From NCBI GenBank assembly GCA_021432635.1, contig MU270061.1, positions 239,216-303,215 of the forward strand: 64,000 nucleotides of DNA, given 5' to 3'. Positions 1 to 64,000 of this stretch are shown piece by piece. The position numbers were made by a program, and so were the translations under genes. The notes under the pieces are model-generated. The model saw only the letters and a program-made list of their open reading frames with translations, did no database searches and had not been told where the DNA came from. How positions within the stretch are numbered: position 1 is the first letter of the stretch; every line of letters begins with the position of its first letter. Source of the stretch: Thozetella sp. PMI_491 (Eukaryota; Ascomycota; Sordariomycetes; Chaetosphaeriales; Chaetosphaeriaceae).

Positions 1-533
1 TGCAACGAAACATGGCCACTTCCGCTCGAGTGGGAATGGTATCTCTTCATCCCAACCGCCCAACAAAAAATATAGTGTCGCTAACGATCCGTGTAGAAAC
101 TGCTCTTCAAGGGTCCTGTATATGGTGCTTACTCAGAACTCTTTGCCGGATTCTCTCCAAAGCTCAAGGGACAGAACAATGGGGGATACGTGCTGGCCTG
201 GGGAAGGATTGCGGAGCTGCCCGAATATATTAAAAAGGGTAGCAAAAGTAAAGCAGAAGGCGGAACTGGTGGAGCGAAGATGTTTATGGGGTATTGCGAG
301 AGAGAGACAGTAGGCTTTCAATAGCTGTAGTGTGAGGACGGCTGATCATCTGTATTTTATAATTGGTAGAGCTAAGATTTTAAAGCTAGGGACTGTAATT
401 GTAGTCGTCTCCGAAATTGATATCCTGGAAAGAGATGTCTGGCCAAGATTGGTCATTTGCATGCGACTTTCGAACATGGTTGTCGAAAACGTCCTAGTAA
501 AGAGTTAGTTTATCGGGATATACAGCCCTTGGA
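1..533. other. Intergenic, left edge
   Basis: No convincing gene. The open frames here are short, overlap on both strands and carry no recognisable domain. The stretch lies 3' of the Zn2Cys6 regulator gene that ends at 534. Confidence 0.5.
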
Positions 534-2994
534 TCAGGTCTCACCAACCCAATCGAAATCCATTAGAGTATTAGTTAAATCTCCTATGATATCTATGGGT
601 GCAGACCCAGAAGAGATGTTAGACTGCATCGTGGGACTTGGGAACAGAATAACGTCGCCCAATCCTTCGTACTGCCCTCCATCGAACTGCCCGAAGGCAT
701 CGGCTGATCCTTCTGGAAGGTGTACTGGTTCTAAAGCGTATTTAGCAATCACTCTTGTTTCAAATTTCCGTAGCTGGGCACCCGTGGTGTGCCGTGGTCT
801 AAAAGAGCGCGAAGAACATACCGCTTAGCGAGAGCCTCGACATAGATTCCCTAGTATTATGTCCTGGGGCACCATCCATTCTGGGGCGCTGGAAGATGGA
901 ATCAAGTCGTTTCAACATGCTGCCCAACACATCATGGGCTTTTCCGGTATCAATCGACATGCTTCTCGTCTCGGACCAAATTGTGCATGATCCTTCCAGA
1001 GCTGCTATCATCTCCGCCTGCTGAGCATTTGGGATTTGTCGATTTCCTGTGAGAGAAACGCCCTCTCTCTCCTGCATCAGACACAAGTATATTATCACGG
1101 CCGCGAGTAGAAGGTCGTGCATTACCAATGACGAAATAATCCATGAGTCTTTGCACAGGACGCCGCCTGGTTGAACGGTTTCGTGAACTTCGGACTGGAT
1201 TCGAAGGAGCTCCCTTGAAGCGTCTATCGCCACTTTCTTCGAGTTTGAAAATTCGACAGTTTCTTTCTTTTTCGTGAGATACTTGCGATGTAAGATGCAG
1301 CGTGCTTTTTGAAAAAGCACCTCCAGACTCAGTCGCCGTATAATAAGCTCCGCAGAGTCGGTGATGCAAAGATCCATCGGCACGAAACGGAGAAAATGCG
1401 GAGTTGCGGAAAAGGCTTGCTGCAGTTCTCGATCTAGTGCCGTTACCTCGGCATAATCGGGGAGGGTTAAGAGGTTTGCTTGCTCGATTATTTTTCCAAA
1501 GACACGAGCCAGTCGACCCTTGGCGAGCGCATATGACATGCCCGTAATTTCGGTCTCTGGCCGGGAAGGTGGCAGTTCGGTTGAATCCTCGTCAAAATCC
1601 TGGTCCTGCAGGTTTAACGGTACTCGAGTATCGCTCTTGACAGCTTGAACCATTGACGGTAGGCCGTTGTGGAAACTGACCAGTAAATCCATCTGCACCA
1701 GCAGATGCCAGACTCGACGACGAATCTCGCCTTGGTACGGTGTAATGCTGCCTTCCACCTTGTCCGAATCTCGATGGAGGCCCATTCGGAGGGCCAGGCG
1801 AATCACAACGCTGATTATCAGATAACAGCTCATCTGATCGCCTTTGCTGAGAACGAGTTCGCATTCCATATATAAGAGAAATGTCTCGGGAGTGTATGGC
1901 CCTGGGTGTTTGGCGTAGTTGGATAGCGCCAGGCATTGTGCGCAACACCTGCGGTAAAGCTGCATCATCTCGGTTGGAGTGCCACCAGTGTCGGCGTCCT
2001 TTTCACCGGCGCCCAGTGCGGCAAATGTTCCCAGACACATAATAGAGTATATCAGCGCTAGAAAACTGATCGGGGAGCCACGGGGATCGGCCCAAAACTT
2101 TCGATACTGTCTTGATGTCAGCATTGCGGTCGTTTAGCGTGAAGCGACCTGATAATACATACGTTTCTTTGAAATGTCGGTTTATGGATGATGTCTGAAA
2201 GAAATTTAGCAAATACTTACCCGCAGTCTCAGTATGCAGCTAGGCACAACTCACGTAGCGCAGGGCTATTAGAGTTGAAGTATCGTGATACCAATCCATT
2301 CACTACGTTTCTCTCGGGCAGCCTAGAAAAGAGGTCCTCTCTGGCGGTCGGCGGTACGATGTTGTTGAAGAGCAGAGAGACATCAGGTCGCACACTTTCA
2401 GAGCCCGGCGAGGCTTCCTCCTCGATCTCGTTGAAATAACCTTTCATTTCTTCAATCTAAAGTGTGTTAGTCGAATCGGGTCTAGTGAGCGGAAGACATG
2501 TAGAATCCTACGTCGTCAAGCATGGCGGCCCAGTGGGTGGCCCCAACATAGGTGGTATCATTGGGTCCCAGAACTACTCTGCCAGAGGCGTTGGAAGCGC
2601 AGATTTCGGTATGGCTCTGCAGCTGTGGAGCTAAATCCGGCAGGGGCGGATGGGGTTCGCGCTCAGGGTCAATGGGTTCTTGTGATGGCTGGCTCTCCAT
2701 GGCCCCCTTGACAAGGCTTTCCAGATGCTTCAATCGGGTCTGCATGCTTACATGCGGTCTCTTGCGTGTGGCTGGCGGGAGAAACGTGCATGAAGAGGAG
2801 CGCCCTCTCTTGACGCACTGCGAACATGGCCGTTCTCGATCGCATTTCAGCTTCGCGTGACGGCAGTGGGTGCAGCTGAGCTGGATCCGGTTTCGCTTGG
2901 CCGGCGATTTGACCAAGGATTCTGGAGCCGCTACTCTACTGCTATTGACACTGTTGAAACTCATACTGGGCGCGTTTGGAGACTTTGAAAACAT
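534..2994 (-). CDS. Zn2Cys6 transcription factor with fungal-specific TF domain
   Basis: Nuclear sequence-specific regulator. The first exon (2994 to about 2512) has a binuclear zinc cluster, CTHCRHAKLKC followed by CSQC and a final Cys, near residues 40-70, then a basic stretch and a short heptad-like linker. After an intron ending before IEEMKGYF, an exon runs to about 2255. A short exon around 2190-2150 supplies the segment before QYRKFWADP, and the large exon from about 2115 holds the fungal_trans middle homology region (SPISFLALIYSIMCLG, MGLHRDS, RRRVWHLL). The large open frame appears to stop at 799, but a good donor (GTATGT at 821) and acceptor (CTTTAG at 731) remove a 91-nt intron. 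They join SLS to EPVHLPEG and an acidic tail ending DFDWVGET at 534, a typical activator C-terminus. About 690 residues. Middle splice sites are less certain than the outer ones. Target unknown. Confidence 0.85.
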
Positions 2995-4355
2995 TGATCG
3001 ATGTCAGAGCTGCTGACAAAGTTTCGCAGTGTGGCTCGGACATGGGACACGTGGCTGACCTGTATGTACCTACCCTAGATAACTAGATAACATAGGCGGG
3101 GTACCACCCTTTGTCGCAAGACTTGATCGATCTATTATTACTGGTTTCGGGCTAGCTGCGCGTCTACATGTTGTAGCCACTCAGACAATGCTTTACGAAC
3201 CCATATCGCACATTTATCTCCCTCTGCACAGGGGCAAGAAATTGCAGATGCTTTAACTACCTTACTTGGGTGTCCCTCAGAAAAGAAGCTCAAACGAGTG
3301 TCGGCCTCCTACTGCAAAGTCCAGCAACTTTCCTAAATACATATTTAGCTCTATTCAGATGTAGAAGATGGTGGCTAATGGTAGGATAGAAGAGGTTGAA
3401 TTTGCTGATCTTGGTAGAGCTTCAGATGTTTGACGGCGACCACCCTTCCCTTTCATGTGCTTCTCCGTGAGGATGCGCCCGAGTTCTCTTTTTTTTCTGG
3501 AAGTATTACACAGCCAACAGACAGGCGGGAATGGCCAGAACCTCTCGCTATTGTTTGGTGGTTCTCACAGCCACTTGTTACAAGAAGCCATTCACAGCGC
3601 CACTACCCGATGCGGTGCACCACCAACTACGACTTTTACATCCGAAGCCTTGGGATCCCTTTGGTCGGTTTTGATGCTTTGCGTTATCCAAAGGATCCTC
3701 ACCACTCCGCCAAGCGAGGCGAGAGGCGAGGTCAGACAGATGAGACGTGTTGGTCAGCAAGTGCGGTTAGTTAATGCAAACACTTCTCCGTAGATGTGTT
3801 AGGTGATGATATTTTGACGACAACGGTCTTCTTTCGGACCAACAGGCTATTCTGTACCAACTGGTTATTCTTCACCAACTGGTTATTCTTCACCAACTGG
3901 TTATTCTTCACCAACTGGCTATTCTTTCCCAACAGCCAAGTAAGCAAACAGCTTTTCTGGCCCCCGGATAAATACAGTCTTTAGGTTCGCAGGATTTCCC
4001 AGCCGTCTCCAGTCGCCGAAGCATCCAGCCAACCAACAAGCATGGCCTAGTCCAACTAGCACCTTCCACACCCACGAAGCTTACTGCAGAGTTCAGAAAG
4101 CAATAGGGCAAATTTACGAGGCGCCCTTTATTATCTGTTGGCTTGGTGTTTTTTATGTCTAAGCTCGCTGTGTTGGGTCCTGAAGCGAGACTGGTTGGTA
4201 AGCTGACGGAAGGCCTTGCGCCTCTATCATGCTAAGATTTGAGGTGCAGATGGTATGGGAACGAACTTTTTGATTTGTGACCATGAAGGAATGCCATGTA
4301 AAACTAATCTTCTGCTATACTGAGCGCCACAGCGGGGGTTGGCACTCGCTACCAA
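2995..4355. other. Intergenic with a minisatellite
   Basis: Upstream region of the regulator at 534-2994 and 3' flank of the ankyrin gene. Small overlapping frames at 3430-3793 on both strands look spurious, with no domain and no clean splice signals. The only clear structure is the 18-bp tandem repeat at 3839-3928. Confidence 0.5.
3839..3928. repeat. 18-bp tandem minisatellite, five units
   Basis: Five head-to-tail 18-nt units of the form CCAACTGGTTATTCTTCA. The three central copies are identical and the two outer ones carry a few substitutions. Because 18 is a multiple of three, one plus-strand frame reads as repeated TNWLFF. I see no gene around that frame, so this is probably a non-coding minisatellite and likely polymorphic in length. 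Confidence 0.9.
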
Positions 4356-4652
4356 CTAATATTTGCCCACCCACTCCCAGGTCCGTTTAAGAACGTATAT
4401 TCTACCGTAGCACTGTTGCTCGCGCACTTCGTCCTCCGAACGTTCAGGCTGGATGCCAGATTCTCCACCTTCTGCGCCCAGCGACCTGAGATGGTCCACG
4501 ATCCATGGCGCAGAGAGCTGGGCTGTAATGATCGGAAGCTCCTGGCCAGCCGGTTGGTTGAGGGATACACCGGCACCGACTAGAAAAGATATGAAACGGG
4601 GATTCTTGTTGATGATAGCTTGCACCAGTGCATCCTGTCCCATGGTAGAGTC
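4356..4652 (-). pseudogene. Ankyrin gene 3' part beyond an in-frame stop
   Basis: This continues the reading frame of the adjacent F-box/ankyrin gene without a shift, after a TAA at 4653-4655. It still reads as ankyrin-like sequence (DALVQAIINKNPRFISFLVG, then AGVSLNQPAGQELP). No simple frame-keeping intron removes the TAA without also deleting a well-formed ankyrin helix. The likeliest reading is that the gene once ended near 4356 and was shortened by a nonsense change. It could also be a rare allele, a sequencing error, or an alternative intron. Confidence 0.5.
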
Positions 4653-6039
4653 TTAGTGTGGCCTGCTAAGCAGCCCCGGGTCCTTCTCTACAAGCCACTG
4701 GACCACACGCACTTGGTTTTCACGGGTGGCTGTCCAAAAAGCTTTGTCAACTGAGGCTCCTCTTTCAATTAGTATCTCGACGACTTCCTGATGTCCCCTC
4801 AATGCGGCATATACGATCGGTTGGTACTTGACCCGTTCAAGATTCACCTTGGCACCACGCTCCAGGAGAAAGCGGACCATACGCGAATCTCCGACCCACG
4901 CGGCCAAGCTTAGTGCACGGCCGTAGCGGCATAGGCTTTCTGGGCGCGGTGTGGCATCAATATCCACTCCGCTATCCAGAAGCATTTGCACGACGTCCTC
5001 GTGGCTGTATCGACATGCTTCCCACAGCATGTTCTCCCCTAGCCACGGGTGGTTATTGATAGACTCACCAGTGGCGTCGAGGAGGGCGTGTATGAGGTGT
5101 AGATGGCCTGCTCGCGCCCCGGCTATCAGGGCGCGAGTAAACTCTGGCCTCTGCTCAACTGGAGACAATAGGTATCGAGGTTCCAGGAGCAAGCGCACAG
5201 TATCATCATGGCCGTTCATGATGGCGATCCCTAGAGGGCTTCCAACGCTGACGTGATAAACACAGATTAGCGCCGAACTTCCTCGGCCTTTTTGCCACAC
5301 GTCGACGGGCAAACGCCGCCGGTCGTGGCTGCTGATCCGCGGGTCAGCCCCGCAATCAAGTAGATGCTGTACCACATGGACGTGGCCCCAGGCTGCCGCG
5401 AGATGCAGAGGGTAGCCAAACTCGGAAGACTGCTGATTAAGGCAAGCAGAGAGCTTAGGGGACTTCTCCTGTAATAGAGACTGGACAAGAGCCAAATTGC
5501 CTATGGCAATCGCACCACACAGAACATTCAGAGCTGCTGCTTCTTTGTCGATATCCTTCGGGTCGTAGTGATAGCCGCGGTAATGCTCCGAGGCCGCCTC
5601 GTTCCAATATTGAGGGGCGGCCGCTGCAGCAACCCTTAGGTGCTGCTTCGCCTGCAGGTCGTCGCCTGGGACGGTCAGCCGATCTAGCTCCCGATTTACG
5701 GTGGCTATGGCAGAAAGGACGGATCGTTTGCCCAGCTCCAGGGACTTTGACTTGGACAATAGGATCTTTCCCAGGAGCTGCTCGGGCATGCATTGTACCA
5801 GCGACGCAGCCGGATCATTAATGTCGACAATCCGGTTCGCACAGACTACGTGGAGTATGGCAGATGCGAACCATTCTAGAGTTCCGGGCTGCGTTAGATG
5901 GGCCGGCAGAAACGAAAATGCTATGGTACGACTGACTGCTCACCGACCGTAGAAGGACGGCTTTCTGAATGCCGATGGTCAGGACTAGTTGCTCGATAAC
6001 CACAATGAATACATCGCGTGGTAGCTCGTTTAACTTCAT
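4653..6039 (-). CDS. F-box-like / ankyrin-repeat protein
   Basis: Two exons. Exon 1 starts at the ATG at 6039 and encodes an F-box-like opening (MKLNELPRDVFIVVIEQLVL). A GTGAGC donor and an acceptor ending in CTAG join it to FASAILHVVCANRIVDINDP and the long ankyrin exon. The ankyrin part has at least six repeats with the usual GxTPLHxAAxxGH character, seen as GYPLHLAAAWGHVHVVQHLL, GSPLGIAIMNGHDDTVRLLL and RALSLAAWVGDSRMVRFLLE. The same architecture is widespread and multicopy in Sordariomycetes. F-box proteins usually recruit substrates to SCF ubiquitin ligases, and the ankyrin stack would be the binding surface. The substrate is unknown. The frame stops at 4653 although ankyrin-like coding sequence carries on in phase to 4356, so the protein may be truncated. 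Confidence 0.8.
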
Positions 6040-6859
6040 TTTTGTAGCTTGTAGCTTTTGCAATCCCAGCGGCACGATGAAAACGAACCGGTCTTGCAGG
6101 AGCGAGGCGGAAGAGCAAGGGAAAAGCAACACAAGCATGGGGTGATTTCGGGAACTGCTAGACAAAATTGAACGTGTCATATTAAGGTGCGCACGTGATT
6201 GTGGCACTGCGCTTTCGATGTTGGTGTGCCCTTGTCCTGGTGACAGCAGCATTTGGGGCCGACTTAGGCACGGCCTGCTTAACGACCCAACAACAACTCC
6301 GAACCATCCTAAGCGGGGTGAGTGCCCTCAGCCCATCTGGGCCGCATTGTTTGCCATCCCAAAGAACAAAAGTTCTACAGCCGTAGCCCCTGGCTACCAT
6401 CTCGAGGGGCCAACTTTCTCAACGTCGACTTTTGTACTGTTTCTAACGATATGTCGTCCATCCAACATCTTGGCATCGCTCCGGTGACCTGTTTGTCTTT
6501 TATCCTTTCTAGCTCCTCCAGGATGGCTGTATCAGGTGGCCACCCGAGGCTCACAGCTATCCTAACAGGTACTGAGAAGTGCCTTGCCGGTGTTGTTGGA
6601 TGTAGGAGGGATAGTCGGCCACTATGGACCGCCTTTGGTCCTCAGCAGCCGGCGCAGGTGCGAACGAAGCCTGGATTCCACATTGACTCTAGAATATCGG
6701 GCATAGATAAAAGGGCTCACACTCCCCCAGGGTCTCCTTCTAGACCATCTATCATCACCACGTCGCCCTCATCCGATCTACACTCCGGTCACAACACCAA
6801 ATCCTGCCGAAAATCTCTGCCTTTATACCTCCTTGACTGTCTTCCTGTGACTGAAGAAG
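6040..6859. other. Intergenic promoter region
   Basis: Divergent upstream region between the F-box/ankyrin gene (minus) and the secreted-protein gene (plus). An open plus frame at 6322-6876 has no domain and overlaps the next start, so I do not call it. A TATA-like GATAAAAG lies near 6706, about 150 bp before the ATG at 6860, followed by a CT-rich leader. Confidence 0.5.
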
Positions 6860-8020
6860 ATGAAGCTCCTCGTTAGGAGCATTGCCTTATTTGCCACAGC
6901 GGTTGTTCTTTTCCAGCAGCCGTCAGTGGCAGGGCCCACCTGTCTTGCCCCGGGATCGCTGCGATGTCTTCATTCTCGTGCTCGCTCTGGAACAGTTCCT
7001 CACGACGATCCTCCTGGGCCTGGAACGCATCCGGGAGGAGGCGGCGGCGACCCTGCTCCTCACCCCGGTGGCGATCCGCAGCATCCCAATGACGGTCCCG
7101 TACAGCATCCCAATGACGGTCCTGTACAGCATCCTGGCGGCCCCGATGTACCACCGAACCCAGCACCCGCTCCAGAACCCGCCCCTAAAGATCTCGACCC
7201 AGCGGTTGATCCCAGAAAGAGCAATCCAGGGTTTGGAGAGCTCGAGGGCGGCGAACCGAAGCCCATGAGCGACTACGTGCGAAGTGGGAGCAACCAACTC
7301 AACGCGTACACTGAGGCTGTCTCGACCCACCGGGCAGACACGCCACTCGTGAGCAGCGTGGATAAGTACGACAACATCCATTTCACAAACCTCTTGGACC
7401 TCAATGCGGATAAAAGTGGATACGGCTTATTCGACTACGAAGTCGAGATTCCCGCTATGGACGGGGATATCAAACCCCTGCTCACCTTTAAGCAGGAACA
7501 CCTTGGCTTTGACCCTGCCCCGATGATGAATCGACAAGGAACGAGAGTGAAAATCACAAATGGGATCCGACAGGACAATCCAATCTCCGAGGGCGTCTAC
7601 GATCCCCAAGGAGAGTGGGCCGTCATCGAAGCAGAACTTAAATCCTCCGACAATAACCCGGGGAAAAGGATTCCAGTTAATGAGCTTACCTGGCAAGCTC
7701 AGGTCAAAGTCTTCAAGACTAACACTGGCAAACTGAAGGTGATGTTCATCGAAAATGTTAGAAACAAAGGCTTCTGCGAAATTACAAAGCAGAACTATAT
7801 CGAAACCAACAAGGCTCTCGATTCAGTGGCGGTTTGGGAACCGGGAACAGTATATTTTAACCGCATGCTTGGCAGCGACAACCTGAGTGGGAAGTTCAAC
7901 GCCTGGTCAAACCATCACACTGCCTTTGGCGACAAGGAAATCGAGAGGATTGCCACAATGCCTAGACAGGTGGCCGGGTCAGATGGTTTCTTTCATGTTG
8001 CCGTCGTTTTCAAAAAATAA
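6860..8020 (+). CDS. Secreted protein of unknown function, proline-rich linker
   Basis: Single-exon gene of 386 residues that I do not recognise. Residues 1-24 form a clear signal peptide (LLVRSIALFATAVVLF, cleavage near SVAG). Residues about 45-115 are a Gly/Pro/His-rich low-complexity linker with a perfect octapeptide duplication, QHPNDGPV, visible in the DNA at about 7090-7130, and then a Pro-Ala-Glu stretch. Residues about 160-386 look like one folded domain (FDYEVEIPAM, GEWAVIEAELKS, TGKLKVMFIENVRNKGFCEI, FFHVAVVFKK), rich in beta-type sequence and without internal disulfide spacing. Signal peptide, disordered linker and unique C-terminal domain suit an extracellular protein or effector candidate, but no enzymatic motif is visible. 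Confidence 0.75.
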   Translation: MKLLVRSIALFATAVVLFQQPSVAGPTCLAPGSLRCLHSRARSGTVPHDDPPGPGTHPGGGGGDPAPHPGGDPQHPNDGPVQHPNDGPVQHPGGPDVPPNPAPAPEPAPKDLDPAVDPRKSNPGFGELEGGEPKPMSDYVRSGSNQLNAYTEAVSTHRADTPLVSSVDKYDNIHFTNLLDLNADKSGYGLFDYEVEIPAMDGDIKPLLTFKQEHLGFDPAPMMNRQGTRVKITNGIRQDNPISEGVYDPQGEWAVIEAELKSSDNNPGKRIPVNELTWQAQVKVFKTNTGKLKVMFIENVRNKGFCEITKQNYIETNKALDSVAVWEPGTVYFNRMLGSDNLSGKFNAWSNHHTAFGDKEIERIATMPRQVAGSDGFFHVAVVFKK

Positions 8021-9115
8021 CTCTAGTGGGCATGGGGCTTCCGCCATATACTCTGATCTCAGTAGGCTTGGGCTTGAATGAATTTTACTCTCTGGTGTTA
8101 GATGGTAGTCTGTCACAAGGCCGCGCATCCTGCTATATTGCGAAAATGGCTCAAAGATTCTACAGCTATTCCGAAGTCCTGCCTGTCCTTGGTCTTCCAG
8201 ACATGTATGGCACTGAGCAACGCCAAGCTTTGACTTGATTCAGCATTGGCTCTGCTGGGCTTGCCTTGCACCCAACTAGTGGAAATCCTCTCTTTTTACG
8301 CTAGCTTATTAGAATTTTATTCCATTATTCATCCTTTGTGCCCTCGCCTTGTTTCCGTGTTTGTGCCCCTCAACTTCTCGCTTGAATACATGGCCCGTAA
8401 GTGGAGGGTATACTAATATTTACATGGGCCGCAGCCTTGCGGTCGAGCCAGCACAGATAAACAAACACTTTCCGCTCCCACAGTGGATGTAATACCTAGC
8501 ATCTTAAGCTCAGTCAACAAATAAAGCAAGTCATGCAGCAAAAAAGACTGGATGAGGTGCGTACATAAAGGACTACAAAACCGACCATCTTCTTAGTCAT
8601 ACCAAAGATAGGCCCGAAGAGCTATATTACTCTGACGACGATGACGACGAGTCATTATAAATGACCAGATATGGTATATTTTGGGCTTTTTTATACTGTT
8701 CAAAGAGGTAGGAGGGGAATTAATATAGATACCTATCTACAGCTACCGACTCGTTGACAACACGAATATGAACCTCGCCTCGGGTTTCGTGGTTTCTGTT
8801 AGAATATTCGATACTGTTAAATAGTTCTTATTTCTCAAGAGTCGATATGGTATAATAGGTTTACTAACCCCTATTCAATATATTGAATAAGACGGAGACG
8901 GAATATAGAGGCAGCTGTCGTGGTAGCCGTAGTGCACCCGGCTATCGCCAAGTTTCACCACTGCGCTCACCACACGCACTGCCTTGCACTTTAAATATGG
9001 TGGGAACCAGAGCCGGTATCATAACAGCTATTTGCACATACATGTACCGTGTCTTCAATGCCTTCAAGGGTTTATATTTGTTGATTTTCTTGACCTGTAG
9101 TCTATTTAAGCTCCA
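8021..9115. other. Intergenic, AT-rich
   Basis: No gene seen. The two flanking genes converge on this region, so it mainly holds 3' ends. It contains AT-rich patches, a short GAC/GAT run near 8634-8650 and an 18-bp perfect palindrome at 8872-8889. Confidence 0.5.
8872..8889. repeat. 18-bp perfect palindrome
   Basis: TATTCAATA followed directly by its reverse complement, with no spacer. It sits in AT-rich intergenic DNA, where short palindromes arise often by chance. No function is implied. Confidence 0.6.
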
Positions 9116-10591
9116 TTATTTGAATATATCGAGCGGAAATTTGTTAGCAATTTCCTGGTAGCCGGCCACACTCGGGTGCAAATGGTCCCCACTGTCGTAC
9201 TGCTTGTTGAGGCTGGTACCCGATCCAATTATGGCAGAGAAGTCAACGGCGTGGTCAAAATTACCGGGTGTCATGATCCACTTGTTGACGCTTGTGCGTG
9301 CCTGCTCATGTCCGCCGCTCGAGTAGCTGTTCCCCCCGAAGGGCGTGATGGTAGCGCCAATGGTGATATAACCAGCTTTCTTGGCGTCGGCGATGATAGT
9401 CTTGAAGGCGTTGATGACCTGGTCACCGCTGCCACCGTTTCCGATGTCGTTGGTCCCCTCAAATATCATGACGTATTTGACGCCCTGCTGCGTGATGGCG
9501 TCGCGCTTGTACCGCTGCATCAGCGGTGGGCCAAGTCCACCCGACAGAACTGTGTTACCACCGGCCGCCTGGTTGTTGACGCCAATATTTGTTATACCGT
9601 TTTGCTGCATGCGGGCTAGCAGAAGATCGGGCCAGCTGAGGCGAGCACATTCTCTAGTCAGCGATTGAATGCTATCTAAGAGGACTGCAATTGGGGCGTG
9701 GAAGAAAGACTTACCGATTGTTCTTGTCGTCGTCACTGCCCCGGCCGTCGGTGATACTATCGCCCAAGATGACAAGCGCCGTGGTGTCCTTGGGCGCCCA
9801 GGCTTCAACACCACTCACATAGTACCTGTCATGGCAAGACGCCTGTCAGCTTCCGGCGATGGTGGTGTATAACAGCTTAAGACAACTAAGGCCTACCAAT
9901 GCTTGGTGCTGGATCCTTCCACTGTCGACGCATTGACTTTGTTTCCCTGCCCCATCCACGATGTGGTGCGACTTCCCGGGTGACCTGTAATCTTGTTGCC
10001 CGACTGCCCTTCCGTGTAGAGGGTTACGGTGAGCATGGACTGCGGCTGGGCCTTGAAGTTGACGGGATCGGAGTAGACGACCTGGCCGCGCGGAATAGTT
10101 ACCGATGCAGCGCCTTTGAACGTCAGGCCGACTAGTGTGCTTGTATCGATGCTGTTCACTCCAACCTTCGTGCCACCGGGGAGTGCGATAGACGCCGCGG
10201 TAATGGGCAGGTCGCTTCCACCGAATGTGTTGGAAAACTGGATACGGATCTTCTCGGCTCCAATGGACAGGTGCAATGTCTGCCGCAGCGTCGCGTCCTT
10301 GAACGTGGAGGAGCCTCCGCCCTGGACTAACTGTTAGACGAGAATCTAATTAATCAAGGATTGTGCTGAACGTACGAATGGCGATGGTGGCATGTTGCTT
10401 GATTCCACCTCCTGAGGCATCGATGTCCACGTGTCCACCCAGTGGAAGTCGTCGTCGGCAACATCCGTCACTTTTCCGACGACCGGCGCAGCCCAGGCCG
10501 GGCCGCTGAGGCAGAGCAGACATGCAGCCCACAGCACCGCGGTGAGGAAGCCTGGCAGGCTGCCGCTCCAGCGCAACTTGACTCCAGCCAT
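9116..10591 (-). CDS. Secreted SGNH/GDSL-type hydrolase (esterase)
   Basis: Extracellular esterase or acetylesterase of the SGNH fold. The ATG at 10591 opens a signal peptide (LPGFLTAVLWAACLLCLSGP, cleavage near AWA). A beta-rich N-terminal domain follows (WVDTWTSMPQ, IRIQFSNTFGGSDLP, RGQVVYSDPVNF). The catalytic domain carries block I GDSITDGRGS (nucleophile Ser), the oxyanion block around NNQAAGGN, block III GTNDIG, and the Asp-His pair in DHLHPSVAGYQE. At least four exons. The block I exon ends AATCG before GTAAGT, and the next begins after CTCAG, giving NRWPDLLLARM, a clean frame-keeping join. All catalytic residues are present, so it is probably active. Substrate is not deducible; fungal relatives include carbohydrate deacetylases. 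Confidence 0.87.
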
Positions 10592-11792
10592 CGTAAGTCA
10601 GCTGCAGTTTGTCGTAGCTTTCCGCAAGCTCAAGTCAAGACTGGATGACCTCCTCCTTATTAAGGCCAGGAAACCTCGCTTTAATAGGTGGAAATTCTTT
10701 TCAAACAGCCTATTTGAGCATTTCTAGAGGGCGGCCGGGCGCATCTGCTAGCCGCTCTTCCATGTTATAGGCATAGCTCGAGCTCTCCATATCAAGCTAA
10801 TTATCCGGATGAAACCTAGCAAACTAGCTTTAATCTACAGAAGGCGGAGCTGCGGAGAGAAAAGAAATTCTATAGAGCGAGGAAATCCCAAATAGAGTCA
10901 GCAATCTTGGTATTAGAATTGATGCAGATCTTCTAGAAACTCGCCCTAGATTGGCTCCCTTTATGCTATCCGCGGTTCTCTCGTAAAGGTGGAGGTAGAT
11001 ACTAGTACAGCCTTCGGCCGACTAAAGGGTGGAAATCATTCCTTACCTACTCATTCTAGAAGTGGGCAGCCAGTGCCACCACCGCCAAATCAAGGAAGTA
11101 TTCTTGTGGTACGTAAGCTCCGACACAAGAACCCGATCCTGACAAATTATGGCACAAATTAGTACTTGGAGACTGTAGGCCACGCGGACCTCTTTCATAA
11201 CGCATTGAAGAGCTCGTGGGCCGCCAGGTTAGCAGCAAGCAGCGGGCCGATTTATCCGATGACAAGAGGAACGGTGCCTCATCCTGCCCCGTGGGGACGG
11301 GACGGGGCGTATAACTAAAACCGGCCCCGGTACGAGAGACGCCGGATTATCACAGCGCGCGCCTAGCTCAAGAGATTGCGCTAATTCTGCTGATTTCACC
11401 CCCCCGCCTAATGCACTGTTGGCAGAGGACCTGCTCGTTCCACCGCCGTTCCACATATAATTCACTCAGGGCATACAATTCACGCAGGGGCGAGGCTACC
11501 GTTGTGCTAAAAGCACCAGGTATGAGTGTGTGACTTGGGTTGGGTATAATTTTGTGCCTAGCGACTCCGGGGATGGAATTCTGGGGTTGCGCGCGGGAAG
11601 GGTTAATCGCAGGGATCTGCGCAGATGCGGCCCATAATAAGTAGAACCGGAAGGCGAGTATTACGCCTCGGCTAAATCCGCGCGGGGGGCGCCAGCGCCC
11701 GGGGCGAAGGGTCTCTCGTCATGAGCAGCAAGGATGGTGATCCGATGCTCGCACGAGCAGGGAGCCCCCCAGGTCCCGGTCTGACATTCGAA
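10592..11792. other. Intergenic
   Basis: About 1.2 kb upstream of the SGNH hydrolase gene and 3' of the dioxygenase gene. Only short overlapping frames without domain character are present. A GC-rich stretch lies near 11675-11710. I see no gene or mobile element. Confidence 0.45.
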
Positions 11793-12848
11793 CTAGTCCC
11801 AATAGTATGACAAAATGTCAACGCCTACAAATTCATCCGCATACGCCTTCGCCTTCTCATCACCAGCTGCACCGGCGCATACTAACAGAGGCATAAAGTG
11901 GTCAGCACCACCCTTAGGATGCATATCATACGAGTTGGGAAAGTTGCGCCATTCGACCAGCTTCTTTTCCCTCTCATCCAGCTTCTCCTCGGACACGGCC
12001 TTGGTGAGGGCCTCGTTCCAGGCCTTAGACTTGGTGATAATGTCAAACCGAGGCTGGCCACTTAGCAACGCCATCATGTTGGGTAGATGGTGGAACGACG
12101 CGAAGCCAGATCCAACGATGGCTATGTTGGAGTCGCGCAGTTTTGCTAGGGCTCGGCCGAGTCTGATGTGCTCCGCCGGATCCTGGCTGCTCAGAATGGA
12201 GAGTTGAACAAGAGGTACGGTTGCCTCGGGATCGATGAGAAGAAAAGGGATGAACACGCCGTGATCCCAGCCTAGGAAGGTCAAAGTATCAGCGCATCAA
12301 ATACAGGCTAGTGAGTGCCGACACGTGAATTCATCAAACCTCTAGTAGGATTCAAGGTAGCGTTGAAGTTACTTGCGGCTAGAGCTTCCTTGACTTCAGC
12401 TGCTACCTCTGGGGACCCGGGCGCATTGTGCTGCAACTCATAGCTCTCAGGTGGGAATCCACCATAGTCATAGTACATATCGTGCGACTTCCCAGATGAG
12501 ATGGTCGGCTGGCGCTGTTGCCAATGCGCTGTCACGACGACGATGGCTCTTGGTGCGTCTGCGGTGCCCAGCTTCAGAATCTTAGGGACCCTTTCTTTAA
12601 GCGATTTGATCATGCTCTTATGCGTTGGATCTCCCAAGGCGGGCATAGGGCCTATTGTGGGTTAATAGAGATAGGCATAGCCGAAGGGGGGGGGCGGTCG
12701 GTTCCGAAGCCGTGTACTCACCTCCTCCATGGGAGATTGCAATCACTGCACCGCGCGTCATGTTGCTACCACGTAGAAAGGCAGCTATCATGTAAGAGGC
12801 GACGATAACGAGTGCGGTATGCTTTAATAGAGTGAGCAGACGTAACAT
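11793..12848 (-). CDS. Extradiol ring-cleavage dioxygenase, DODA/LigB class III family
   Basis: Member of the 4,5-DOPA-extradiol-dioxygenase-like family: metal-dependent, one-domain enzymes that open catechol-type rings. The ATG at 12848 begins with a hydrophobic N-terminal segment (LLTLLKHTALVIVASYMIAA), a signal anchor or secretion signal that is unusual for this normally cytosolic family. An intron across 12656-12720 joins ISHGGG to PMPALGDP, the family's first metal-ligand motif. VVVTAHW supplies the second His. A second intron before 12285 joins NPTRG to WDHGVFIPF, the third His motif. The rest (PLVQLSILSSQDPAEHIRLG, NIAIVGSGFASFHHLP) is standard to the stop at 11793. The second donor (GTTTGA) is weak but the join is in frame. 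It sits between the SGNH hydrolase and the MFS transporter, so aromatic catabolism or pigment chemistry is possible. Confidence 0.88.
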
Positions 12849-13289
12849 GGGCCTCTAACCACTATGGTGTATTTAAGTGGTTAAAATTTTGCCGAGGCAT
12901 TTGAAGCACTAGCCCGTGTACCTTATATGTTCTGATGCTTGACCGACGCGGACGGACGAATTTAGTCTAGTCCTCTTTTGTACGCCGGCTTCTACGCGCC
13001 CACTCGCCACACCCCAGTTTGTCATAGCTTGCTAAGCCAAAACAAGCAATTCTAGACCACAAAATCGCCCACATCAGTCGTCCGGGGACGGACGACGACG
13101 ACCTACCCAGAAATTCGTCGCTGCAGGGGCGAATTCAAACGTTCGAGTAAGAATACCGAAGCAACCAATACATACTGCTATACACAAAGCCTCTTAAATG
13201 GTGCAATTTCTATTAGACATAAGAGAGGCATCTAAATAATACATTGCCTAACTAGGCTGGGCTAAGCCTGCGTTGACATTCGCGATGCT
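12849..13289. other. Intergenic
   Basis: Upstream of the dioxygenase and 3' of the MFS gene (both minus strand). No gene seen. CGTCCG/GGACGGACG-type short repeats occur near 12945-12960 and 13078-13095 and could be regulator half-sites, but this is a guess. Confidence 0.4.
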
Positions 13290-14837
13290 TTAGAAGCGCG
13301 AGATCAAGTTCCAGCCGGTATGATGAATCCTTGCGGCGACAACAAAGGCAGTCCCCGCAATGCAGAATACCCCGGAGAAGATCTTGAGACCGGTATAACC
13401 ACTGGCGCTGTCAATAATAGCGCCATTGATGGGATTAGTTGTCAAGCCGCCGATAGCACAGACAAAGTAGACCATGCCGGTTCGGAAGCCGATCTCGGAC
13501 ATCGGCGATATTTGCATCACCACGGGGGTGATCAAAGAGAAGAAGGCGCCGGAGAAAAAGCCAAACAAGACGGAAAACGCAATAAGGGATGCATCGCCTG
13601 TGCTGGGGATCCAGAGCGCCAAGATCCAAAGACCTGACAGAAAACACACCACGATAAAAACGTTGAAGCGGCCGACTCTATCGGCCACAATCCCGGATGA
13701 AAGGCGCCCAAACATAGATCCAGCATTCATTATCGGTAGCATGTACTTGGCGAGGTTAGAGTCCATCCCTGCGGCAAGAGCCTGGGCGGGCAGGTAGTTG
13801 ATAGGGACGAAAACTCCATAGCTAAAGCAGAAAAAGGAGGCCATAATGAGAACAAACTCAGCCTCAGTCCAAGGTTTAGCCAGCTGGGCTCGAGTCACTC
13901 TCTGCGCGCTCGGAGGCCGGAATGTTCGTATGGTGAGATTGGCGATGATGAGGAAAAAGAGTATGAGGAATGCGCAAACACGCATGGCCCAGGCGTAGCC
14001 GACTTCCCGAATGAGATTTGACACCATGATGGGGAATACAATTCCACCGATGCTGGACCCAGTGAACAGAATGCCGAAGGCAGTGCCACGCTTCCCAGTA
14101 AACCATCCAGAGACGGCGTTGAGAGCTGCAAACAGCCAGTCAGCTGACAACGAAGCCAAACATTCGACTGTGGTTGGCGACGACTTACAAGGCTGAAAGA
14201 CAGTTGAAGTTCCAATGCCAGAGCACAGCCCTTGTGCTAGAAGGATCTGGTAATATTCGGTACTCAAGCTGGCCATCATGATACCAAAGACGTGCAAAAA
14301 GGTGCCCACTAGCATCAGCCACCTCGGTCCGTAGTGGTCGTAAAATATACCAACAAAGGGCCCCTAGAAAAGAATCAGTACCTATTTTGTAGGTTCCTGC
14401 TGCAGGCTGCGAATCGTACCATGGCGAACATCAAAAAGATCTCCATCGATGGAATCCACGATATGGTGCTTGGTGAATAGCTTCGAAGCAGGTCGTTCTG
14501 GTAATACTCTTGGAAAACCCCGACACCTAGTTTGTCTCGGCATAAGCAGTTGAATGGGATCAAGAGGTTCCGGTCCTCGGCAGGCGCTCTTACTGTTCAG
14601 CCAGCCAAAACTGCAGAATGAGACACACCAGGCTCCAAGCACGACGAGCCATGCAGAAAGTCCCCCATCTGGAATATCACCCGATGGACTTTTCCGGTCG
14701 ATACTCTTCTCGGGATCTCGCTCAGGCGTCGCGGATGGGTCGTCGGATTGGTCTGCACCAAACTCAGTGCTTCCTGTTTTGTCCCACAGGGGATCGTTTC
14801 CGGCCTCTGCGGCCGCCGGTCGGCTCATATTAGACAT
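13290..14837 (-). CDS. MFS transporter, monocarboxylate-porter-like
   Basis: Twelve-helix plasma-membrane transporter of the major facilitator superfamily, of the monocarboxylate-permease-like type common in fungi. The start at 14837 gives a hydrophilic acidic N-terminus, then [19 protein letters not shown], the DGGxxAW signature of this subfamily leading into helix 1. Three or four introns split the first half: [24 protein letters not shown], and the exon starting [18 protein letters not shown]. Helices 5-12 follow without interruption ([57 protein letters not shown]). The [14 protein letters not shown] loop matches the MFS A-like motif between helices 8 and 9. Substrate is unknown; carboxylates are typical. 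It lies next to a divergent Zn2Cys6 regulator and downstream aromatic-cleavage gene, so co-regulation is plausible. Confidence 0.88.
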
Positions 14838-15741
14838 GGCTAAGGTGGAAAAGGGTATAATAGTGATATATCAAATAAAAGAGGAATATGCTCTTGTTGT
14901 CGTTGGTCAAGGACATCAAATAAGGGATTGAGCCCCGCGTGTTTCTATATGTCTTTTGAGGTGGATACCACCACAACCCGGCATGCTTATAACACCGAAC
15001 GAGAATATTATCCGAGTAAAAATCCTGTTGCTGATACGTGCTGCACGGACTGTTCGGCAGGTTACACGGCCGGCGTGATGGGGGGGCCGGGGCCGTAAAA
15101 ATGCGGCGGAGAGAGGGCCTATTGTGGCTAAGAGCATGGCTCCTTGGGTAGGCCGCTAGTCCATGTTTGGTATCTTAGAGCACATCGAGGTGGTAGTCCA
15201 GTTTCATTGTGGTAAATGGCTGCCACGAGTTCACAGATTGACTCCTTTAGTGAACCTTGCTCCAGCCTACAAAGGCTCATAATCTAGCGAGCTCTCTCCT
15301 CTAAGAAAATTACATGAGCAACCAGAGCCGAACATAAGCTAATCTTCGTCGGCGATAGGAGATTGACCAAGAAGTCTGAAAGCTGCTTTCCAACTCTTGC
15401 AAGCCGGTTCCTCTAAACCACCGGCTGAGCCAACAGGCCTCAAATGCTCAGCTGGATAGCGCATCATGCAGCACCTGACCTTGACAAAGCATCAGTTGTG
15501 GTTGTATCGAGATGCAGTGAGACGCGAGGAGTCGATCAATAATCCACTCCGTCTGTTTCGTACAGAACTAAGACATTCAATTCGCCCCGGAGATAAAATG
15601 GACCGAAAAAAAGGCTTTGCTGACAAAGCCCCTCGGCCTTAAACTGCGCCGGCACCAGAGCACGAAACGCTCCCAGATGCAAGTAACAAGAGGAAAAGCG
15701 CAGTTCCCACCCTCAGGCATCCATCTCTCGACCGCTCGGGC
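14838..15741. promoter_or_regulatory. Shared divergent promoter, MFS transporter / Zn2Cys6 regulator
   Basis: About 0.9 kb between the start of the MFS gene (minus) and the start of the regulator (plus). Local regulators often control a divergent transporter from one such region. It contains CGG-type triplets, for example around 15062-15112, as expected for Zn2Cys6 sites, but no site can be assigned by eye. Frames here are short and featureless. Confidence 0.4.
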
Positions 15742-17928
15742 ATGAACAACGAAGAGACAGCCACGGATGGGAGCCCCAGCCCGGGCTCGAACCCCGAAGA
15801 CCATGTTGTTTCGGCCTCGGCACCTACGCCTGCGTTATTCCGAGCCGGCCGCCCAATGTCGCGTTCATGTTACGCCTGCAACCAGAAGAAAATCCGCTGT
15901 GACAAAAAAGAGCCATGTTCATCGTGTCGTCGTGCCCACAAGCCGTGCGTCTACCCGCCGGTTGGGCCGCGGGTGCGCCGCACCCGCAACACTATCATTT
16001 CCGACATGGCCGGCCGCATAGCCAGTCTAGAAAAGTCTCTTGCCGAAGCCCGAGCCCGAGAGGCGCCGTCTCAAACTTCTTCCGAGACTGAAAGTAGCAC
16101 TCCCTCTCCGGCCTTGCTCGCTTCTGCCAATCGACCTTCCGATGTGCCCGAACGGTTCCAGGAGGAGGTCCTCCTCCAGAAAGGATCCTCCAGTCAGTAT
16201 TTTAACGACATTCTCTTTTCAAGAGCAATAGAGGAAGTAAGATGCATCCAACCTGCTGTGAGACAGGCGGAGGCCTTGTGCTAACCGCTAAGCGAAGGAG
16301 CACGACATTAGATCCACCTTAACAAGTCCCCGATCAGAGCTTGCATGGCAACCGGCGTCGGGCATATTTAATCCTATGGGCATCCTTTCTTCTCCATCTT
16401 CCTCGATAGATCCCGCTAGCCTTATCCCATCCGAAGACCTGGCCGCGAAGCTATGGAATATGTACATCAGCAACGTGGAAGGTTGGACATCATTGAAAAT
16501 GTCGCACGTGCCTACTGATGAGATCACTGTGTACTCGGTCATCAACGACCCGTCAAAGGCATCCTACGAGGATCTTGCCCTAAACTTCGCCATCTATTTC
16601 TCAGCCGCAGTGGCTGTTGGCATGAAGCAATCCGACCAGATCCTTGGCCAGAACAGATATTCACTTTTATTGCGCCTTAAGAAGGGCTTGGAGCAGTCCT
16701 TCGCGCGCGGAGACTTTCTTGGTCAGCCCACGATAAATTTTCTTCGCGCCCTGGCTATATATCTCGTACGTTTATCCCTATCCGCTATTCATGTTTCATA
16801 GGGCTAAGCACTCTCCAGTCTGCACTTCGTATCCACAACCGGTGCAAGGGAATATGGATTCTCAACGGCCTTGCCGTCCGCACCGCTCAATCATTGGGCC
16901 TTCACCGCGATGGAGAGCACTTCGGCCTCTCCCCATTCCAAGCCGAAATTCGTCGACGTCTCTGGTGGCACTTGCTCTACCGGGAGGGCCGTGCAGCCGA
17001 GGACTACGGCTTGGAAAACTCAGCCTGCCGACAGTTACTAATCTCGGATGTTCGCCTGCCCCTCAATATTGACGATACAGATATATACCCAGAAATGCAA
17101 CAGCTTCCAAATGAAAAACAAGGGTGGACAGCCATGACTCTATCGCTGATCAACATAAACCTTGCAAAATCTATGCAGATGCTAGCATCCGTCGTCACAG
17201 CATCCTCGCCATCATCCCCTCCTAGCGAAGAAAGAAGAGCGCATCTCATTGAAGAAGCCCGCGCGCGCATGGAGAAGCAACTGGAGAGCTGCAACCCAGT
17301 GATCCCCAGACAGCGCATTACCTGTAATTGCTCACGCTTCATGCTCAGAAAGCTGACATTCACCACGAAAATACAATGGAGCGTTCTTCAACGCCCAGGC
17401 CCACACGCGGATTTCATAACCGAAGAAAACCTGCTTGAAGCACTGGAAATTTTGGAGGAGAAGCTCAACACCGACGACAGCTTCTTGAAGCAGTTCTCGT
17501 GGCACAATAAAGCCTTCCCACAGTACCACGTTACCATGTATGTCCTTTTGCATCTATGCATCAAGCCAGACGGCCCGAGTATCGCGAGAGCATGGGCTGC
17601 GGTCGAGGCAATGATCGCAGTTGAGCTAGAGGACGAGCCTTCTACGGTTTTCGGATCCAAATATGCAGTACTAGCAGCACTGAAAGCGAAAGCCACGGCA
17701 ATCAGAGAAAGGATGCCGAGACAAGAACCAGGCGAGAACAAAGAGAATGGAGAGCAAAATATAGAGCCGGCATCTATAGACGGATCGGCTGAGAGAAGAG
17801 ACCACGCTCTATATCAATTTGGGGATGGGGATAGTTGGAATTTCGGCGCAGCAGACCACGAGTGGCCGCCGTGGGAAACATTTGCGCAGCGATTTCAGCT
17901 AGACAGCCCTGATGCATATTGGTCTTGA
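15742..17928 (+). CDS. Zn2Cys6 transcription factor with fungal-specific TF domain
   Basis: Nuclear regulator in three exons. Exon 1 (from the ATG at 15742) carries the zinc cluster near residues 52-80, CYACNQKKIRC, CSSC and a last Cys before VYPPVG, then an Arg-rich linker and a coiled-coil-like segment (MAGRIASLEKSLAEARAREA). It ends at SRAIEE with donor GTAAGA at about 16236. Exon 2 begins after CATTAG near 16311 and covers the start of the fungal_trans domain (DLAAKLWNMYISNVEGW, LALNFAIYFSAAVAVGMK). A second intron near 16760-16815 leads to exon 3 with the diagnostic AQSLGLHRDGEHFGLSPFQA and RRRLWWHLLYREGRAAEDYG. The C-terminus is acidic and aromatic, ending at 17928. It is divergent from the MFS transporter and is probably the local regulator of the 9-19 kb block. 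Confidence 0.87.
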
Positions 17929-18424
17929 GAGATATCTATCTGCAATATCCATTCGGCGATACCGTAGAATTGATATTTCGGTGAAAATATACAAAGGGAG
18001 GCCCAAAGCCGTCGAGATGCCTTACTTCAAACCATGTTCAATAATGAGATCGGCCCATGTAAAATGCGGCAACCCAGCAGCTTCTGTATCCGCTAGCGAG
18101 GTCTAGAAGTTGTATCTCGATGATTGGTAAATTTCTCGTGGTCAATGAAGGATTTATCGCTAGAGAAGTAGAGGCTGTAGATCGAAATTTCTAGTTCAGG
18201 AAACTCTCAGTAAACATGAGGAGAAGCGTTCCGGGCTCAGAGGAACTATAGCTCCACCGGGACTACACCCGATAAGTATAGTAATTCTCGCAGCATGACG
18301 GGCAGCCTTAGCCGCGTATATAGTTGATTTGAAGGGTAATCTCATTGTAAATTAGGTACTTCGTATATTATACTTGCCTACAGTGCTTGGCAAGCTCCAT
18401 TGTGCAGTTTAGGCATCTTTGGTT
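17929..18424. other. Intergenic, convergent 3' ends
   Basis: Between the 3' ends of the regulator (plus) and the short-chain dehydrogenase (minus). No gene seen. Confidence 0.5.
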
Positions 18425-19462
18425 TCATTCATAATCTTTGAGCTCGTTCTGCGTCCATTCCCATAACTTTTTCGACAGATCTGCATCCTTTGCCGTGGCT
18501 GATTCCTTATCTGGGATGCCCACGGGCTCGTAATACTTCCCAGTCTCCGCCTCAGCCGCAGTTGACGCCCAGAGGTGGTTCTTTGCCCCGTTCTCTATCG
18601 ACGTGGTGAGCAGCGGCGCTAGGGGAGTTGTCAACTTGACAAGGAAGCTCTCGTTCTTAAGCCCAACAGCTATCCCAGTGGCAATGCGCCCCGGGTGTAC
18701 CGCCACGACTTTGAGCTGCGGGTATCTGCGCGCAAGCTCCTTAGCCAAGAATATGCATGCTACTTTGCTCTGCCCATAGCGTTGGAAGTACGACTTTCTC
18801 TGTATCAGCATTGACCCGCGAATGGGGCTAAGGGTGGCAGTTGAGAGTGCTGACTGGGTACATACCATCTTCTCGCACGGTGTCTTCACCTTCTCGTACA
18901 CAATCCCGCCGCGCGGTGCCATAACATGCCCCTCGCTGGCCACCACTACAACGCGCACGTCCGCGTCTGGCGCCTCGGCGGTGCGCTGGAGCGTCAGCAG
19001 GAGTAATTTTGTCAAGAGTGCGTGACCGAGGTAATTGATGCCAAAACACTTCTCGTAACGATCCGACGTCATCCCTGGCTTCACACTCATCACTCCGGCA
19101 TTGAGCAGCAAGATATCGAGCTTATTCTCCGCGGCGCAGAACTCGGCTGCTGCCTTCTTGATGGAAGCGAACGACCCAAGGTCGACCCCGATGAAGGACA
19201 CGCGTGCATCAGGCACCTCCGTCCGGATCAACTCGATAGGGCCCTCGCCGTTGTCGTCGCGAGGTAGATCCGCGATGTAGATGTGAGCCGGGCTGTGGCG
19301 TGCTAGTTCAATGGCGGCCTGGCGGCCAAGATCGCCGGCGGCACCCGTGATGAAGATGACCTTGCCCTCCAACGACGCAATGTCACGGGCGGGGTCGAAT
19401 GATACCCCACGCTTGTTTTTCGATCCAAAAAGGGTCACCCGGATCATGGCCAGAAAATCCAT
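18425..19462 (-). CDS. Short-chain dehydrogenase/reductase (SDR)
   Basis: NAD(P)-dependent oxidoreductase of the classical/retinol-dehydrogenase-like SDR type. The start at 19462 precedes a short hydrophobic leader. The Rossmann motif is TGAAGDLGR (TGxxGxLG), with the acidic strand IADLPRDD, the NAG motif in LLLNAGVM, the GINYLGHALLTKLLL helix, the catalytic pair in YGQSK (Tyr and Lys) and AVHPGRIATGI after it. The frame is open throughout, but 66 nt inside it (about 18803-18868) has a GTATGT donor, a CTGAT branch-like site and an ACAG acceptor. Removing it keeps the frame and joins CEKM to RKSYFQRYGQSK, restoring the normal spacing before the catalytic Tyr. I take it as an intron, giving about 323 residues. 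Substrate unknown. Confidence 0.87.
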   Translation of the reverse strand: MDFLAMIRVTLFGSKNKRGVSFDPARDIASLEGKVIFITGAAGDLGRQAAIELARHSPAHIYIADLPRDDNGEGPIELIRTEVPDARVSFIGVDLGSFASIKKAAAEFCAAENKLDILLLNAGVMSVKPGMTSDRYEKCFGINYLGHALLTKLLLLTLQRTAEAPDADVRVVVVASEGHVMAPRGGIVYEKVKTPCEKMVCTQSALSTATLSPIRGSMLIQRKSYFQRYGQSKVACIFLAKELARRYPQLKVVAVHPGRIATGIAVGLKNESFLVKLTTPLAPLLTTSIENGAKNHLWASTAAEAETGKYYEPVGIPDKESATAKDADLSKKLWEWTQNELKDYE

Positions 19463-20072
19463 TGCGGCGGTGGTGTCGGGCTAGCTCGCGGTGTGGGTGG
19501 AAGAGCGGTGGTTCTGCACTTAACGGATCAGGCGCGACCTGGGCATTTGGACAAATTCAGGAAAATGGTTGGATTTTTGTTGCATCCAGGGGAATCGAAA
19601 GGAGATTGACAAAACCGACGGCATGCACGTGCCCTGCGAACCCAAAGCCTCAAAAGTGCTTGGGCAATTAATCTGGTATACGAATACGGTGTTTTGTACT
19701 ATGCCCGTCCTGGAAACGAATCCGAGAGTCCAGACAAAGTTGCGACGGGGGCATGCCCAATGAATCACCTCCGCTCTTCCAATGCCAATCGGCCGTTTTC
19801 TTTTCTTTGTCCTATTTGAAGAGGGGATCCTGCTGCTTAATTGAGGCTTCAGAAAGTGGCAGGAGATGGAGAATAGGGGCTACCTATTTTTGTCGTAGTG
19901 AGGTGTCCAGGCAGGGCAGCCAAGCTATGTGATAGGTGCTATAGAAAAAGTTTGAGCCTAGGCGAATTAGGCACTAACATATCTGATATCTACCTATACA
20001 AGGAGTTATAGCTTAATTATCCAATCGCTACCCACACTATCAAGTTCACAGAAGGCTACGAAACAAATCGTC
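19463..20072. other. Intergenic
   Basis: Upstream of the dehydrogenase and 3' of the carboxypeptidase gene. Small overlapping frames at 19520-19770 have no domain. I see nothing functional. Confidence 0.45.
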
Positions 20073-22049
20073 CTACGTCGACGACAGGGTTTTATTCCGC
20101 ATAATTTGCCAGAAAGCTTGCAGTGCCACCTCGGGTTGATAGTAAGGTCTAGTTGGACTTCATTAGCGCATCTCGGCCATCGCTGCCAATGCGTGTCTAG
20201 TATACCGGGGGGGCTAGGTAGGTTCTTACACTTCGTGTCCTGCTTCGTAAACTCTCAGCCAGTTTAGATTTCCAACTGATTTATACTCGCCAGCTGCGGT
20301 TCCATTCACAGTGTAGGGTGAAGCAACCTTCGAGACAAACTTGGTCCGTCCGGCGTAGTCGATCTTATTGGTGCATTCGAGATTCCCAATCCAGTTGCAG
20401 AGCCAATCTAGAAGCTGGGTTAGAAATATTCTCCACGCTGGAGTGCCGGACTTACCTGCGTCGCCGGCCCAGATGAGGACCGTGATTCCAGACCGGACTA
20501 CCTTGCTGAGGGCGGGTAAAAACGATCGAAACGCTAAAGAGATCAGCACAGAATCACGATATGTAGCATGGAATAATCTCACTATCGCCAGTTCCCACAA
20601 AGTCGTTGACTATTGTGTCGGAGCACATGCTATATTGTACCCGCGCTCCAATGGCCGCCATGACTGATGCATTCTGTAGGTAAGATCCATATGTATCGGG
20701 TGGACTGTGGGGGTCTTCCAGCGTGTACCGAACATCATAATAGTTGATATCATTAGCATCCTCGATGGGGCCTTCAGTTACATTATAGCAAATATTGTCC
20801 GCTGCGGTACAGGAGCTGTCGTCCCCAGTGGTACCGGTACAGCTGGCTGCTGCCGGGAGGCATTGGCTATAATATTCGCGGAGTTGGGAGTTGTATTGAC
20901 TCTGATTCAGAAGTTGCCTGTATTTATTGGTGAGTCCATAATCTAGGTATGCCTTATACTGAATGGTGGCGTCAAGCCTATCGAGTGGTCAGTGAAAGAA
21001 GACCACGAATCGAGACGGAGGTCTACATACAGTCCATTATTAATGCCGAGAGCCACTAATTTGATCTCGCTCCCCGCCAACTTGCCGTCTTTTATGGCGG
21101 CATTTTGGTCCTCGAAGTAAGACGCAAATTCAGGTCCCCAGTGGCCTGCCGACAATGTCCATTAGCAATAGAACCTAGGCTTTTACGGGTCTGGGAGAGA
21201 CAGCTAACCTCCGTAGCTTTCAGTGAACAAGCCAAAGTCATGATTTTCGTACTGAGGGAAAGCATCGTAGAAAGCCTGCATAAATTGCCATACATACGGG
21301 GCAGCTCCAACAGTGGAGTTCAGGCCATTGCTTCCATTCGATCCATAGCTACCAATAGCGGCTTTGTTAAAGAAGTTTATTTGCTTTTAGAATGCAGTGG
21401 CATACATACCTGAAGCCAGCACCGACTGCACATGACGATGTTAATGTTTGTGCCCACTATCCATTGGAATTAGACGACTCACTTGGTTGGTCAACATATA
21501 GCATATTGGCATGTGTGTTCCAAGAATACGGATTTAACGATGGCTCGGACTGTCCATCAACAAAATGGCAGGGCCCTAGACGCCATCATTAGTTGTAATT
21601 AACCTCACGAGGGAACCAGAGTTGTAGTTTCCCACCATTTTCCTGGAAGAGGCCCACCATAGAGCTGCAGCCTGGGCCCCCATTAAGCCATAACGAGAGC
21701 GGCGCAGTAGTCGGGCTGTTGCGGGCTTCAAAGAACCAAAACCACATATGATTGTCGGCACCTGTTATCGAATTAGCCCGATCGGAACTACGATGTATGA
21801 CCCACCACTGCGAGACAAACCGACGGAAAGGTAGCCACTATAACTGTTGACGCCCGGAGTGGTCTCGCAGATACCTGAGTTCGTGACAAACTTCAGTTGG
21901 GTGTTGGTAGCAGCATGCTCAAAGACGGTGAATTCTGTGCCTTGTTCATCTTTTGTGTTGTACCGTTTATTCCTGGGTCTGAGAGGATCTGAAGGAGTAG
22001 CCAAGCAGAAGCCAGCCAACCCGAATGTAAACAGACCTGTGAACCACAT
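20073..22049 (-). CDS. Secreted serine carboxypeptidase, peptidase family S10
   Basis: Exopeptidase removing C-terminal residues, secreted or vacuolar. The start at 22049 opens a signal peptide ([19 protein letters not shown]). About eight exons. Landmarks in order: [40 protein letters not shown] before a GTGAGT donor, the nucleophile in TESYGG (GESYGG in most members), [15 protein letters not shown], the catalytic Asp in [14 protein letters not shown] (an intron falls inside it), and the catalytic His in AGHEVPYYQPE. The main frame appears to stop right after AGHEV at 20226, but a GTAAGA donor at 20229 and a CTAG acceptor at 20149 give an 81-nt intron. The last exon restores [16 protein letters not shown] and stops at 20073. 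The catalytic triad is complete. The final exon is easily missed. Confidence 0.87.
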
Positions 22050-22615
22050 TTTGTCGTCAATTCATCTGCAAGATATGGAGTACGACAAACTAGCTAGCTC
22101 CGAAAATATCCCTAAAAACCGGGGGCCAACACCTCTTTTAAATACTTTCTCTGAACACGCTCACTCTAGTTCAGTCGGGGTTCTTTGGGGGCCACGAATG
22201 TCATTTTGGCATACGAAAAGGTTTTGGCGGCGAATTGCGGTGGACGTACCTAGGGCCGACTGACCGAAAGGAGTTACTCAAAGTTCAAACGTGACACAAA
22301 CATACTTAAAGGGGCATAATCTACGGTATGCCATCAAATTACTTCACCGTGCCTAAGATTCTCTATGGAGGGGCAGCGGATCGGATGACACCTACTAGAT
22401 GTGGAAGGTACTTCCAAGTCTCGCCGCTCTCTTGCATACATGTTGAGGATACACCAGATTTTCTTGCTCTACTCTCTTTGTGGACCAGAGCTACAGGCAC
22501 AATCGATTCAACGAAGACTCAGTCTAACTGCCAATGCTTGTATCTATTCTTCGTACATTCGATCTATCTTTTTCAGCATTACTATGTGTTGGGTTAAAGG
22601 TGCTAATTATATCAA
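22050..22615. other. Intergenic
   Basis: Upstream of the carboxypeptidase and 3' of the chitin synthase (both minus strand). Only short featureless frames. Confidence 0.45.
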
Positions 22616-25295
22616 TTAATACCTATAAATACAAAGTCTCCAAATATCTAAAGTCTTGTGAACCATGCATCCGACAAGCTGCATTAAGAGCAGGATCGAG
22701 TTCCCCCACATCCAGAGCCGGAAGAACCAAATTTTATGCCAGTATGGATCGCCGAGCCACCATAACGTCTGGAACGAATCGTTCATAACGATGACACAAA
22801 CCAGGAAGTTCGAAAAAAGATAAACGCCGATGAGGGTTGTCCGCAACTTGAGGAATGCCCCCTCACGATCGTACCCGTTTTCTTCCGGTTGCTCTTCTTG
22901 CGGGGCTAGGGCTCGCCTGACTGTTAGTTCAAACATGGAGTCGATATCCTCCTGCGGTCTGTTAATCTCTTCAAAGAACCCGCCGTCTATCTTTGCCACG
23001 GGTGGTACCTGAATGGGAGGGGCGATCTCCTTCTTCCCACTCTTAATGCCCCACGATGCGATGTGCATATTGCTAAAGGCGTATGTCTTTAGGATATTAG
23101 TATACGATGACGAGATGAGCAGGTATGGACCCCAGCTGTGCAAAAGGTGCCAGGGGTCGAGACAGATGATTCCTGCAGCGATATAGACACCAAATACGGA
23201 GACAGCTGTGACCAACACAGTCAATGACCCGACGTCAGAGTAATACTCGCTGATATAATTGTAAGAGCTGCCGCCGTTTGGATCCAGCTTGGAGTCCACA
23301 AGACGCTTGGTGAGGTAGATTAGATTGACCATGAGATATAGCTGCACTACCGAGAAGATTGTAAACGACACGGCGTACTGAAACCGATGGCTCTTGGGCT
23401 GTCCGCCGAGGGCGATGACGAACTGAAACGCGACGGTAGTGAGATAGATGATCTGGATGATAGAATTGACGATCCGCGTGGCATTCCCAAAGGGAAAGCC
23501 CTCCGCCTGGCTCTCATCTGGTGGGTTACCGGTAATATCATTCACAATGAAGGTCGTAAGCAGATAGCCAGCGAGAGAGAACCATGCGAGGAGGAATGAT
23601 AACAAGTTGTAGGCCATCTGGAGGAACAACACGGCCATCCGGAAGTAGTTGTGCCCGGATGTGAACAGCCGGGACACCATGCGCAGGCTGTAGATGGAAG
23701 CCGACAGCGACCCATTCAGCCACCGTCGGCGCTGGTTGATGAAGTCGACTGTTGAAACTGGGATGTCGGTCTCGCCACCCGCTGACGGGACCAGCTGCGT
23801 GTGCCACTTAGACCCAGCCTTGGCGCTAAGCTCGAATGACAAAATGCGATCCTCAGCTAGATATCGATTCATGCGCCAGAGATTCATACTTGGGCCCTTT
23901 TTGCCAAAGAGCTTGGCCAGCGTCGGGTCGCCTTGGAAATACTCCTCCAAAGGTCTTCCCATTATTGCGCGGAACCGGTATGCCGAAAAGGCCCCGGGCA
24001 GCACCGACAAATACCCTGTGGTGGATTCAAGGGCGCGTTCAAGCTGGCACGCCACCTTGTACTCGAAGTTCTGCGATGCGACCAGCGGATTCAATAACAT
24101 ACGATTGCGGTCGCCAAGATATGGGCGAATGATGCCGCAGGCCCCGCCGAGATTCTTGTCATTGTAGAAAGCACCCCATAGTTTGAAGAGCGAGTTTTGG
24201 TCAATGCGAGTGCCGGTATCGATATGAACGACCACTTCTGGATTAAGTATCCGTCCAAAGGCGTTGAGAAACCAGCGATTCGAGTTGATTTTGCCACTGT
24301 TCTTAGCTTTGAGGCATATAATGACCTGTAACGGCGGTAGAGTCTGGTCGTTGTCGTCGGAGGGCCTGATGAGCTGCTGTTTTTCGTTGACGGAAAGCTG
24401 CGTGGTGTATTCGAACTAGATAGTGTTAGGACGCAGGTGCAAGATGAATTATAGGTGCCTAGGAACGCTGACAATATGAGCCTCGGTCTCTCTCCCAGCA
24501 ACCTCTCTCTTCATAATGCCCTGCTGATAGGCTCCCACAGTGGCCAAGGTATCAAGAACACCGCTGTCGCACGCCTCTATGCCATCCATAGCCAGGCACA
24601 GCACGACCTTTTGCCATGCTGGGCCGCCTTTGTTCCAGAAAGTGGAGCGTTGGGACCGAATTATGTCGCGCAGATTCTCCATGATACTGTGGTAGGACCT
24701 GGCGAACAGGACCTTGTCCTCGTTGTAATAAGTCACGCACACGAACAGCTCTGTATGCCGGTTGTATATGCGCGGTCGGAGATCATAGCCATTCTTCAGG
24801 GTGAAGTCGTTGGGGTCGCACGTCGCCGCAGTATCTAGTCGGATTCAGTGAATAAGACGCCCAACGACGGACTTTAGGTATGATAGGCCTACATCGCATA
24901 TTCGAAAACTCTTCACTCCATGACACTTCGTTCATATACTTCGGTTGCACGGAGTTTTTGATAGCGCTAGGCACCGGGTAGTCCACCGACAGCACGGTGC
25001 CTTGAACGAGTTTCACTCTCCTGGTTTGATATCGCCTCAAACCGCCATTTTGGCCGCCCTGTCTTCTGGTCCAATTCCCGCTGGTGTCCTCTGGAGGGTC
25101 TCGATCCGAGGCCGTTAAGCCTCTGGATGCCGTAGAGTAAGGGGCCGACACAGGTTGGGCCTGTGGAGCGTAGGACTCGGTGAGCGCATAAGACTGTACA
25201 GGCTGCGGAGGGGCTTCGGAGAGGTTTAGCTCATAGGTGTCGCTCGCGTCGCCAAATGCTCGACCGGCGTAGTCTTGGAATCGCTCATTGGCCAT
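22616..25295 (-). CDS. Chitin synthase, class III-like
   Basis: Plasma-membrane glycosyltransferase (GT2) that polymerises UDP-GlcNAc into chitin. The ATG at 25295 begins a hydrophilic N-terminus (about 140 residues, Pro/Ser-rich). Two introns follow, near 24838-24880 and 24416-24470. Chitin_synth_1N-type sequence ([40 protein letters not shown]) precedes [63 protein letters not shown] in the donor-binding loop, [12 protein letters not shown] and the processive-polymerase motif QRRRWLNGS. Seven or more C-terminal membrane helices follow. The N-terminal motifs fit class III better than I or II. The residue after EDRIL is usually Cys in this division and is Ser here. About 850 residues to the stop at 22616; complete and probably functional. 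Confidence 0.9.
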
Positions 25296-27415
25296 GGTCG
25301 GCGCGAGCGACGGCTGGAGCAGCCCAAAGAGGAAAGGAAGTTGCTGAAATGCAGAAACATACAGTTTAAAATCGCGCCGTGCGACCGCCAAGTAGAACAC
25401 AAAAAGGGTACCTCAGTTGGGTCAAGGCTGTCTCGCAAGGCTCTGAGGCAACCCGGCTCGCTGCGCGATCTGCAGCCAAGCCTTGCCAGCCGCTGACCCC
25501 TGCAACGAAGTGGCTGTTCAAGCTAACTACCGAGTACGGCTCAAACTGCAGCACAGCCACACCACTCTGTAGTTTATAGACATGGGCTTGGTCCCAGACT
25601 AGTATGGTCCCCGCTAATGCAGCGGAATGGATCTATATTTTAATCCTTGTCCTGCAAGTTGTAAGGTGCGATTTTGCCAGCCTTTCTACAGGCCATTTGC
25701 TTCCCAACTTCACTTCTAACTCTGTCTGGCTCACGGGGCTGTAGCCCAAGCGCAGGCCACGACTACATACATTGGCCGTATATATACCTAGGAAGCGTAT
25801 CCGCTGCCATATATAGGAAAATTAACGAGACTTTTAATGGCATAACTATGTAGAGTAATCCTATTTCGATAAGCCGATATGTTAGGTAGACTGGTAGATA
25901 ATGCTTCTGGCATGGTACATCAACAGGATTGTGAATGATCGCCAGCCCCTTCAGCGTCAGAACAGAAGTCTGTAGAGATACTGCGACTTGTTTTCTGTTG
26001 TCTGAAACGGGCGAGCCCAGGGATATAACGTTAATAGGTGTATCAATGGTCCTTTGGGGAGCTTATTGTATAGATAAAAGGCAGCGCCGAGTCGCTCTAT
26101 GACTTAAACCGATAGTAGTACTATAGCGAGCTCATAGTTTCTAGTTTTATTCTATCATCTTAACAGGGGGACGAGTTACCTTGATATAAACGAGATGCAA
26201 CCTACAGATGCCTCTTTCTATCAAAGCAGAAGAAAACAGCACCTCTCCTGTATTGGCTTTCAAACATATGATCCACCGCTTTTTCTCACTAACTACGTAG
26301 CCTGTGAGCATCCCTTAGCCCTCATCCGGTAATAAGTATGTACGAATCAGTCTAGTCTTACACCGAAGTGGCCGCATCCGACGAACACTGGGAAAGCGCC
26401 CATGTGCTTCTCGATGCAGGCGCCTGGATTAAATCGACGGACCTTTGCAAAAAAAAACTCACCCTTGTCAGCTCATGCAGAGAGCAATCATGTTCACTTG
26501 AGAATACTGCTTTCCTTGGATGCCCGACTAGGGAGGTCTTGAACTGAGCTCCATACGTGCTACGTCTCCGAGATAATTATCTCATAGTGTTGTTTTGTGG
26601 CAATCAAGCAAAGTTGTAGGCTTTATATTTATATAAAGATTCTACTTATTGTTAGCTAGCAGAAGTGCTCAATTTGCGATGATTCCAATGACAAATGCTT
26701 TGGAACCATCGACGCTTTGCCTTCGTCCAACAAAAGGTTAATAGTAAGACAGATATAACTCTAAAATTGAGCGTGCAGAATTTTCACGTAAGACATGTGG
26801 AACCTTAAAGTGATGCAGGCAGAATTCAAGAACGAAAGAGAGAGAACTCGAAATGAGAAATATATCAAAATTTCCATCACATGAAGCTACAAAATGCCGG
26901 AGATATTAGTCTTTTTTTACACTAGAAAGACTGTCAAAAAGCCGGAAGACATTGCACAATATCTGCATATAAACTAAAGAATGTCTTGACCATGCATAAC
27001 CCTTGCTCTCGTACAGACTCCCATAATATACCTTCTCGTTCTAACGTTATAAATTCTGCAGCATTAAGCTTTCTGCCGAGTCAGTTCTTATAACCGTGCG
27101 GCGTCTTCAGGCATCCTAGATGATTTAAGCTGTTACAGATAGCAATTACGCGAATTTGTTAGCTGGAAAGTATTTTCTTCCAGTCGTTCAGCGGCGCTGA
27201 TGATCTTGCCGCCTGGATAACATATATCTTAACTCTGTCATATATATTGCCTGTGGCTTAGGCCCTGGTGTCTGAACTTTTCTTGCTGTTTCATTATCGT
27301 GTTCAAGCAGGCACCAACAGTTCACCCAATTCCCGCCTATTCAAGACCGCAGCACGCACACATATACAATCAATTTCTATCCCCATTTCACTTTACAAAG
27401 CCTTTTAAAGCCAAA
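25296..27415. other. AT-rich gene-poor region with ankyrin scrap
   Basis: About 2.1 kb between the chitin synthase promoter and the PAN-domain gene. The first 300 bp is the chitin synthase upstream region. From about 25620 on, base composition shifts to AT-rich and TpA-rich, with many stops in all frames and no gene. An isolated ankyrin-like fragment at 26365-26442 suggests decayed repeat-gene DNA, possibly altered by repeat-induced point mutation. Confidence 0.5.
26365..26442 (+). pseudogene. Isolated ankyrin-repeat fragment
   Basis: One plus-strand frame reads EVAASDEHWESAHVLLDAG followed by AWIKSTD, the A..G.W..A..LL.AGA.I pattern of a single ankyrin repeat. It has no start, no flanking repeats and no open gene around it. 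I read it as a relic. Confidence 0.5.
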
Positions 27416-28135
27416 ATGATTGACTTCAATGTCAAGAAATGCATTTTACTCTTAGTACTAGCCGTGCCGTTCGTTGTCGCCACTGACCTTACGGAAGCGG
27501 GTGCCGCCGCTGGGGATGTGGCTCTTGAAAAGAGAGACGTTTGTAAGTAAATGTCTATTCACATTTAGCGTGTTCTAATAAAGCAAAGGTGGTCCAGGAA
27601 CGCAGATTACACTCGACGCGTCTATTAATGATTCCGGATGCCCCGGTTCCTCCCAAGAATATAGATGTGGCTACGTGTGGGTGGTGTGCAATCATTATAC
27701 TTGTTGCTCTTGCTTACCATCTTATAATAGAACTCTTCGTGACACAAACCCTCAATGCCCTGCGAATAACGGCCAAATCATCCAGAACGGAAGCAAGACG
27801 TGGAAGATATTCTGTGGCCTAAGTATGCTCTTTTAATTATATAGCTTTGACACCATCCCAGTCGCTCTGCTTACTCGGCATTAGTTAACCATGGCACAAA
27901 CGACATCAGCACTACCCCTGGAGTTGCAAGCTGGGGCCAGTGCATTAGTAACTGTGCAAAACTCTCGAATTGTGTGAGGGCTATCTGGGAGCCAAAGAGC
28001 CAAACTTGTTACCTCCGAAGCTACGGAAACAACATCGATGCAGTAACTCGCGATGTATACTCGAGTGCACATTTAGTCGATAGTAGCGTTAGCATCGACG
28101 ATATTCTAAGCCCGGGCTGTCCATGCGCAGGATAG
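27416..28135 (+). CDS. Small secreted cysteine-rich protein with PAN/apple-like domain
   Basis: Three short exons. The ATG at 27416 starts a signal peptide (CILLLVLAVPFVVATD), with an LEKR dibasic site at the exon end that fits Kex2-type processing. Intron 1 is 27543-27588 (46 nt) and splits the Cys codon in DVCGPGTQITLD. Exon 2 is Cys-rich (CPGSSQEYRCGYVW, CNHYTCCSCLPS) and ends CPANNGQIIQ then WKIFCGL. Intron 2 (GTATGC donor at about 27823, TTAG acceptor near 27885) joins to INHGTNDIS. Exon 3 has ASWGQCISNCAKLSNCVRAI and CYLRSYGNN, the spaced cysteines and CYL of a PAN_4/apple domain, and ends CPCAG at 28135. About 200 residues. PAN domains bind proteins or carbohydrates. The role is unknown, with an effector or cell-wall ligand as options. 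Confidence 0.75.
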
Positions 28136-28407
28136 GCTTAGAATTATGGTCAGGAATAAAGCTGTAACAACTTAGTTGGCAAATTTACACACGAAAATGA
28201 TGCGTTTAGACGTCTGGCCTGCCATTTTAGGATCGTCTAACATCGACCCGGTAACTAAGATGTAAGATAATATATATGGTATCCACAAGAGCAGGGCTGC
28301 GTACAGAGGTAAAATAACCATCAAATCCACGCGGCGCATACCATATTCGGTATTCTCAATCACAGATACAATTCAGTAATAATTATCTTATGGAGCTTAG
28401 CCCAAGC

Positions 28408-31400
28408 CTAAGGGCTAACCCGCGGCTCAAGGTCATTATTCTCTACCCCTTCATGATCTTCTCCATTGGCCTCTTCCTCCTCAAGCGCCTCTTCATCAAC
28501 CTCTTCCTCCATAAACTCCTCTTCATCAACCTCTTTTCCCTCGATCTCTCCTCTTTCGACCTTTTCTCTCTCAATTTCATCCTCTTCAATCTCTTTTTCC
28601 TCTGGCTCTATCTTCGCTCCGGGAGGGTTTACAGGTTCGCCGTCGACGCTGTTCGAAGAGCTAGGCTCTTCGTTGTCTAGAGGCTCATTTTCTGTCTCTT
28701 CCTCACCGTCTTGTTTATTCTTGGAAATACTAGGTAAATAAAGTTAGTAAACTCAGAATGGATGAATGGTCTGGACTCAGCTCATGCTCACCCTTCATCC
28801 AGGATCATTTGCCACCGTCTCTTCCAAACTGGAGCAAGGTCAGGGCTCAGTTCGTCAAGTTTTTCAAGCGGGGTAACATTAGCATTGTCAGCTTTGGTGT
28901 AGTCAGCTCCGTATTGTATGAGCAGCTCCGGTATCCCGTTGAAGATGCCTTCCTGGCGATCCAGTACAAGGTGCAGTAATGTTCGCCCTTCAGAATCCGC
29001 CTCGTTTACGTCAAGCTCTCCCGTGTCCAAGATCAAGGCTAAAGCTATAGCGTTGTTTCGTAGCGTAGCAAACTTGGCATCTTCCAGTGAGGGCCGAACA
29101 TCGCATTTGAATAGCAGAGATATAGCATCCACGTTTCCTCTCCGAATTGCCGTTTGCAGTGGAGTAATGCTGGCCTTATTTTTTATATCCGCCTGAGCGC
29201 CATGGCGAAGTAGCTGTCTCACCAAAGTCTGGTGCGGTGGCCGATGCTTCAGAGCAAGGTGCAGTGCTGTCTCCCCCCTGCTGTCTTTATCATTGATTAT
29301 TTGAGAGATAAATGGGGTTCCCAGGACCTCGGATAGAGCTTCTTCGTCTATATCTGAGTCGGTACCGAACTGTTTTGCCATGAAATGCAATGTATTACCG
29401 TCTTGGTCACTCGGTATAACCTGGTCCAACTCTACGTATTTGTCGAACAGCACCTTGAAGGTGCCAAAGTCGTGTACCGAGAATATTGGTGGTCGATTTT
29501 CGAGCTTCGAACTCAATGGATCAATCCCTTGTATAATCAGGAACTCGGCAACCTCTTTGCTCCCCGATTTTCCCAGCAAAGAGTCGCCGGCGTACTGTTG
29601 ACACCTTCTCAAGACGTCCTTATCGTACGATAGAATGGTCTTCACCGTCTCAATGCACCCGGACTCGAGGGAGACCTCGAAGATGTACTCAAATCCCTCG
29701 TCGCCAAGTTTACGAAGCGATCCCTCAGTCCCGGCTTCAATGCCGAGGGAACCTAACAGATATTTAACAACGTCTGCTCTCCCATGCTCTGCTGCTAGGT
29801 CAATGGCATGCATGTCGTCACCATCTGTATCTAGAATTCGTGCTGCAACTTCAATAGGATCAGGTTGATCTTCTAGTAGGGCCACTACTACTGGGAAGAA
29901 ACCGGACTTCGCGGCATAGTGTAACGGAGTTCGGCTACGGCAATGGTCTCTTGCTGTTTCCGAGGCACCTAGATCCCGCAGAAGCTGTGCAATGTTTGTT
30001 CCTACCAGGTCATGGTGACTTGACTGGGCACAGAAGTAGTGGAGGGCGGTAAATCCTTGCTTATCTCGAGCCCGAGAGTTGGCCTGCAGCTCAAGTAGGC
30101 GTCTAGCATTTGCGAGATTGCCAGCCCGACATGCTTCGTGCAGTGGGGTGAGCCCGTAGCTGTTTCGAAGGTTGACGCTGGCACCTCTTTCATAGAGCAT
30201 CGTAACTAAAGGCCTTCCTACAGAGAAGTCAAGCCGGGCCGCCAGGTGCAATGGTGTATCCCCTGCACGGTTAGGCAGGTCGATATGGGCGCCTCTCTGG
30301 ATGAGGGGATCTATCATAGACTTCTCTCCTGCTCGGACAGCGAGATGGAGGGGCGATTCGCCCAGCAGATTCTGCTCATTAGCGTCTGCTGCGTATCGGC
30401 CCGTGTCGCTAGGCTGTAAGCGACGGATTGTCTTTCCAGTGACGTAATCGGTGCTGAACCATTGTACGTAATAGTGCAAAGGTGTCCAACTAAATATGTC
30501 CTCCAAGCCCGACATCGCGACCACAGTCTCATCGTCAATCGCAGCAGCAAATGCGGATGACGGCTGGGGAAAGTGATCTCCGAAGCCCCCATTCAAAAGA
30601 TCATCGAGTAGCTTCTTTCTGGAAGATCTCGAATTTGCGCTGGAAACGGGCTTCAGCTGGGCCTCAAGGGGCGCCAAGTCAGCGAGGCGACGGCGTTGGC
30701 CCAGGAGTGTATAGTGCTCCTGGAGCCTCTTCCTCATAGCAATATTGATCTGGTTTATCTGTATGCACAGTCTTTTTCGCGCTCGTCGTGTACTTTCCAG
30801 CTTGTCGTTGATCCCGACGCTTTCGTATAAGCTCTCAGCATCCGTAAGAGAGGAGAGAAACTCTGTCGATGCCGCCAGTGCCTTCAGTGGAAACATTCCA
30901 AGCATGTGTCCTCGCTCCTGACCCGCTATTTTCATTAGGTTGCAGTAAACCACTGTAGCGCGAATCCAGTGCTGGTCCTCTTCGATTTTACGCACTCTGT
31001 TAACCACATGGTCCACGATGCAATGGGAGGCTGGGAGTTTGTCTTGACAGAGCAGGACTGTCATTACTGTCACAGCAGCCAAGTCACTGCTACCAATCCC
31101 AGAATCCGCGATCGCCAGAATCAACCTCTGCACGGCTGTATTGCTCAGTCTGATGTACTTGCTAGCGCTTAGCATCGCTGTTCGCAGACGTAGAAACTTG
31201 TCGTCCACCTTGACAACAGTGCGCCCTTGTACCTTGACGATCAATGTCGCCACCTGCTGGAGGAAGACGGCAAAGAGGTACCATGCACAACCGAAGGCCA
31301 GCCCCTGTTGGCCTTGTGTTGGGTTCTCGAACACAAGTTGATGAGCCGAGGTGTTCTTTATCGATGCTTCGAACAAAATCTCCGGGTCAAAGACTCGAAT

Positions 31401-33941
31401 GCACAATTCTTTGCTGTCGGGCCGCTTGTATTGCCTTGCCAGTCCAACAATCCGCGTTGAGACTAGATTATCATCGTTGACGGCGACATCTTGCAACCCG
31501 CGCATGTCGTCCCCAAAATTGGACCACCACATGAACTCGTAGATGGCTGCATCATTGCTTATGGGAACACAGCAAGTTGTGCGGATAGTCTCATCAGCAG
31601 AAACGCTGCCGAGGCCCTTCCCGTGTCCTAAGGAAAATGACCAGAGCGAAATGGCAGCCTCTAATCGAGCGACATCAGTATTCCACTTGCTGTTTTTCCC
31701 ACTACGCATGTTGTGGAAAGCGACGAGATCATGTCCGACATTGACATCCCATTTGAAGCTGGCTGAAGTTGTGACATCACTCCAGCCGCTGTCCATCTCA
31801 AACAACTCTGCATCTGACAAAATGTCCATGACACCGGTGATTGCCTTGGCTAGACATTTGGCAGCTTCGCTGGCGGGAGTGTTCGAACTCTCCCAGTCGG
31901 GCGCCATGCGGGCCTGGAGAAACTGCCGGGTCTGAAGAACAAACTCAGCGCTGGGAAGTGTTTCACCATCGAAGTCGTCGCTGGCTACACTTCCCGGGAG
32001 ATTACTCGCTTGATTCTCCAGCTCGGCTTTTCCTGACGTCACAAGCCACTCAATAGGCGCAGATCTCGTTCCTTGTCTATACCACGGCGTTCTCTCTGTT
32101 CGTCGATGGAACAGATAAAAGAGTAATCGCTGTGGCCGCCGGGCTAGCGCCAGGAGAATGGCCACCTTTCTCGACCTAGCTCTATTTGCTGGCGCCGAGG
32201 GCTTGGCTGTCTTATCGTCGTCCGGTCCCCAAAGGGAAGAGGCTGTCTGGTAAAACCCTGGTCTTGTCGCAAGCCAGTCCAGCTCGTGATTTTCTGGCAA
32301 AGCCTCTGTCCGCGGCTGCTCGGCGAAATAGCGACGGACCCACGCCCGTATTCCGGTCATCACCAGGCAAAGGATGAGCTGCAAGACGGCGGCGAACCAG
32401 TGCATCTGACGGAACGCAATGAACTGGACGACATAGCCAACTATCGAGAGAAACGAGGCAACCACCGTCAGCAAGGCGATGGTAAAAGATCGAATGGTCA
32501 AGGGCTCGCGATTGGTGGTGTTATCGGTCCCCTCGAAATAGTCTTCGCGCTCGGAGAGGATTATGTCACGGCGTCCGTCTGCGGCAAAGATGGCATACGA
32601 CCCAAAGTGCTGGTCTCCGACGCGGCCCCGCTGTTGCAGCCAAAACAGACGCACCTCGCGCCCGTCATTCTCGGATCGGAGACGAAGACGGGTCTCTCGT
32701 GTGCCATCCTGTATGATAAAGGAGCAGAGATAAAGGCCTATGGTCAAGAGGCCCGTGCCGATCACGAGCAACGGAAAGGCAGCAGAGCTGACAGCCTGGC
32801 CGTTGTTGGTATATGCCCAGTAATAAGTGAGCAATCCATCGATCGCGAGAACTACCCCTTGGAGGAGTATAGAGAGCAAAGCGAACCATGCCAATTCGGT
32901 CACATTATGCGACACCTGATAATTGAGGGAGATGTTTGGCGATGAACCCAGGAGAGGCGCTTTCTTGGTCCGCCCAGCCCTTCTGTCGCTCGCAGCACCG
33001 ACAATGGTCTCGCTGCTCAGGGTATCAGCACCGTGCTCCAAATCATTACCAGCGGCTTCAGGAACAGATATATCTTTCTCCGATAGATGAGTTGTATCCT
33101 CGTCACCCTCGCGAGCATCCGTGTCGGACGTTTCTGGGACGCCAAATATCACCGGCCATTCATCTTTGGTGTATATGCCCAAGTCGACCTCTTCAATTGG
33201 CCAGTTGAACTCCGATTCTGAAGAGCCACTTTCGCTGGCGGACAAATCCGATCCGGAGTCGCCACTGGAGCTTTCCCCCGACCCAGACCCACCTTCGAAG
33301 GATGGATAGTCTGAGCCATCGTCCCCAGAATCTGTGGTGGTTGTTGAGGCTGTGCTGAACGACCGAACGCTGGACGCGTCCTCTGCGTCTCCATCGCTGT
33401 CATCTGCATTTTCCGGGCTTGCACTACCCTCGTCTTCACCATCCGATGAGGAATTGTGGGAAGAACTGGTCACCAGCGATTCACTGCTATTATCGGCACC
33501 ATCCTTAGACCTATGTCTCTTCAGCCTGCGTCCATCCTCGTCGAAGACAAGGGCCAAGCCAACGACGCGCGATTGCCCGACCACGCGGACAAGCGAGTTG
33601 CCGTTCCACATCTCGCAAACCTCGGCCGAAGTCGACGACATCAGCTCCTTCTCGACCTCGGATTTGGGCTCCCGGCCCCGGCCGATGAAGGCCTTGAGCC
33701 AGTGGGGCCCGCCGACTCGGATGGCGCATACTATGGCCGTAATAACTCCCAGGGGCCCGATGGCAAAGAGCAGGTTGTCAGTCCAGACCAGAGACTGGGA
33801 CATGAACGCCGTTGCCACACGCTCACCGAAGAGCGAGAGGAGGGGACCGAGGTCTGTGAAGAGGTTGTTGGACAGGTTTTCACCGTCGAACGTGCTCCAG
33901 AAGGGCCCATCCTCGGAGCTGGAGCCATTAGAGGAGTTCAT
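28408..33941 (-). CDS. Giant multi-pass membrane protein with C-terminal ankyrin repeats and acidic tail
   Basis: Over 1,800 residues, a type I recall as unnamed hypothetical proteins in Pezizomycotina. The first in-frame ATG is 33941. The open frame extends to a TTG near 34031, so an upstream exon is possible. In order: a membrane segment (LLFAIGPLGVITAIVCAIRV) with the conserved ELMSSTSAEVCEMWN and RVVGQSR motifs; a long Ser/Asp/Glu-rich disordered stretch (near 33490-33100); four or so helices (WFALLSILLQGVVLAIDGLL, FPLLVIGTGLLTIGLYLCSF, TIALLTVVASFLSIVGYVVQ); a large soluble middle; and about ten ankyrin repeats (GESPLHLAVRAGEKSMIDPL, GDTPLHLAARLDF, GLTPLHEACRAGN, GETALHLALKHRPPHQTLVR). 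The main exon ends MILDEG at 28788, but a GTGAGC donor, a TACTAAC branch site and a CTAG acceptor at about 28733 add an acidic Glu-rich exon stopping at 28408. A hydrophobic frame at 28172-28363 could be an alternative last exon. Function unknown; a membrane sensor or scaffold is possible. Confidence 0.8.
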
Positions 33942-34838
33942 GCTGGTAAAACCGCAACCATTGAAGGTTGAGACGCTAGCGACAAGTCTGCCCGATGAGA
34001 ACAGAGCGGCTGAGGATGCAAAGGCCTCCAAGCCACCCCACTTATAGCCTTGCTGAACATGGCCGCACGTGATCAGCTGGTCTCATCTCTGTCACTTCAG
34101 AGCGGGTGGTTCACTGGCCTCCCCGTCAGCTCCCAACCTACATGGTTTTTGGGGGGTTTTTTTATATAATCGTACTAGTAGGGAAAGCCAGGGAAATTTC
34201 GATGACCAGCGCGCTTAGATTTTGTTGACATAGTTAGCGTAGTCAGTAGGGTCGGCGAGGTCAGTATGGCCTCCGTAGGTCAGAGGTTGTCATGGATTGG
34301 ACATCGTTAGCTGGCGCCAAGCCTGCTGGCTATACGTTCTCCGAAGAGCACGCGATCCACGACGGCCATACGATAAAATTAAATATTCTGAAATTGGAAC
34401 ACAGAAATATTCACGTGCTGGGAAAAATGAATTCACAAAGGTTAACTGGTTTGTGGTGGTTAGTTTGTAGCTAATGCAGCCAACATAGTGGCATGGAGCA
34501 TGATTCCTCTCCGGAGAGGAAGTCAAATCGTTTGGCAGTAGTTAGTGGTTTTAGATCCACTTTCCGATGCTTCTCCCGAGAATTATTCTAATCTCAACCC
34601 CGAAACCTTCATCTCGATCCTACACAAACGCAGGTAACAATACACCGTTCCCAAACATAGCCAAACGCTAACTCGTCATGTAAAATCAGGATCATAGCAC
34701 CTATTCGTTTCCCGAGTCATTCCTCCCCAGACACAGCTGCTGCTGGGTTGCCAAGGTGGTTTCGAGATCTCCTCCTTTTCCTCCAAGACAGAAATTGTTC
34801 CGTGCCAAAAAGCCAGTCTAAGTGTGGTCTTTGAGTTA
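33942..34838. other. Intergenic
   Basis: Between the giant ankyrin gene and the retropepsin-like gene (both minus strand). Up to 90 bp next to 33941 may still be coding for the former. The remainder is short frames with a T-run near 34152-34167. Confidence 0.45.
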
Positions 34839-37236
34839 TTACTCGCTGTTTCTACGAAGCGGCAACAGTTGGATAGAAGCCCAGGGGATCCTCAGTCGTC
34901 GTGGGCGGTGTTTCGTGTTGTCAGGAAACGACAGCCTATCCGATGGCATATGCTCACTGAAGCCCCTCGTGGCCGGGGAATTGCTTTGCTGAGCAATACG
35001 GAGCCGACTTGTACGGCCTCCGGCGGTTGGTGCCGGCATTTGACTTCTCGGTTGTGTCTGTGCCCATCGCTGTCGAACCTCCGCTCTAGCTCTCTCCCAT
35101 TGCTCTTGTCGTCGCGCTTCAGCCGTTTGCGCCGCGGCCTTCTGGTTCTCGTTGAGGTTCGAAATCTCGTCTCGGATCCTGTCCCGGCGCGCCCACTCCC
35201 GGTTGATCATGGCGGGACTAAAAGCATCCGGGGATATGACTAGGAGCCGTCAGCACGCGCATATCAAGCATGGATGCGGCACTCTACTTACCATCCTCGA
35301 TGCTCTCGTCCTCCAGATGATCCAACGCGTCGCCAAAATCCGAGCCGAATACCCGAACTAGGCGGACGCCGCAGAGATCCAGACAGTCCAGGTCGTCGTC
35401 CTCCGCCAGGAATGCTTTGCATGTCGACAAAATATCCATCTCGAAGAGATAGTCCTTAGCTAAGACCACATCAACGCGAAGATTGTCGAGAACATAAAAG
35501 TCGCACTTGATCGAGGTGTTGCCGACAGACCAGGTAACGTCCCGGACGATGCCATCCGAGAGGGCGGTGGTCCCGTCCGCGAATTCGAACTCGGCCATGT
35601 CCTCGGGGTCCACATCTATTTTCAACCCAAGCTCCTGGGCATAGCTTTGCGATATGATCATGGCATCAGACCCGGTGTCTGGCAAGGCGGCGACCAAGTT
35701 GCTGTTGATATATCCGAACAGCCGCTGCTTTCCCTCCCCAAGGAGGTTCACACGCACCCTGCGAGGGACTGTGACGAAGTTTCGACGGATCCGATGGCGC
35801 CGCGTGGTCAGAGATTGTGTATACTCTAGGAACTTCCCACCAAGGACCAGGTCATACGCGCATCCCGGTAGAACGTAGCAGGTCAATTGCGTGACATCCT
35901 CTTCGTCAGCGAACTTCCATGGCACGTCAACGGAGCCCGGCGACGCAACTGTCTTGTCGTTTGCCAAGTTCACGAGTCGCTCAGTCCCCGTCTTGGCGTT
36001 GACGCCGAGCCTAGCCATCATTCCCGGAGAGATGAAGCAAGCATCTGCGCCAGAATCGGGAAAGGCGGCAACTGGGATTCCCATGAGTTCGCCGTGGATG
36101 GTCCACTGGCTCACCTTGTTGGGCAGTGTCCGAAGTTGACTGGGCTTGTTCTCCGCAAACCTCTCCTTGAGGCGTTCCAAGGGGGACTGGGCATTGTAGC
36201 GAAGGAAATCTTCCACGAGGTTTGGTGGACACTGCCGGATCTGGTTGTTGAGAGCATCCAACCTCGACAACTCCAAGACCTCTAGCAGTGACCGCAGACC
36301 GGCTGTTACCTGCTCGCTGTCATTGTCCTTGAATCCATCACTCAGCACCTCGCAAGTTCTATCGACCACACCGTCCCTCAGGCCGGTGCAATGTTGCTTC
36401 AGGATGTCTCTTATCCATGACGTCAGTGTCTCCAGGTCGGCAGTAGCCCTTCTCAGCTGGTGCGTAAGGAGTTTCACATCCAGGGCTGCGTGAACAGGCT
36501 CGGCGACTTCAGGGGGCACTATTTTCAGGAGAGTGTCCTTTGCCGACTGGAGCAGGTGCGGGAGGAGCCAGTCATCACATGTCGCAATGAACGCTTCTCG
36601 GTTCTCCATAAAATGACGCATTTGTCCCTGGAGTTTGGCCCAGAACTGGTCAGTGTATTCAATCTGGCTTCCGCTCTTGGCCGCTTCTGATTCTCGAAAA
36701 TCGGAACCGTTCTTAGACCAGTGGGTTTCGCAAACAGTAATTCCTATGATCGGCGCTGATTTGTCGGACCGCATAGTGGTGTCGGCGCCGGGATTTGGCT
36801 GAGCGTCTGTGTTGTTGTGGCCCCGCACGCTCTTAACTTCCCAGCTCACGTCCCAGTCCACATCGAAACCAGGATCCTGGTATCGCATATTGACGCGGCG
36901 GCACTCTTCTATAATCCTGCGAACCTTCTTTCGGCACTCCTGGGCCGCACGTTCGTAGCCGGCCGATAGCAACTCGGTCGAGCCGTCTGAGGTGGACGAT
37001 GGGGGCACGGGATCGAAGGGCAGCACACTGAGAGCGCGACTGAAGCGCTTGCTGCTGAATCGCTTCCAGATGCGGTCGATGGGCTTCTGGATAGGGGCCT
37101 TGGGTTTCTTCCTCTTCTTCTTGTTGGCCTCGACAGGGGCCGGGCCCGGGGCCGGAGCAGCAGGTACGACGGTGGTTGTGTGCCTGTGGCGCCGGTGTTC
37201 ATTGTCCGAGTCGGACGAGGACGAGTAGCCGAGCAT
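34839..37236 (-). CDS. Protein with two retropepsin-like aspartyl protease domains
   Basis: Two exons. The ATG at 37236 starts a Ser/Pro/Lys-rich N-terminus with a KKKRKKPKAP basic run. Residues about 75-120 (KKVRRIIEECRRVNMRYQDP then GFDVDWD) strongly resemble the N-terminal segment of fungal calpain-like (PalB-type) cysteine proteases, but no calpain catalytic motifs follow. A helical region (LLPHLLQSAKDTLLKIVPPE, LETLTSWIRDILKQH) leads to two retropepsin-like folds: AAFPDSGADACFIS near residue 389 and AALPDTGSDAMIIS near 515. Each is followed by hydrophobic strands typical of gag-asp-protease/RVP domains (YVLPGCAYDLVLGGKFL, YVLDNLRVDVVLAKDYL). The second has a perfect DTG triad, while the first has DSG. 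A GTAAGT donor near 35292 joins EDESIEDV to ISPDAFSPAM and an Arg/Gln-rich coiled-coil tail ending at 34839. No reverse transcriptase is nearby, so this is a host gene rather than an intact element. Confidence 0.75.
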
Positions 37237-37872
37237 GGCTTCGGGCTCCTTTAGTCTGAATACTGTAGGTTCTGTATCGAATCCTTCCGGTCATATGATT
37301 TTCTCAATGCCAAGGGACTGTCAAAAATTTTGAGCATCCTTTGTTGATGATAGTCGGCATGGATTGCAGACCGCCATGCCGAGGTTTGCTGTTGCTCAGC
37401 CGCAATCAGGCGCCCATCCACCGTATGAACTGTTGTTAGCACGCTACCAGGACAGGGCCAATGAGGTCTGTTCACAAACTAAAAATTCACTTTTGTTGGT
37501 CACCAACCCCGCCTGCGACGTGACGTCGGAATGGAATTGACTTGTATTTTCTGTCCGTGGCAGGCCCCGAAGATCCACCCTAGCCCCTCCCCTACCAGTG
37601 GTGTGAGATTTTTTGGGCAGTGAAATGGAGTTCTACCTTGCTGCGGACCCCTTGCACCAGGTTTGCGGCATTCGCTCACATACGTATTCTTGTCTCAACT
37701 CGCAAAGCGAGAGAATCGTTTCAAACCATGGCATCAACAAGAACAACACCATCGCCGCCATCTTGCTAGATCTCTGGGTGTGCCTTTTTCCTTCCCTGCA
37801 TCTCAAGCTGCCTCTCCTTAAAGGGAAAAAAAAAAAAAAAAAGATTGGCTAGTGGGAGCCCCCGTCAACACA
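37237..37872. promoter_or_regulatory. Divergent intergenic region with poly-A tract
   Basis: Shared upstream DNA of the retropepsin-like gene (minus) and the DUF6594 gene (plus). An A-run of about 17 lies at 37828-37844, close before the DUF6594 start, and CGTGACGTCGG near 37517 contains a TGACGTC element like bZIP/CRE sites. Function inferred only. Confidence 0.4.
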
Positions 37873-39025
37873 ATGAATGGACAGTCGCCCCCGCTGGAAG
37901 GATACGCGGCAGCAGCCGAATGGATCGCTCTTGACTCAGACAACGAGACGTTTGTGTTCCGGAAATTTGATAACCTCGCGGCTAGAAATCTGCTCTACCT
38001 CCAAAGCGAACTTCTTTCCATAGAGAAGGAGCTGTCTTTCCTCGACCGTCAAGACGCCCAGGCTGCCCTTGACAATCTACAGGTCAAAGACATGGTTCGC
38101 ACGTGGGAGACAATGGTCAGCCAGAGTAGAGCTGGTCACGAGGACTCGAGGCATCGGATGGAGCTCGTTGAAAGGCTCCGACTCAAAATAAAAGAATACC
38201 GTGAGTCGCTCTCTACTCCATCGAGCTACGCACCTAGTCATTCTTCAAATAGAAGAGGCAAAGACGGATCTCGCCCTACTTACTAGCTCCAACAAACCGA
38301 GTAGATGAAGCCCTTCTCCTGCAGAGCCGGATGGAACAGCTACAACGGCCAAATCGAAGAGTTCTTGATACCTTACGGCACTGGTTTTCCAAGCCGGAGC
38401 CAATGCTCGGCGGAGAAGCAAAGAGATTTCTCGACGACGAGAATGATCTCGTTTCCTTAAAGCCCCCAGCAGAAATTGATTATCTGTCGCAATTTTTGAG
38501 GCGTCATTGGCGTGTAAAGGTAACTATTGTCCCTGGCTCTTTTTTCTTTTTCCATGGAGGATGATTACACTCAAATTGGGCATTTAGCTGCTTGTCGGAT
38601 CTGCTATTAGCGTCATTGCCTTTTACTCACGACTTCTCAGACCGAGTTGACACGGGACGGTCGGTTCAAGATTGGCCGATTCGAGGACAGCTCTATCTCT
38701 CTTGCAGTGAGCGCCATCACAATAGTTGTGGCTGCCATCTTCTTGATTGGCTCCATCACAGGCTTCTATTTTGTCAGCAATGATGTAGCAAAGTTGGCAA
38801 TGATCGCCGCCTTTACAACCGCTTTTGCTTTGTGCATTAGCGTGATGACAAACGCTCGACGAGCTGAAATATTTGCTGCCACCGCAGCGTAAGCGTTACC
38901 TTTCCCCTTTCCGATAGGAACCTTGTTCAGCCAACACTGACATATCTCTTCTGTCAAGATACGCCGCCGTGCTTGTAGTATTTGTTAGCGGGAATATAGG
39001 AACTTCGTCTGGCGACGCGACCTAG
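37873..39025 (+). CDS. DUF6594 membrane protein
   Basis: Fungal-specific DUF6594 family, function unknown. The ATG at 37873 is the first true ATG. Exon 1 has the family opening: GYAAAAEWIALDSD, FVFRKFDNLAARNLLYLQSE, LLSIEKELSFLDRQD. After the donor near 38201, exon 2 (about 38304-38518) reads DEALLLQSRMEQLQRP, then VLDTLRHWFSKPEPM and YLSQFLRRHWRVK. Exon 3 from about 38641 begins TELTRDGRFKIGRFEDSSIS and carries two membrane helices (LAVSAITIVVAAIFLIGSIT, LAMIAAFTTAFALCISVM). A last intron (GTAAGC donor at about 38891, TCAAG acceptor near 38959) joins ATA to AYAAVLVVFVSGN, the usual third helix, with the stop at 39025. Family members typically have three C-terminal helices and a cytosolic coiled-coil N-terminus. 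Complete and probably functional. Confidence 0.85.
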
Positions 39026-40624
39026 CTTCCTAGCCGGCTTAGACAACAGTTAATGACCTCAAGCTGCATACTGGGTCCGCTATCCAACCTTGCCGTCGCC
39101 GTGGACCTTGTGCAAACTCGCGGAGGCATGACCGGCCATGCGACCCCGGTGTACAAGCCCCTGTTTGGCCGTTAGCTACCAAGAGGCCTACAACCAGATT
39201 ATGGACATGGCTGCCGCGGACGTACTTTCTCCAGTCGATCGTTACCTCGTCGATGAGAGTGATATAATGCAGCTTCCAGCTCCATTTCTCCCATCATTCA
39301 ACTCTCGCTTCGCTTTGGCGGGGCGCTGATTATGAGGTTTCGGCCCCCCACGTGGGATTACAATCTTTTACTCCGTCGGTCCAATTCTGCGTCAACACTA
39401 GAATGTGTACTATGCCTACCTAGCCTAAATGTACTTTTTCTGCGGCCGGCCAATTACAAGTCGTCCGTTGATCTCTTCGGTCAGGTTGTCAACATCATTA
39501 AGGCTGAGGCCTCCACTAGCCAGTCCCATAGGGAGATATTCAGCTGCGAGGCCGCACTCTTGGAGACGCAATAATTTGAGATCAACGAGGACACGGAAAG
39601 CCTATCGTAAATAGAGCGCTCTGCTAATATCGAGAAGGTGGAGAGGTAACTCCGGGAGAGCCGTCGGCAAGGTAAGACGGCTTTTGGTCACTGCGCTCAA
39701 GATCGCCAGGCATTTGGGTAAGGTCTCCTACGACAATTCCCACACCTCCAACCTCGTGGTAAAACTCCATGCCACTGCCAATCCCCACGGCGTAGCCCAG
39801 GCCGGTGCCGTGGGTACCAAGAAGAGTATGGCCAGCGCAACTTTGGTGAAAATTCCTAGAGCGCGTACATGTTCGCGTACCGCCCGCGCAAGTTGGACGC
39901 GAGATGACGCGGCAAGATGGAGTTGAAAGTGGGCGGCACGAAGGAATGGGGCAACTTATATGGCGCTAAGCGCGGGGAGAGCGACGAAGTGTGGATATCG
40001 AGACCGTCCGGCTTGATGCGCATGCTCCCGGCCAAGGACAAGAAAAATCGAATCTTCGACGAAGGTGACAATAAGCCCAGCCTCATCACCTAGGCTACGA
40101 ATTTTGGTTCATGCTAAGCGCATATGGACCTGTCTTCTTTTCAACCTAGCTTCTGTTCTCTCTACCAGGAGGAGCAAGTTCCACCCCACGACTCGGATTG
40201 CAGCATCACGCAACAATATCCTCCTATAGCACCTGTGGCTTTGCAGGTCCACCTAATAAAAGAGATATACTTAACAAAGCCATATCGAGCACCTACGCCT
40301 TCCCCACTACTTATCCTATAAGCTACAGAAATTATTCTTATCCTAGGGTAAAAAAGGAGGAGTAACTCACAATTCTCGGCAAACAAGCCCTCACCAGTTT
40401 TTTCAGCGCTTATACTGTCCGCGTTCTAGCTTCTGATCTAAGTTTGTTAACTAAGTATTCACTCTGCCCGGTTTGTTCGATATCTCTCTGCTATGATCGC
40501 TTAGCTTTATCTTGATTTTATTGCTTCCAATAGTTATGTGATTGAATACCAATTACATCACGAAGCTCAATAAGTACTTTCGACAAGAGAATCCCTCACA
40601 AATCTGACGACCTATTCAGACAAC
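39026..40624. other. Decayed region, no intact gene
   Basis: About 1.6 kb with protein-like but interrupted frames: 39138-39329 (SYQEAYNQIMDMAAADVLSP, VDRYLVDESDIMQLPAP), 39440-39574 (YKSSVDLFGQVVNIIKAEAS) and 39916-40093 (MELKVGGTKEWGNLYGAKRG to an in-frame stop). I recognise none of these. They may be remnants of one or more broken genes. The flanking DNA turns AT-rich after 40200. Confidence 0.4.
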
Positions 40625-41129
40625 ATAGAAGTCTCACTAACCTGGTCGATGGCATGGTAGGCTCTTGCTAGCTCGTGTTGCGATGCAAGCCGGTCCGGTG
40701 GTCTTCGGCGAGGACTCGCCTGCGAATCGCGACGACTTTCTGGAGTAAAGTAACAGCTTCTTTGACCTGGTCGTTGGCCCGGTAGGCTCCTGTAAGCTTG
40801 TGCTACGATGCAAGCCGGTTGGGGCGGTCTTTAGCGAGGACTCCCTTATGAACCGTGACAACCTGCTTGAGTAGTGTAATGGCCTCTTTGGCCTGGCCGT
40901 TAGCTCAGTAGGCTATTGCGAGTACATGCTGCGATACATGCTGCGATACGAGCCGATTGTGGTGGTCTTTATTAAGACTCTTAACCTCAATGGCGACGAC
41001 TTGTTCAAGTTATATAACAGCCTCTTTGGCCTGGCCGTTGGCTTGGTAGGCTCCTGTGAGCTTATGCTGCGATGTAACCCGCAAGGGGTGGCCTTTAGTA
41101 AGAGTTTTAGCCTTAATAGCGACGACTTG
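40625..41129 (-). pseudogene. Broken TPR array (NLR-type), inverted
   Basis: The minus strand reads degenerate tetratricopeptide repeats of the type found at the C-terminus of fungal NB-ARC/TPR proteins: QVVAIKAKTLTKGHPLRVTS, QHKLTGAYQANGQAKEA, then EAITLLKQVVTVHKGVLAKD and EAVTLLQKVVAIRRRVLAED. Four units start at a spacing of 125, 126 and 138 nt. The 125 is a one-base deletion and the 138 includes a 12-bp duplication (ACATGCTGCGAT). Several in-frame stops, for example after QAKEAVI. No start and no N-terminal domain. It abuts plus-strand NLR sequence at 41129. Confidence 0.8.
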
Positions 41130-42391
41130 GCTTATCTCACTAGACCAGATCTCTCGTCATAACCCCCCTACACGAGATTGCCTATTCTTCATGGCTAGTG
41201 TCTACCGGAAAGATATTCTACTAGATATTCTACCAGCCACCTCCTCATCTGAAAAACAAACAGCAGTAAACCTTCTGGACGAGTACGCGCTCATCACCAG
41301 ACGGCCCGCTGACTCGGCTGTCGAACTTCATCGGCTGGTACACCTCGCAATAAGGAGCTATCTTAAAGAGCAGGATATACAGCACAAATGGAGCCAAAAA
41401 GCAGTTATAAGCTTGGTTGAAAACTTTCTAAGCGCCAGCCATCAGAATAGGAGCAAGTGGAGGGGATTACTGCCGCATGCGAAGTATGTTCTGGCGTACA
41501 GCCTTCCTAACCAAAAAAAACGAATCTACGGAAATCCTGGCAAAGAAATACGCCAATGCATTACGTGAAGACGGGCGGTATGATGAATCTGAGAAGCTGC
41601 TTATACAGATGATGGAGATGTTTCAGAACGAACTTGGGGTGGACCATCCAGATACACTGACAAGTATGGGCAACCTAGCAGTGACTTATAGGAACCAGGG
41701 CCGATGGGAAGAGGCTGAGAAGCTACAGGTGCAGGTGGTAGAGACTTTTCAAAACCAGCTTGGGGTGGACCATCTAGATATACTGACAAGTATGGACAAC
41801 CTAGCGTTAACCTATAGGGAACAAGGTCGATGGGAAGAGGCTGAGAAGCTGCAGGTGCAGGCGGTAGAGGCTTTTCAAAATACGCTTGGGGTGGACCATC
41901 CAGATACACTGACAAGTATGGCCAACCTAGCATTGACCTATAGGAGCCAGGGCCGATGGGAAGAGGCTGAGAAGCTGCAGGTGCAGGCGGTAGAGGCTTT
42001 TCAAAATACGCTTGGGGTGGACCATCCAGATACACTGACAAGTATGGCCAACCTAGCATTGACCTATAGGAGCCAGGGCCGATGGGAAGAGGCTGAGAAG
42101 CTGCAGGTGCAGGTGTTAGAGGCTTTGCAAAATAAGCTTGGGGTGAACCATCCGAATACACTAACAACCATGCATAACCTAGCATATACTTGGCAAAATC
42201 TAGGCCGCTATGCCGATGCGCTGGCCTTGATGGAACGTTGTCTGCTGGCGATGCAGCGCGTCTTAGGCCCAAATCACCCCTTCACGCTGTCCACTGCGAG
42301 GGATGTTGATGCATGGGGTGAAATGAGAAAGGCTCTTTGTGACTGGGGACTCTCTGCTCTCACTGAAAGAAGTGCTGGCTGTAGTTGGTAG
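41130..42391 (+). pseudogene. NB-ARC/TPR (NLR-type) protein, C-terminal part, frameshifted
   Basis: This is the C-terminal half of a STAND/NLR-type protein. The region starts abruptly in the post-NB-ARC segment (TTWLISLDQISRHNPPTRDC, FFMASVYRKDILLDILP, RRPADSAVELHRLVHLAIRS), with no nucleotide-binding domain upstream. It continues to LLPHAKYVLAYSLPNQKK. There, at an A8 run near 41513-41520, the frame shifts and the reading continues as ESTEILAKKYANALREDGRY and five to six kinesin-light-chain-type TPRs (WEEAEKLQVQ, LGVDHPDTLTSM, LALTYRSQGR), ending at 42391. Two TPR units are identical over 126 nt. Missing N-terminus plus frameshift argue for a pseudogene, unless the A-run count is a sequencing error. 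Confidence 0.8.
41702..42205 (+). repeat. 126-bp tandem TPR-coding repeats
   Basis: Four in-phase units of 126 nt (42 codons) starting at 41702, 41828, 41954 and 42080. Units 2 and 3 (41828-41953 and 41954-42079) are identical base for base by direct comparison. Units 1 and 4 differ at scattered positions. Such perfect identity points to very recent duplication or gene conversion, as seen in high-identity repeat domains of fungal NLR proteins. Confidence 0.93.
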
Positions 42392-42509
42392 CATCCTTGC
42401 TATTACATGTATATGGGCGATAATCATATATATAATAATATACTTCTGTACTCTGTTGCGTGTACTAACAAGGAACTCGCTCTCTTGATGCCGAGAATGC
42501 CTCCTGGCC

Positions 42510-43549
42510 TTACTGGCTGTACAAAATCAACCTGTTGCCAGCACCGCAATACTCGAGCAGATCGCCGGGACACAGCATGTTGCATTCTCCCAGCATCTGC
42601 TGGGTTGAACCAGAGTTCAACGTGTCTCCATACCAACATTCACGCCCATACTCAACTCCCGCATACTTGTAGCTAGCTGCCACGTCGAGACACATCTCGA
42701 TCGTCATGTTGTCGTCGGGATAGAGGTTGCTCAACGCTCGTGCGTCTGCAGGCTCGTTGTAGCAGCTGAGCAGATTAAAATTTCCGTAGCTGGGCTTGAA
42801 GGAAGGCGTTGGCGCCGGTCCGGAGCTGGTGGTGGTGCCGGAGGGCGGCGTGCTGCCGGCCTTCATGTACAGGATAAGGTGTGCGCCTGAGCCGCAGTAC
42901 TCAAACGAGTCCCCGGAGCACGTCATCTGGCAGTTGTTGTTGTTGGGCTCGAGGGTGGCGGCGCTGTCCATTGTGTTGCCATACCAGCACTCGCGACCGT
43001 ATTCGACTCCGGCATACAGGTATCCTGCTGCATCTGCGACGTCTGTCAGAACGGAGGCTTGAGTCAAGGTAACCAGCTTGGAGAAACTCACGAGCGAGAC
43101 AGGCTTCAATAGACATAGCATCGTCATCCCACAGATACGTCAGGGCACGCACGCCGAGGGGCTCCACCACACACCCGGTAAGAGTCCAGTCCGAGTTTCC
43201 AGGGTAGAAGGCGGTTTCTGTGGCCGTGGGTGGTTGGCTGCCGCTCGTGCTTGGTACAATGGCCGAGGTCGACGTAGGGGCGGCAGAATTAGTTATGGTT
43301 GCCGTCGTCTTGGTCGCAGTGCCTGTTTTGGTTACCGTTCCCCCGGTCGCTGTGGACTTGATAGTAGAGATGACATTGCAAAGACCATAGTCTGACTGGC
43401 TATTTCTGCTGTTAATTTCGACGATGAGGAGAGAATAAATGGCTTGATAACTCACCAGTGATAGTCAGGGCTGCATTCAAATTCCGAGTAACCGCAGTAG
43501 CCAGCCTCCCCACAGCAGTTTCCCCAGTACCACTGGGCGAACAAGGCTC
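42510..43549 (-). CDS. Extracellular chitin-binding / double WSC-domain protein (5' end uncertain)
   Basis: Secreted or wall-associated carbohydrate-binding protein. The earliest supported exon (from about 43549) encodes a hevein-type CBM18 core (WGNCCGEAGYCGYSEFECSP). An intron (GTGAGT to AACAG, about 43405-43455) joins DYHC to RNSQSDYGLCN. Then a Thr/Ser-rich linker, WSC domain 1 (LTGCVVEPLGVRALTY, YLYAGVEYGRECWYGNTM, CSGDSFEYCGSG), with an intron inside joining ACLA to HVADAAGY, a short Pro/Ser/Thr linker, and WSC domain 2 (LLSCYNEPADARALSN, YAGVEYGRECWYGDTL, LLEYCGAGNRLILYSQ), stopping at 42510. The 5' part with the signal peptide is unresolved; an exon encoding QNCANAGTM near 43640-43790 is a candidate. 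WSC and CBM18 bind glucans/xylans and chitin. The gene is divergent from the LysM gene at 44066. Confidence 0.75.
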
Positions 43550-44065
43550 CTTATCACATGTTGTCTGCCAAGTCAATAACCCAGCACCCCATTTCCTTGG
43601 CGCTCATATACTAGGAAGCTGGTGAATGTGACGCCCGTCGATTTACCATTGTCCCTGCATTAGCGCAATTCTGCTTTACCCGAGCCTTGCTTGCTTTCCC
43701 GCCGTAGTAGAAACAGAAAGCCCATCCTAGTCGGACTATGGGAAACCTTCCAGAATTGGGTTGTACCTCTCTGTCAACGCAAGTACCTCGAGTATCGACC
43801 CTCATTGAGTGTGCCGGAGCTCCCTGAGATGGTTGTGTGTGGGGATGTTAACTCTTTCACCGGGCCCAGCAATGGCTGTCTGGAGCTTCCTGCGGTTTCT
43901 GTTCGGCGACTATCGCTGACCCCCTTGACCTTTCTCGCACGCGCGCTCTCTCTCTCTCTCTCCCTCCCTCCCTCCCCCTCCTTCTCATCTCCTCCTAGGC
44001 ACGTCAATACTCGAGGGTAGCTGCCAGTGGGACCACAGTCACAACTCGCGCCGCCCAACATCAAC
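43550..44065. promoter_or_regulatory. Divergent promoter with CT-rich tract
   Basis: Region between the WSC/chitin-binding gene and the LysM gene. Part may hold the missing 5' exon of the former. A pyrimidine tract at 43946-43995 ((CT)n followed by (CCCT)n) lies 70 bp before the LysM ATG. CT-rich leaders just upstream of starts are common in highly expressed fungal genes. Confidence 0.5.
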
Positions 44066-45336
44066 ATGCTTGCGCGAGCTTTGCTTCTCGGCCTCACATC
44101 GCTCCATGGCGTCCTTGCAGTCCCGTTCGGGTCGAGCGGAAATGCCAATTCGCTAGCTGTGATGTCCCGAGGCTATCCCGGCCACTTTGACTTGCTAGCA
44201 AGGCAGTCCGGTCCCGGGAGTGACTGCAGGTTATTTATCAACAGCTATGTGTGGCAGAACTGCAGCGAGTTCGCTGAGACGTACGGTCTCACCATCAGTC
44301 AATTCTACCGAATGAACCCCAATGTCTTGGAGGACTGCAAAGCCTTCGCACCCGGAAACGAGTATTGCATAGCATCGTGTACGGTTCCTTTTCTTTCCTT
44401 GATGCTCTTTAAGAATTTCGCACGGCTGATGCGTAGATATTAGTGACGAACAAGCCTCCTACAACGGATGGAATGTGTTCACGAGGAGCAAACACTACCT
44501 GTGTCGGCTCTGTCTTTGGCGACTGTTGTGGCAAAAACGGACAGTGAGTTGAGCACAGCCCCCTTCTCCTTGACTTTTTTCTTAGATATGACTTTTATGT
44601 CACAATGCTTACTACAAGTCCAGATGCGGCTCGACAGAGTGAGTAATGAAACAGGCCTGAAGATAAACCTGGTAGTCGCGCACGGGAGACCTGAACTGAC
44701 CTCTCCTAAAGTGAATATTGCGCAATTGGAAACTGCCAAGCTGGGAATTGCCCAGGCAACGGGTACAGTTTCGATGGGCTCTGTGGCCCAGACCACAGCA
44801 ACCTTGTTTGCGGCGGCCCATATGGCAACTGCTGTTCCGTCAACGGAGTGTGAGCGTCCCTTTCTACGTCATTTCGGTGGGCGCACGAGGCTGACAAAAG
44901 TACGCAGGTGCGGAAGCACAAGTGCTGAATGTGGCGCCGGGAATTGTCTCTATGGCGATTGCGACGATGCCGCGGTTTCATCATCCACTTCCAGGTAAGA
45001 GATAAAGTGAGGCCTAGAGCCATGGCACCCAATGTTAATCGTATAACCCACAGCACCTCAGCACGGCCTAGCCCTACCCCAGGCACGCCCAGTCCTGACG
45101 GAACCTGCGGAAAGCTGGCTGGGTACTCATGTCTCGGCACTCAGCGAAGTTTGGGAACCAAGATAGGGGGCTCGGCTACCCTAGCCTACCTTAACCTAGG
45201 TACTACCTACAGTAGTAAGGTAATTTGCAGGCGGCTATGCGGATCCCCTGCATTGGGGGCCAAGTGCCTGAAATATGGGGGGCAATTGTCAGGTTACGCG
45301 CGGAAATGCAAACGGAAAAGACCCCGCACAGCTTAA
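44066..45336 (+). CDS. LysM and chitin-binding (CBM18) domain protein
   Basis: Secreted chitin-binding protein, a LysM-effector-like type. The ATG at 44066 starts a signal peptide (LARALLLGLTSLHGVLAVP). Exon 1 has one LysM domain (CRLFINSYVWQNCSEFAETY, ISQFYRMNPNVLEDC, PGNEYC). After an intron near 44385-44443, exon 2 encodes VTNKPPTTDGMCSRGANTTC and VGSVFGDCCGKNG. Small exons follow, joined at GQCGSTDEYCAIGNCQAGNC (first CBM18), then LVCGGPYGNCCSVNG and VCGSTSAECGAGNC (second CBM18); every junction keeps frame. A Ser/Thr/Pro linker leads to a third start, DGTCGKLAGYSC, which seems degenerate. The 3' end (to 45336) is uncertain. In fungi such proteins mask or sequester chitin fragments from host recognition or protect the wall. 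It is paired head-to-head with another chitin-binding gene. Confidence 0.82.
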
Positions 45337-45572
45337 AGCCCACATTCAGTGGTTTAGGTAAAGTAAGATATCTTTCCCAGGTGAGGAACTAAGCCAGAGA
45401 CAAAAGTTCTGCAAGAAGCAATCGCCTACCGACTCTGCGCTCTAGCTCATAATAGCAATATCCTCTAACCAGGCCAGCCTACCGACCTCGGACCCCACTG
45501 CTTTGCGACTTGCCTTCCAGCTCCAACCCGCGCTTCTTGGCATCAATAACGTGGTATTCTTATTTCGCTCCG

Positions 45573-47287
45573 ATGGGGGCTTCTTGCGCCCTTGGTTCTT
45601 CGGCGCCTGCCGAGCTTGTCGTCCACATCTTCCAATATTGCGACTCTTTGGCTGACTTGCGGGCGTTCTTCCTGACATGCCGCCACCTGTATCTTGTTTG
45701 GGTTGCCAATGCCCCCAGCATTCTCTGGCATGTGGGGCCCAAGGCTGTCCCCATGTTCGAGCAGGCCTTAATGGCGGTAAGCGATCAGCCTCATGACAGG
45801 GTCGACACCCAACTAATGCCGGATTCTAGGTGCGGGCCACTGCTCTCGTCCATGACGCCCACCGAGATGGTCTTCTCCCCCCGGAGATTCGACTCCATGA
45901 TATTGAGGGCGCAGCTCGCAAGCCCAGCCTCGAAGAGCTCAGGGACATCCTTGACCTGCATCATCTAGTCCAATGCGTCGAGATTAGATACTGCAATGTA
46001 ACGCTCCCCGAGGAATATGTTGGAGCGGCTGATGACTACGAGAGATGGCCTCGCGACAGGGTACCACCGCCACCCCTTAACACCCCAGAAGAGCCATCGG
46101 GTATGCGTGTCTGGAGAGACCGTTTCCACGCGGCAGCTTACATCACGTTGCTCATGGGGACCGTTTTTGCCCGCACATACCACCGGCCCTTCTACCCATA
46201 CACCGCCTCTCGCTCCGAGAATGAAGAAGAATGGTGTCGGTGGAGGCTTTTTAACCTTATGCGCAAGGCCTCCTTCGGTCACGCAGGCTACTCGTATCTT
46301 GGGGTCGAGGAGGAAGAGCGGGAGTACCTGCGCCGCTTCCCAGTCTACGATCTCAATGACGAGTTAGGGGGTCAGAAGGAAGTATTTGGCCCGGTCATAG
46401 AGTGGTTCGTACGGTTAGCGCTGCTCCAGTTCCGGGCCGGACCGCCGCCGCCATCCCGGGATATGCTGCGTGATGAGGTAAGAGCGGCAACGTTGGAAGC
46501 GGAGACAGGCATGGACCCTAGCCCCCCGGGCCGAGCGTGGATGCATTGGCCCGAGTCCGGCCTAATGACTCAGTGGTTCCATGGTGGATCTGCTGCCGAA
46601 GGTGAAGCGATTCTCTGGCTCACGATGCAAGCAATCCACATGTTCGAGTTCATTCTGAGCTGCATCGCCAACTCTGACGGCAAGCGACGGCTGGGGCGAC
46701 CCAAGGTCCGGAACCCTAGGACGTTCTCCGGGAAGACGAGGACTGCCAAAGTCGTCCTCTTTGGCGTCTTTCAGGCCGAAGAGATTCTGATGCCGGACAA
46801 CGTCATGGACTCGGCTGATCAGCAGCTACTTGCACACACTCCCCGCTCTTCCGATCTGGAAGCACCAGTTGGCCACGAAGAAAAGTATCTCACGGCCTTT
46901 CCTCCAATCTTGGACATTCCCCTCGTGCTGGAAGACTTGTACCAGCGCTCCGGCATTGCCAATATGAACCATGACGAAAATGCGGCCCCTCCGCCACTTC
47001 AGTTCTTTACCTTTCTCCTTCGACACCATTTCAACCTTCAGTTTCACAAAAAACTATTTGGTACATCTTGGAGGCAGCTGCAAGACTACCATTTCTTCAA
47101 GAACCGGGCCACCATCTTTGCAAATGGGCCCGATGACGTGCTGAACAGAGAATGGTCTGACTACACCAACGGCACAGAATTCCTCGTTGAATATCAAGCT
47201 CCTCACCTTGCGTATCTGGACAAAGACGCTAGGGAAGATATCAATCCTCGGGCCTGGGCTCTCGTGCCAAACTGCGCATTCTATTAG
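45573..47287 (+). CDS. F-box-like protein
   Basis: Two exons. The ATG at 45573 (an in-frame ATG at 45510 is also possible) gives an N-terminal F-box-like motif (APAELVVHIFQYCDSLADLR, AFFLTCRHLYLVW). A 52-nt intron (GTAAGC at 45778 to CTAG at 45829) joins ALMA to VRATALVHDAHRDG. The second exon is one long open frame with no known domain, containing FHAAAYITLLMGTVFARTYH, WFVRLALLQFRAG and LPLQFFTFLLRHHF-like helical text, ending at 47287. The arrangement is typical of the many fungal F-box proteins whose C-terminal part is lineage-specific. Likely an adaptor for SCF ubiquitin ligase; substrate unknown. Confidence 0.75.
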
Positions 47288-47830
47288 TATATATAGACAC
47301 AGGACAAACTGCGTTCATGGAATCATAGGCATTTGCCACGAGGTCTTGGTCCCGCTTCTGGGTAATGATACTACTGCCGCGAGCTGCGGATGGCGCTTCC
47401 TTCGGGTCGGGTACTTTTAATAAGCCAAAGAACGCCAATTGAACAATCACGCCTATAATATGAGGTGATACTACTCAAGCCACTCTTAACATAGAGACAA
47501 ATTTCCTTTACCCCCCTAACTATTAACGGGCTATGCTAGGGTTCCGCCTAACCAGCCAAGCGTATGAGCACGAGTATGTTTTCTTCCTTCTTTCTGAACA
47601 AAATTATAACTTTAATATCTTAATCAGACATTCAAGTTTGCGTCAACATGCTTGGCCTCTAAGTTTTGGACAGGCCACTTATCCTGACCATCTTCTCTTT
47701 GTCAATAACAATATTGATGTTGCAACACGCATTATCCAGATACAACAGAGTTAATCTCCGGCTAAGACTCGTCCACCATTGCTCTGATAGTATCTGATCA
47801 GGCTACAGCTATTCGCACTGCGCGGATTGA
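47288..47830. other. Intergenic, convergent 3' ends
   Basis: Between the F-box gene and the NucA-like gene. A plus-strand frame at 47533-47754 has no domain. Nothing else seen. Confidence 0.45.
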
Positions 47831-49022
47831 TTACCCGCTGTTGTCTGGATCGCCATCGGTGGCTAGCAGGTCCGATGAACAGCTTTCTTTAGTTGGAAGA
47901 CCATAGCAGTACCTTTTCACTCCGTTTGCTTCAACCCAGACGGCCGTTCCAATGCTAGGATTGTTGACCATCTCGAAATCGAACTTGAAGATGGAGAAAG
48001 ACTTATTGGTCCGCCATTTGTTGCCGGCGAGCTTTTGAAACCACGTCTAGCCGCAAACAAAACGATGTTAGATCCTCTGAACTGTAGAAACGACGGCGTT
48101 CCATGGGGGGGGGGGGGGCAATGATCGACGCATACCCGTAGTTGGTTGAAGCCATGAGCCTGCCAATTCTGGTCGGTTTGAAGGCCCTCCGTATATCCCC
48201 CAGGATCGCCGTCTTCGCCTGTGCAGGGATTGGACATTGGAGCGCCTGAGCAGATTGGGGGTAATTAGCTCCAAGAACTGAAGAAGGCGTTGTCATCTAT
48301 TGGCTTACAGTACGTGTTCGCGGTCTTGGGGTTGATAGTCCCGCGAGACTTTCCTCCTTCGATCCAGCTGGCAGCTGGGAACTCATCGCACGAAAATATA
48401 GCGCCATAGTCGAACCAGTGATCAGTTGGCTGCATGTTCTCATCATATTCGGTTCGGAACCAACCCAGCCTGTTCTTACTGGTCTCGCCACCCCTTTCGC
48501 TCAGACGCGGTGCCAATGGTCCCTGCGACACAGCGCCGTCCTTCTCGAACCACCAGTTAGGCTGGTCTCCTTCGGGGCATGTGTGACGATCAATCCATTT
48601 GCTGTCGCAGCCTGAGCCCCAATCGCCATTTCTCCGCTCATCGTTTCTTTGTTTGTTTTTGTCGAAGTGGAAGGTCGCAGTCGTAACGCCAGCACCGAGG
48701 TAGGCAACCGCGTTCTTGCACAGGGACGCTACTAGGTAGCAGTTGTAGACAAGCTTTGGCCGCAGCGTACCGTAGTCCCTGACTAGAATGATTATACTGC
48801 GTTAGGGAACGTGGGAATCCGTCCGTCTGAGTCTTGAAAAGACCACCTACCAAAAAAGACAGCCTCTTGAGCCGCGGCAGTCTTCCCTCCCGTGACCCAA
48901 ACTTCCCTCCCATCTCTCATCTCAGTTCTCTGCTCCCCTGGAAAGAGGGCAGATGCTTCAACGGTCGCCACATAGGCGTAGAGCACTGTGGCCGCGGCCT
49001 TCGAGATCAGAGACCACCGCAT
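47831..49022 (-). CDS. Secreted NucA/NucB deoxyribonuclease-like protein
   Basis: Four or more exons, about 300 residues. The ATG at 49022 gives a signal peptide (MRWSLISKAAATVLYAYVAT). A GTAGGT donor and a CTAG acceptor (near 48785-48850) join AVFF to VRDYGTLRPKLVYNCY. The central exon holds CDSKWIDRHTCPEGDQPNWW and the best diagnostic stretch, FSCDEFPAASWIEGG followed by NTYCKP, matching the DEYPF..T.EGG core of NucA/NucB-type secreted nucleases and related fungal secreted domains. Further exons read APMSNPCTGEDGDPGGYTEG, NWQAHGFNQLR, then WFQKLAGNKWRTNKSFSIFK and VWVEANGVKRYCYGLPTKES, stopping at 47831. One internal junction (near 48265) lacks a strong donor. An intron contains a 14-base homopolymer. 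Family assignment rests on one motif, so moderate. Extracellular location is likely. Confidence 0.55.
48105..48118. repeat. 14-base G homopolymer
   Basis: An uninterrupted run of 14 G on the plus strand, inside an intron of the NucA-like gene. The length is likely unstable in vivo and unreliable in sequencing. Confidence 0.9.
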
Positions 49023-49873
49023 AATGGACCAAGTGGCTACGCCGTCTGTGATCGTAGGAGACACAGGGTCAAGAAAAAGGGGGCCTGTTGCCCTCTCACC
49101 TCCTAGGTGACTCGAGAGAAACAGGAGAGAAGCAGACTTTCTTAACTCAAGCTACATGTGTAATGGATAGCGCCCACGAGAAGATAGGTACTCTGCATAG
49201 GTACCTTTCCTATGCCAAGCCCCGGGGGGCCTCGTCATAACATGTAACACCCTACGAGGTAGCAATAGCCAGGGGTATTAGCGTGAATACCGCATGCAGG
49301 GACCCCGGGCTAACAGCCACAACCTGAATACACCCAGAAATTGGCCGCCTGCACGGGCACATCGCACCAACTAGGAAAACCGGCCCCTACAAATAGCCAA
49401 GATGGAAAATAATAGGGTACTATTGGCACATTCGATCCCCGGCCCTGCAGCCCAACTCCCTCCATATCGTCGACATCAAATAACTAGCCCCCAAGAGCGC
49501 CTTGCATTCCACCCTCTAATGGGCCCTGCCAAGATGCGAGATGTCCAGAATGGGCGTAGGGATTGGGGGCCGGACTCGTGAGTAGATACACACAGGTACC
49601 TGCAGCTACTATGCTGAGACCGGGCCCACACCAAGCCTCAGCGACAACGCGGGCTTCAGCAATGCATTGACCTGGCTATTTTCTAATACCTATGGGTTGG
49701 TTGTTCTTACATCTAGCATAGGAAACGTCGTCCCCCCAGCCTGCGTACTGATCGTCCCAGGCTCCAGGCCGTCTTCCTCGGCCCTCGGGTTTCATCGTCT
49801 GCTCGTTCCAGGCTGCGTGTCCTCTTCATTCTCAACTGCGACGACAGAGTTGGTCTGTCTCGTTATCGCAACC
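49023..49873. other. Intergenic
   Basis: Divergent upstream region between the NucA-like gene and the GH55 fragment. No gene seen. A frame at 49667-49873 in phase with the GH55 start lacks its own support. Confidence 0.45.
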
Positions 49874-50620
49874 ATGAAGATCACGCTGTCCGTCATTTTT
49901 GCCCAGGCTGCCCTGTTTTACACCACTGGCACCCTCGCCAAGGAGTATGGAAGTCTCTTTTCGCGGTCTGGCTTCGCCAGAGCCACAAGGTGTCTCACCA
50001 AGCAGGCGTCTTCGCTCGCAACGTGACAGGAAACACCACTCTAGCCGAGGCAGAGCGCATCGTCCTCCTCGCACAAGAAGAGGCCCGTCAGCGGAACGAG
50101 CGTCTGGTCAACAATGTCCGCAAGAACAAATACGAGTTCAGAGAAGCTCTCCCAGCGCCCCCCTCGCCTGGCGATGACAGCGCCACCGGCGTTAACAACA
50201 CTGTCGCCACGGCTGCTGCCCTTGTCGCTGAAGCGCAGATGATGAATGAGACTGTGTCGGGACTCCTCGATGCCCGCCAGGCAGCGAGCTACTGGATGGC
50301 CGACATGGTCCAGAATGGCCGATCGCCAATGGTCTCGGACTCTGCGTACAAGGTAAGCTGCCTAGCCACTCTGCCACCTTCTCCCGATTTCAGGAGCCTA
50401 AGACGGATCTAGGTTTGGAGAAATATCAAGGACTGCGGAGCCGTCGGGGACGGCGTCACGGACAACACAGCAGCGATCAACCGAGCCATCGCAGATGGAA
50501 ACCGTTGCGGGTTGGGTTGCGGGAGCTCGTCCACTCTCTTCGCTGTCGTGTATTTCCCTCCAGGAACATACCTCGTCAGCAGTTCCATCATCCAATACTT
50601 CATGACGCAGTTCGTCTCCG
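49874..50620 (+). pseudogene. Truncated GH55 exo-beta-1,3-glucanase
   Basis: Only the N-terminal third of a glycoside hydrolase family 55 (pectate-lyase-like beta-helix) glucanase remains. The ATG at 49874 gives a signal peptide (MKITLSVIFAQAALFYTTGT). After a short intron or frameshift near 49945-49990, the pro-region reads GNTTLAEAERIVLLAQEEAR, then QAASYWMADMVQNGRSPM and SDSAYK. An intron of about 60 nt (50352-50413) joins to VWRNIKDCGAVGDGVTDNTA, AAINRAIADGNRCGLGCGSS, VVYFPPGTYLVSSSIIQYF, the hallmark start of the first beta-helix. Homology stops near 50620, where base composition becomes very AT-rich, and the frame ends at about 50660. The active-site region is gone, so it cannot be a working glucanase. 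Confidence 0.8.
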
Positions 50621-51220
50621 TGATATTTTCAATACTTTATCTCCCTCTTGCTACTGCTAGGGAGATAGTATAAGAATTGCTTTAGAGAAAAGCCTAGGTT
50701 AATAGGACGAATAGAGAAAGGGGTATATCTGCCTTATAAGCTATAATTAACAAGGGCAACGATAATCTCATCTCTGTTCTAGCTAAGGCTAGTGTAGATT
50801 TTAGTTATTCTTATAACTATTATATATACAAGACTTTAGTTTTACAATATAATAGCTTAGCTATACACTCTTTAATATATACTACTATCTTTAAAGGCGA
50901 TCAATAGAAAGCCCTGGCTTTCTACTAGACAATTATTAACTAGTATAGTATAAGGATAGACCTCTCTAGCTATATAGTAAAGAATGCCCTGGTTAATACT
51001 GTAGCGCGAGGCCATGCAGACGTTGTCTCGTTTCTATATGCTTAACTATTGTTATGTATCGATTATACCTCTGGTAATTTCTTACTACTATATGCTGCAG
51101 TATATAAAGAGCAGACTAAAACTTATAGTATTCTCCTTGAGCTTGGAGCCTCTCCTAATATTAATCTCAACCTACTCACCTATCTAACATGGTTAATCTG
51201 CTGCAGCTAGTTTTTTTTTT
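50621..51220 (+). pseudogene. AT-rich, RIP-like ankyrin-repeat relic
   Basis: Very AT- and TpA-rich DNA that still reads as ankyrin repeats in pieces: DNLISVLAKASVDFSYSYNY, ALVNTVARGHADVVSFLYA, FLLLYAAVYKEQTKTYSILL, LELGASPNINLN. Frames are broken by many TAA/TAG codons. The composition suits repeat-induced point mutation of a multicopy ankyrin gene. Its left edge coincides with the end of the GH55 homology. Confidence 0.65.
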
Positions 51221-51404
51221 TTTGAAAAAGAAATCTGCGAACAGCTTAATTTCTGGAGTAGCTCGATATCTAAAGCCATCGTAACTATATTTGACCTACA
51301 CATTGTGCGTCTCTTGTGAAAAACAGCGAGTTCGCAAGCCATATATACTTTCCCACAATTTGTTCCAAGTCACAAACACCCCAGGTACAAGTTAAATGAT
51401 TGCT

Positions 51405-53458
51405 TCACGCTTCTATCTTCTCTGGCATCCAGGTGCTGAATGCCATCCCCTTGGGCACCTGCTTCCACTGGCCCGTCGTGGGATCTAGCAGTTTCTCGCA
51501 CTCCTCTACTTCCTTCCGGATGATCTCGACCTTGCCCTCGGACCGGGGCTTGATCACCGCGGGGTAGTCGGCAGGCTGGACGGTGATGCCGCCAACTAGA
51601 TTCTCGATGTCATACTGGATGGGGTTCCCGCTTGCATCCTTGGGTGTCGAGAAGTGAAAGGCCCAGATGAAGCGTGAAATGCCCAGGAAAAGCGACCTCT
51701 CGGCGATGTGGATGCCCTGGCAGAGCCGACGTCCGGCACCAAAGACGAAATTATCGCGCTTGGTGGTGTCGCCGACGGCAGACTGGTAAAGGGTGGTGTG
51801 ATCGTCCTTGAATCGGTCAGGGTTGAACACCCGCGGGTTGGGGGACCGCTCTGGGTCCATGTGAATTGCCCTACGCCAGGCGAGTCAATACCCCTTACTG
51901 TATTGCTATTATACATTGAGGTGAGTGGGAGACTTACCAGACGTTGTTGATGATCGTCGACCCCTCGGGGATTCGGTAGCCCATATAGTTGTCTTCCTTG
52001 AGCACCGAGTGCGGCACGCCGAGGATGACCGTTGGCATCCACCGGAGACTCTCTTTTATGCAGCAGCGGATGTAAGGGAGGTTTTCGTAGTCTTCAATGA
52101 CTGGCAAGCGGTCAGGCCCGACGACGCGATCGATCTCTTCCTGGGCCTTCCTTTGGATCTCCGGCCAGACCAGCAAGGCCAGGATGAAGCCGTAGAGGGT
52201 CGATGCGGTGGTGTCTGAGCCAGCCTCGAGCAGCGAGCCGCTTATATACCCGGCGGCATCGTCTGAGAACTTCTCGGTCACCTGAGCGCGATAAATGTCG
52301 TTGCAAAAGCAGGGCTGGTGAATAAGGGTGTCAGCTGGTGAGCTCTGGCTACCTTTGGCTGGCTACAGAGAGACTGGAGGATTGGGGCACATACGAGGCC
52401 AGTTCCAGAGTCAAGCGCATTCTTGGATCTCATCCAGTGGCCGACATATAGCTTCTTCTCCACCTCGTGCAGTTTCTTTGCGTACCGAACATTTGGCGAG
52501 ATGACGGACGGGAGGGATTGCAATATCGGGTACAAATCCGCCAGCTGTGCGCTGGAGCTTCCCGAAAGCTCGCCCCATTTCTCGAAGCACTGCAGCGTAT
52601 TAGGCGGGCTGTCCCGGGAGTGGGAGTGGGAGTGGGAATGGGACAGGGGCGACCATGGACTTACCGAGAAGAGCTGTAAGAGGTTTGGGTCTCTGTTGCT
52701 GACACAACGATACCCGAATATCATCTGTGTGGATAACGAATAGGTAAAGCGGCGAATGTGAAACAGCATGTCGTCCGGACTATCTAGTAGCCCCGATAGC
52801 AGAATCTTGTTCTCTAGATCCTGATAAGGCACGTAGGTCACAGCAGCCTTGATGTTCAAAATGTTGTGAATCATGCGGTGGATCATGCGCCAGTTGTCGC
52901 CGTATCTCTGTTTTTGTTTTGCTCTTAGGAAACCATCCGGCCAGCTTTGCATCCAAAAGTGTCAGGTACTCACCATCACGACCAACCTGAGATTGCCGCT
53001 GGCAATTCTCTGGCCGATGAACATGTCCGGGCGGTCCGAGTACATGCCGCTGCGCTTGTCTAGGAGATCCTTGACTGCGACGTCGGAGGAAAGCACAATC
53101 ATGGTTTTCGACCCGAGCATTAGAGAGTATACAGGTCTAGACACGGGCACCCGTTAGATATGGCCGTGCGATCTCGAGGTCACGGGAGAGATGCCATACC
53201 CATATTGCTTTGCCCATTTCTGAAACTGCACGTGGGGCCTTTTGGTAGGCATCTGCCTTGGTCTTTAGTTGCCCGCTCGAGAATCTATCGCTGATGGGAA
53301 AGACAAACAAGATGGAGGTTTCCGATTAATGGCAGAGTCGGGGGGCCCGGCGGCAGGTCTGAGGCCCGACTGCCAATCTTGTAGACCTTTGCAACTAGCA
53401 ACACGAGACCGGAAGCCAAGAGCACAAGGCCAAATCGGTAATCGGATAAAATAATCAT
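51405..53458 (-). CDS. Cytochrome P450 monooxygenase
   Basis: ER-anchored haem-thiolate monooxygenase. The ATG at 53458 begins with a membrane anchor (FGLVLLASGLVLLVAKVYKI) and the proline hinge LPPGPPTLPLIGNLH. Further exons carry PVYSLMLGSKTMIVLSSDVA, LLDKRSGMYSDRPDMFIG, YGDNWRMIHRMIHNILN, the I-helix AGSDTTASTLYGF, the K-helix ESLRW, the PERF region PRVFNPDRFKDD and the haem loop FGAGRRLCQGIHIAE (axial Cys in FxxGxRxCxG). Six or so introns, one with a GGGAGT microrepeat near 52617. All key motifs are present and it stops at 51405. Style is that of the fungal O-methylsterigmatocystin-oxidoreductase-like P450s, a very broad group. It is transcribed away from E1-beta, about 0.9 kb apart, and could belong to the same cluster. 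Confidence 0.9.
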
Positions 53459-54381
53459 GGTAGTCTCGTAGTAGGCCCGAGGCCAGATCAAGCTACCTGG
53501 TACAGCCTGAATGTTTGGGAGAGAAATAAGGAGAAAAGAAAGTAAATAACTATTGGATGGCTTAGAATATGTCGACAAGTAGGTAGCACTGTAAGGTGGG
53601 TGTCACCTCTTTTAGTAGCAGGCTGCCTCCAGGGAGGTTTGGCATATGCCCCCCCTTCTTCCCGGACTTCCAGCTCTTCCAATCCTATGGCGTTGTCCCA
53701 GGACTGCAGCAAAAGAGGTATGAGATAACTCTATCAGCCAGGATTTCGGTGTGTTGAGCTACTGAGACTGACAAACAAATGGAGAACACTGGCGATTTGC
53801 GGGGGCTTTTACCCCATGGGGAGCGCATATGCGGGGGAGCTAAGAATTGCTGGGTACTGCTCGGGCTGGGGGACTAAGTCGATAGTGGACGTCCATTTCT
53901 AACGAGTAGCTGAAACCGCCCTAATGGGCCAACCCGAAGCCAGGTCACTCGGTCTCCCTCCTTGAGCTGGAGGCCGAGCCCGACACCGAGACTGAACCCG
54001 AGAGAGACCCCGAGAAGCCCGCTCGGGTTACGGGCCCGCGGTCTCGCCTCACTGCGGTCGCCGAGTCCTGTTTTCCCCCGAAATTTACCGTCCGAGCCAC
54101 CTTAGGTGGTCCTGCAGGGAGCTTTACGAAGCCCATTTGGCTCTCTAGGCTCATCGCGTCCAGCTCGGCACACCGAGTCCCGCAGGATCGACTCGGATAA
54201 CCGCGGCACTTAGCAATTGATCTCGTCACTGGCTCCTGCTTGTCGCCCGTGACGATGAAGAAGGCGGTCCTACGAGCATGACGCGTAGCAGATCCCGACT
54301 AATGCGTGTGTCTACGGACACTTGTGCTCTACAGCAACCCGCCGACAGTCTTCCAGTTTTCGTCCGTACGCCGCTTCGACA
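53459..54381. promoter_or_regulatory. Divergent intergenic region, P450 / E1-beta
   Basis: Shared upstream DNA of the P450 (minus) and E1-beta (plus) genes. A GC-rich segment at 53945-54110 contains short imperfect repeats and an open Ser/Arg-rich minus frame that I regard as spurious. Confidence 0.45.
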
Positions 54382-55698
54382 ATGACGCTCTGTCGGCCTT
54401 TTCCTCGCTCACTCCGATCCATTGACGGTTTGGCAGCACAGTTTCGTCGCGCCTATGCAACCCAGGTTAGTACCGCATCTACGCGCCGATTGAATGTGCC
54501 AATCGACTTTGGCGCTACCGCCCTGCTGCACCACCACCGGAGTAGCCTAGCAACAGCCCCCGAGATACCCAGCGATGGACCTTCATCGCGACTTAACCTG
54601 TGTCAGTCGGTAAATTCTGCGCTGCGCACGGCATTGAGCTCGTCCGAAAAGGTGTTATGCTTTGGCGAAGATGTCGCTTTCGGCGGCGTATTCCGGTGCA
54701 CTCTTGGCTTACAGGAGGAGTTTGGCAAGGAGAGGGTCTTCAACACGCCGCTCACAGAGCAGGGCATTGTCGGCGTCGCCATTGGGGCAGCCGCCGAGGG
54801 TATGAAGCCCGTGGTCGAGATCCAATTTGCCGATTACGTCTTCCCGGCCTTCGATCAGATCGTCAACGAGGCCTGCAAATTCCGCTACCGGGAGGGGACG
54901 TCAGGCGGCAATGCCGGCGGCCTCGTGATCCGGACGCCCTGCGGCGGTGTTGGGCACGGCGCCCTGTGAGTGGCAAGGCGTGGAATGCGTTTTAGGGAGG
55001 GAGGCATCGAGGACGCTGACGAGTGCTTAGATACCACACACAGTCGCCCGAGGCGCTCTTCTGTCACGTACCAGGAGTCCGAGTCGTCATGCCACGATCC
55101 CCGTCCCAAGCAAAGGGCCTCCTGCTATCTGCGATTATGGATTGTCAAGACCCTGTCATATTCATGGAGCCTAAGATTCTCTACCGCGCCGCGGTAGAGG
55201 AAGTCCCCGACCAAGCCTTTACTCTGCCTTTAGGAAAGGCGGAGATTGTAAAGCCCGGTAACGACTTGACGATCGTATCTTACGGCCGGCCGCTCTATAC
55301 CTGCTTAGCGGCAATCGAGGCAGCGGAGAAGGACCTCTCAGGCCTAAGAGTGGAGCTCATTGACCTTCGAACGATTTATCCGTGGGACCGCCAGACGATT
55401 CTGGACAGCGTCAAGAGGACGGGCAGAGCCATCGTGGTCCATGAGAGCATGGTCAACTTTGGAGTCGGGGCAGAAATTGCTGCTACTATACAAGAGCACA
55501 GCTTCTTTAGCATGAAAGCTCCCACCAAAAGGATAGCTGGCTGGACAACCCACACAGGCTTGGCGTATGAGAAATACATTTTGCCAGATGTCACCCGTAA
55601 GTGCCTCGATGCGCTTTCCTTGCTGCCACAGGCCGTGGGATGTTGACCAACTTCGAATAGGAATTTACGACGGTATCCTCAAATCCATGGAGTATTAG
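54382..55698 (+). CDS. BCKDHB: Branched-chain 2-oxoacid dehydrogenase E1 component, beta subunit
   Basis: Mitochondrial matrix. With E1-alpha it forms the thiamine-diphosphate decarboxylase of the BCKDH complex, acting on the 2-oxoacids of Leu, Ile and Val. The ATG at 54382 gives an Arg-rich, acid-free mitochondrial presequence ([20 protein letters not shown]). The transketolase pyrimidine-like domain has [54 protein letters not shown] and [12 protein letters not shown]. An intron near 54967-55029 leads to [20 protein letters not shown], and the C-terminal domain has [16 protein letters not shown] and [17 protein letters not shown]. The frame seems to end at 55646, but a GTAAGT donor after DVTR and an AATAG acceptor at about 55661 add [11 protein letters not shown], the usual C-terminus, stopping at 55698. 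FRCTxGL with GHG favours BCKDH over pyruvate dehydrogenase E1-beta. Confidence 0.92.
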
Positions 55699-56063
55699 AG
55701 ATTAGATTTGATGTAACGGGAATAAATTTTGGGTACATGCTGGTGTATGTTTAGACCTAGATAGCATATTATGGCAATGCCATCATCTCAACCGCTGGAC
55801 TCGGGGACTTCCAAAACCTGCTAAATATGCTTGAGACTTGCATTTTGGTGCATCTGTATCAAATCAATGTGATAAGCTAGCGAGATTGGGCATCCCCTCA
55901 GGAAATTGCACAAGAACTATTTGCAGTAGTTGTTCCTCCTATGCAAAACATATCAGCTCAAGGTTGGGAACATTTACATCATGCTATTAAAGGATAGGCC
56001 GGTTCAGCTTCTATAATATATTTCCTCGTCACACACTAATCTAGCGAATAGGTCCCTCTCCAA
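55699..56063. other. Convergent 3' ends of E1-beta and E1-alpha
   Basis: Short AT-rich spacer between the converging E1-beta and E1-alpha genes. No gene seen. Confidence 0.5.
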
Positions 56064-57692
56064 CTACAGTCCCCCCAGTCCTCCCTTGTGTTGGTTTATG
56101 TCGTATTCTGCCGGATATTTCTGCATGATCTCCCTAAGCTCCTGCCGCTGGGACTCTACCTCCTCCGTCAACTCTGCATAAACATCCGTAAATATCTCCT
56201 TCAATGCCGGTTTCTTCTCTTTTTCCGCTAGGCTCAGTTCTCGAATAACATCCTTTCGAATTTGCGCTCGCGTTTGGACATCCAATTCCTCGCTCCACGC
56301 ATTCTTGGCCTCCAACCATTGGCGCAGCCTTGATATGGGATTGCGCTGAGCGCTATTCCAGTAGGAAACTTCGTTGTGGCCCCGGTACGCGGTGCTGTCA
56401 TCGCTAGTGCTGTGATGGGAGATGCGGTAGCTCATGAACTCGAGTAGGATGGGGCGGCCACCATCCTCGAGGGCTTTCCGTCTGGCCGCCTTCGTGGCCT
56501 CGTAGACAGCAAAGATATCTGTGCCGTCAACCCGGAGCGCCTCAATGCCGTAACCTGCTCCTCGGCTCGCAATCCCGTCGCCTCGGTACTGTTCAGAGGC
56601 GGGCGTCGAGATGGCGTACCCATTGTTACGGCAGCAGAATATGACCGGGCTCTGTATCATTGCTGCCATATTCAGTGCCCCGTGAAAATCGCCCTCGCTG
56701 GCCGCACCTTCGCCGAAGTAAGCCACGGCCACACCAGGTTCCACAGTACTATCCAGTGCTTCCATCTTCAAAGCATACCCAGCGCCGACCGCGTGAGGTA
56801 TTTGCGTGCCAAGCGTGGAGGCAACCGCGTGCTGAAGCGAGGTTAGCCAGGACCGAGAAATACGGGATGAGGTTTCTTGGGTGCTGGCAGCTCACCACTC
56901 CAACTTTCTCCCTCCCAGTGTAGTGGACCGGCATGTTGCGCCCTTTGCCCGGGTCATTGCAGTTGGCGGCCAACTGACTCATGAAATCCTTCAGTTCAAA
57001 CCCTCGTTGTAAGAAGACGCCATGCTCGCGGTACTGGCAGGTAATAACATCCTTCTTTGCGAGCGCCGCGGCCGACCCGACCATTATCGCTTCCTCACCA
57101 GCCGACACCTTTCGAATCCCATGATTAGCCTCGTTGGTCTAAAAGCGAACCCCAAAGTGTAGTACCATATAGAAGCTGACCCGACCATGTCTCTGCGCAT
57201 CGTACATAATGCCGTCCATAATGTTCACTGGTAGGACAAAGTCAGATCCGTTGGCGCGTGTGAAGAAGAAACAGCTCGTATAACCCACCGGTAAGCATAT
57301 TTTTATACCAAGTTAGCACGTCCTCCACCGGGATATCTGAAGTAATCTGTGTAGGGTCTTCGATCATGTTGTTGGCATTCATGATACTGTATGTTGGCAT
57401 AGGCGTTGTATTCGATGGCGCCTCCCACTCCATCTTCGAACTGAAGAGGCTGTTTACGGCCCCAGGAAAACGTGGTCTAACGTGTTGATTATTTGTTAGC
57501 CACCCAGTTGGATTACAGGTTCCCGTACATGTTCACATGTTTATAGATAGATTATACATACGCAGAGACATGACTTCGTGCGGTTGAACTTGATAGCTGC
57601 CGTGCTAAGCCATGCTTAAGTGAGCATTCTAGAGGGATACGGAAGGGCCGGCTACTAGAGCTTTGGGCCAACCTCAGTGGGAGACGATTCAT
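56064..57692 (-). CDS. BCKDHA: Branched-chain 2-oxoacid dehydrogenase E1 component, alpha subunit
   Basis: Mitochondrial partner of E1-beta, binding thiamine diphosphate. The first true ATG is 57692, giving a presequence (MNRLPLRLAQSSSSRPFRIP). Six or so exons: RPRFPGAVNSLFSSKMEW, TPMPTYSIMNANNMIED, VNIMDGIMYDAQRHG, VSAGEEAIMVGSAAALAKKD, CQYREHGVFLQRGFELKDFM, GKGRNMPVHYTG, then the last exon with the ThDP motif GEGAASEGDFHGALNMAA through NNGYAISTP. The loop HHSTSDDSTAYR is the phosphorylation-site loop of BCKDH E1-alpha, which clearly separates it from pyruvate dehydrogenase E1-alpha. The C-terminus ends at 56064. It converges on E1-beta and is divergent from E2, so all three genes are contiguous. 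Complete and probably functional. Confidence 0.92.
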
Positions 57693-58063
57693 ATTAGCAG
57701 AACATAAAGTTTGACTGAAAACAGCGTTTGCTCGTAATGGAAGTCCCAAAGCAGCTTGACGAGAGCCACACCAAGAATACGGAAGAATGAGAAGGAAGGA
57801 AGGAAAGGGGGACAGTAAGCTACATTACACAGCTGTTACAGTATAGCTAGCTATGCTCGGCTCGAGACGGTAGGATCCAAGCTCGCTGCGGCTACCCTCG
57901 GTTGTTCATCTCGGCAGGCCGGGCTAGCTCGGCCTCGGGATGGGAACCTACAGGGGACTGCGGTACTCGCCAGGGCTCTACGGGAGCTATGTAATTACCA
58001 GCCCTATTCCACAACATGTTTCCCGACCTTGTGCTGCCGCCATAGATTATTGGTTATTTGAAA
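57693..58063. promoter_or_regulatory. Shared divergent promoter, E1-alpha / E2
   Basis: About 370 bp separates the two start codons, which are transcribed away from each other. Such a short bidirectional region would give joint expression of two subunits needed in fixed ratio. It contains a purine-rich GGAAGG run near 57790-57810 on the plus strand. No specific factor site can be assigned. Confidence 0.55.
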
Positions 58064-59761
58064 ATGCATTCGTTTCAACAGAAAGGCCGCGTGCTGCTGA
58101 CCAAGAGGGCCGGTCTCTTGCGTTATGTCGGGCCCCCGATGTCTGGATTACCTGCCAAGTATAATCAACAACGGTCATTCGGAACAAGTCTCAGCCACTG
58201 GGCCGTCAAGCCGTATTTGTTGGCGGATATTGGGGAAGGTTAGCTTTTGCAGTGAACAATGTATGCCTGGGTTGTAATGCTGACACTGATAGGAATCACG
58301 GAGTGCCAGATTATATCGTGGTCGGTCAAACCTGGTGACGAAGTTCAGCAATTCGACCCAATTTGTGAGGTCCAGTCGGATAAAGCTTCTGTCGAGGTAA
58401 ATGACGATTAGAAACTGCTCTTCTCTGCGCGCGGTACCGAATACTTTATGCCCTTCATGCAACTAACTTAGTATCTTCAAGATCACCTCGCGATATGACG
58501 GCAAGATCACAGCGCTGCATCACGATGCCGGGGACATGGCGCAGGTGGGCTCGGTATGTGTGGTTCGCTCATCCAGAGAGATTTTACAGTCCGTTCTGAT
58601 CGCAGACAGCCCCTGTTGGATATTGATGTGACCAACGACGAAGACGACGAGCCCAGCCAGCCTACCGGAGCTGTTGATCAAGAGATCACGCACGATGTCT
58701 CCTTGGTAGAAACGACGAGCAAAAGCTCACAGCTATCGAACCGAACCCCAGATATCTCCCGGATCGGCTCCGGAAGAGTCGAGACCGAAGACGACACCGC
58801 TCTCGCAAGTCCGAAAAATTCCGGCTTGGTTTCGCCAGCAGTCAGGCACCTCTTGAAAGAAAACAATATTGATCTTGCTAACATCGAAGGCACGGGCAAG
58901 GATGGGCGAGTCCTGAAGGAAGATGCCATTAGATACATCCAAGCTCAGGCGTTGCCGACAGATCCTGGGATTAGCATCCCCGACAGTGGCTTAGAGGGAC
59001 AAGACGGACAAGACCATCGAACTGCACTATCCCCCATCCAGGACCAGATGTTTCAAACCATGACCAGGTCATTGACCATTCCGCACTTTCTCTACACGCA
59101 TTCCGTGGATTTCACCTCGGTGGAGGGGCTCCGTGCGCGACTAGCAAGCGACCGCTCGATCACGTCGTTCCTTCAGCACGGCTCTGACGCCACCCCCAAA
59201 TTGACTCCACTTCCATTCATGATGAAGGCGTTGTCGCAAGCTCTCTCGGCTTTCCCCACTCTGAATTCAGTCCTCGACACCGAGGGCGACTCGGGCAAGC
59301 CCCAGCTTATCCTGAAGTCAGCACATAACATCGGTCTGGCTGTGGACACGCCCCGGGGACTCTTGGTCCCCGTAATCCGGAACGTCCAGAACCATTCCGT
59401 CCTATCTCTGGCTGCGGAGATCTCTCGCGTCTGCGCACTGGCTAAGGCTGGAAAACTGGCTCCTCAGGACATGAAAGGGTACACGATCGTGGTCTCTAAC
59501 ATCGGGAGCATCGGCGGCCACGTCGTGGCACCCGTCATTCTATCACCTACGACGGTAATTGTGGCGGTTGGCAAGATCGAGCCAGTGCCCGTATTCCAGC
59601 AGGACGAGAGTGGGAACGAACGGATTGTTAAGAGGCATCGGGGGGTCTTAAGCTGGAGCGCCGACCACCGCGTCCATGACGGCGCCACTGTCGCCCGTTG
59701 TGCACAACATGTTGGCTCATGGCTGGAGAATATTGGAGAGCTGGCCGTGGCGTTGAAGTAG
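58064..59761 (+). CDS. DBT: Branched-chain 2-oxoacid dehydrogenase E2 component (dihydrolipoyl acyltransferase)
   Basis: Core of the BCKDH complex. It moves the branched acyl group from E1 to CoA via a lipoyl arm, in the mitochondrial matrix. The ATG at 58064 gives a basic presequence. Four exons: exon 1 ends [11 protein letters not shown]. An intron at 58239-58292 joins to [20 protein letters not shown]. The lipoyl Lys is in SDKASVE, with an intron right after it, then [20 protein letters not shown], and a last intron before PLLDIDV. A variable linker is followed by the E1/E3-binding domain ([37 protein letters not shown]). The catalytic domain has [58 protein letters not shown] and the active-site [13 protein letters not shown]. 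The linker and some core positions diverge from typical housekeeping DBT. Confidence 0.92.
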
Positions 59762-60090
59762 ACATCGACAAGTGAAAAGTTCAAGGAAAGGGCACATGGT
59801 CAGCTCGATGTCGATGGGATGATCAGTGTTGATATTTGAAGCTGATTAACTACACATGTATCAAAACGGGTTCTGAGAGATTTCTAATGAAAACACATCT
59901 GCCCTTACATGGTAGGTAAATATAAGATAGAAGGCTTTGAGACCATTTCATATCGCTTGTGTTCGCATTTCACCCCTCTCCATCTAACTAGCGAGGAAAG
60001 ACTTTGTCCCCATCTACTCAGCAAGAGCAGCTGCCAAGGGAGCAGTGTCCTGGTCAGGATGTCCTAGTCAGCATTGACACGGCCCCAATG
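59762..60090. other. Intergenic, convergent 3' ends
   Basis: Short spacer between the E2 gene and the SnoaL-like gene. No gene seen. Confidence 0.5.
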
Positions 60091-60620
60091 TCAGGAAATA
60101 GTGGCTATGCATACCGCGAAGACCTCCATAGCCTTGATTCGAGGGTTTTCGGGGCTGCTAGGCGACGAATCCAGTTCGATATGGCAACTGAAGGGCGAGA
60201 CGATCGTTTTCCCACTATAGAGCCCCATTTCTACTGTGCCGATGAGCGATAGCTCTTGTGGTTCCTGGTTGCTCGCAAATGCCTTCAGGATATGGTGCTT
60301 CCGGGACTTGACAACAGCCCACGCATTGTCTCTGCTCTTTGAGATTTCTAGTGCATTGGAAGAGTAAGTATCACGAGCGGTGACAGAAGAACAAGATCAC
60401 GATGCTGGTACGAGGCTGGAGTGGAAGCACCTGCGGAGCCACGGAAAGTAGCATGGGCCGAGACAAGAACGGCATCACTGCTAAAGACGTCAGCCGCCAT
60501 TCGAGCCCCTGCATCGGACTCCCGAGAGTCTGCTAGTTCGTAAAAAGTCGCTATGAGGTTTTTGACATTTTCCCCCATCCTCTCCGACAACCAGGCAGTG
60601 CTTTCAATTGGATATCTCAT
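60091..60620 (-). CDS. SnoaL-like / NTF2-fold protein
   Basis: Small protein, about 150 residues in two exons. Exon 1 starts at the ATG at 60620 (MRYPIESTAWLSERMGENVK, then NLIATFYELADSRESDAGAR and VFSSDAVLVSAHATFRGS). A GTGCTT donor at about 60431 and a CACTAG acceptor at about 60353 join GSA to EISKSRDNAWAVVKSRKHHI, then LKAFASNQEPQELSLIGTVE, with the stop at 60091. The A.FYxLADs....g..xAdxFt.da....a...f.G..eI..sR...W pattern is that of fungal SnoaL-like proteins, an NTF2 fold. Members include polyketide cyclases and isomerases but many have no known activity. The position beside the BCKDH genes suggests a role with an acyl or ketide intermediate. That is inference only. Confidence 0.75.
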
Positions 60621-61104
60621 GTCGTCAAAATGAAATTTTCGTACACATGTTTGGGGTCAGATGGGGAAAAGAAGAACCAAATTTAAGAATATTAATATCG
60701 TTACGTCCACATGGGCTTCGTTCAGTAACGCTAAACGCTACCCTACCTTGGCATTCTATAGAGACTGCGAGTGGGTCTAGGATATCCCCCTTAGACTGAG
60801 GGTAACCCAGGGCCTGTTAGAGCGGCGGGCTCGGCTTCGGCTTCTGACGGAACTCCCGGGATGGGCAGATCCACAGTGACGCAGGCAAATCGAATGACGG
60901 TGCTAACCCGCCCACACAGCAGCGGTTGGTTAGGGAGGTGGGTATATATCCATGCATGGCAACGAATCCCGTCGTCGACTTGCAATTTCGCACTCATCTA
61001 TTTATATAAACCAGACATTGGCATTAGTATTAAAGACGAGCATAAAAGAGAAGAAGGGAATGAAAGAGAAAGAAAGAGAAAAATAAAAGGAGCACAACGT
61101 CAAC
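60621..61104. promoter_or_regulatory. Divergent promoter, SnoaL-like / VOC gene
   Basis: Shared upstream region. TATA-like sequences lie near 60944 (GTATATATCC) and 61003 (TTTATATAAACC), 160 and 100 bp before the VOC start. A purine-rich GAAAGAGAAAGAAAGAG-like leader precedes the ATG, which sits in a good fungal context (GTCAACATGTC). Confidence 0.55.
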
Positions 61105-61704
61105 ATGTCTCCATCTACGGTTCCAGACTTTGATGCCCCAGGCGAAAAGGTGCTGGCGCCTTCATCGCTGGCGCACGTCGTGCTTCGCACGGCAAACCTC
61201 GAGGCAATGCAGGACTTCTACGTCAAGTTCCTAGGCGGCAGCGTCGTGTACAGCAACGGCATGATCTCGTTCATCACGTACGACGAGGAACACCACCGGA
61301 TAGCGCTGATCGGGATCCCAACCACGGGCGCCAAGGTGCCGACCAGCTGCGGCTTGGAGCACATCGCCTTCGCCTTCGGCAGCCTGAGCGACCTGCTGCT
61401 GGCGTACCGGCAGCGGCGGGCCCGCGGCATCGAGCCGATCTGGTGCGTCAATCACGGCCCCACCACTAGCATCTACTACAAGGACCCGGACGGCAACCAG
61501 CTCGAGACGCAGGTTGACAACTTCGACTCGGCCGACGCAGCTACGGCCTTCATGATGAGCCGCGAGTTCGGCGAGAACCCCATCGGCACCGACTTCAACG
61601 CCGAGGACTTCATCGCCGCTCTCCGCCGCGGCGAGGACGAGGGCGCCCTCAAGAAGCGCAAAGAGATTGGGCCGCGTGGCATACCGGACCTGGCAAACAT
61701 GTAA
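61105..61704 (+). CDS. Glyoxalase/extradiol-dioxygenase-fold (VOC) protein
   Basis: Single exon of 199 residues. The vicinal-oxygen-chelate fold is shown by two beta-alpha-beta halves. The first has LAHVVLRTANLEAMQDFYVK (first metal His), FLGGSVVYSNGMISFITYDE and HRIALIGIP. The second has CGLEHIAFAFGSLSDLLLAY (second His), GPTTSIYYKDPDGNQLETQV (YYKDPDGN, with the metal Glu in LET). A 2-His-1-Glu site is therefore intact. The C-terminal tail (GTDFNAEDFIAALRRGEDEG) is typical of fungal members annotated as biphenyl-2,3-diol dioxygenase-like or glyoxalase family. The real reaction is not known for most of them, and ring cleavage, isomerisation and lyase chemistry are all possible. Transcribed divergently from the SnoaL-like gene, so probably co-expressed. 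Confidence 0.87.
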   Translation: MSPSTVPDFDAPGEKVLAPSSLAHVVLRTANLEAMQDFYVKFLGGSVVYSNGMISFITYDEEHHRIALIGIPTTGAKVPTSCGLEHIAFAFGSLSDLLLAYRQRRARGIEPIWCVNHGPTTSIYYKDPDGNQLETQVDNFDSADAATAFMMSREFGENPIGTDFNAEDFIAALRRGEDEGALKKRKEIGPRGIPDLANM

Positions 61705-62174
61705 ACGTTGGCGGCTGCGGAGGCAGAGCGAAGATCGGGCTTTGGGATGCATCCTCTCGGGGAAGTCGTGTGCGGGGGAGTTGGAGAAAGCGGGTGCACG
61801 GCCTCGGGGGTTGCCGTCCCCCTCTCCCGTTAGGTAGGGATGATGATTGGTTTGTTCGGCCACGGCCGCTTTGGGGCCAAGTACATCCGGGTTCGGGCTC
61901 GGGTTCGGGCTCAGGGTGCAAGGGGACGGAGGACAGGATCAGCGGCCTCGGGTTATTTGCACGCCATTGGCCCCTTCCATCCATTCCGCGGGTATGCTGA
62001 GCACGGGCATCGCTTTGTGGCTTCTAGTATCTAGGTAGCCCCGAAATAAAAGGTGCTTATATTCCAATCCACGCCTCCGAACGCCTATGCTGTGCCCAAG
62101 AGGGCCTTTGACTCGATCGCTACACTAATGAGACAAGCAGGGTCAGAGTATTGTACATGTGGAGACTGGCTCCG
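61705..62174. other. Intergenic, convergent 3' ends
   Basis: Between the VOC gene and the regulator. It has a short imperfect GGGCTCGGGTTC repeat near 61889-61917. No gene seen. Confidence 0.5.
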
Positions 62175-64000
62175 CTACGAAACAGTGGGCTCTGTCGATG
62201 CCCACGCGCCTAGCCATCCCTGGCCCGAGATCTCGCTCGAGGGAGAGGCGAGGAGACCCATCACGTCGGTGTAGAGCGGGTGGTGGGACGAGACGTCATC
62301 GGCGGCTGCAATGTCTGCTTCTCGATGGGCATCCGCCATTACCTGCTCGAGGCTGGCGATAGATTCCGCCGGCAGGCTCGAGAGGATGAAGCTGGACTCA
62401 TCTCGCAAGACTTGGCTTGACATAAGGCCGGGGTCCCGGTTGGCCCCTTTCTGTAGGTCACATGAGGCCACGTCCAGCGACATGGGCTCGCTCATGGCCG
62501 CGTCTTCGGGGCCGCTACGCAGTAGGCTCACAGGGCTGGCCCCGTCTAGATTTGTAGAATGGGACGCGGAGCGCGCCGCAGAGTGGAATCGCTCCGCCAC
62601 ACGGCGCGCTTGGCGGACAAACTCGGTTGTCTTGGTGAAGGCGGCCTCGCCCGAGGTGACGTACTCCACACGCCCGAAGAAGCCGACGACCACCTCCATG
62701 AGCGCGATGTCGTTTTGGGTCGACTCGTCGCACGGGTTGGTGACCACGTGCACAAAAATGGTGGTGAGGGCGGTCATCGGGTAGTAGAAACCCAGCCTGC
62801 AGCGCAAGTAGTCCAGTCAGATCGAATTCAACTCATGCGTAAGCTTCTACACAAGGAGGGGCTAGATACTCACCATCCAGGAGTGAAACTCTCAACATCA
62901 AAGTGCTTCGTGAGCAGAGCTATGGACCTGGCGGCCTCGATGTGCGCTGCGGCCATCGTCGGGGTGAGGAGCCGGTGGGTGGCGTCCTCGCCTTGCGTGA
63001 ACAGGGGCGTGAATCGGCGATATGCGGAGCATAGTACGTAGCAGTAAGACGTGTGCAAGACAAGCAACTGGATCCGGGATAGGCCCCTGGTCTCCGTGAT
63101 GCGTCCCAGAGGTTTCCCCGGTCGTATCTCTGGTGGGATAGACTGTTGCCAAGCGTCAAGGTCCCGCAGGATCCTGTCCAAGGTGCCCGATAGCTGGGCC
63201 GAGGGGGAGCTCAGCGCGGTCGCCGAATAGAGCCGGCGCGAGATCTCACCGCATATGCGCGCCAGCTTGGTGAAGCATAGAAAGAAGTCGAACCTCTCGG
63301 TAGTCTCCGAAATCGCCCGGCTAAAGCCCTGGTCGCAGCCGACCTGCACGTCACGGGGGAAGCTGCAGCTGATCTCATCATCGTGGATGGCTGAAGGCCT
63401 GCCGCACCGCACGGCGACCGTCTTGTCCAGGCAGTAGATGACCCAGAAGACACGGTTCCTCTCCCGCTTCTCCCGCTCGCTGAGGTTCCACGCCGGATAC
63501 GGCTGGCGGTTCAGCGCGAGGCTCTGGGCCAGGCGGGAGGCGATCGAGGAAAGCGTGTACTCGAGCCTCTGGGGGGTCGACAGCCCCTGGGCGAAGACGG
63601 TCATGACGGCCACGGCCTGCACGGCCATCAGGTCGGTCGCCCCGTGGATTATCTTAGACTCGTATGATAGCGCGTTCTGGAAGAAGCCCCACGACTCGCG
63701 CCCAGACTTCTGGAAGGCGCTCGCTGTCTCGTCCGAGAGGGCGGCGCGGCAGCCCGACGCGAGGACCGCATTTAGGAGGGCCTTCCACGAGTGCCGCTTG
63801 CAGTCCTGGCTGATGCCCAGCGTCTCGAGCTGCGACTCAAACTCGACGCGGTCCAGGATCGGAAAGATGGTCTGCACGGTCGAGAAGTACGCCTCTACAT
63901 ACCGCGTGACCTGGGACGGCAGGATCGGCTTCGGGCCGGACGCTTCCCCGCCGGGGGTCAGTGGGGCGCCCGGTGGGATGCACTTGGGCTGCCTGAGGTG
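62175..64000 (-). CDS. Fungal-specific transcription factor (Zn2Cys6 type), N-terminus beyond the window
   Basis: Partial gene, open at the right edge. The visible part is the fungal_trans domain and C-terminus: QVTRYVEAYFSTVQTIFPIL (helix ahead of the domain), SALNAVLASGC-like text, LAQSLALNRQPYPAWNLSER, NRVFWVIYCLDKTVAVRCGR, PSAIHDDEISCSFP, all classic for Zn2Cys6 regulators of the amyR/xlnR-like broad class. An intron near 62810-62868 joins SFTPG to the last exon (FYYPMTALTTIFVHVVTNPC, ALMEVVVGFFGRVEY), with a Ser-rich tail ending at 62175. The zinc cluster itself must lie past 64000, so DNA binding is inferred. It borders the BCKDH/P450/VOC group and is a candidate pathway regulator. Confidence 0.85.

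Follow-up and report, generated by a model that had tools for sequence, protein, structure and literature searches.

A second, clustered set of branched-chain 2-oxoacid dehydrogenase genes in the fungus Thozetella sp. PMI_491

The window, a 64,000-nucleotide stretch of DNA from Thozetella sp. PMI_491, carries at positions 54382-59761 intact, intron-bearing genes for the E1-beta (+ strand), E1-alpha (- strand) and E2 (+ strand) subunits of a branched-chain 2-oxoacid dehydrogenase (BCKDH). This is a second BCKDH set, because a complete separate set lies on three other contigs of the same genome (E1-beta, C8; E1-alpha, C38; E2, C51). Judged from sequence, the three genes probably encode the E1 (alpha and beta) and E2 components of an accessory mitochondrial BCKDH isoenzyme using the common E3, the best reading because the catalytic motifs are retained and the N-termini are presequence-like. 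BCKDH is usually counted as one core mitochondrial complex; if several mould classes do carry a second BCKDH whose genes are linked, patchily distributed and apparently transferred, a large core complex can be accessory genome content. Such a set would also supply defined genes for probing an undescribed short-chain acyl-CoA pathway. No published report of a clustered second fungal BCKDH was found by title or abstract opening among the papers listed, with subscription literature thinly covered, and this silence is weak evidence of novelty.

Gene models and predicted complex

The locus comprises the following features:
54382..55698, + strand: BCKDH E1-beta paralogue, join(54382..54965,55031..55596,55661..55698), 3 exons, 395 aa
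55699..56063, no strand: E1-beta/E1-alpha intergenic stretch, 365 bp between converging stop codons, from the gene models
56064..57692, - strand: BCKDH E1-alpha paralogue, exons 57692-57562, 57476-57289, 57227-57166, 57108-56896 and 56831-56064, 453 aa
57693..58063, no strand: E1-alpha/E2 divergent promoter region, 371 bp between ATG codons
58064..59761, + strand: BCKDH E2 paralogue, join(58064..58238,58293..58396,58482..58553,58610..59761), 4 exons, 500 aa

These models, whose introns are all GT-AG, bear out an earlier note on this DNA, which had described three adjacent genes for dedicated BCKDH subunits, converging E1-beta and E1-alpha genes (stops 365 bp apart) and a 370-bp divergent E1-alpha/E2 promoter (371 bp between start codons). 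The 395-aa E1-beta model is identical, letter for letter, to NCBI protein P0001.

Pfam models match the window E1-beta (Transket_pyr, 1.1e-33; Transketolase_C, 5e-35), E1-alpha (E1_dh, 5.3e-61) and E2 (lipoyl, 9.4e-20; E3-binding, 5.9e-14; acyltransferase, 7e-65). The top PDB match for both E1 subunits is BCKDH 1dtw: E1-alpha scores 381.6 bits with 1dtw_A and 130.6 bits with mitochondrial PDH E1-alpha (3exf_A), and E1-beta scores 381.8 bits with 1dtw_B and 190.5 bits with PDH E1-beta (1ni4_B), all three entries presumably being human proteins. By these scores BCKDH, not PDH, is the nearer relative of both predicted E1 subunits. The full-length E2 scores higher with PDH E2 3duf_I (211.5 bits) than with BCKDH E2 2ihw_A (149.4 bits), the latter comprising the core only; its lipoyl lysine and catalytic HxxxDG are both retained. 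The predicted E1-alpha phosphorylation loop reads HHSTSDDSTAYR in the window protein versus HHSTSDDSSAYR in 1dtw_A. The N-termini of all three proteins are basic and acid-poor (7 K/R versus 0-2 D/E per 45 residues), and the E1-alpha exon 57692-57562, the E2 start and the E1-beta N-terminus are like mitochondrial presequences in composition. The set thus shares subunit domain make-up, catalytic motifs and phospho-loop with mitochondrial BCKDH (BCKDHA, BCKDHB, DBT), from which it differs in being a second, physically clustered set, apart from the dispersed set of its own genome.

The accessory complex would be imported into mitochondria, where its E1 and E2 may borrow the common E3 to decarboxylate branched or other short 2-oxo acids oxidatively to acyl-CoA. 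E1 would make the acyl group, the E2 lipoyl arm would carry it to CoA, and E3 would reoxidise the lipoyl group. Linkage and the common E1-alpha/E2 promoter may keep the subunits co-expressed, under conditions unlike those of the housekeeping complex, and the complex could act as an inducible catabolic isoenzyme.

A separate set in the same genome and the paralogue clade

The earlier note had suspected a paralogue and proposed a genome search for a second BCKDHA/BCKDHB/DBT set, holding that sole BCKDH genes, in one order across all relatives, would simply be the housekeeping locus. The search located C8, C38 and C51. The window E1-beta is identical to C8 at 222/355 aligned positions, E1-alpha to C38 at 192/327 and E2 to C51 at 214/468 (46%). 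This last figure agrees with the note's view of a diverged E2; degeneration is not indicated, as the lipoyl lysine and HxxxDG are kept. That the window set is the plain housekeeping BCKDH locus would suit its encoding all dedicated subunits, and is almost certainly wrong: the separate set refutes this reading in the Thozetella genome. From motifs and low scores, C65, C13 and C123 were recognised as probable PDH, and C7 and C94 as probable 2-oxoglutarate dehydrogenase. The note's further remark, that BCKDH genes are dispersed in most filamentous fungi, agrees with the Thozetella housekeeping set and with the locus tags of Aspergillus terreus, Penicillium chrysogenum and Acremonium chrysogenum in the accessible parts of published accounts, these four constituting the survey.

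The phylogeny against housekeeping copies, which the note had also proposed, sets the window genes apart from housekeeping-type fungal BCKDH. First trees were built from hand-chosen matches (by named organism, length and spread; 65 of 120 listed for E1-beta, 60 of 120 for E2 and 28 of 120 for E1-alpha), and careful trees from 39 (E1-beta), 38 (E2) and 27 (human-rooted E1-beta). The E1-beta searches started from a 399-aa first model in which the final intron had been left unspliced; for E1-alpha the query was the last exon alone (235 aa), a choice that may favour short models. Housekeeping rows comprised one Sordariomycete copy per gene, with Eurotiomycete copies for E1-beta only and Dothideomycete and chytrid copies for E2 only; the E1-alpha comparators were C38 and human alone. 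In the careful trees the window copy lies within a paralogue clade of 30 of the 40 rows for E1-beta (support 100/100) and 34 of the 40 for E2 (support 100/99). The trees thereby place the predicted E1-beta and E2 in an old paralogous clade spanning several fungal classes. In the first E1-beta tree, Aspergillus nanangensis and Penicillium tannophilum each have one copy in each of the two clades. In the human-rooted E1-beta tree, which is thinly sampled, the paralogue clade is nested among Eurotiomycete copies (p-AU of 0.016 against grouping with C8).

Recent duplication of the genome's own copies was rejected by AU tests in which the window copy was joined with its own-genome counterpart (p-AU of 0.0007 for E1-beta and 4.9e-5 for E2), the groups in the AU tests having been named after the quick trees had been inspected. 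This result bears on simple redundancy, in which a duplicated housekeeping complex is retained by chance or dosage. Such a reading accords with the conserved catalytic motifs and with the few columns that distinguish the types: 2 in E2 at 80% conservation within each type (with 33 housekeeping matches, 11 from the first tree and the other 22 classed by organism name), and 5 in E1-beta at 85% conservation (without P0023, P0060 and P0071, three long-branch members of the 43-row clade). It is nonetheless improbable: the clade is old and spans several classes, there are signs that its genes are linked and have been transferred, and recent duplication was rejected.

Signs of linkage and transfer among fungi

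Among the 120 matches listed per gene, 26 further E1-beta/E2 pairs lie on same-sized contigs; both members fall inside the cluster clades of the first trees in 19 of them, and the remaining 7 are Fusarium solani-complex matches that were not both placed in a tree. Serial locus tags, visible for both genes in 13 pairs, lie within 2 of each other in 12, and the F. solani-melongenae tags (LCI18_004783 and LCI18_004921) are 138 apart. Linkage in these fungi is read from locus tags and equal contig sizes, not from DNA.

In both the E1-beta and E2 trees Penicillium lividum and P. tannophilum group among the Sordariomycete copies, and a constraint placing them with the remaining Eurotiales copies is rejected (p-AU of 1.6e-4 for E1-beta and 4.8e-8 for E2). 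Two Penicillium species with Sordariomycete-like E1-beta and E2 therefore indicate transfer between fungi. A third E2 AU test, for monophyletic Sordariomycete copies without the Penicillium pair (p-AU of 8e-65), was set aside as confounded by that pair. The two inferred trees jointly depart from species relations, as in a horizontally mobile cluster, and related clustered sets, patchy across many moulds, seem to have moved between species. A bacterial origin finds no support: the organisms named among the listed 120 E1-beta matches read as fungal, and the genes carry introns. A search of prokaryotic genomes (bacterial and archaeal) with an E1-alpha alignment returned one locus, 28% identical, and is a weak test because its two peptide patterns were fungus-like.

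Fungal clusters that are transferred or common to several fungal lineages are described, in the accessible parts of the sources, for FDB1/FDB2 of Fusarium and for fumonisin. These resemble the window set in being linked and patchy; they differ in that what is linked in the window is a trio of subunit genes for a single 2-oxoacid dehydrogenase complex. Similarity-based assignment of BCKDH genes in fungal metabolic models may conflate the two complexes.

Neighbouring genes and alternative roles

Four candidate members of the set adjoin the three genes:
51405..53458, - strand: cytochrome P450, PF00067, haem motif FGAGRRLCQG at 51743-51714, divergent from E1-beta, exons partly modelled
60091..60620, - strand: small NTF2/SnoaL-like protein (weak), two exons, hand-made model, E 0.097
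61105..61704, + strand: VOC-superfamily protein (glyoxalase/extradiol-like), PF00903
62175..64000, - strand: fungal-specific transcription factor, PF04082 in 62873-63877, seems to run off the window

Of the neighbours that the earlier note had named, the P450 (PF00067 in 2 of 3 P450-region ORFs scanned), the VOC protein and the regulator stand; the SnoaL-like match is weak and falls below the cut-off. A LigB-type protein is encoded at 11.8 kb of the window. An E3 gene was not noticed incidentally in the window. An Rfam scan gave nothing at gathering thresholds. The note had offered either a catabolic cluster or a second complex for product supply; the second complex stands, and the cluster and the supply role drew no backing from the ORFs, the subset scanned containing no further branched-chain catabolic genes and those listed no PKS/NRPS-sized ORF.

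Dedicated supply of isobutyryl-, isovaleryl- or 2-methylbutyryl-CoA to a nearby PKS, NRPS or acyltransferase is distinctly unlikely. In being linked, patchy and apparently passed between fungi the set resembles biosynthetic clusters, and P450, VOC and regulator genes adjoin it. A precedent exists in Streptomyces avermitilis, whose second bkd cluster, bkdFGH, is connected with avermectin in the accessible part of that account. There too an extra clustered BCKDH stands beside another in one organism; bkdFGH is bacterial with a stated product link, whereas the Thozetella set is eukaryotic, with introns and with divergent and convergent gene order. Against a supply role, the sole listed window ORF above 700 aa encodes an ankyrin protein, and presequence-like N-termini would place the acyl-CoA apart from a cytosolic synthase. 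The 39 kb retrieved beyond position 64000 read as N only.

The accessory isoenzyme might instead catabolise a 2-oxo acid not from branched-chain amino acids, such as one arising from ring cleavage, the P450 and VOC protein acting upstream; this too is unlikely. The VOC protein is distantly like extradiol dioxygenases, matching a catechol 2,3-dioxygenase model at 7.9e-6 (25.4 bits; cut-off, 320.2), and the LigB-type protein would also suit such a role; however, the VOC protein fits glyoxalase and FosA models as well, and it and the P450 are only candidate members. In E1-alpha, 14 columns differ between the paralogue type and C38 and human, the only two housekeeping-type sequences, and 5 of the 14 lie in a segment that we take to be ThDP-binding; yet some of the differing states recur in T. 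thermophilus and bacterial PDH E1-alpha. With two comparators and such shared states, shifted E1 specificity was dropped as the main reading. It remains rather doubtful that the E1 active site of a widespread, horizontally moving Pezizomycotina three-gene set has changed to suit a 2-oxo acid with a source other than Leu, Ile or Val, making a whole mitochondrial complex accessory genome content for an undescribed pathway. Also in line with a ring-cleavage substrate, the dispersed BCKDH genes of A. terreus are highly expressed and upregulated on salicylate, according to the accessible part of that report, whose authors call a role with 4-hydroxy-2-oxopentanoate unclear.

A dispersed and a clustered BCKDH set

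The window corresponds to C47:239216-303215 in a genome of 72.3 Mb and 157 contigs. The clustered BCKDH set (54382-59761) was modelled as three genes.

E1-beta, + strand: 3 exons, 395 aa, GT-AG introns
E1-alpha, - strand: 5 exons, 453 aa, GT-AG introns
E2, + strand: 4 exons, 500 aa, GT-AG introns

The E1-beta model is identical to an NCBI protein of Thozetella sp. PMI_491 (P0001). The upstream exon of the E1-alpha model starts with basic residues and encodes FPGA, a motif that also precedes the E1-alpha on contig C38 of the same genome. The NCBI E2 record (P0241, 456 aa) is without the N-terminus and the lipoyl-domain end present in the 500-aa model; a GT-AG intron at 58554-58609 would retain the conserved lipoyl-domain end PLLDIDV, seemingly spliced out in P0241.

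Profile searches of the genome, whose counts are lower bounds, located acyltransferase genes at four or more places (PF00198), E1-alpha-type genes on at least C38, C47 and C13, plus C7, with a single weak match on C63 (PF00676), and E1-beta-type genes among transketolase-like genes (PF02779). Spliced alignment of the window proteins singled out C8 for E1-beta (score 1165, 63% identical), C38 for E1-alpha (score 999, 59%) and C51 for E2 (score 888, 46%). Much lower scores were obtained on C65 (473), C13 (307), C123 (193) and C94 (127), where the genes look like pyruvate dehydrogenase (PDH) and 2-oxoglutarate dehydrogenase. The three leading matches lie on separate contigs. The Thozetella genome thus has two BCKDH sets, one dispersed and one clustered, and the cluster is not simply the housekeeping locus. 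The earlier note had also stated that these genes are dispersed in most filamentous fungi, which fits Thozetella's own dispersed set; for three other fungi, published locus tags suggest the same as far as the excerpts of those sources extend (Aspergillus terreus ATEG_03862, 06635 and 09087; Penicillium chrysogenum and Acremonium chrysogenum, with widely separated E1 and E2 tags).

Domains and conserved motifs

In a PDB search, E1-alpha and E1-beta each score about 381 bits against BCKDH (PDB entry 1dtw), with mitochondrial PDH far lower. E2 comprises lipoyl, E3-binding and acyltransferase domains; its top full-length match is PDH E2 (211.5 bits), and BCKDH E2, solved for the core domain alone, reaches 149.4 bits. 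NCBIfam, searched with the orthologue P0132 in place of the window E1-alpha, returned sub-cut-off matches only, PDH-type models leading. The domains and near relatives of the set agree with BCKDH.

The lipoyl lysine (EVQSDKA), the HxxxDG site, the E3-binding domain and the E1 motifs are all kept and point to a putative working complex drawing on the common E3. The set is most likely an accessory BCKDH isoenzyme with a catabolic role; we infer its mitochondrial location and its substrate, and its partner would be the shared E3.

Window E2 carries HRVHDG, versus HRVLDG in at least 33 of 49 cluster-type rows. Fourteen E1-alpha columns differ from both C38 and human, five of them within one segment (human SSPLATQ versus ASTLGTQ). 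Among the 120 E1-alpha matches listed, many of which are fragments, STLGTQ occurs in 47, a looser pattern for the region fits 52, and SSPLATQ occurs in none. As only two housekeeping sequences were compared and parts of the difference recur elsewhere, it is a lead rather than a result.

Phylogeny, probable transfer and linkage

Trees show cluster-type E1-beta and E2 as an old paralogue group, set apart from housekeeping-type copies, which supports the paralogue suggested in the earlier note. Housekeeping-type sequences fall outside a single clade in the quick trees (E1-beta, 43 of 66 rows; E2, 49 of 61; SH-aLRT 99 in each), and careful trees recover clades of 30 of 40 rows (E1-beta, 100/100) and 34 of 40 (E2, 100/99). 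These clades span what we take, from genus names, to be Sordario-, Leotio-, Eurotio- and Dothideomycetes. A. nanangensis and P. tannophilum each have one E1-beta copy in the cluster clade and one in the housekeeping clade; A. unguis and D. macrodidyma each have two within the cluster clade, those of D. macrodidyma on contigs that measure 2130175 and 3629350 bases. With C38 as the single outside row among 30, the E1-alpha tree shows little beyond relations among cluster-type copies.

In a human-rooted E1-beta tree, the cluster clade lies among Eurotiomycete housekeeping copies, apart from C8 (p-AU 0.016). The placement is a hint that the Sordariomycete sets, including the window's, may come from outside the class; it depends on a single Sordariomycete housekeeping copy and on a long branch to the outgroup. 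P. lividum and P. tannophilum fall within the Sordariomycete group for both E1-beta and E2, apart from other Eurotiales. Constraining them with other Eurotiales, in groups chosen after the quick trees had been seen, cost 54.9 log units for E1-beta (p-AU 1.6e-4) and 109.5 for E2 (p-AU 4.8e-8). Their placement indicates that the set has probably moved between fungi. The quick E2 tree placed Dendryphion beside F. poae, F. oxysporum and F. proliferatum (98), and the careful one, which included just F. poae and F. proliferatum of these, did likewise (91/93).

Linkage elsewhere was read from search tables alone, as contigs of identical size and serial locus tags. Among the matches listed, at least 27 E1-beta/E2 pairs share a contig size, one being the window's and A. 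unguis counting twice. Both members lie inside the cluster clades of the quick trees in 19 of the 26 other pairs; the remaining seven are Fusarium solani-complex matches close to sequences placed in the trees. Serial tags are visible for both genes in 13 of the 26. The gap is 1 or 2 in 12 of these (Zalerion, five Fusarium/Neocosmospora, P. angulare, P. nucicola, A. nanangensis, Pseudogymnoascus, T. virens and Scytalidium); the F. solani-melongenae tags are 138 apart. The intervening tag in Pseudogymnoascus and A. nanangensis is E1-alpha, giving a tag order of E1-beta, E1-alpha, E2 that matches the window. The two cluster-type E1-beta genes of A. unguis lie on contigs measuring 1527162 and 1428173 bases, each equal in size to the contig of a cluster-type E2.

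Genes around the set

Three genes adjoin the set.

51405-53458, - strand: cytochrome P450
61105-61704, + strand: VOC protein
from 62175, - strand: fungal transcription factor

Domain matches bear out the P450, VOC and regulator neighbours named earlier; the SnoaL-like call is weak. No PKS- or NRPS-sized ORF appears in the window's ORF lists, which exclude ORFs running off the ends; the 39 kb retrieved past the window reads N. A Pfam scan of chosen ORFs placed two further regulators and MFS, SDR, LigB, GDSL lipase, chitin synthase, ankyrin, TPR and WSC genes in the upstream part. The LigB-type extradiol dioxygenase match is in ORF 11793-12296 (-), some 42 kb from the set. ORF 41432-42391 (TPR_12, 1.4e-89) contains a 126-bp tandem repeat encoding TPR repeats (41633-42185, + strand, 4.4 copies, 90% match), and a weaker array at 40640-40914 also has a 126-bp unit. 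ORF 35284-37290 (-) fuses a Tcp11 domain with retropepsin-like aspartyl protease domains (Asp_protease_2, gag-asp_proteas), and ORF 28788-34082 (-, 1764 aa) carries ankyrin repeats in its final third.
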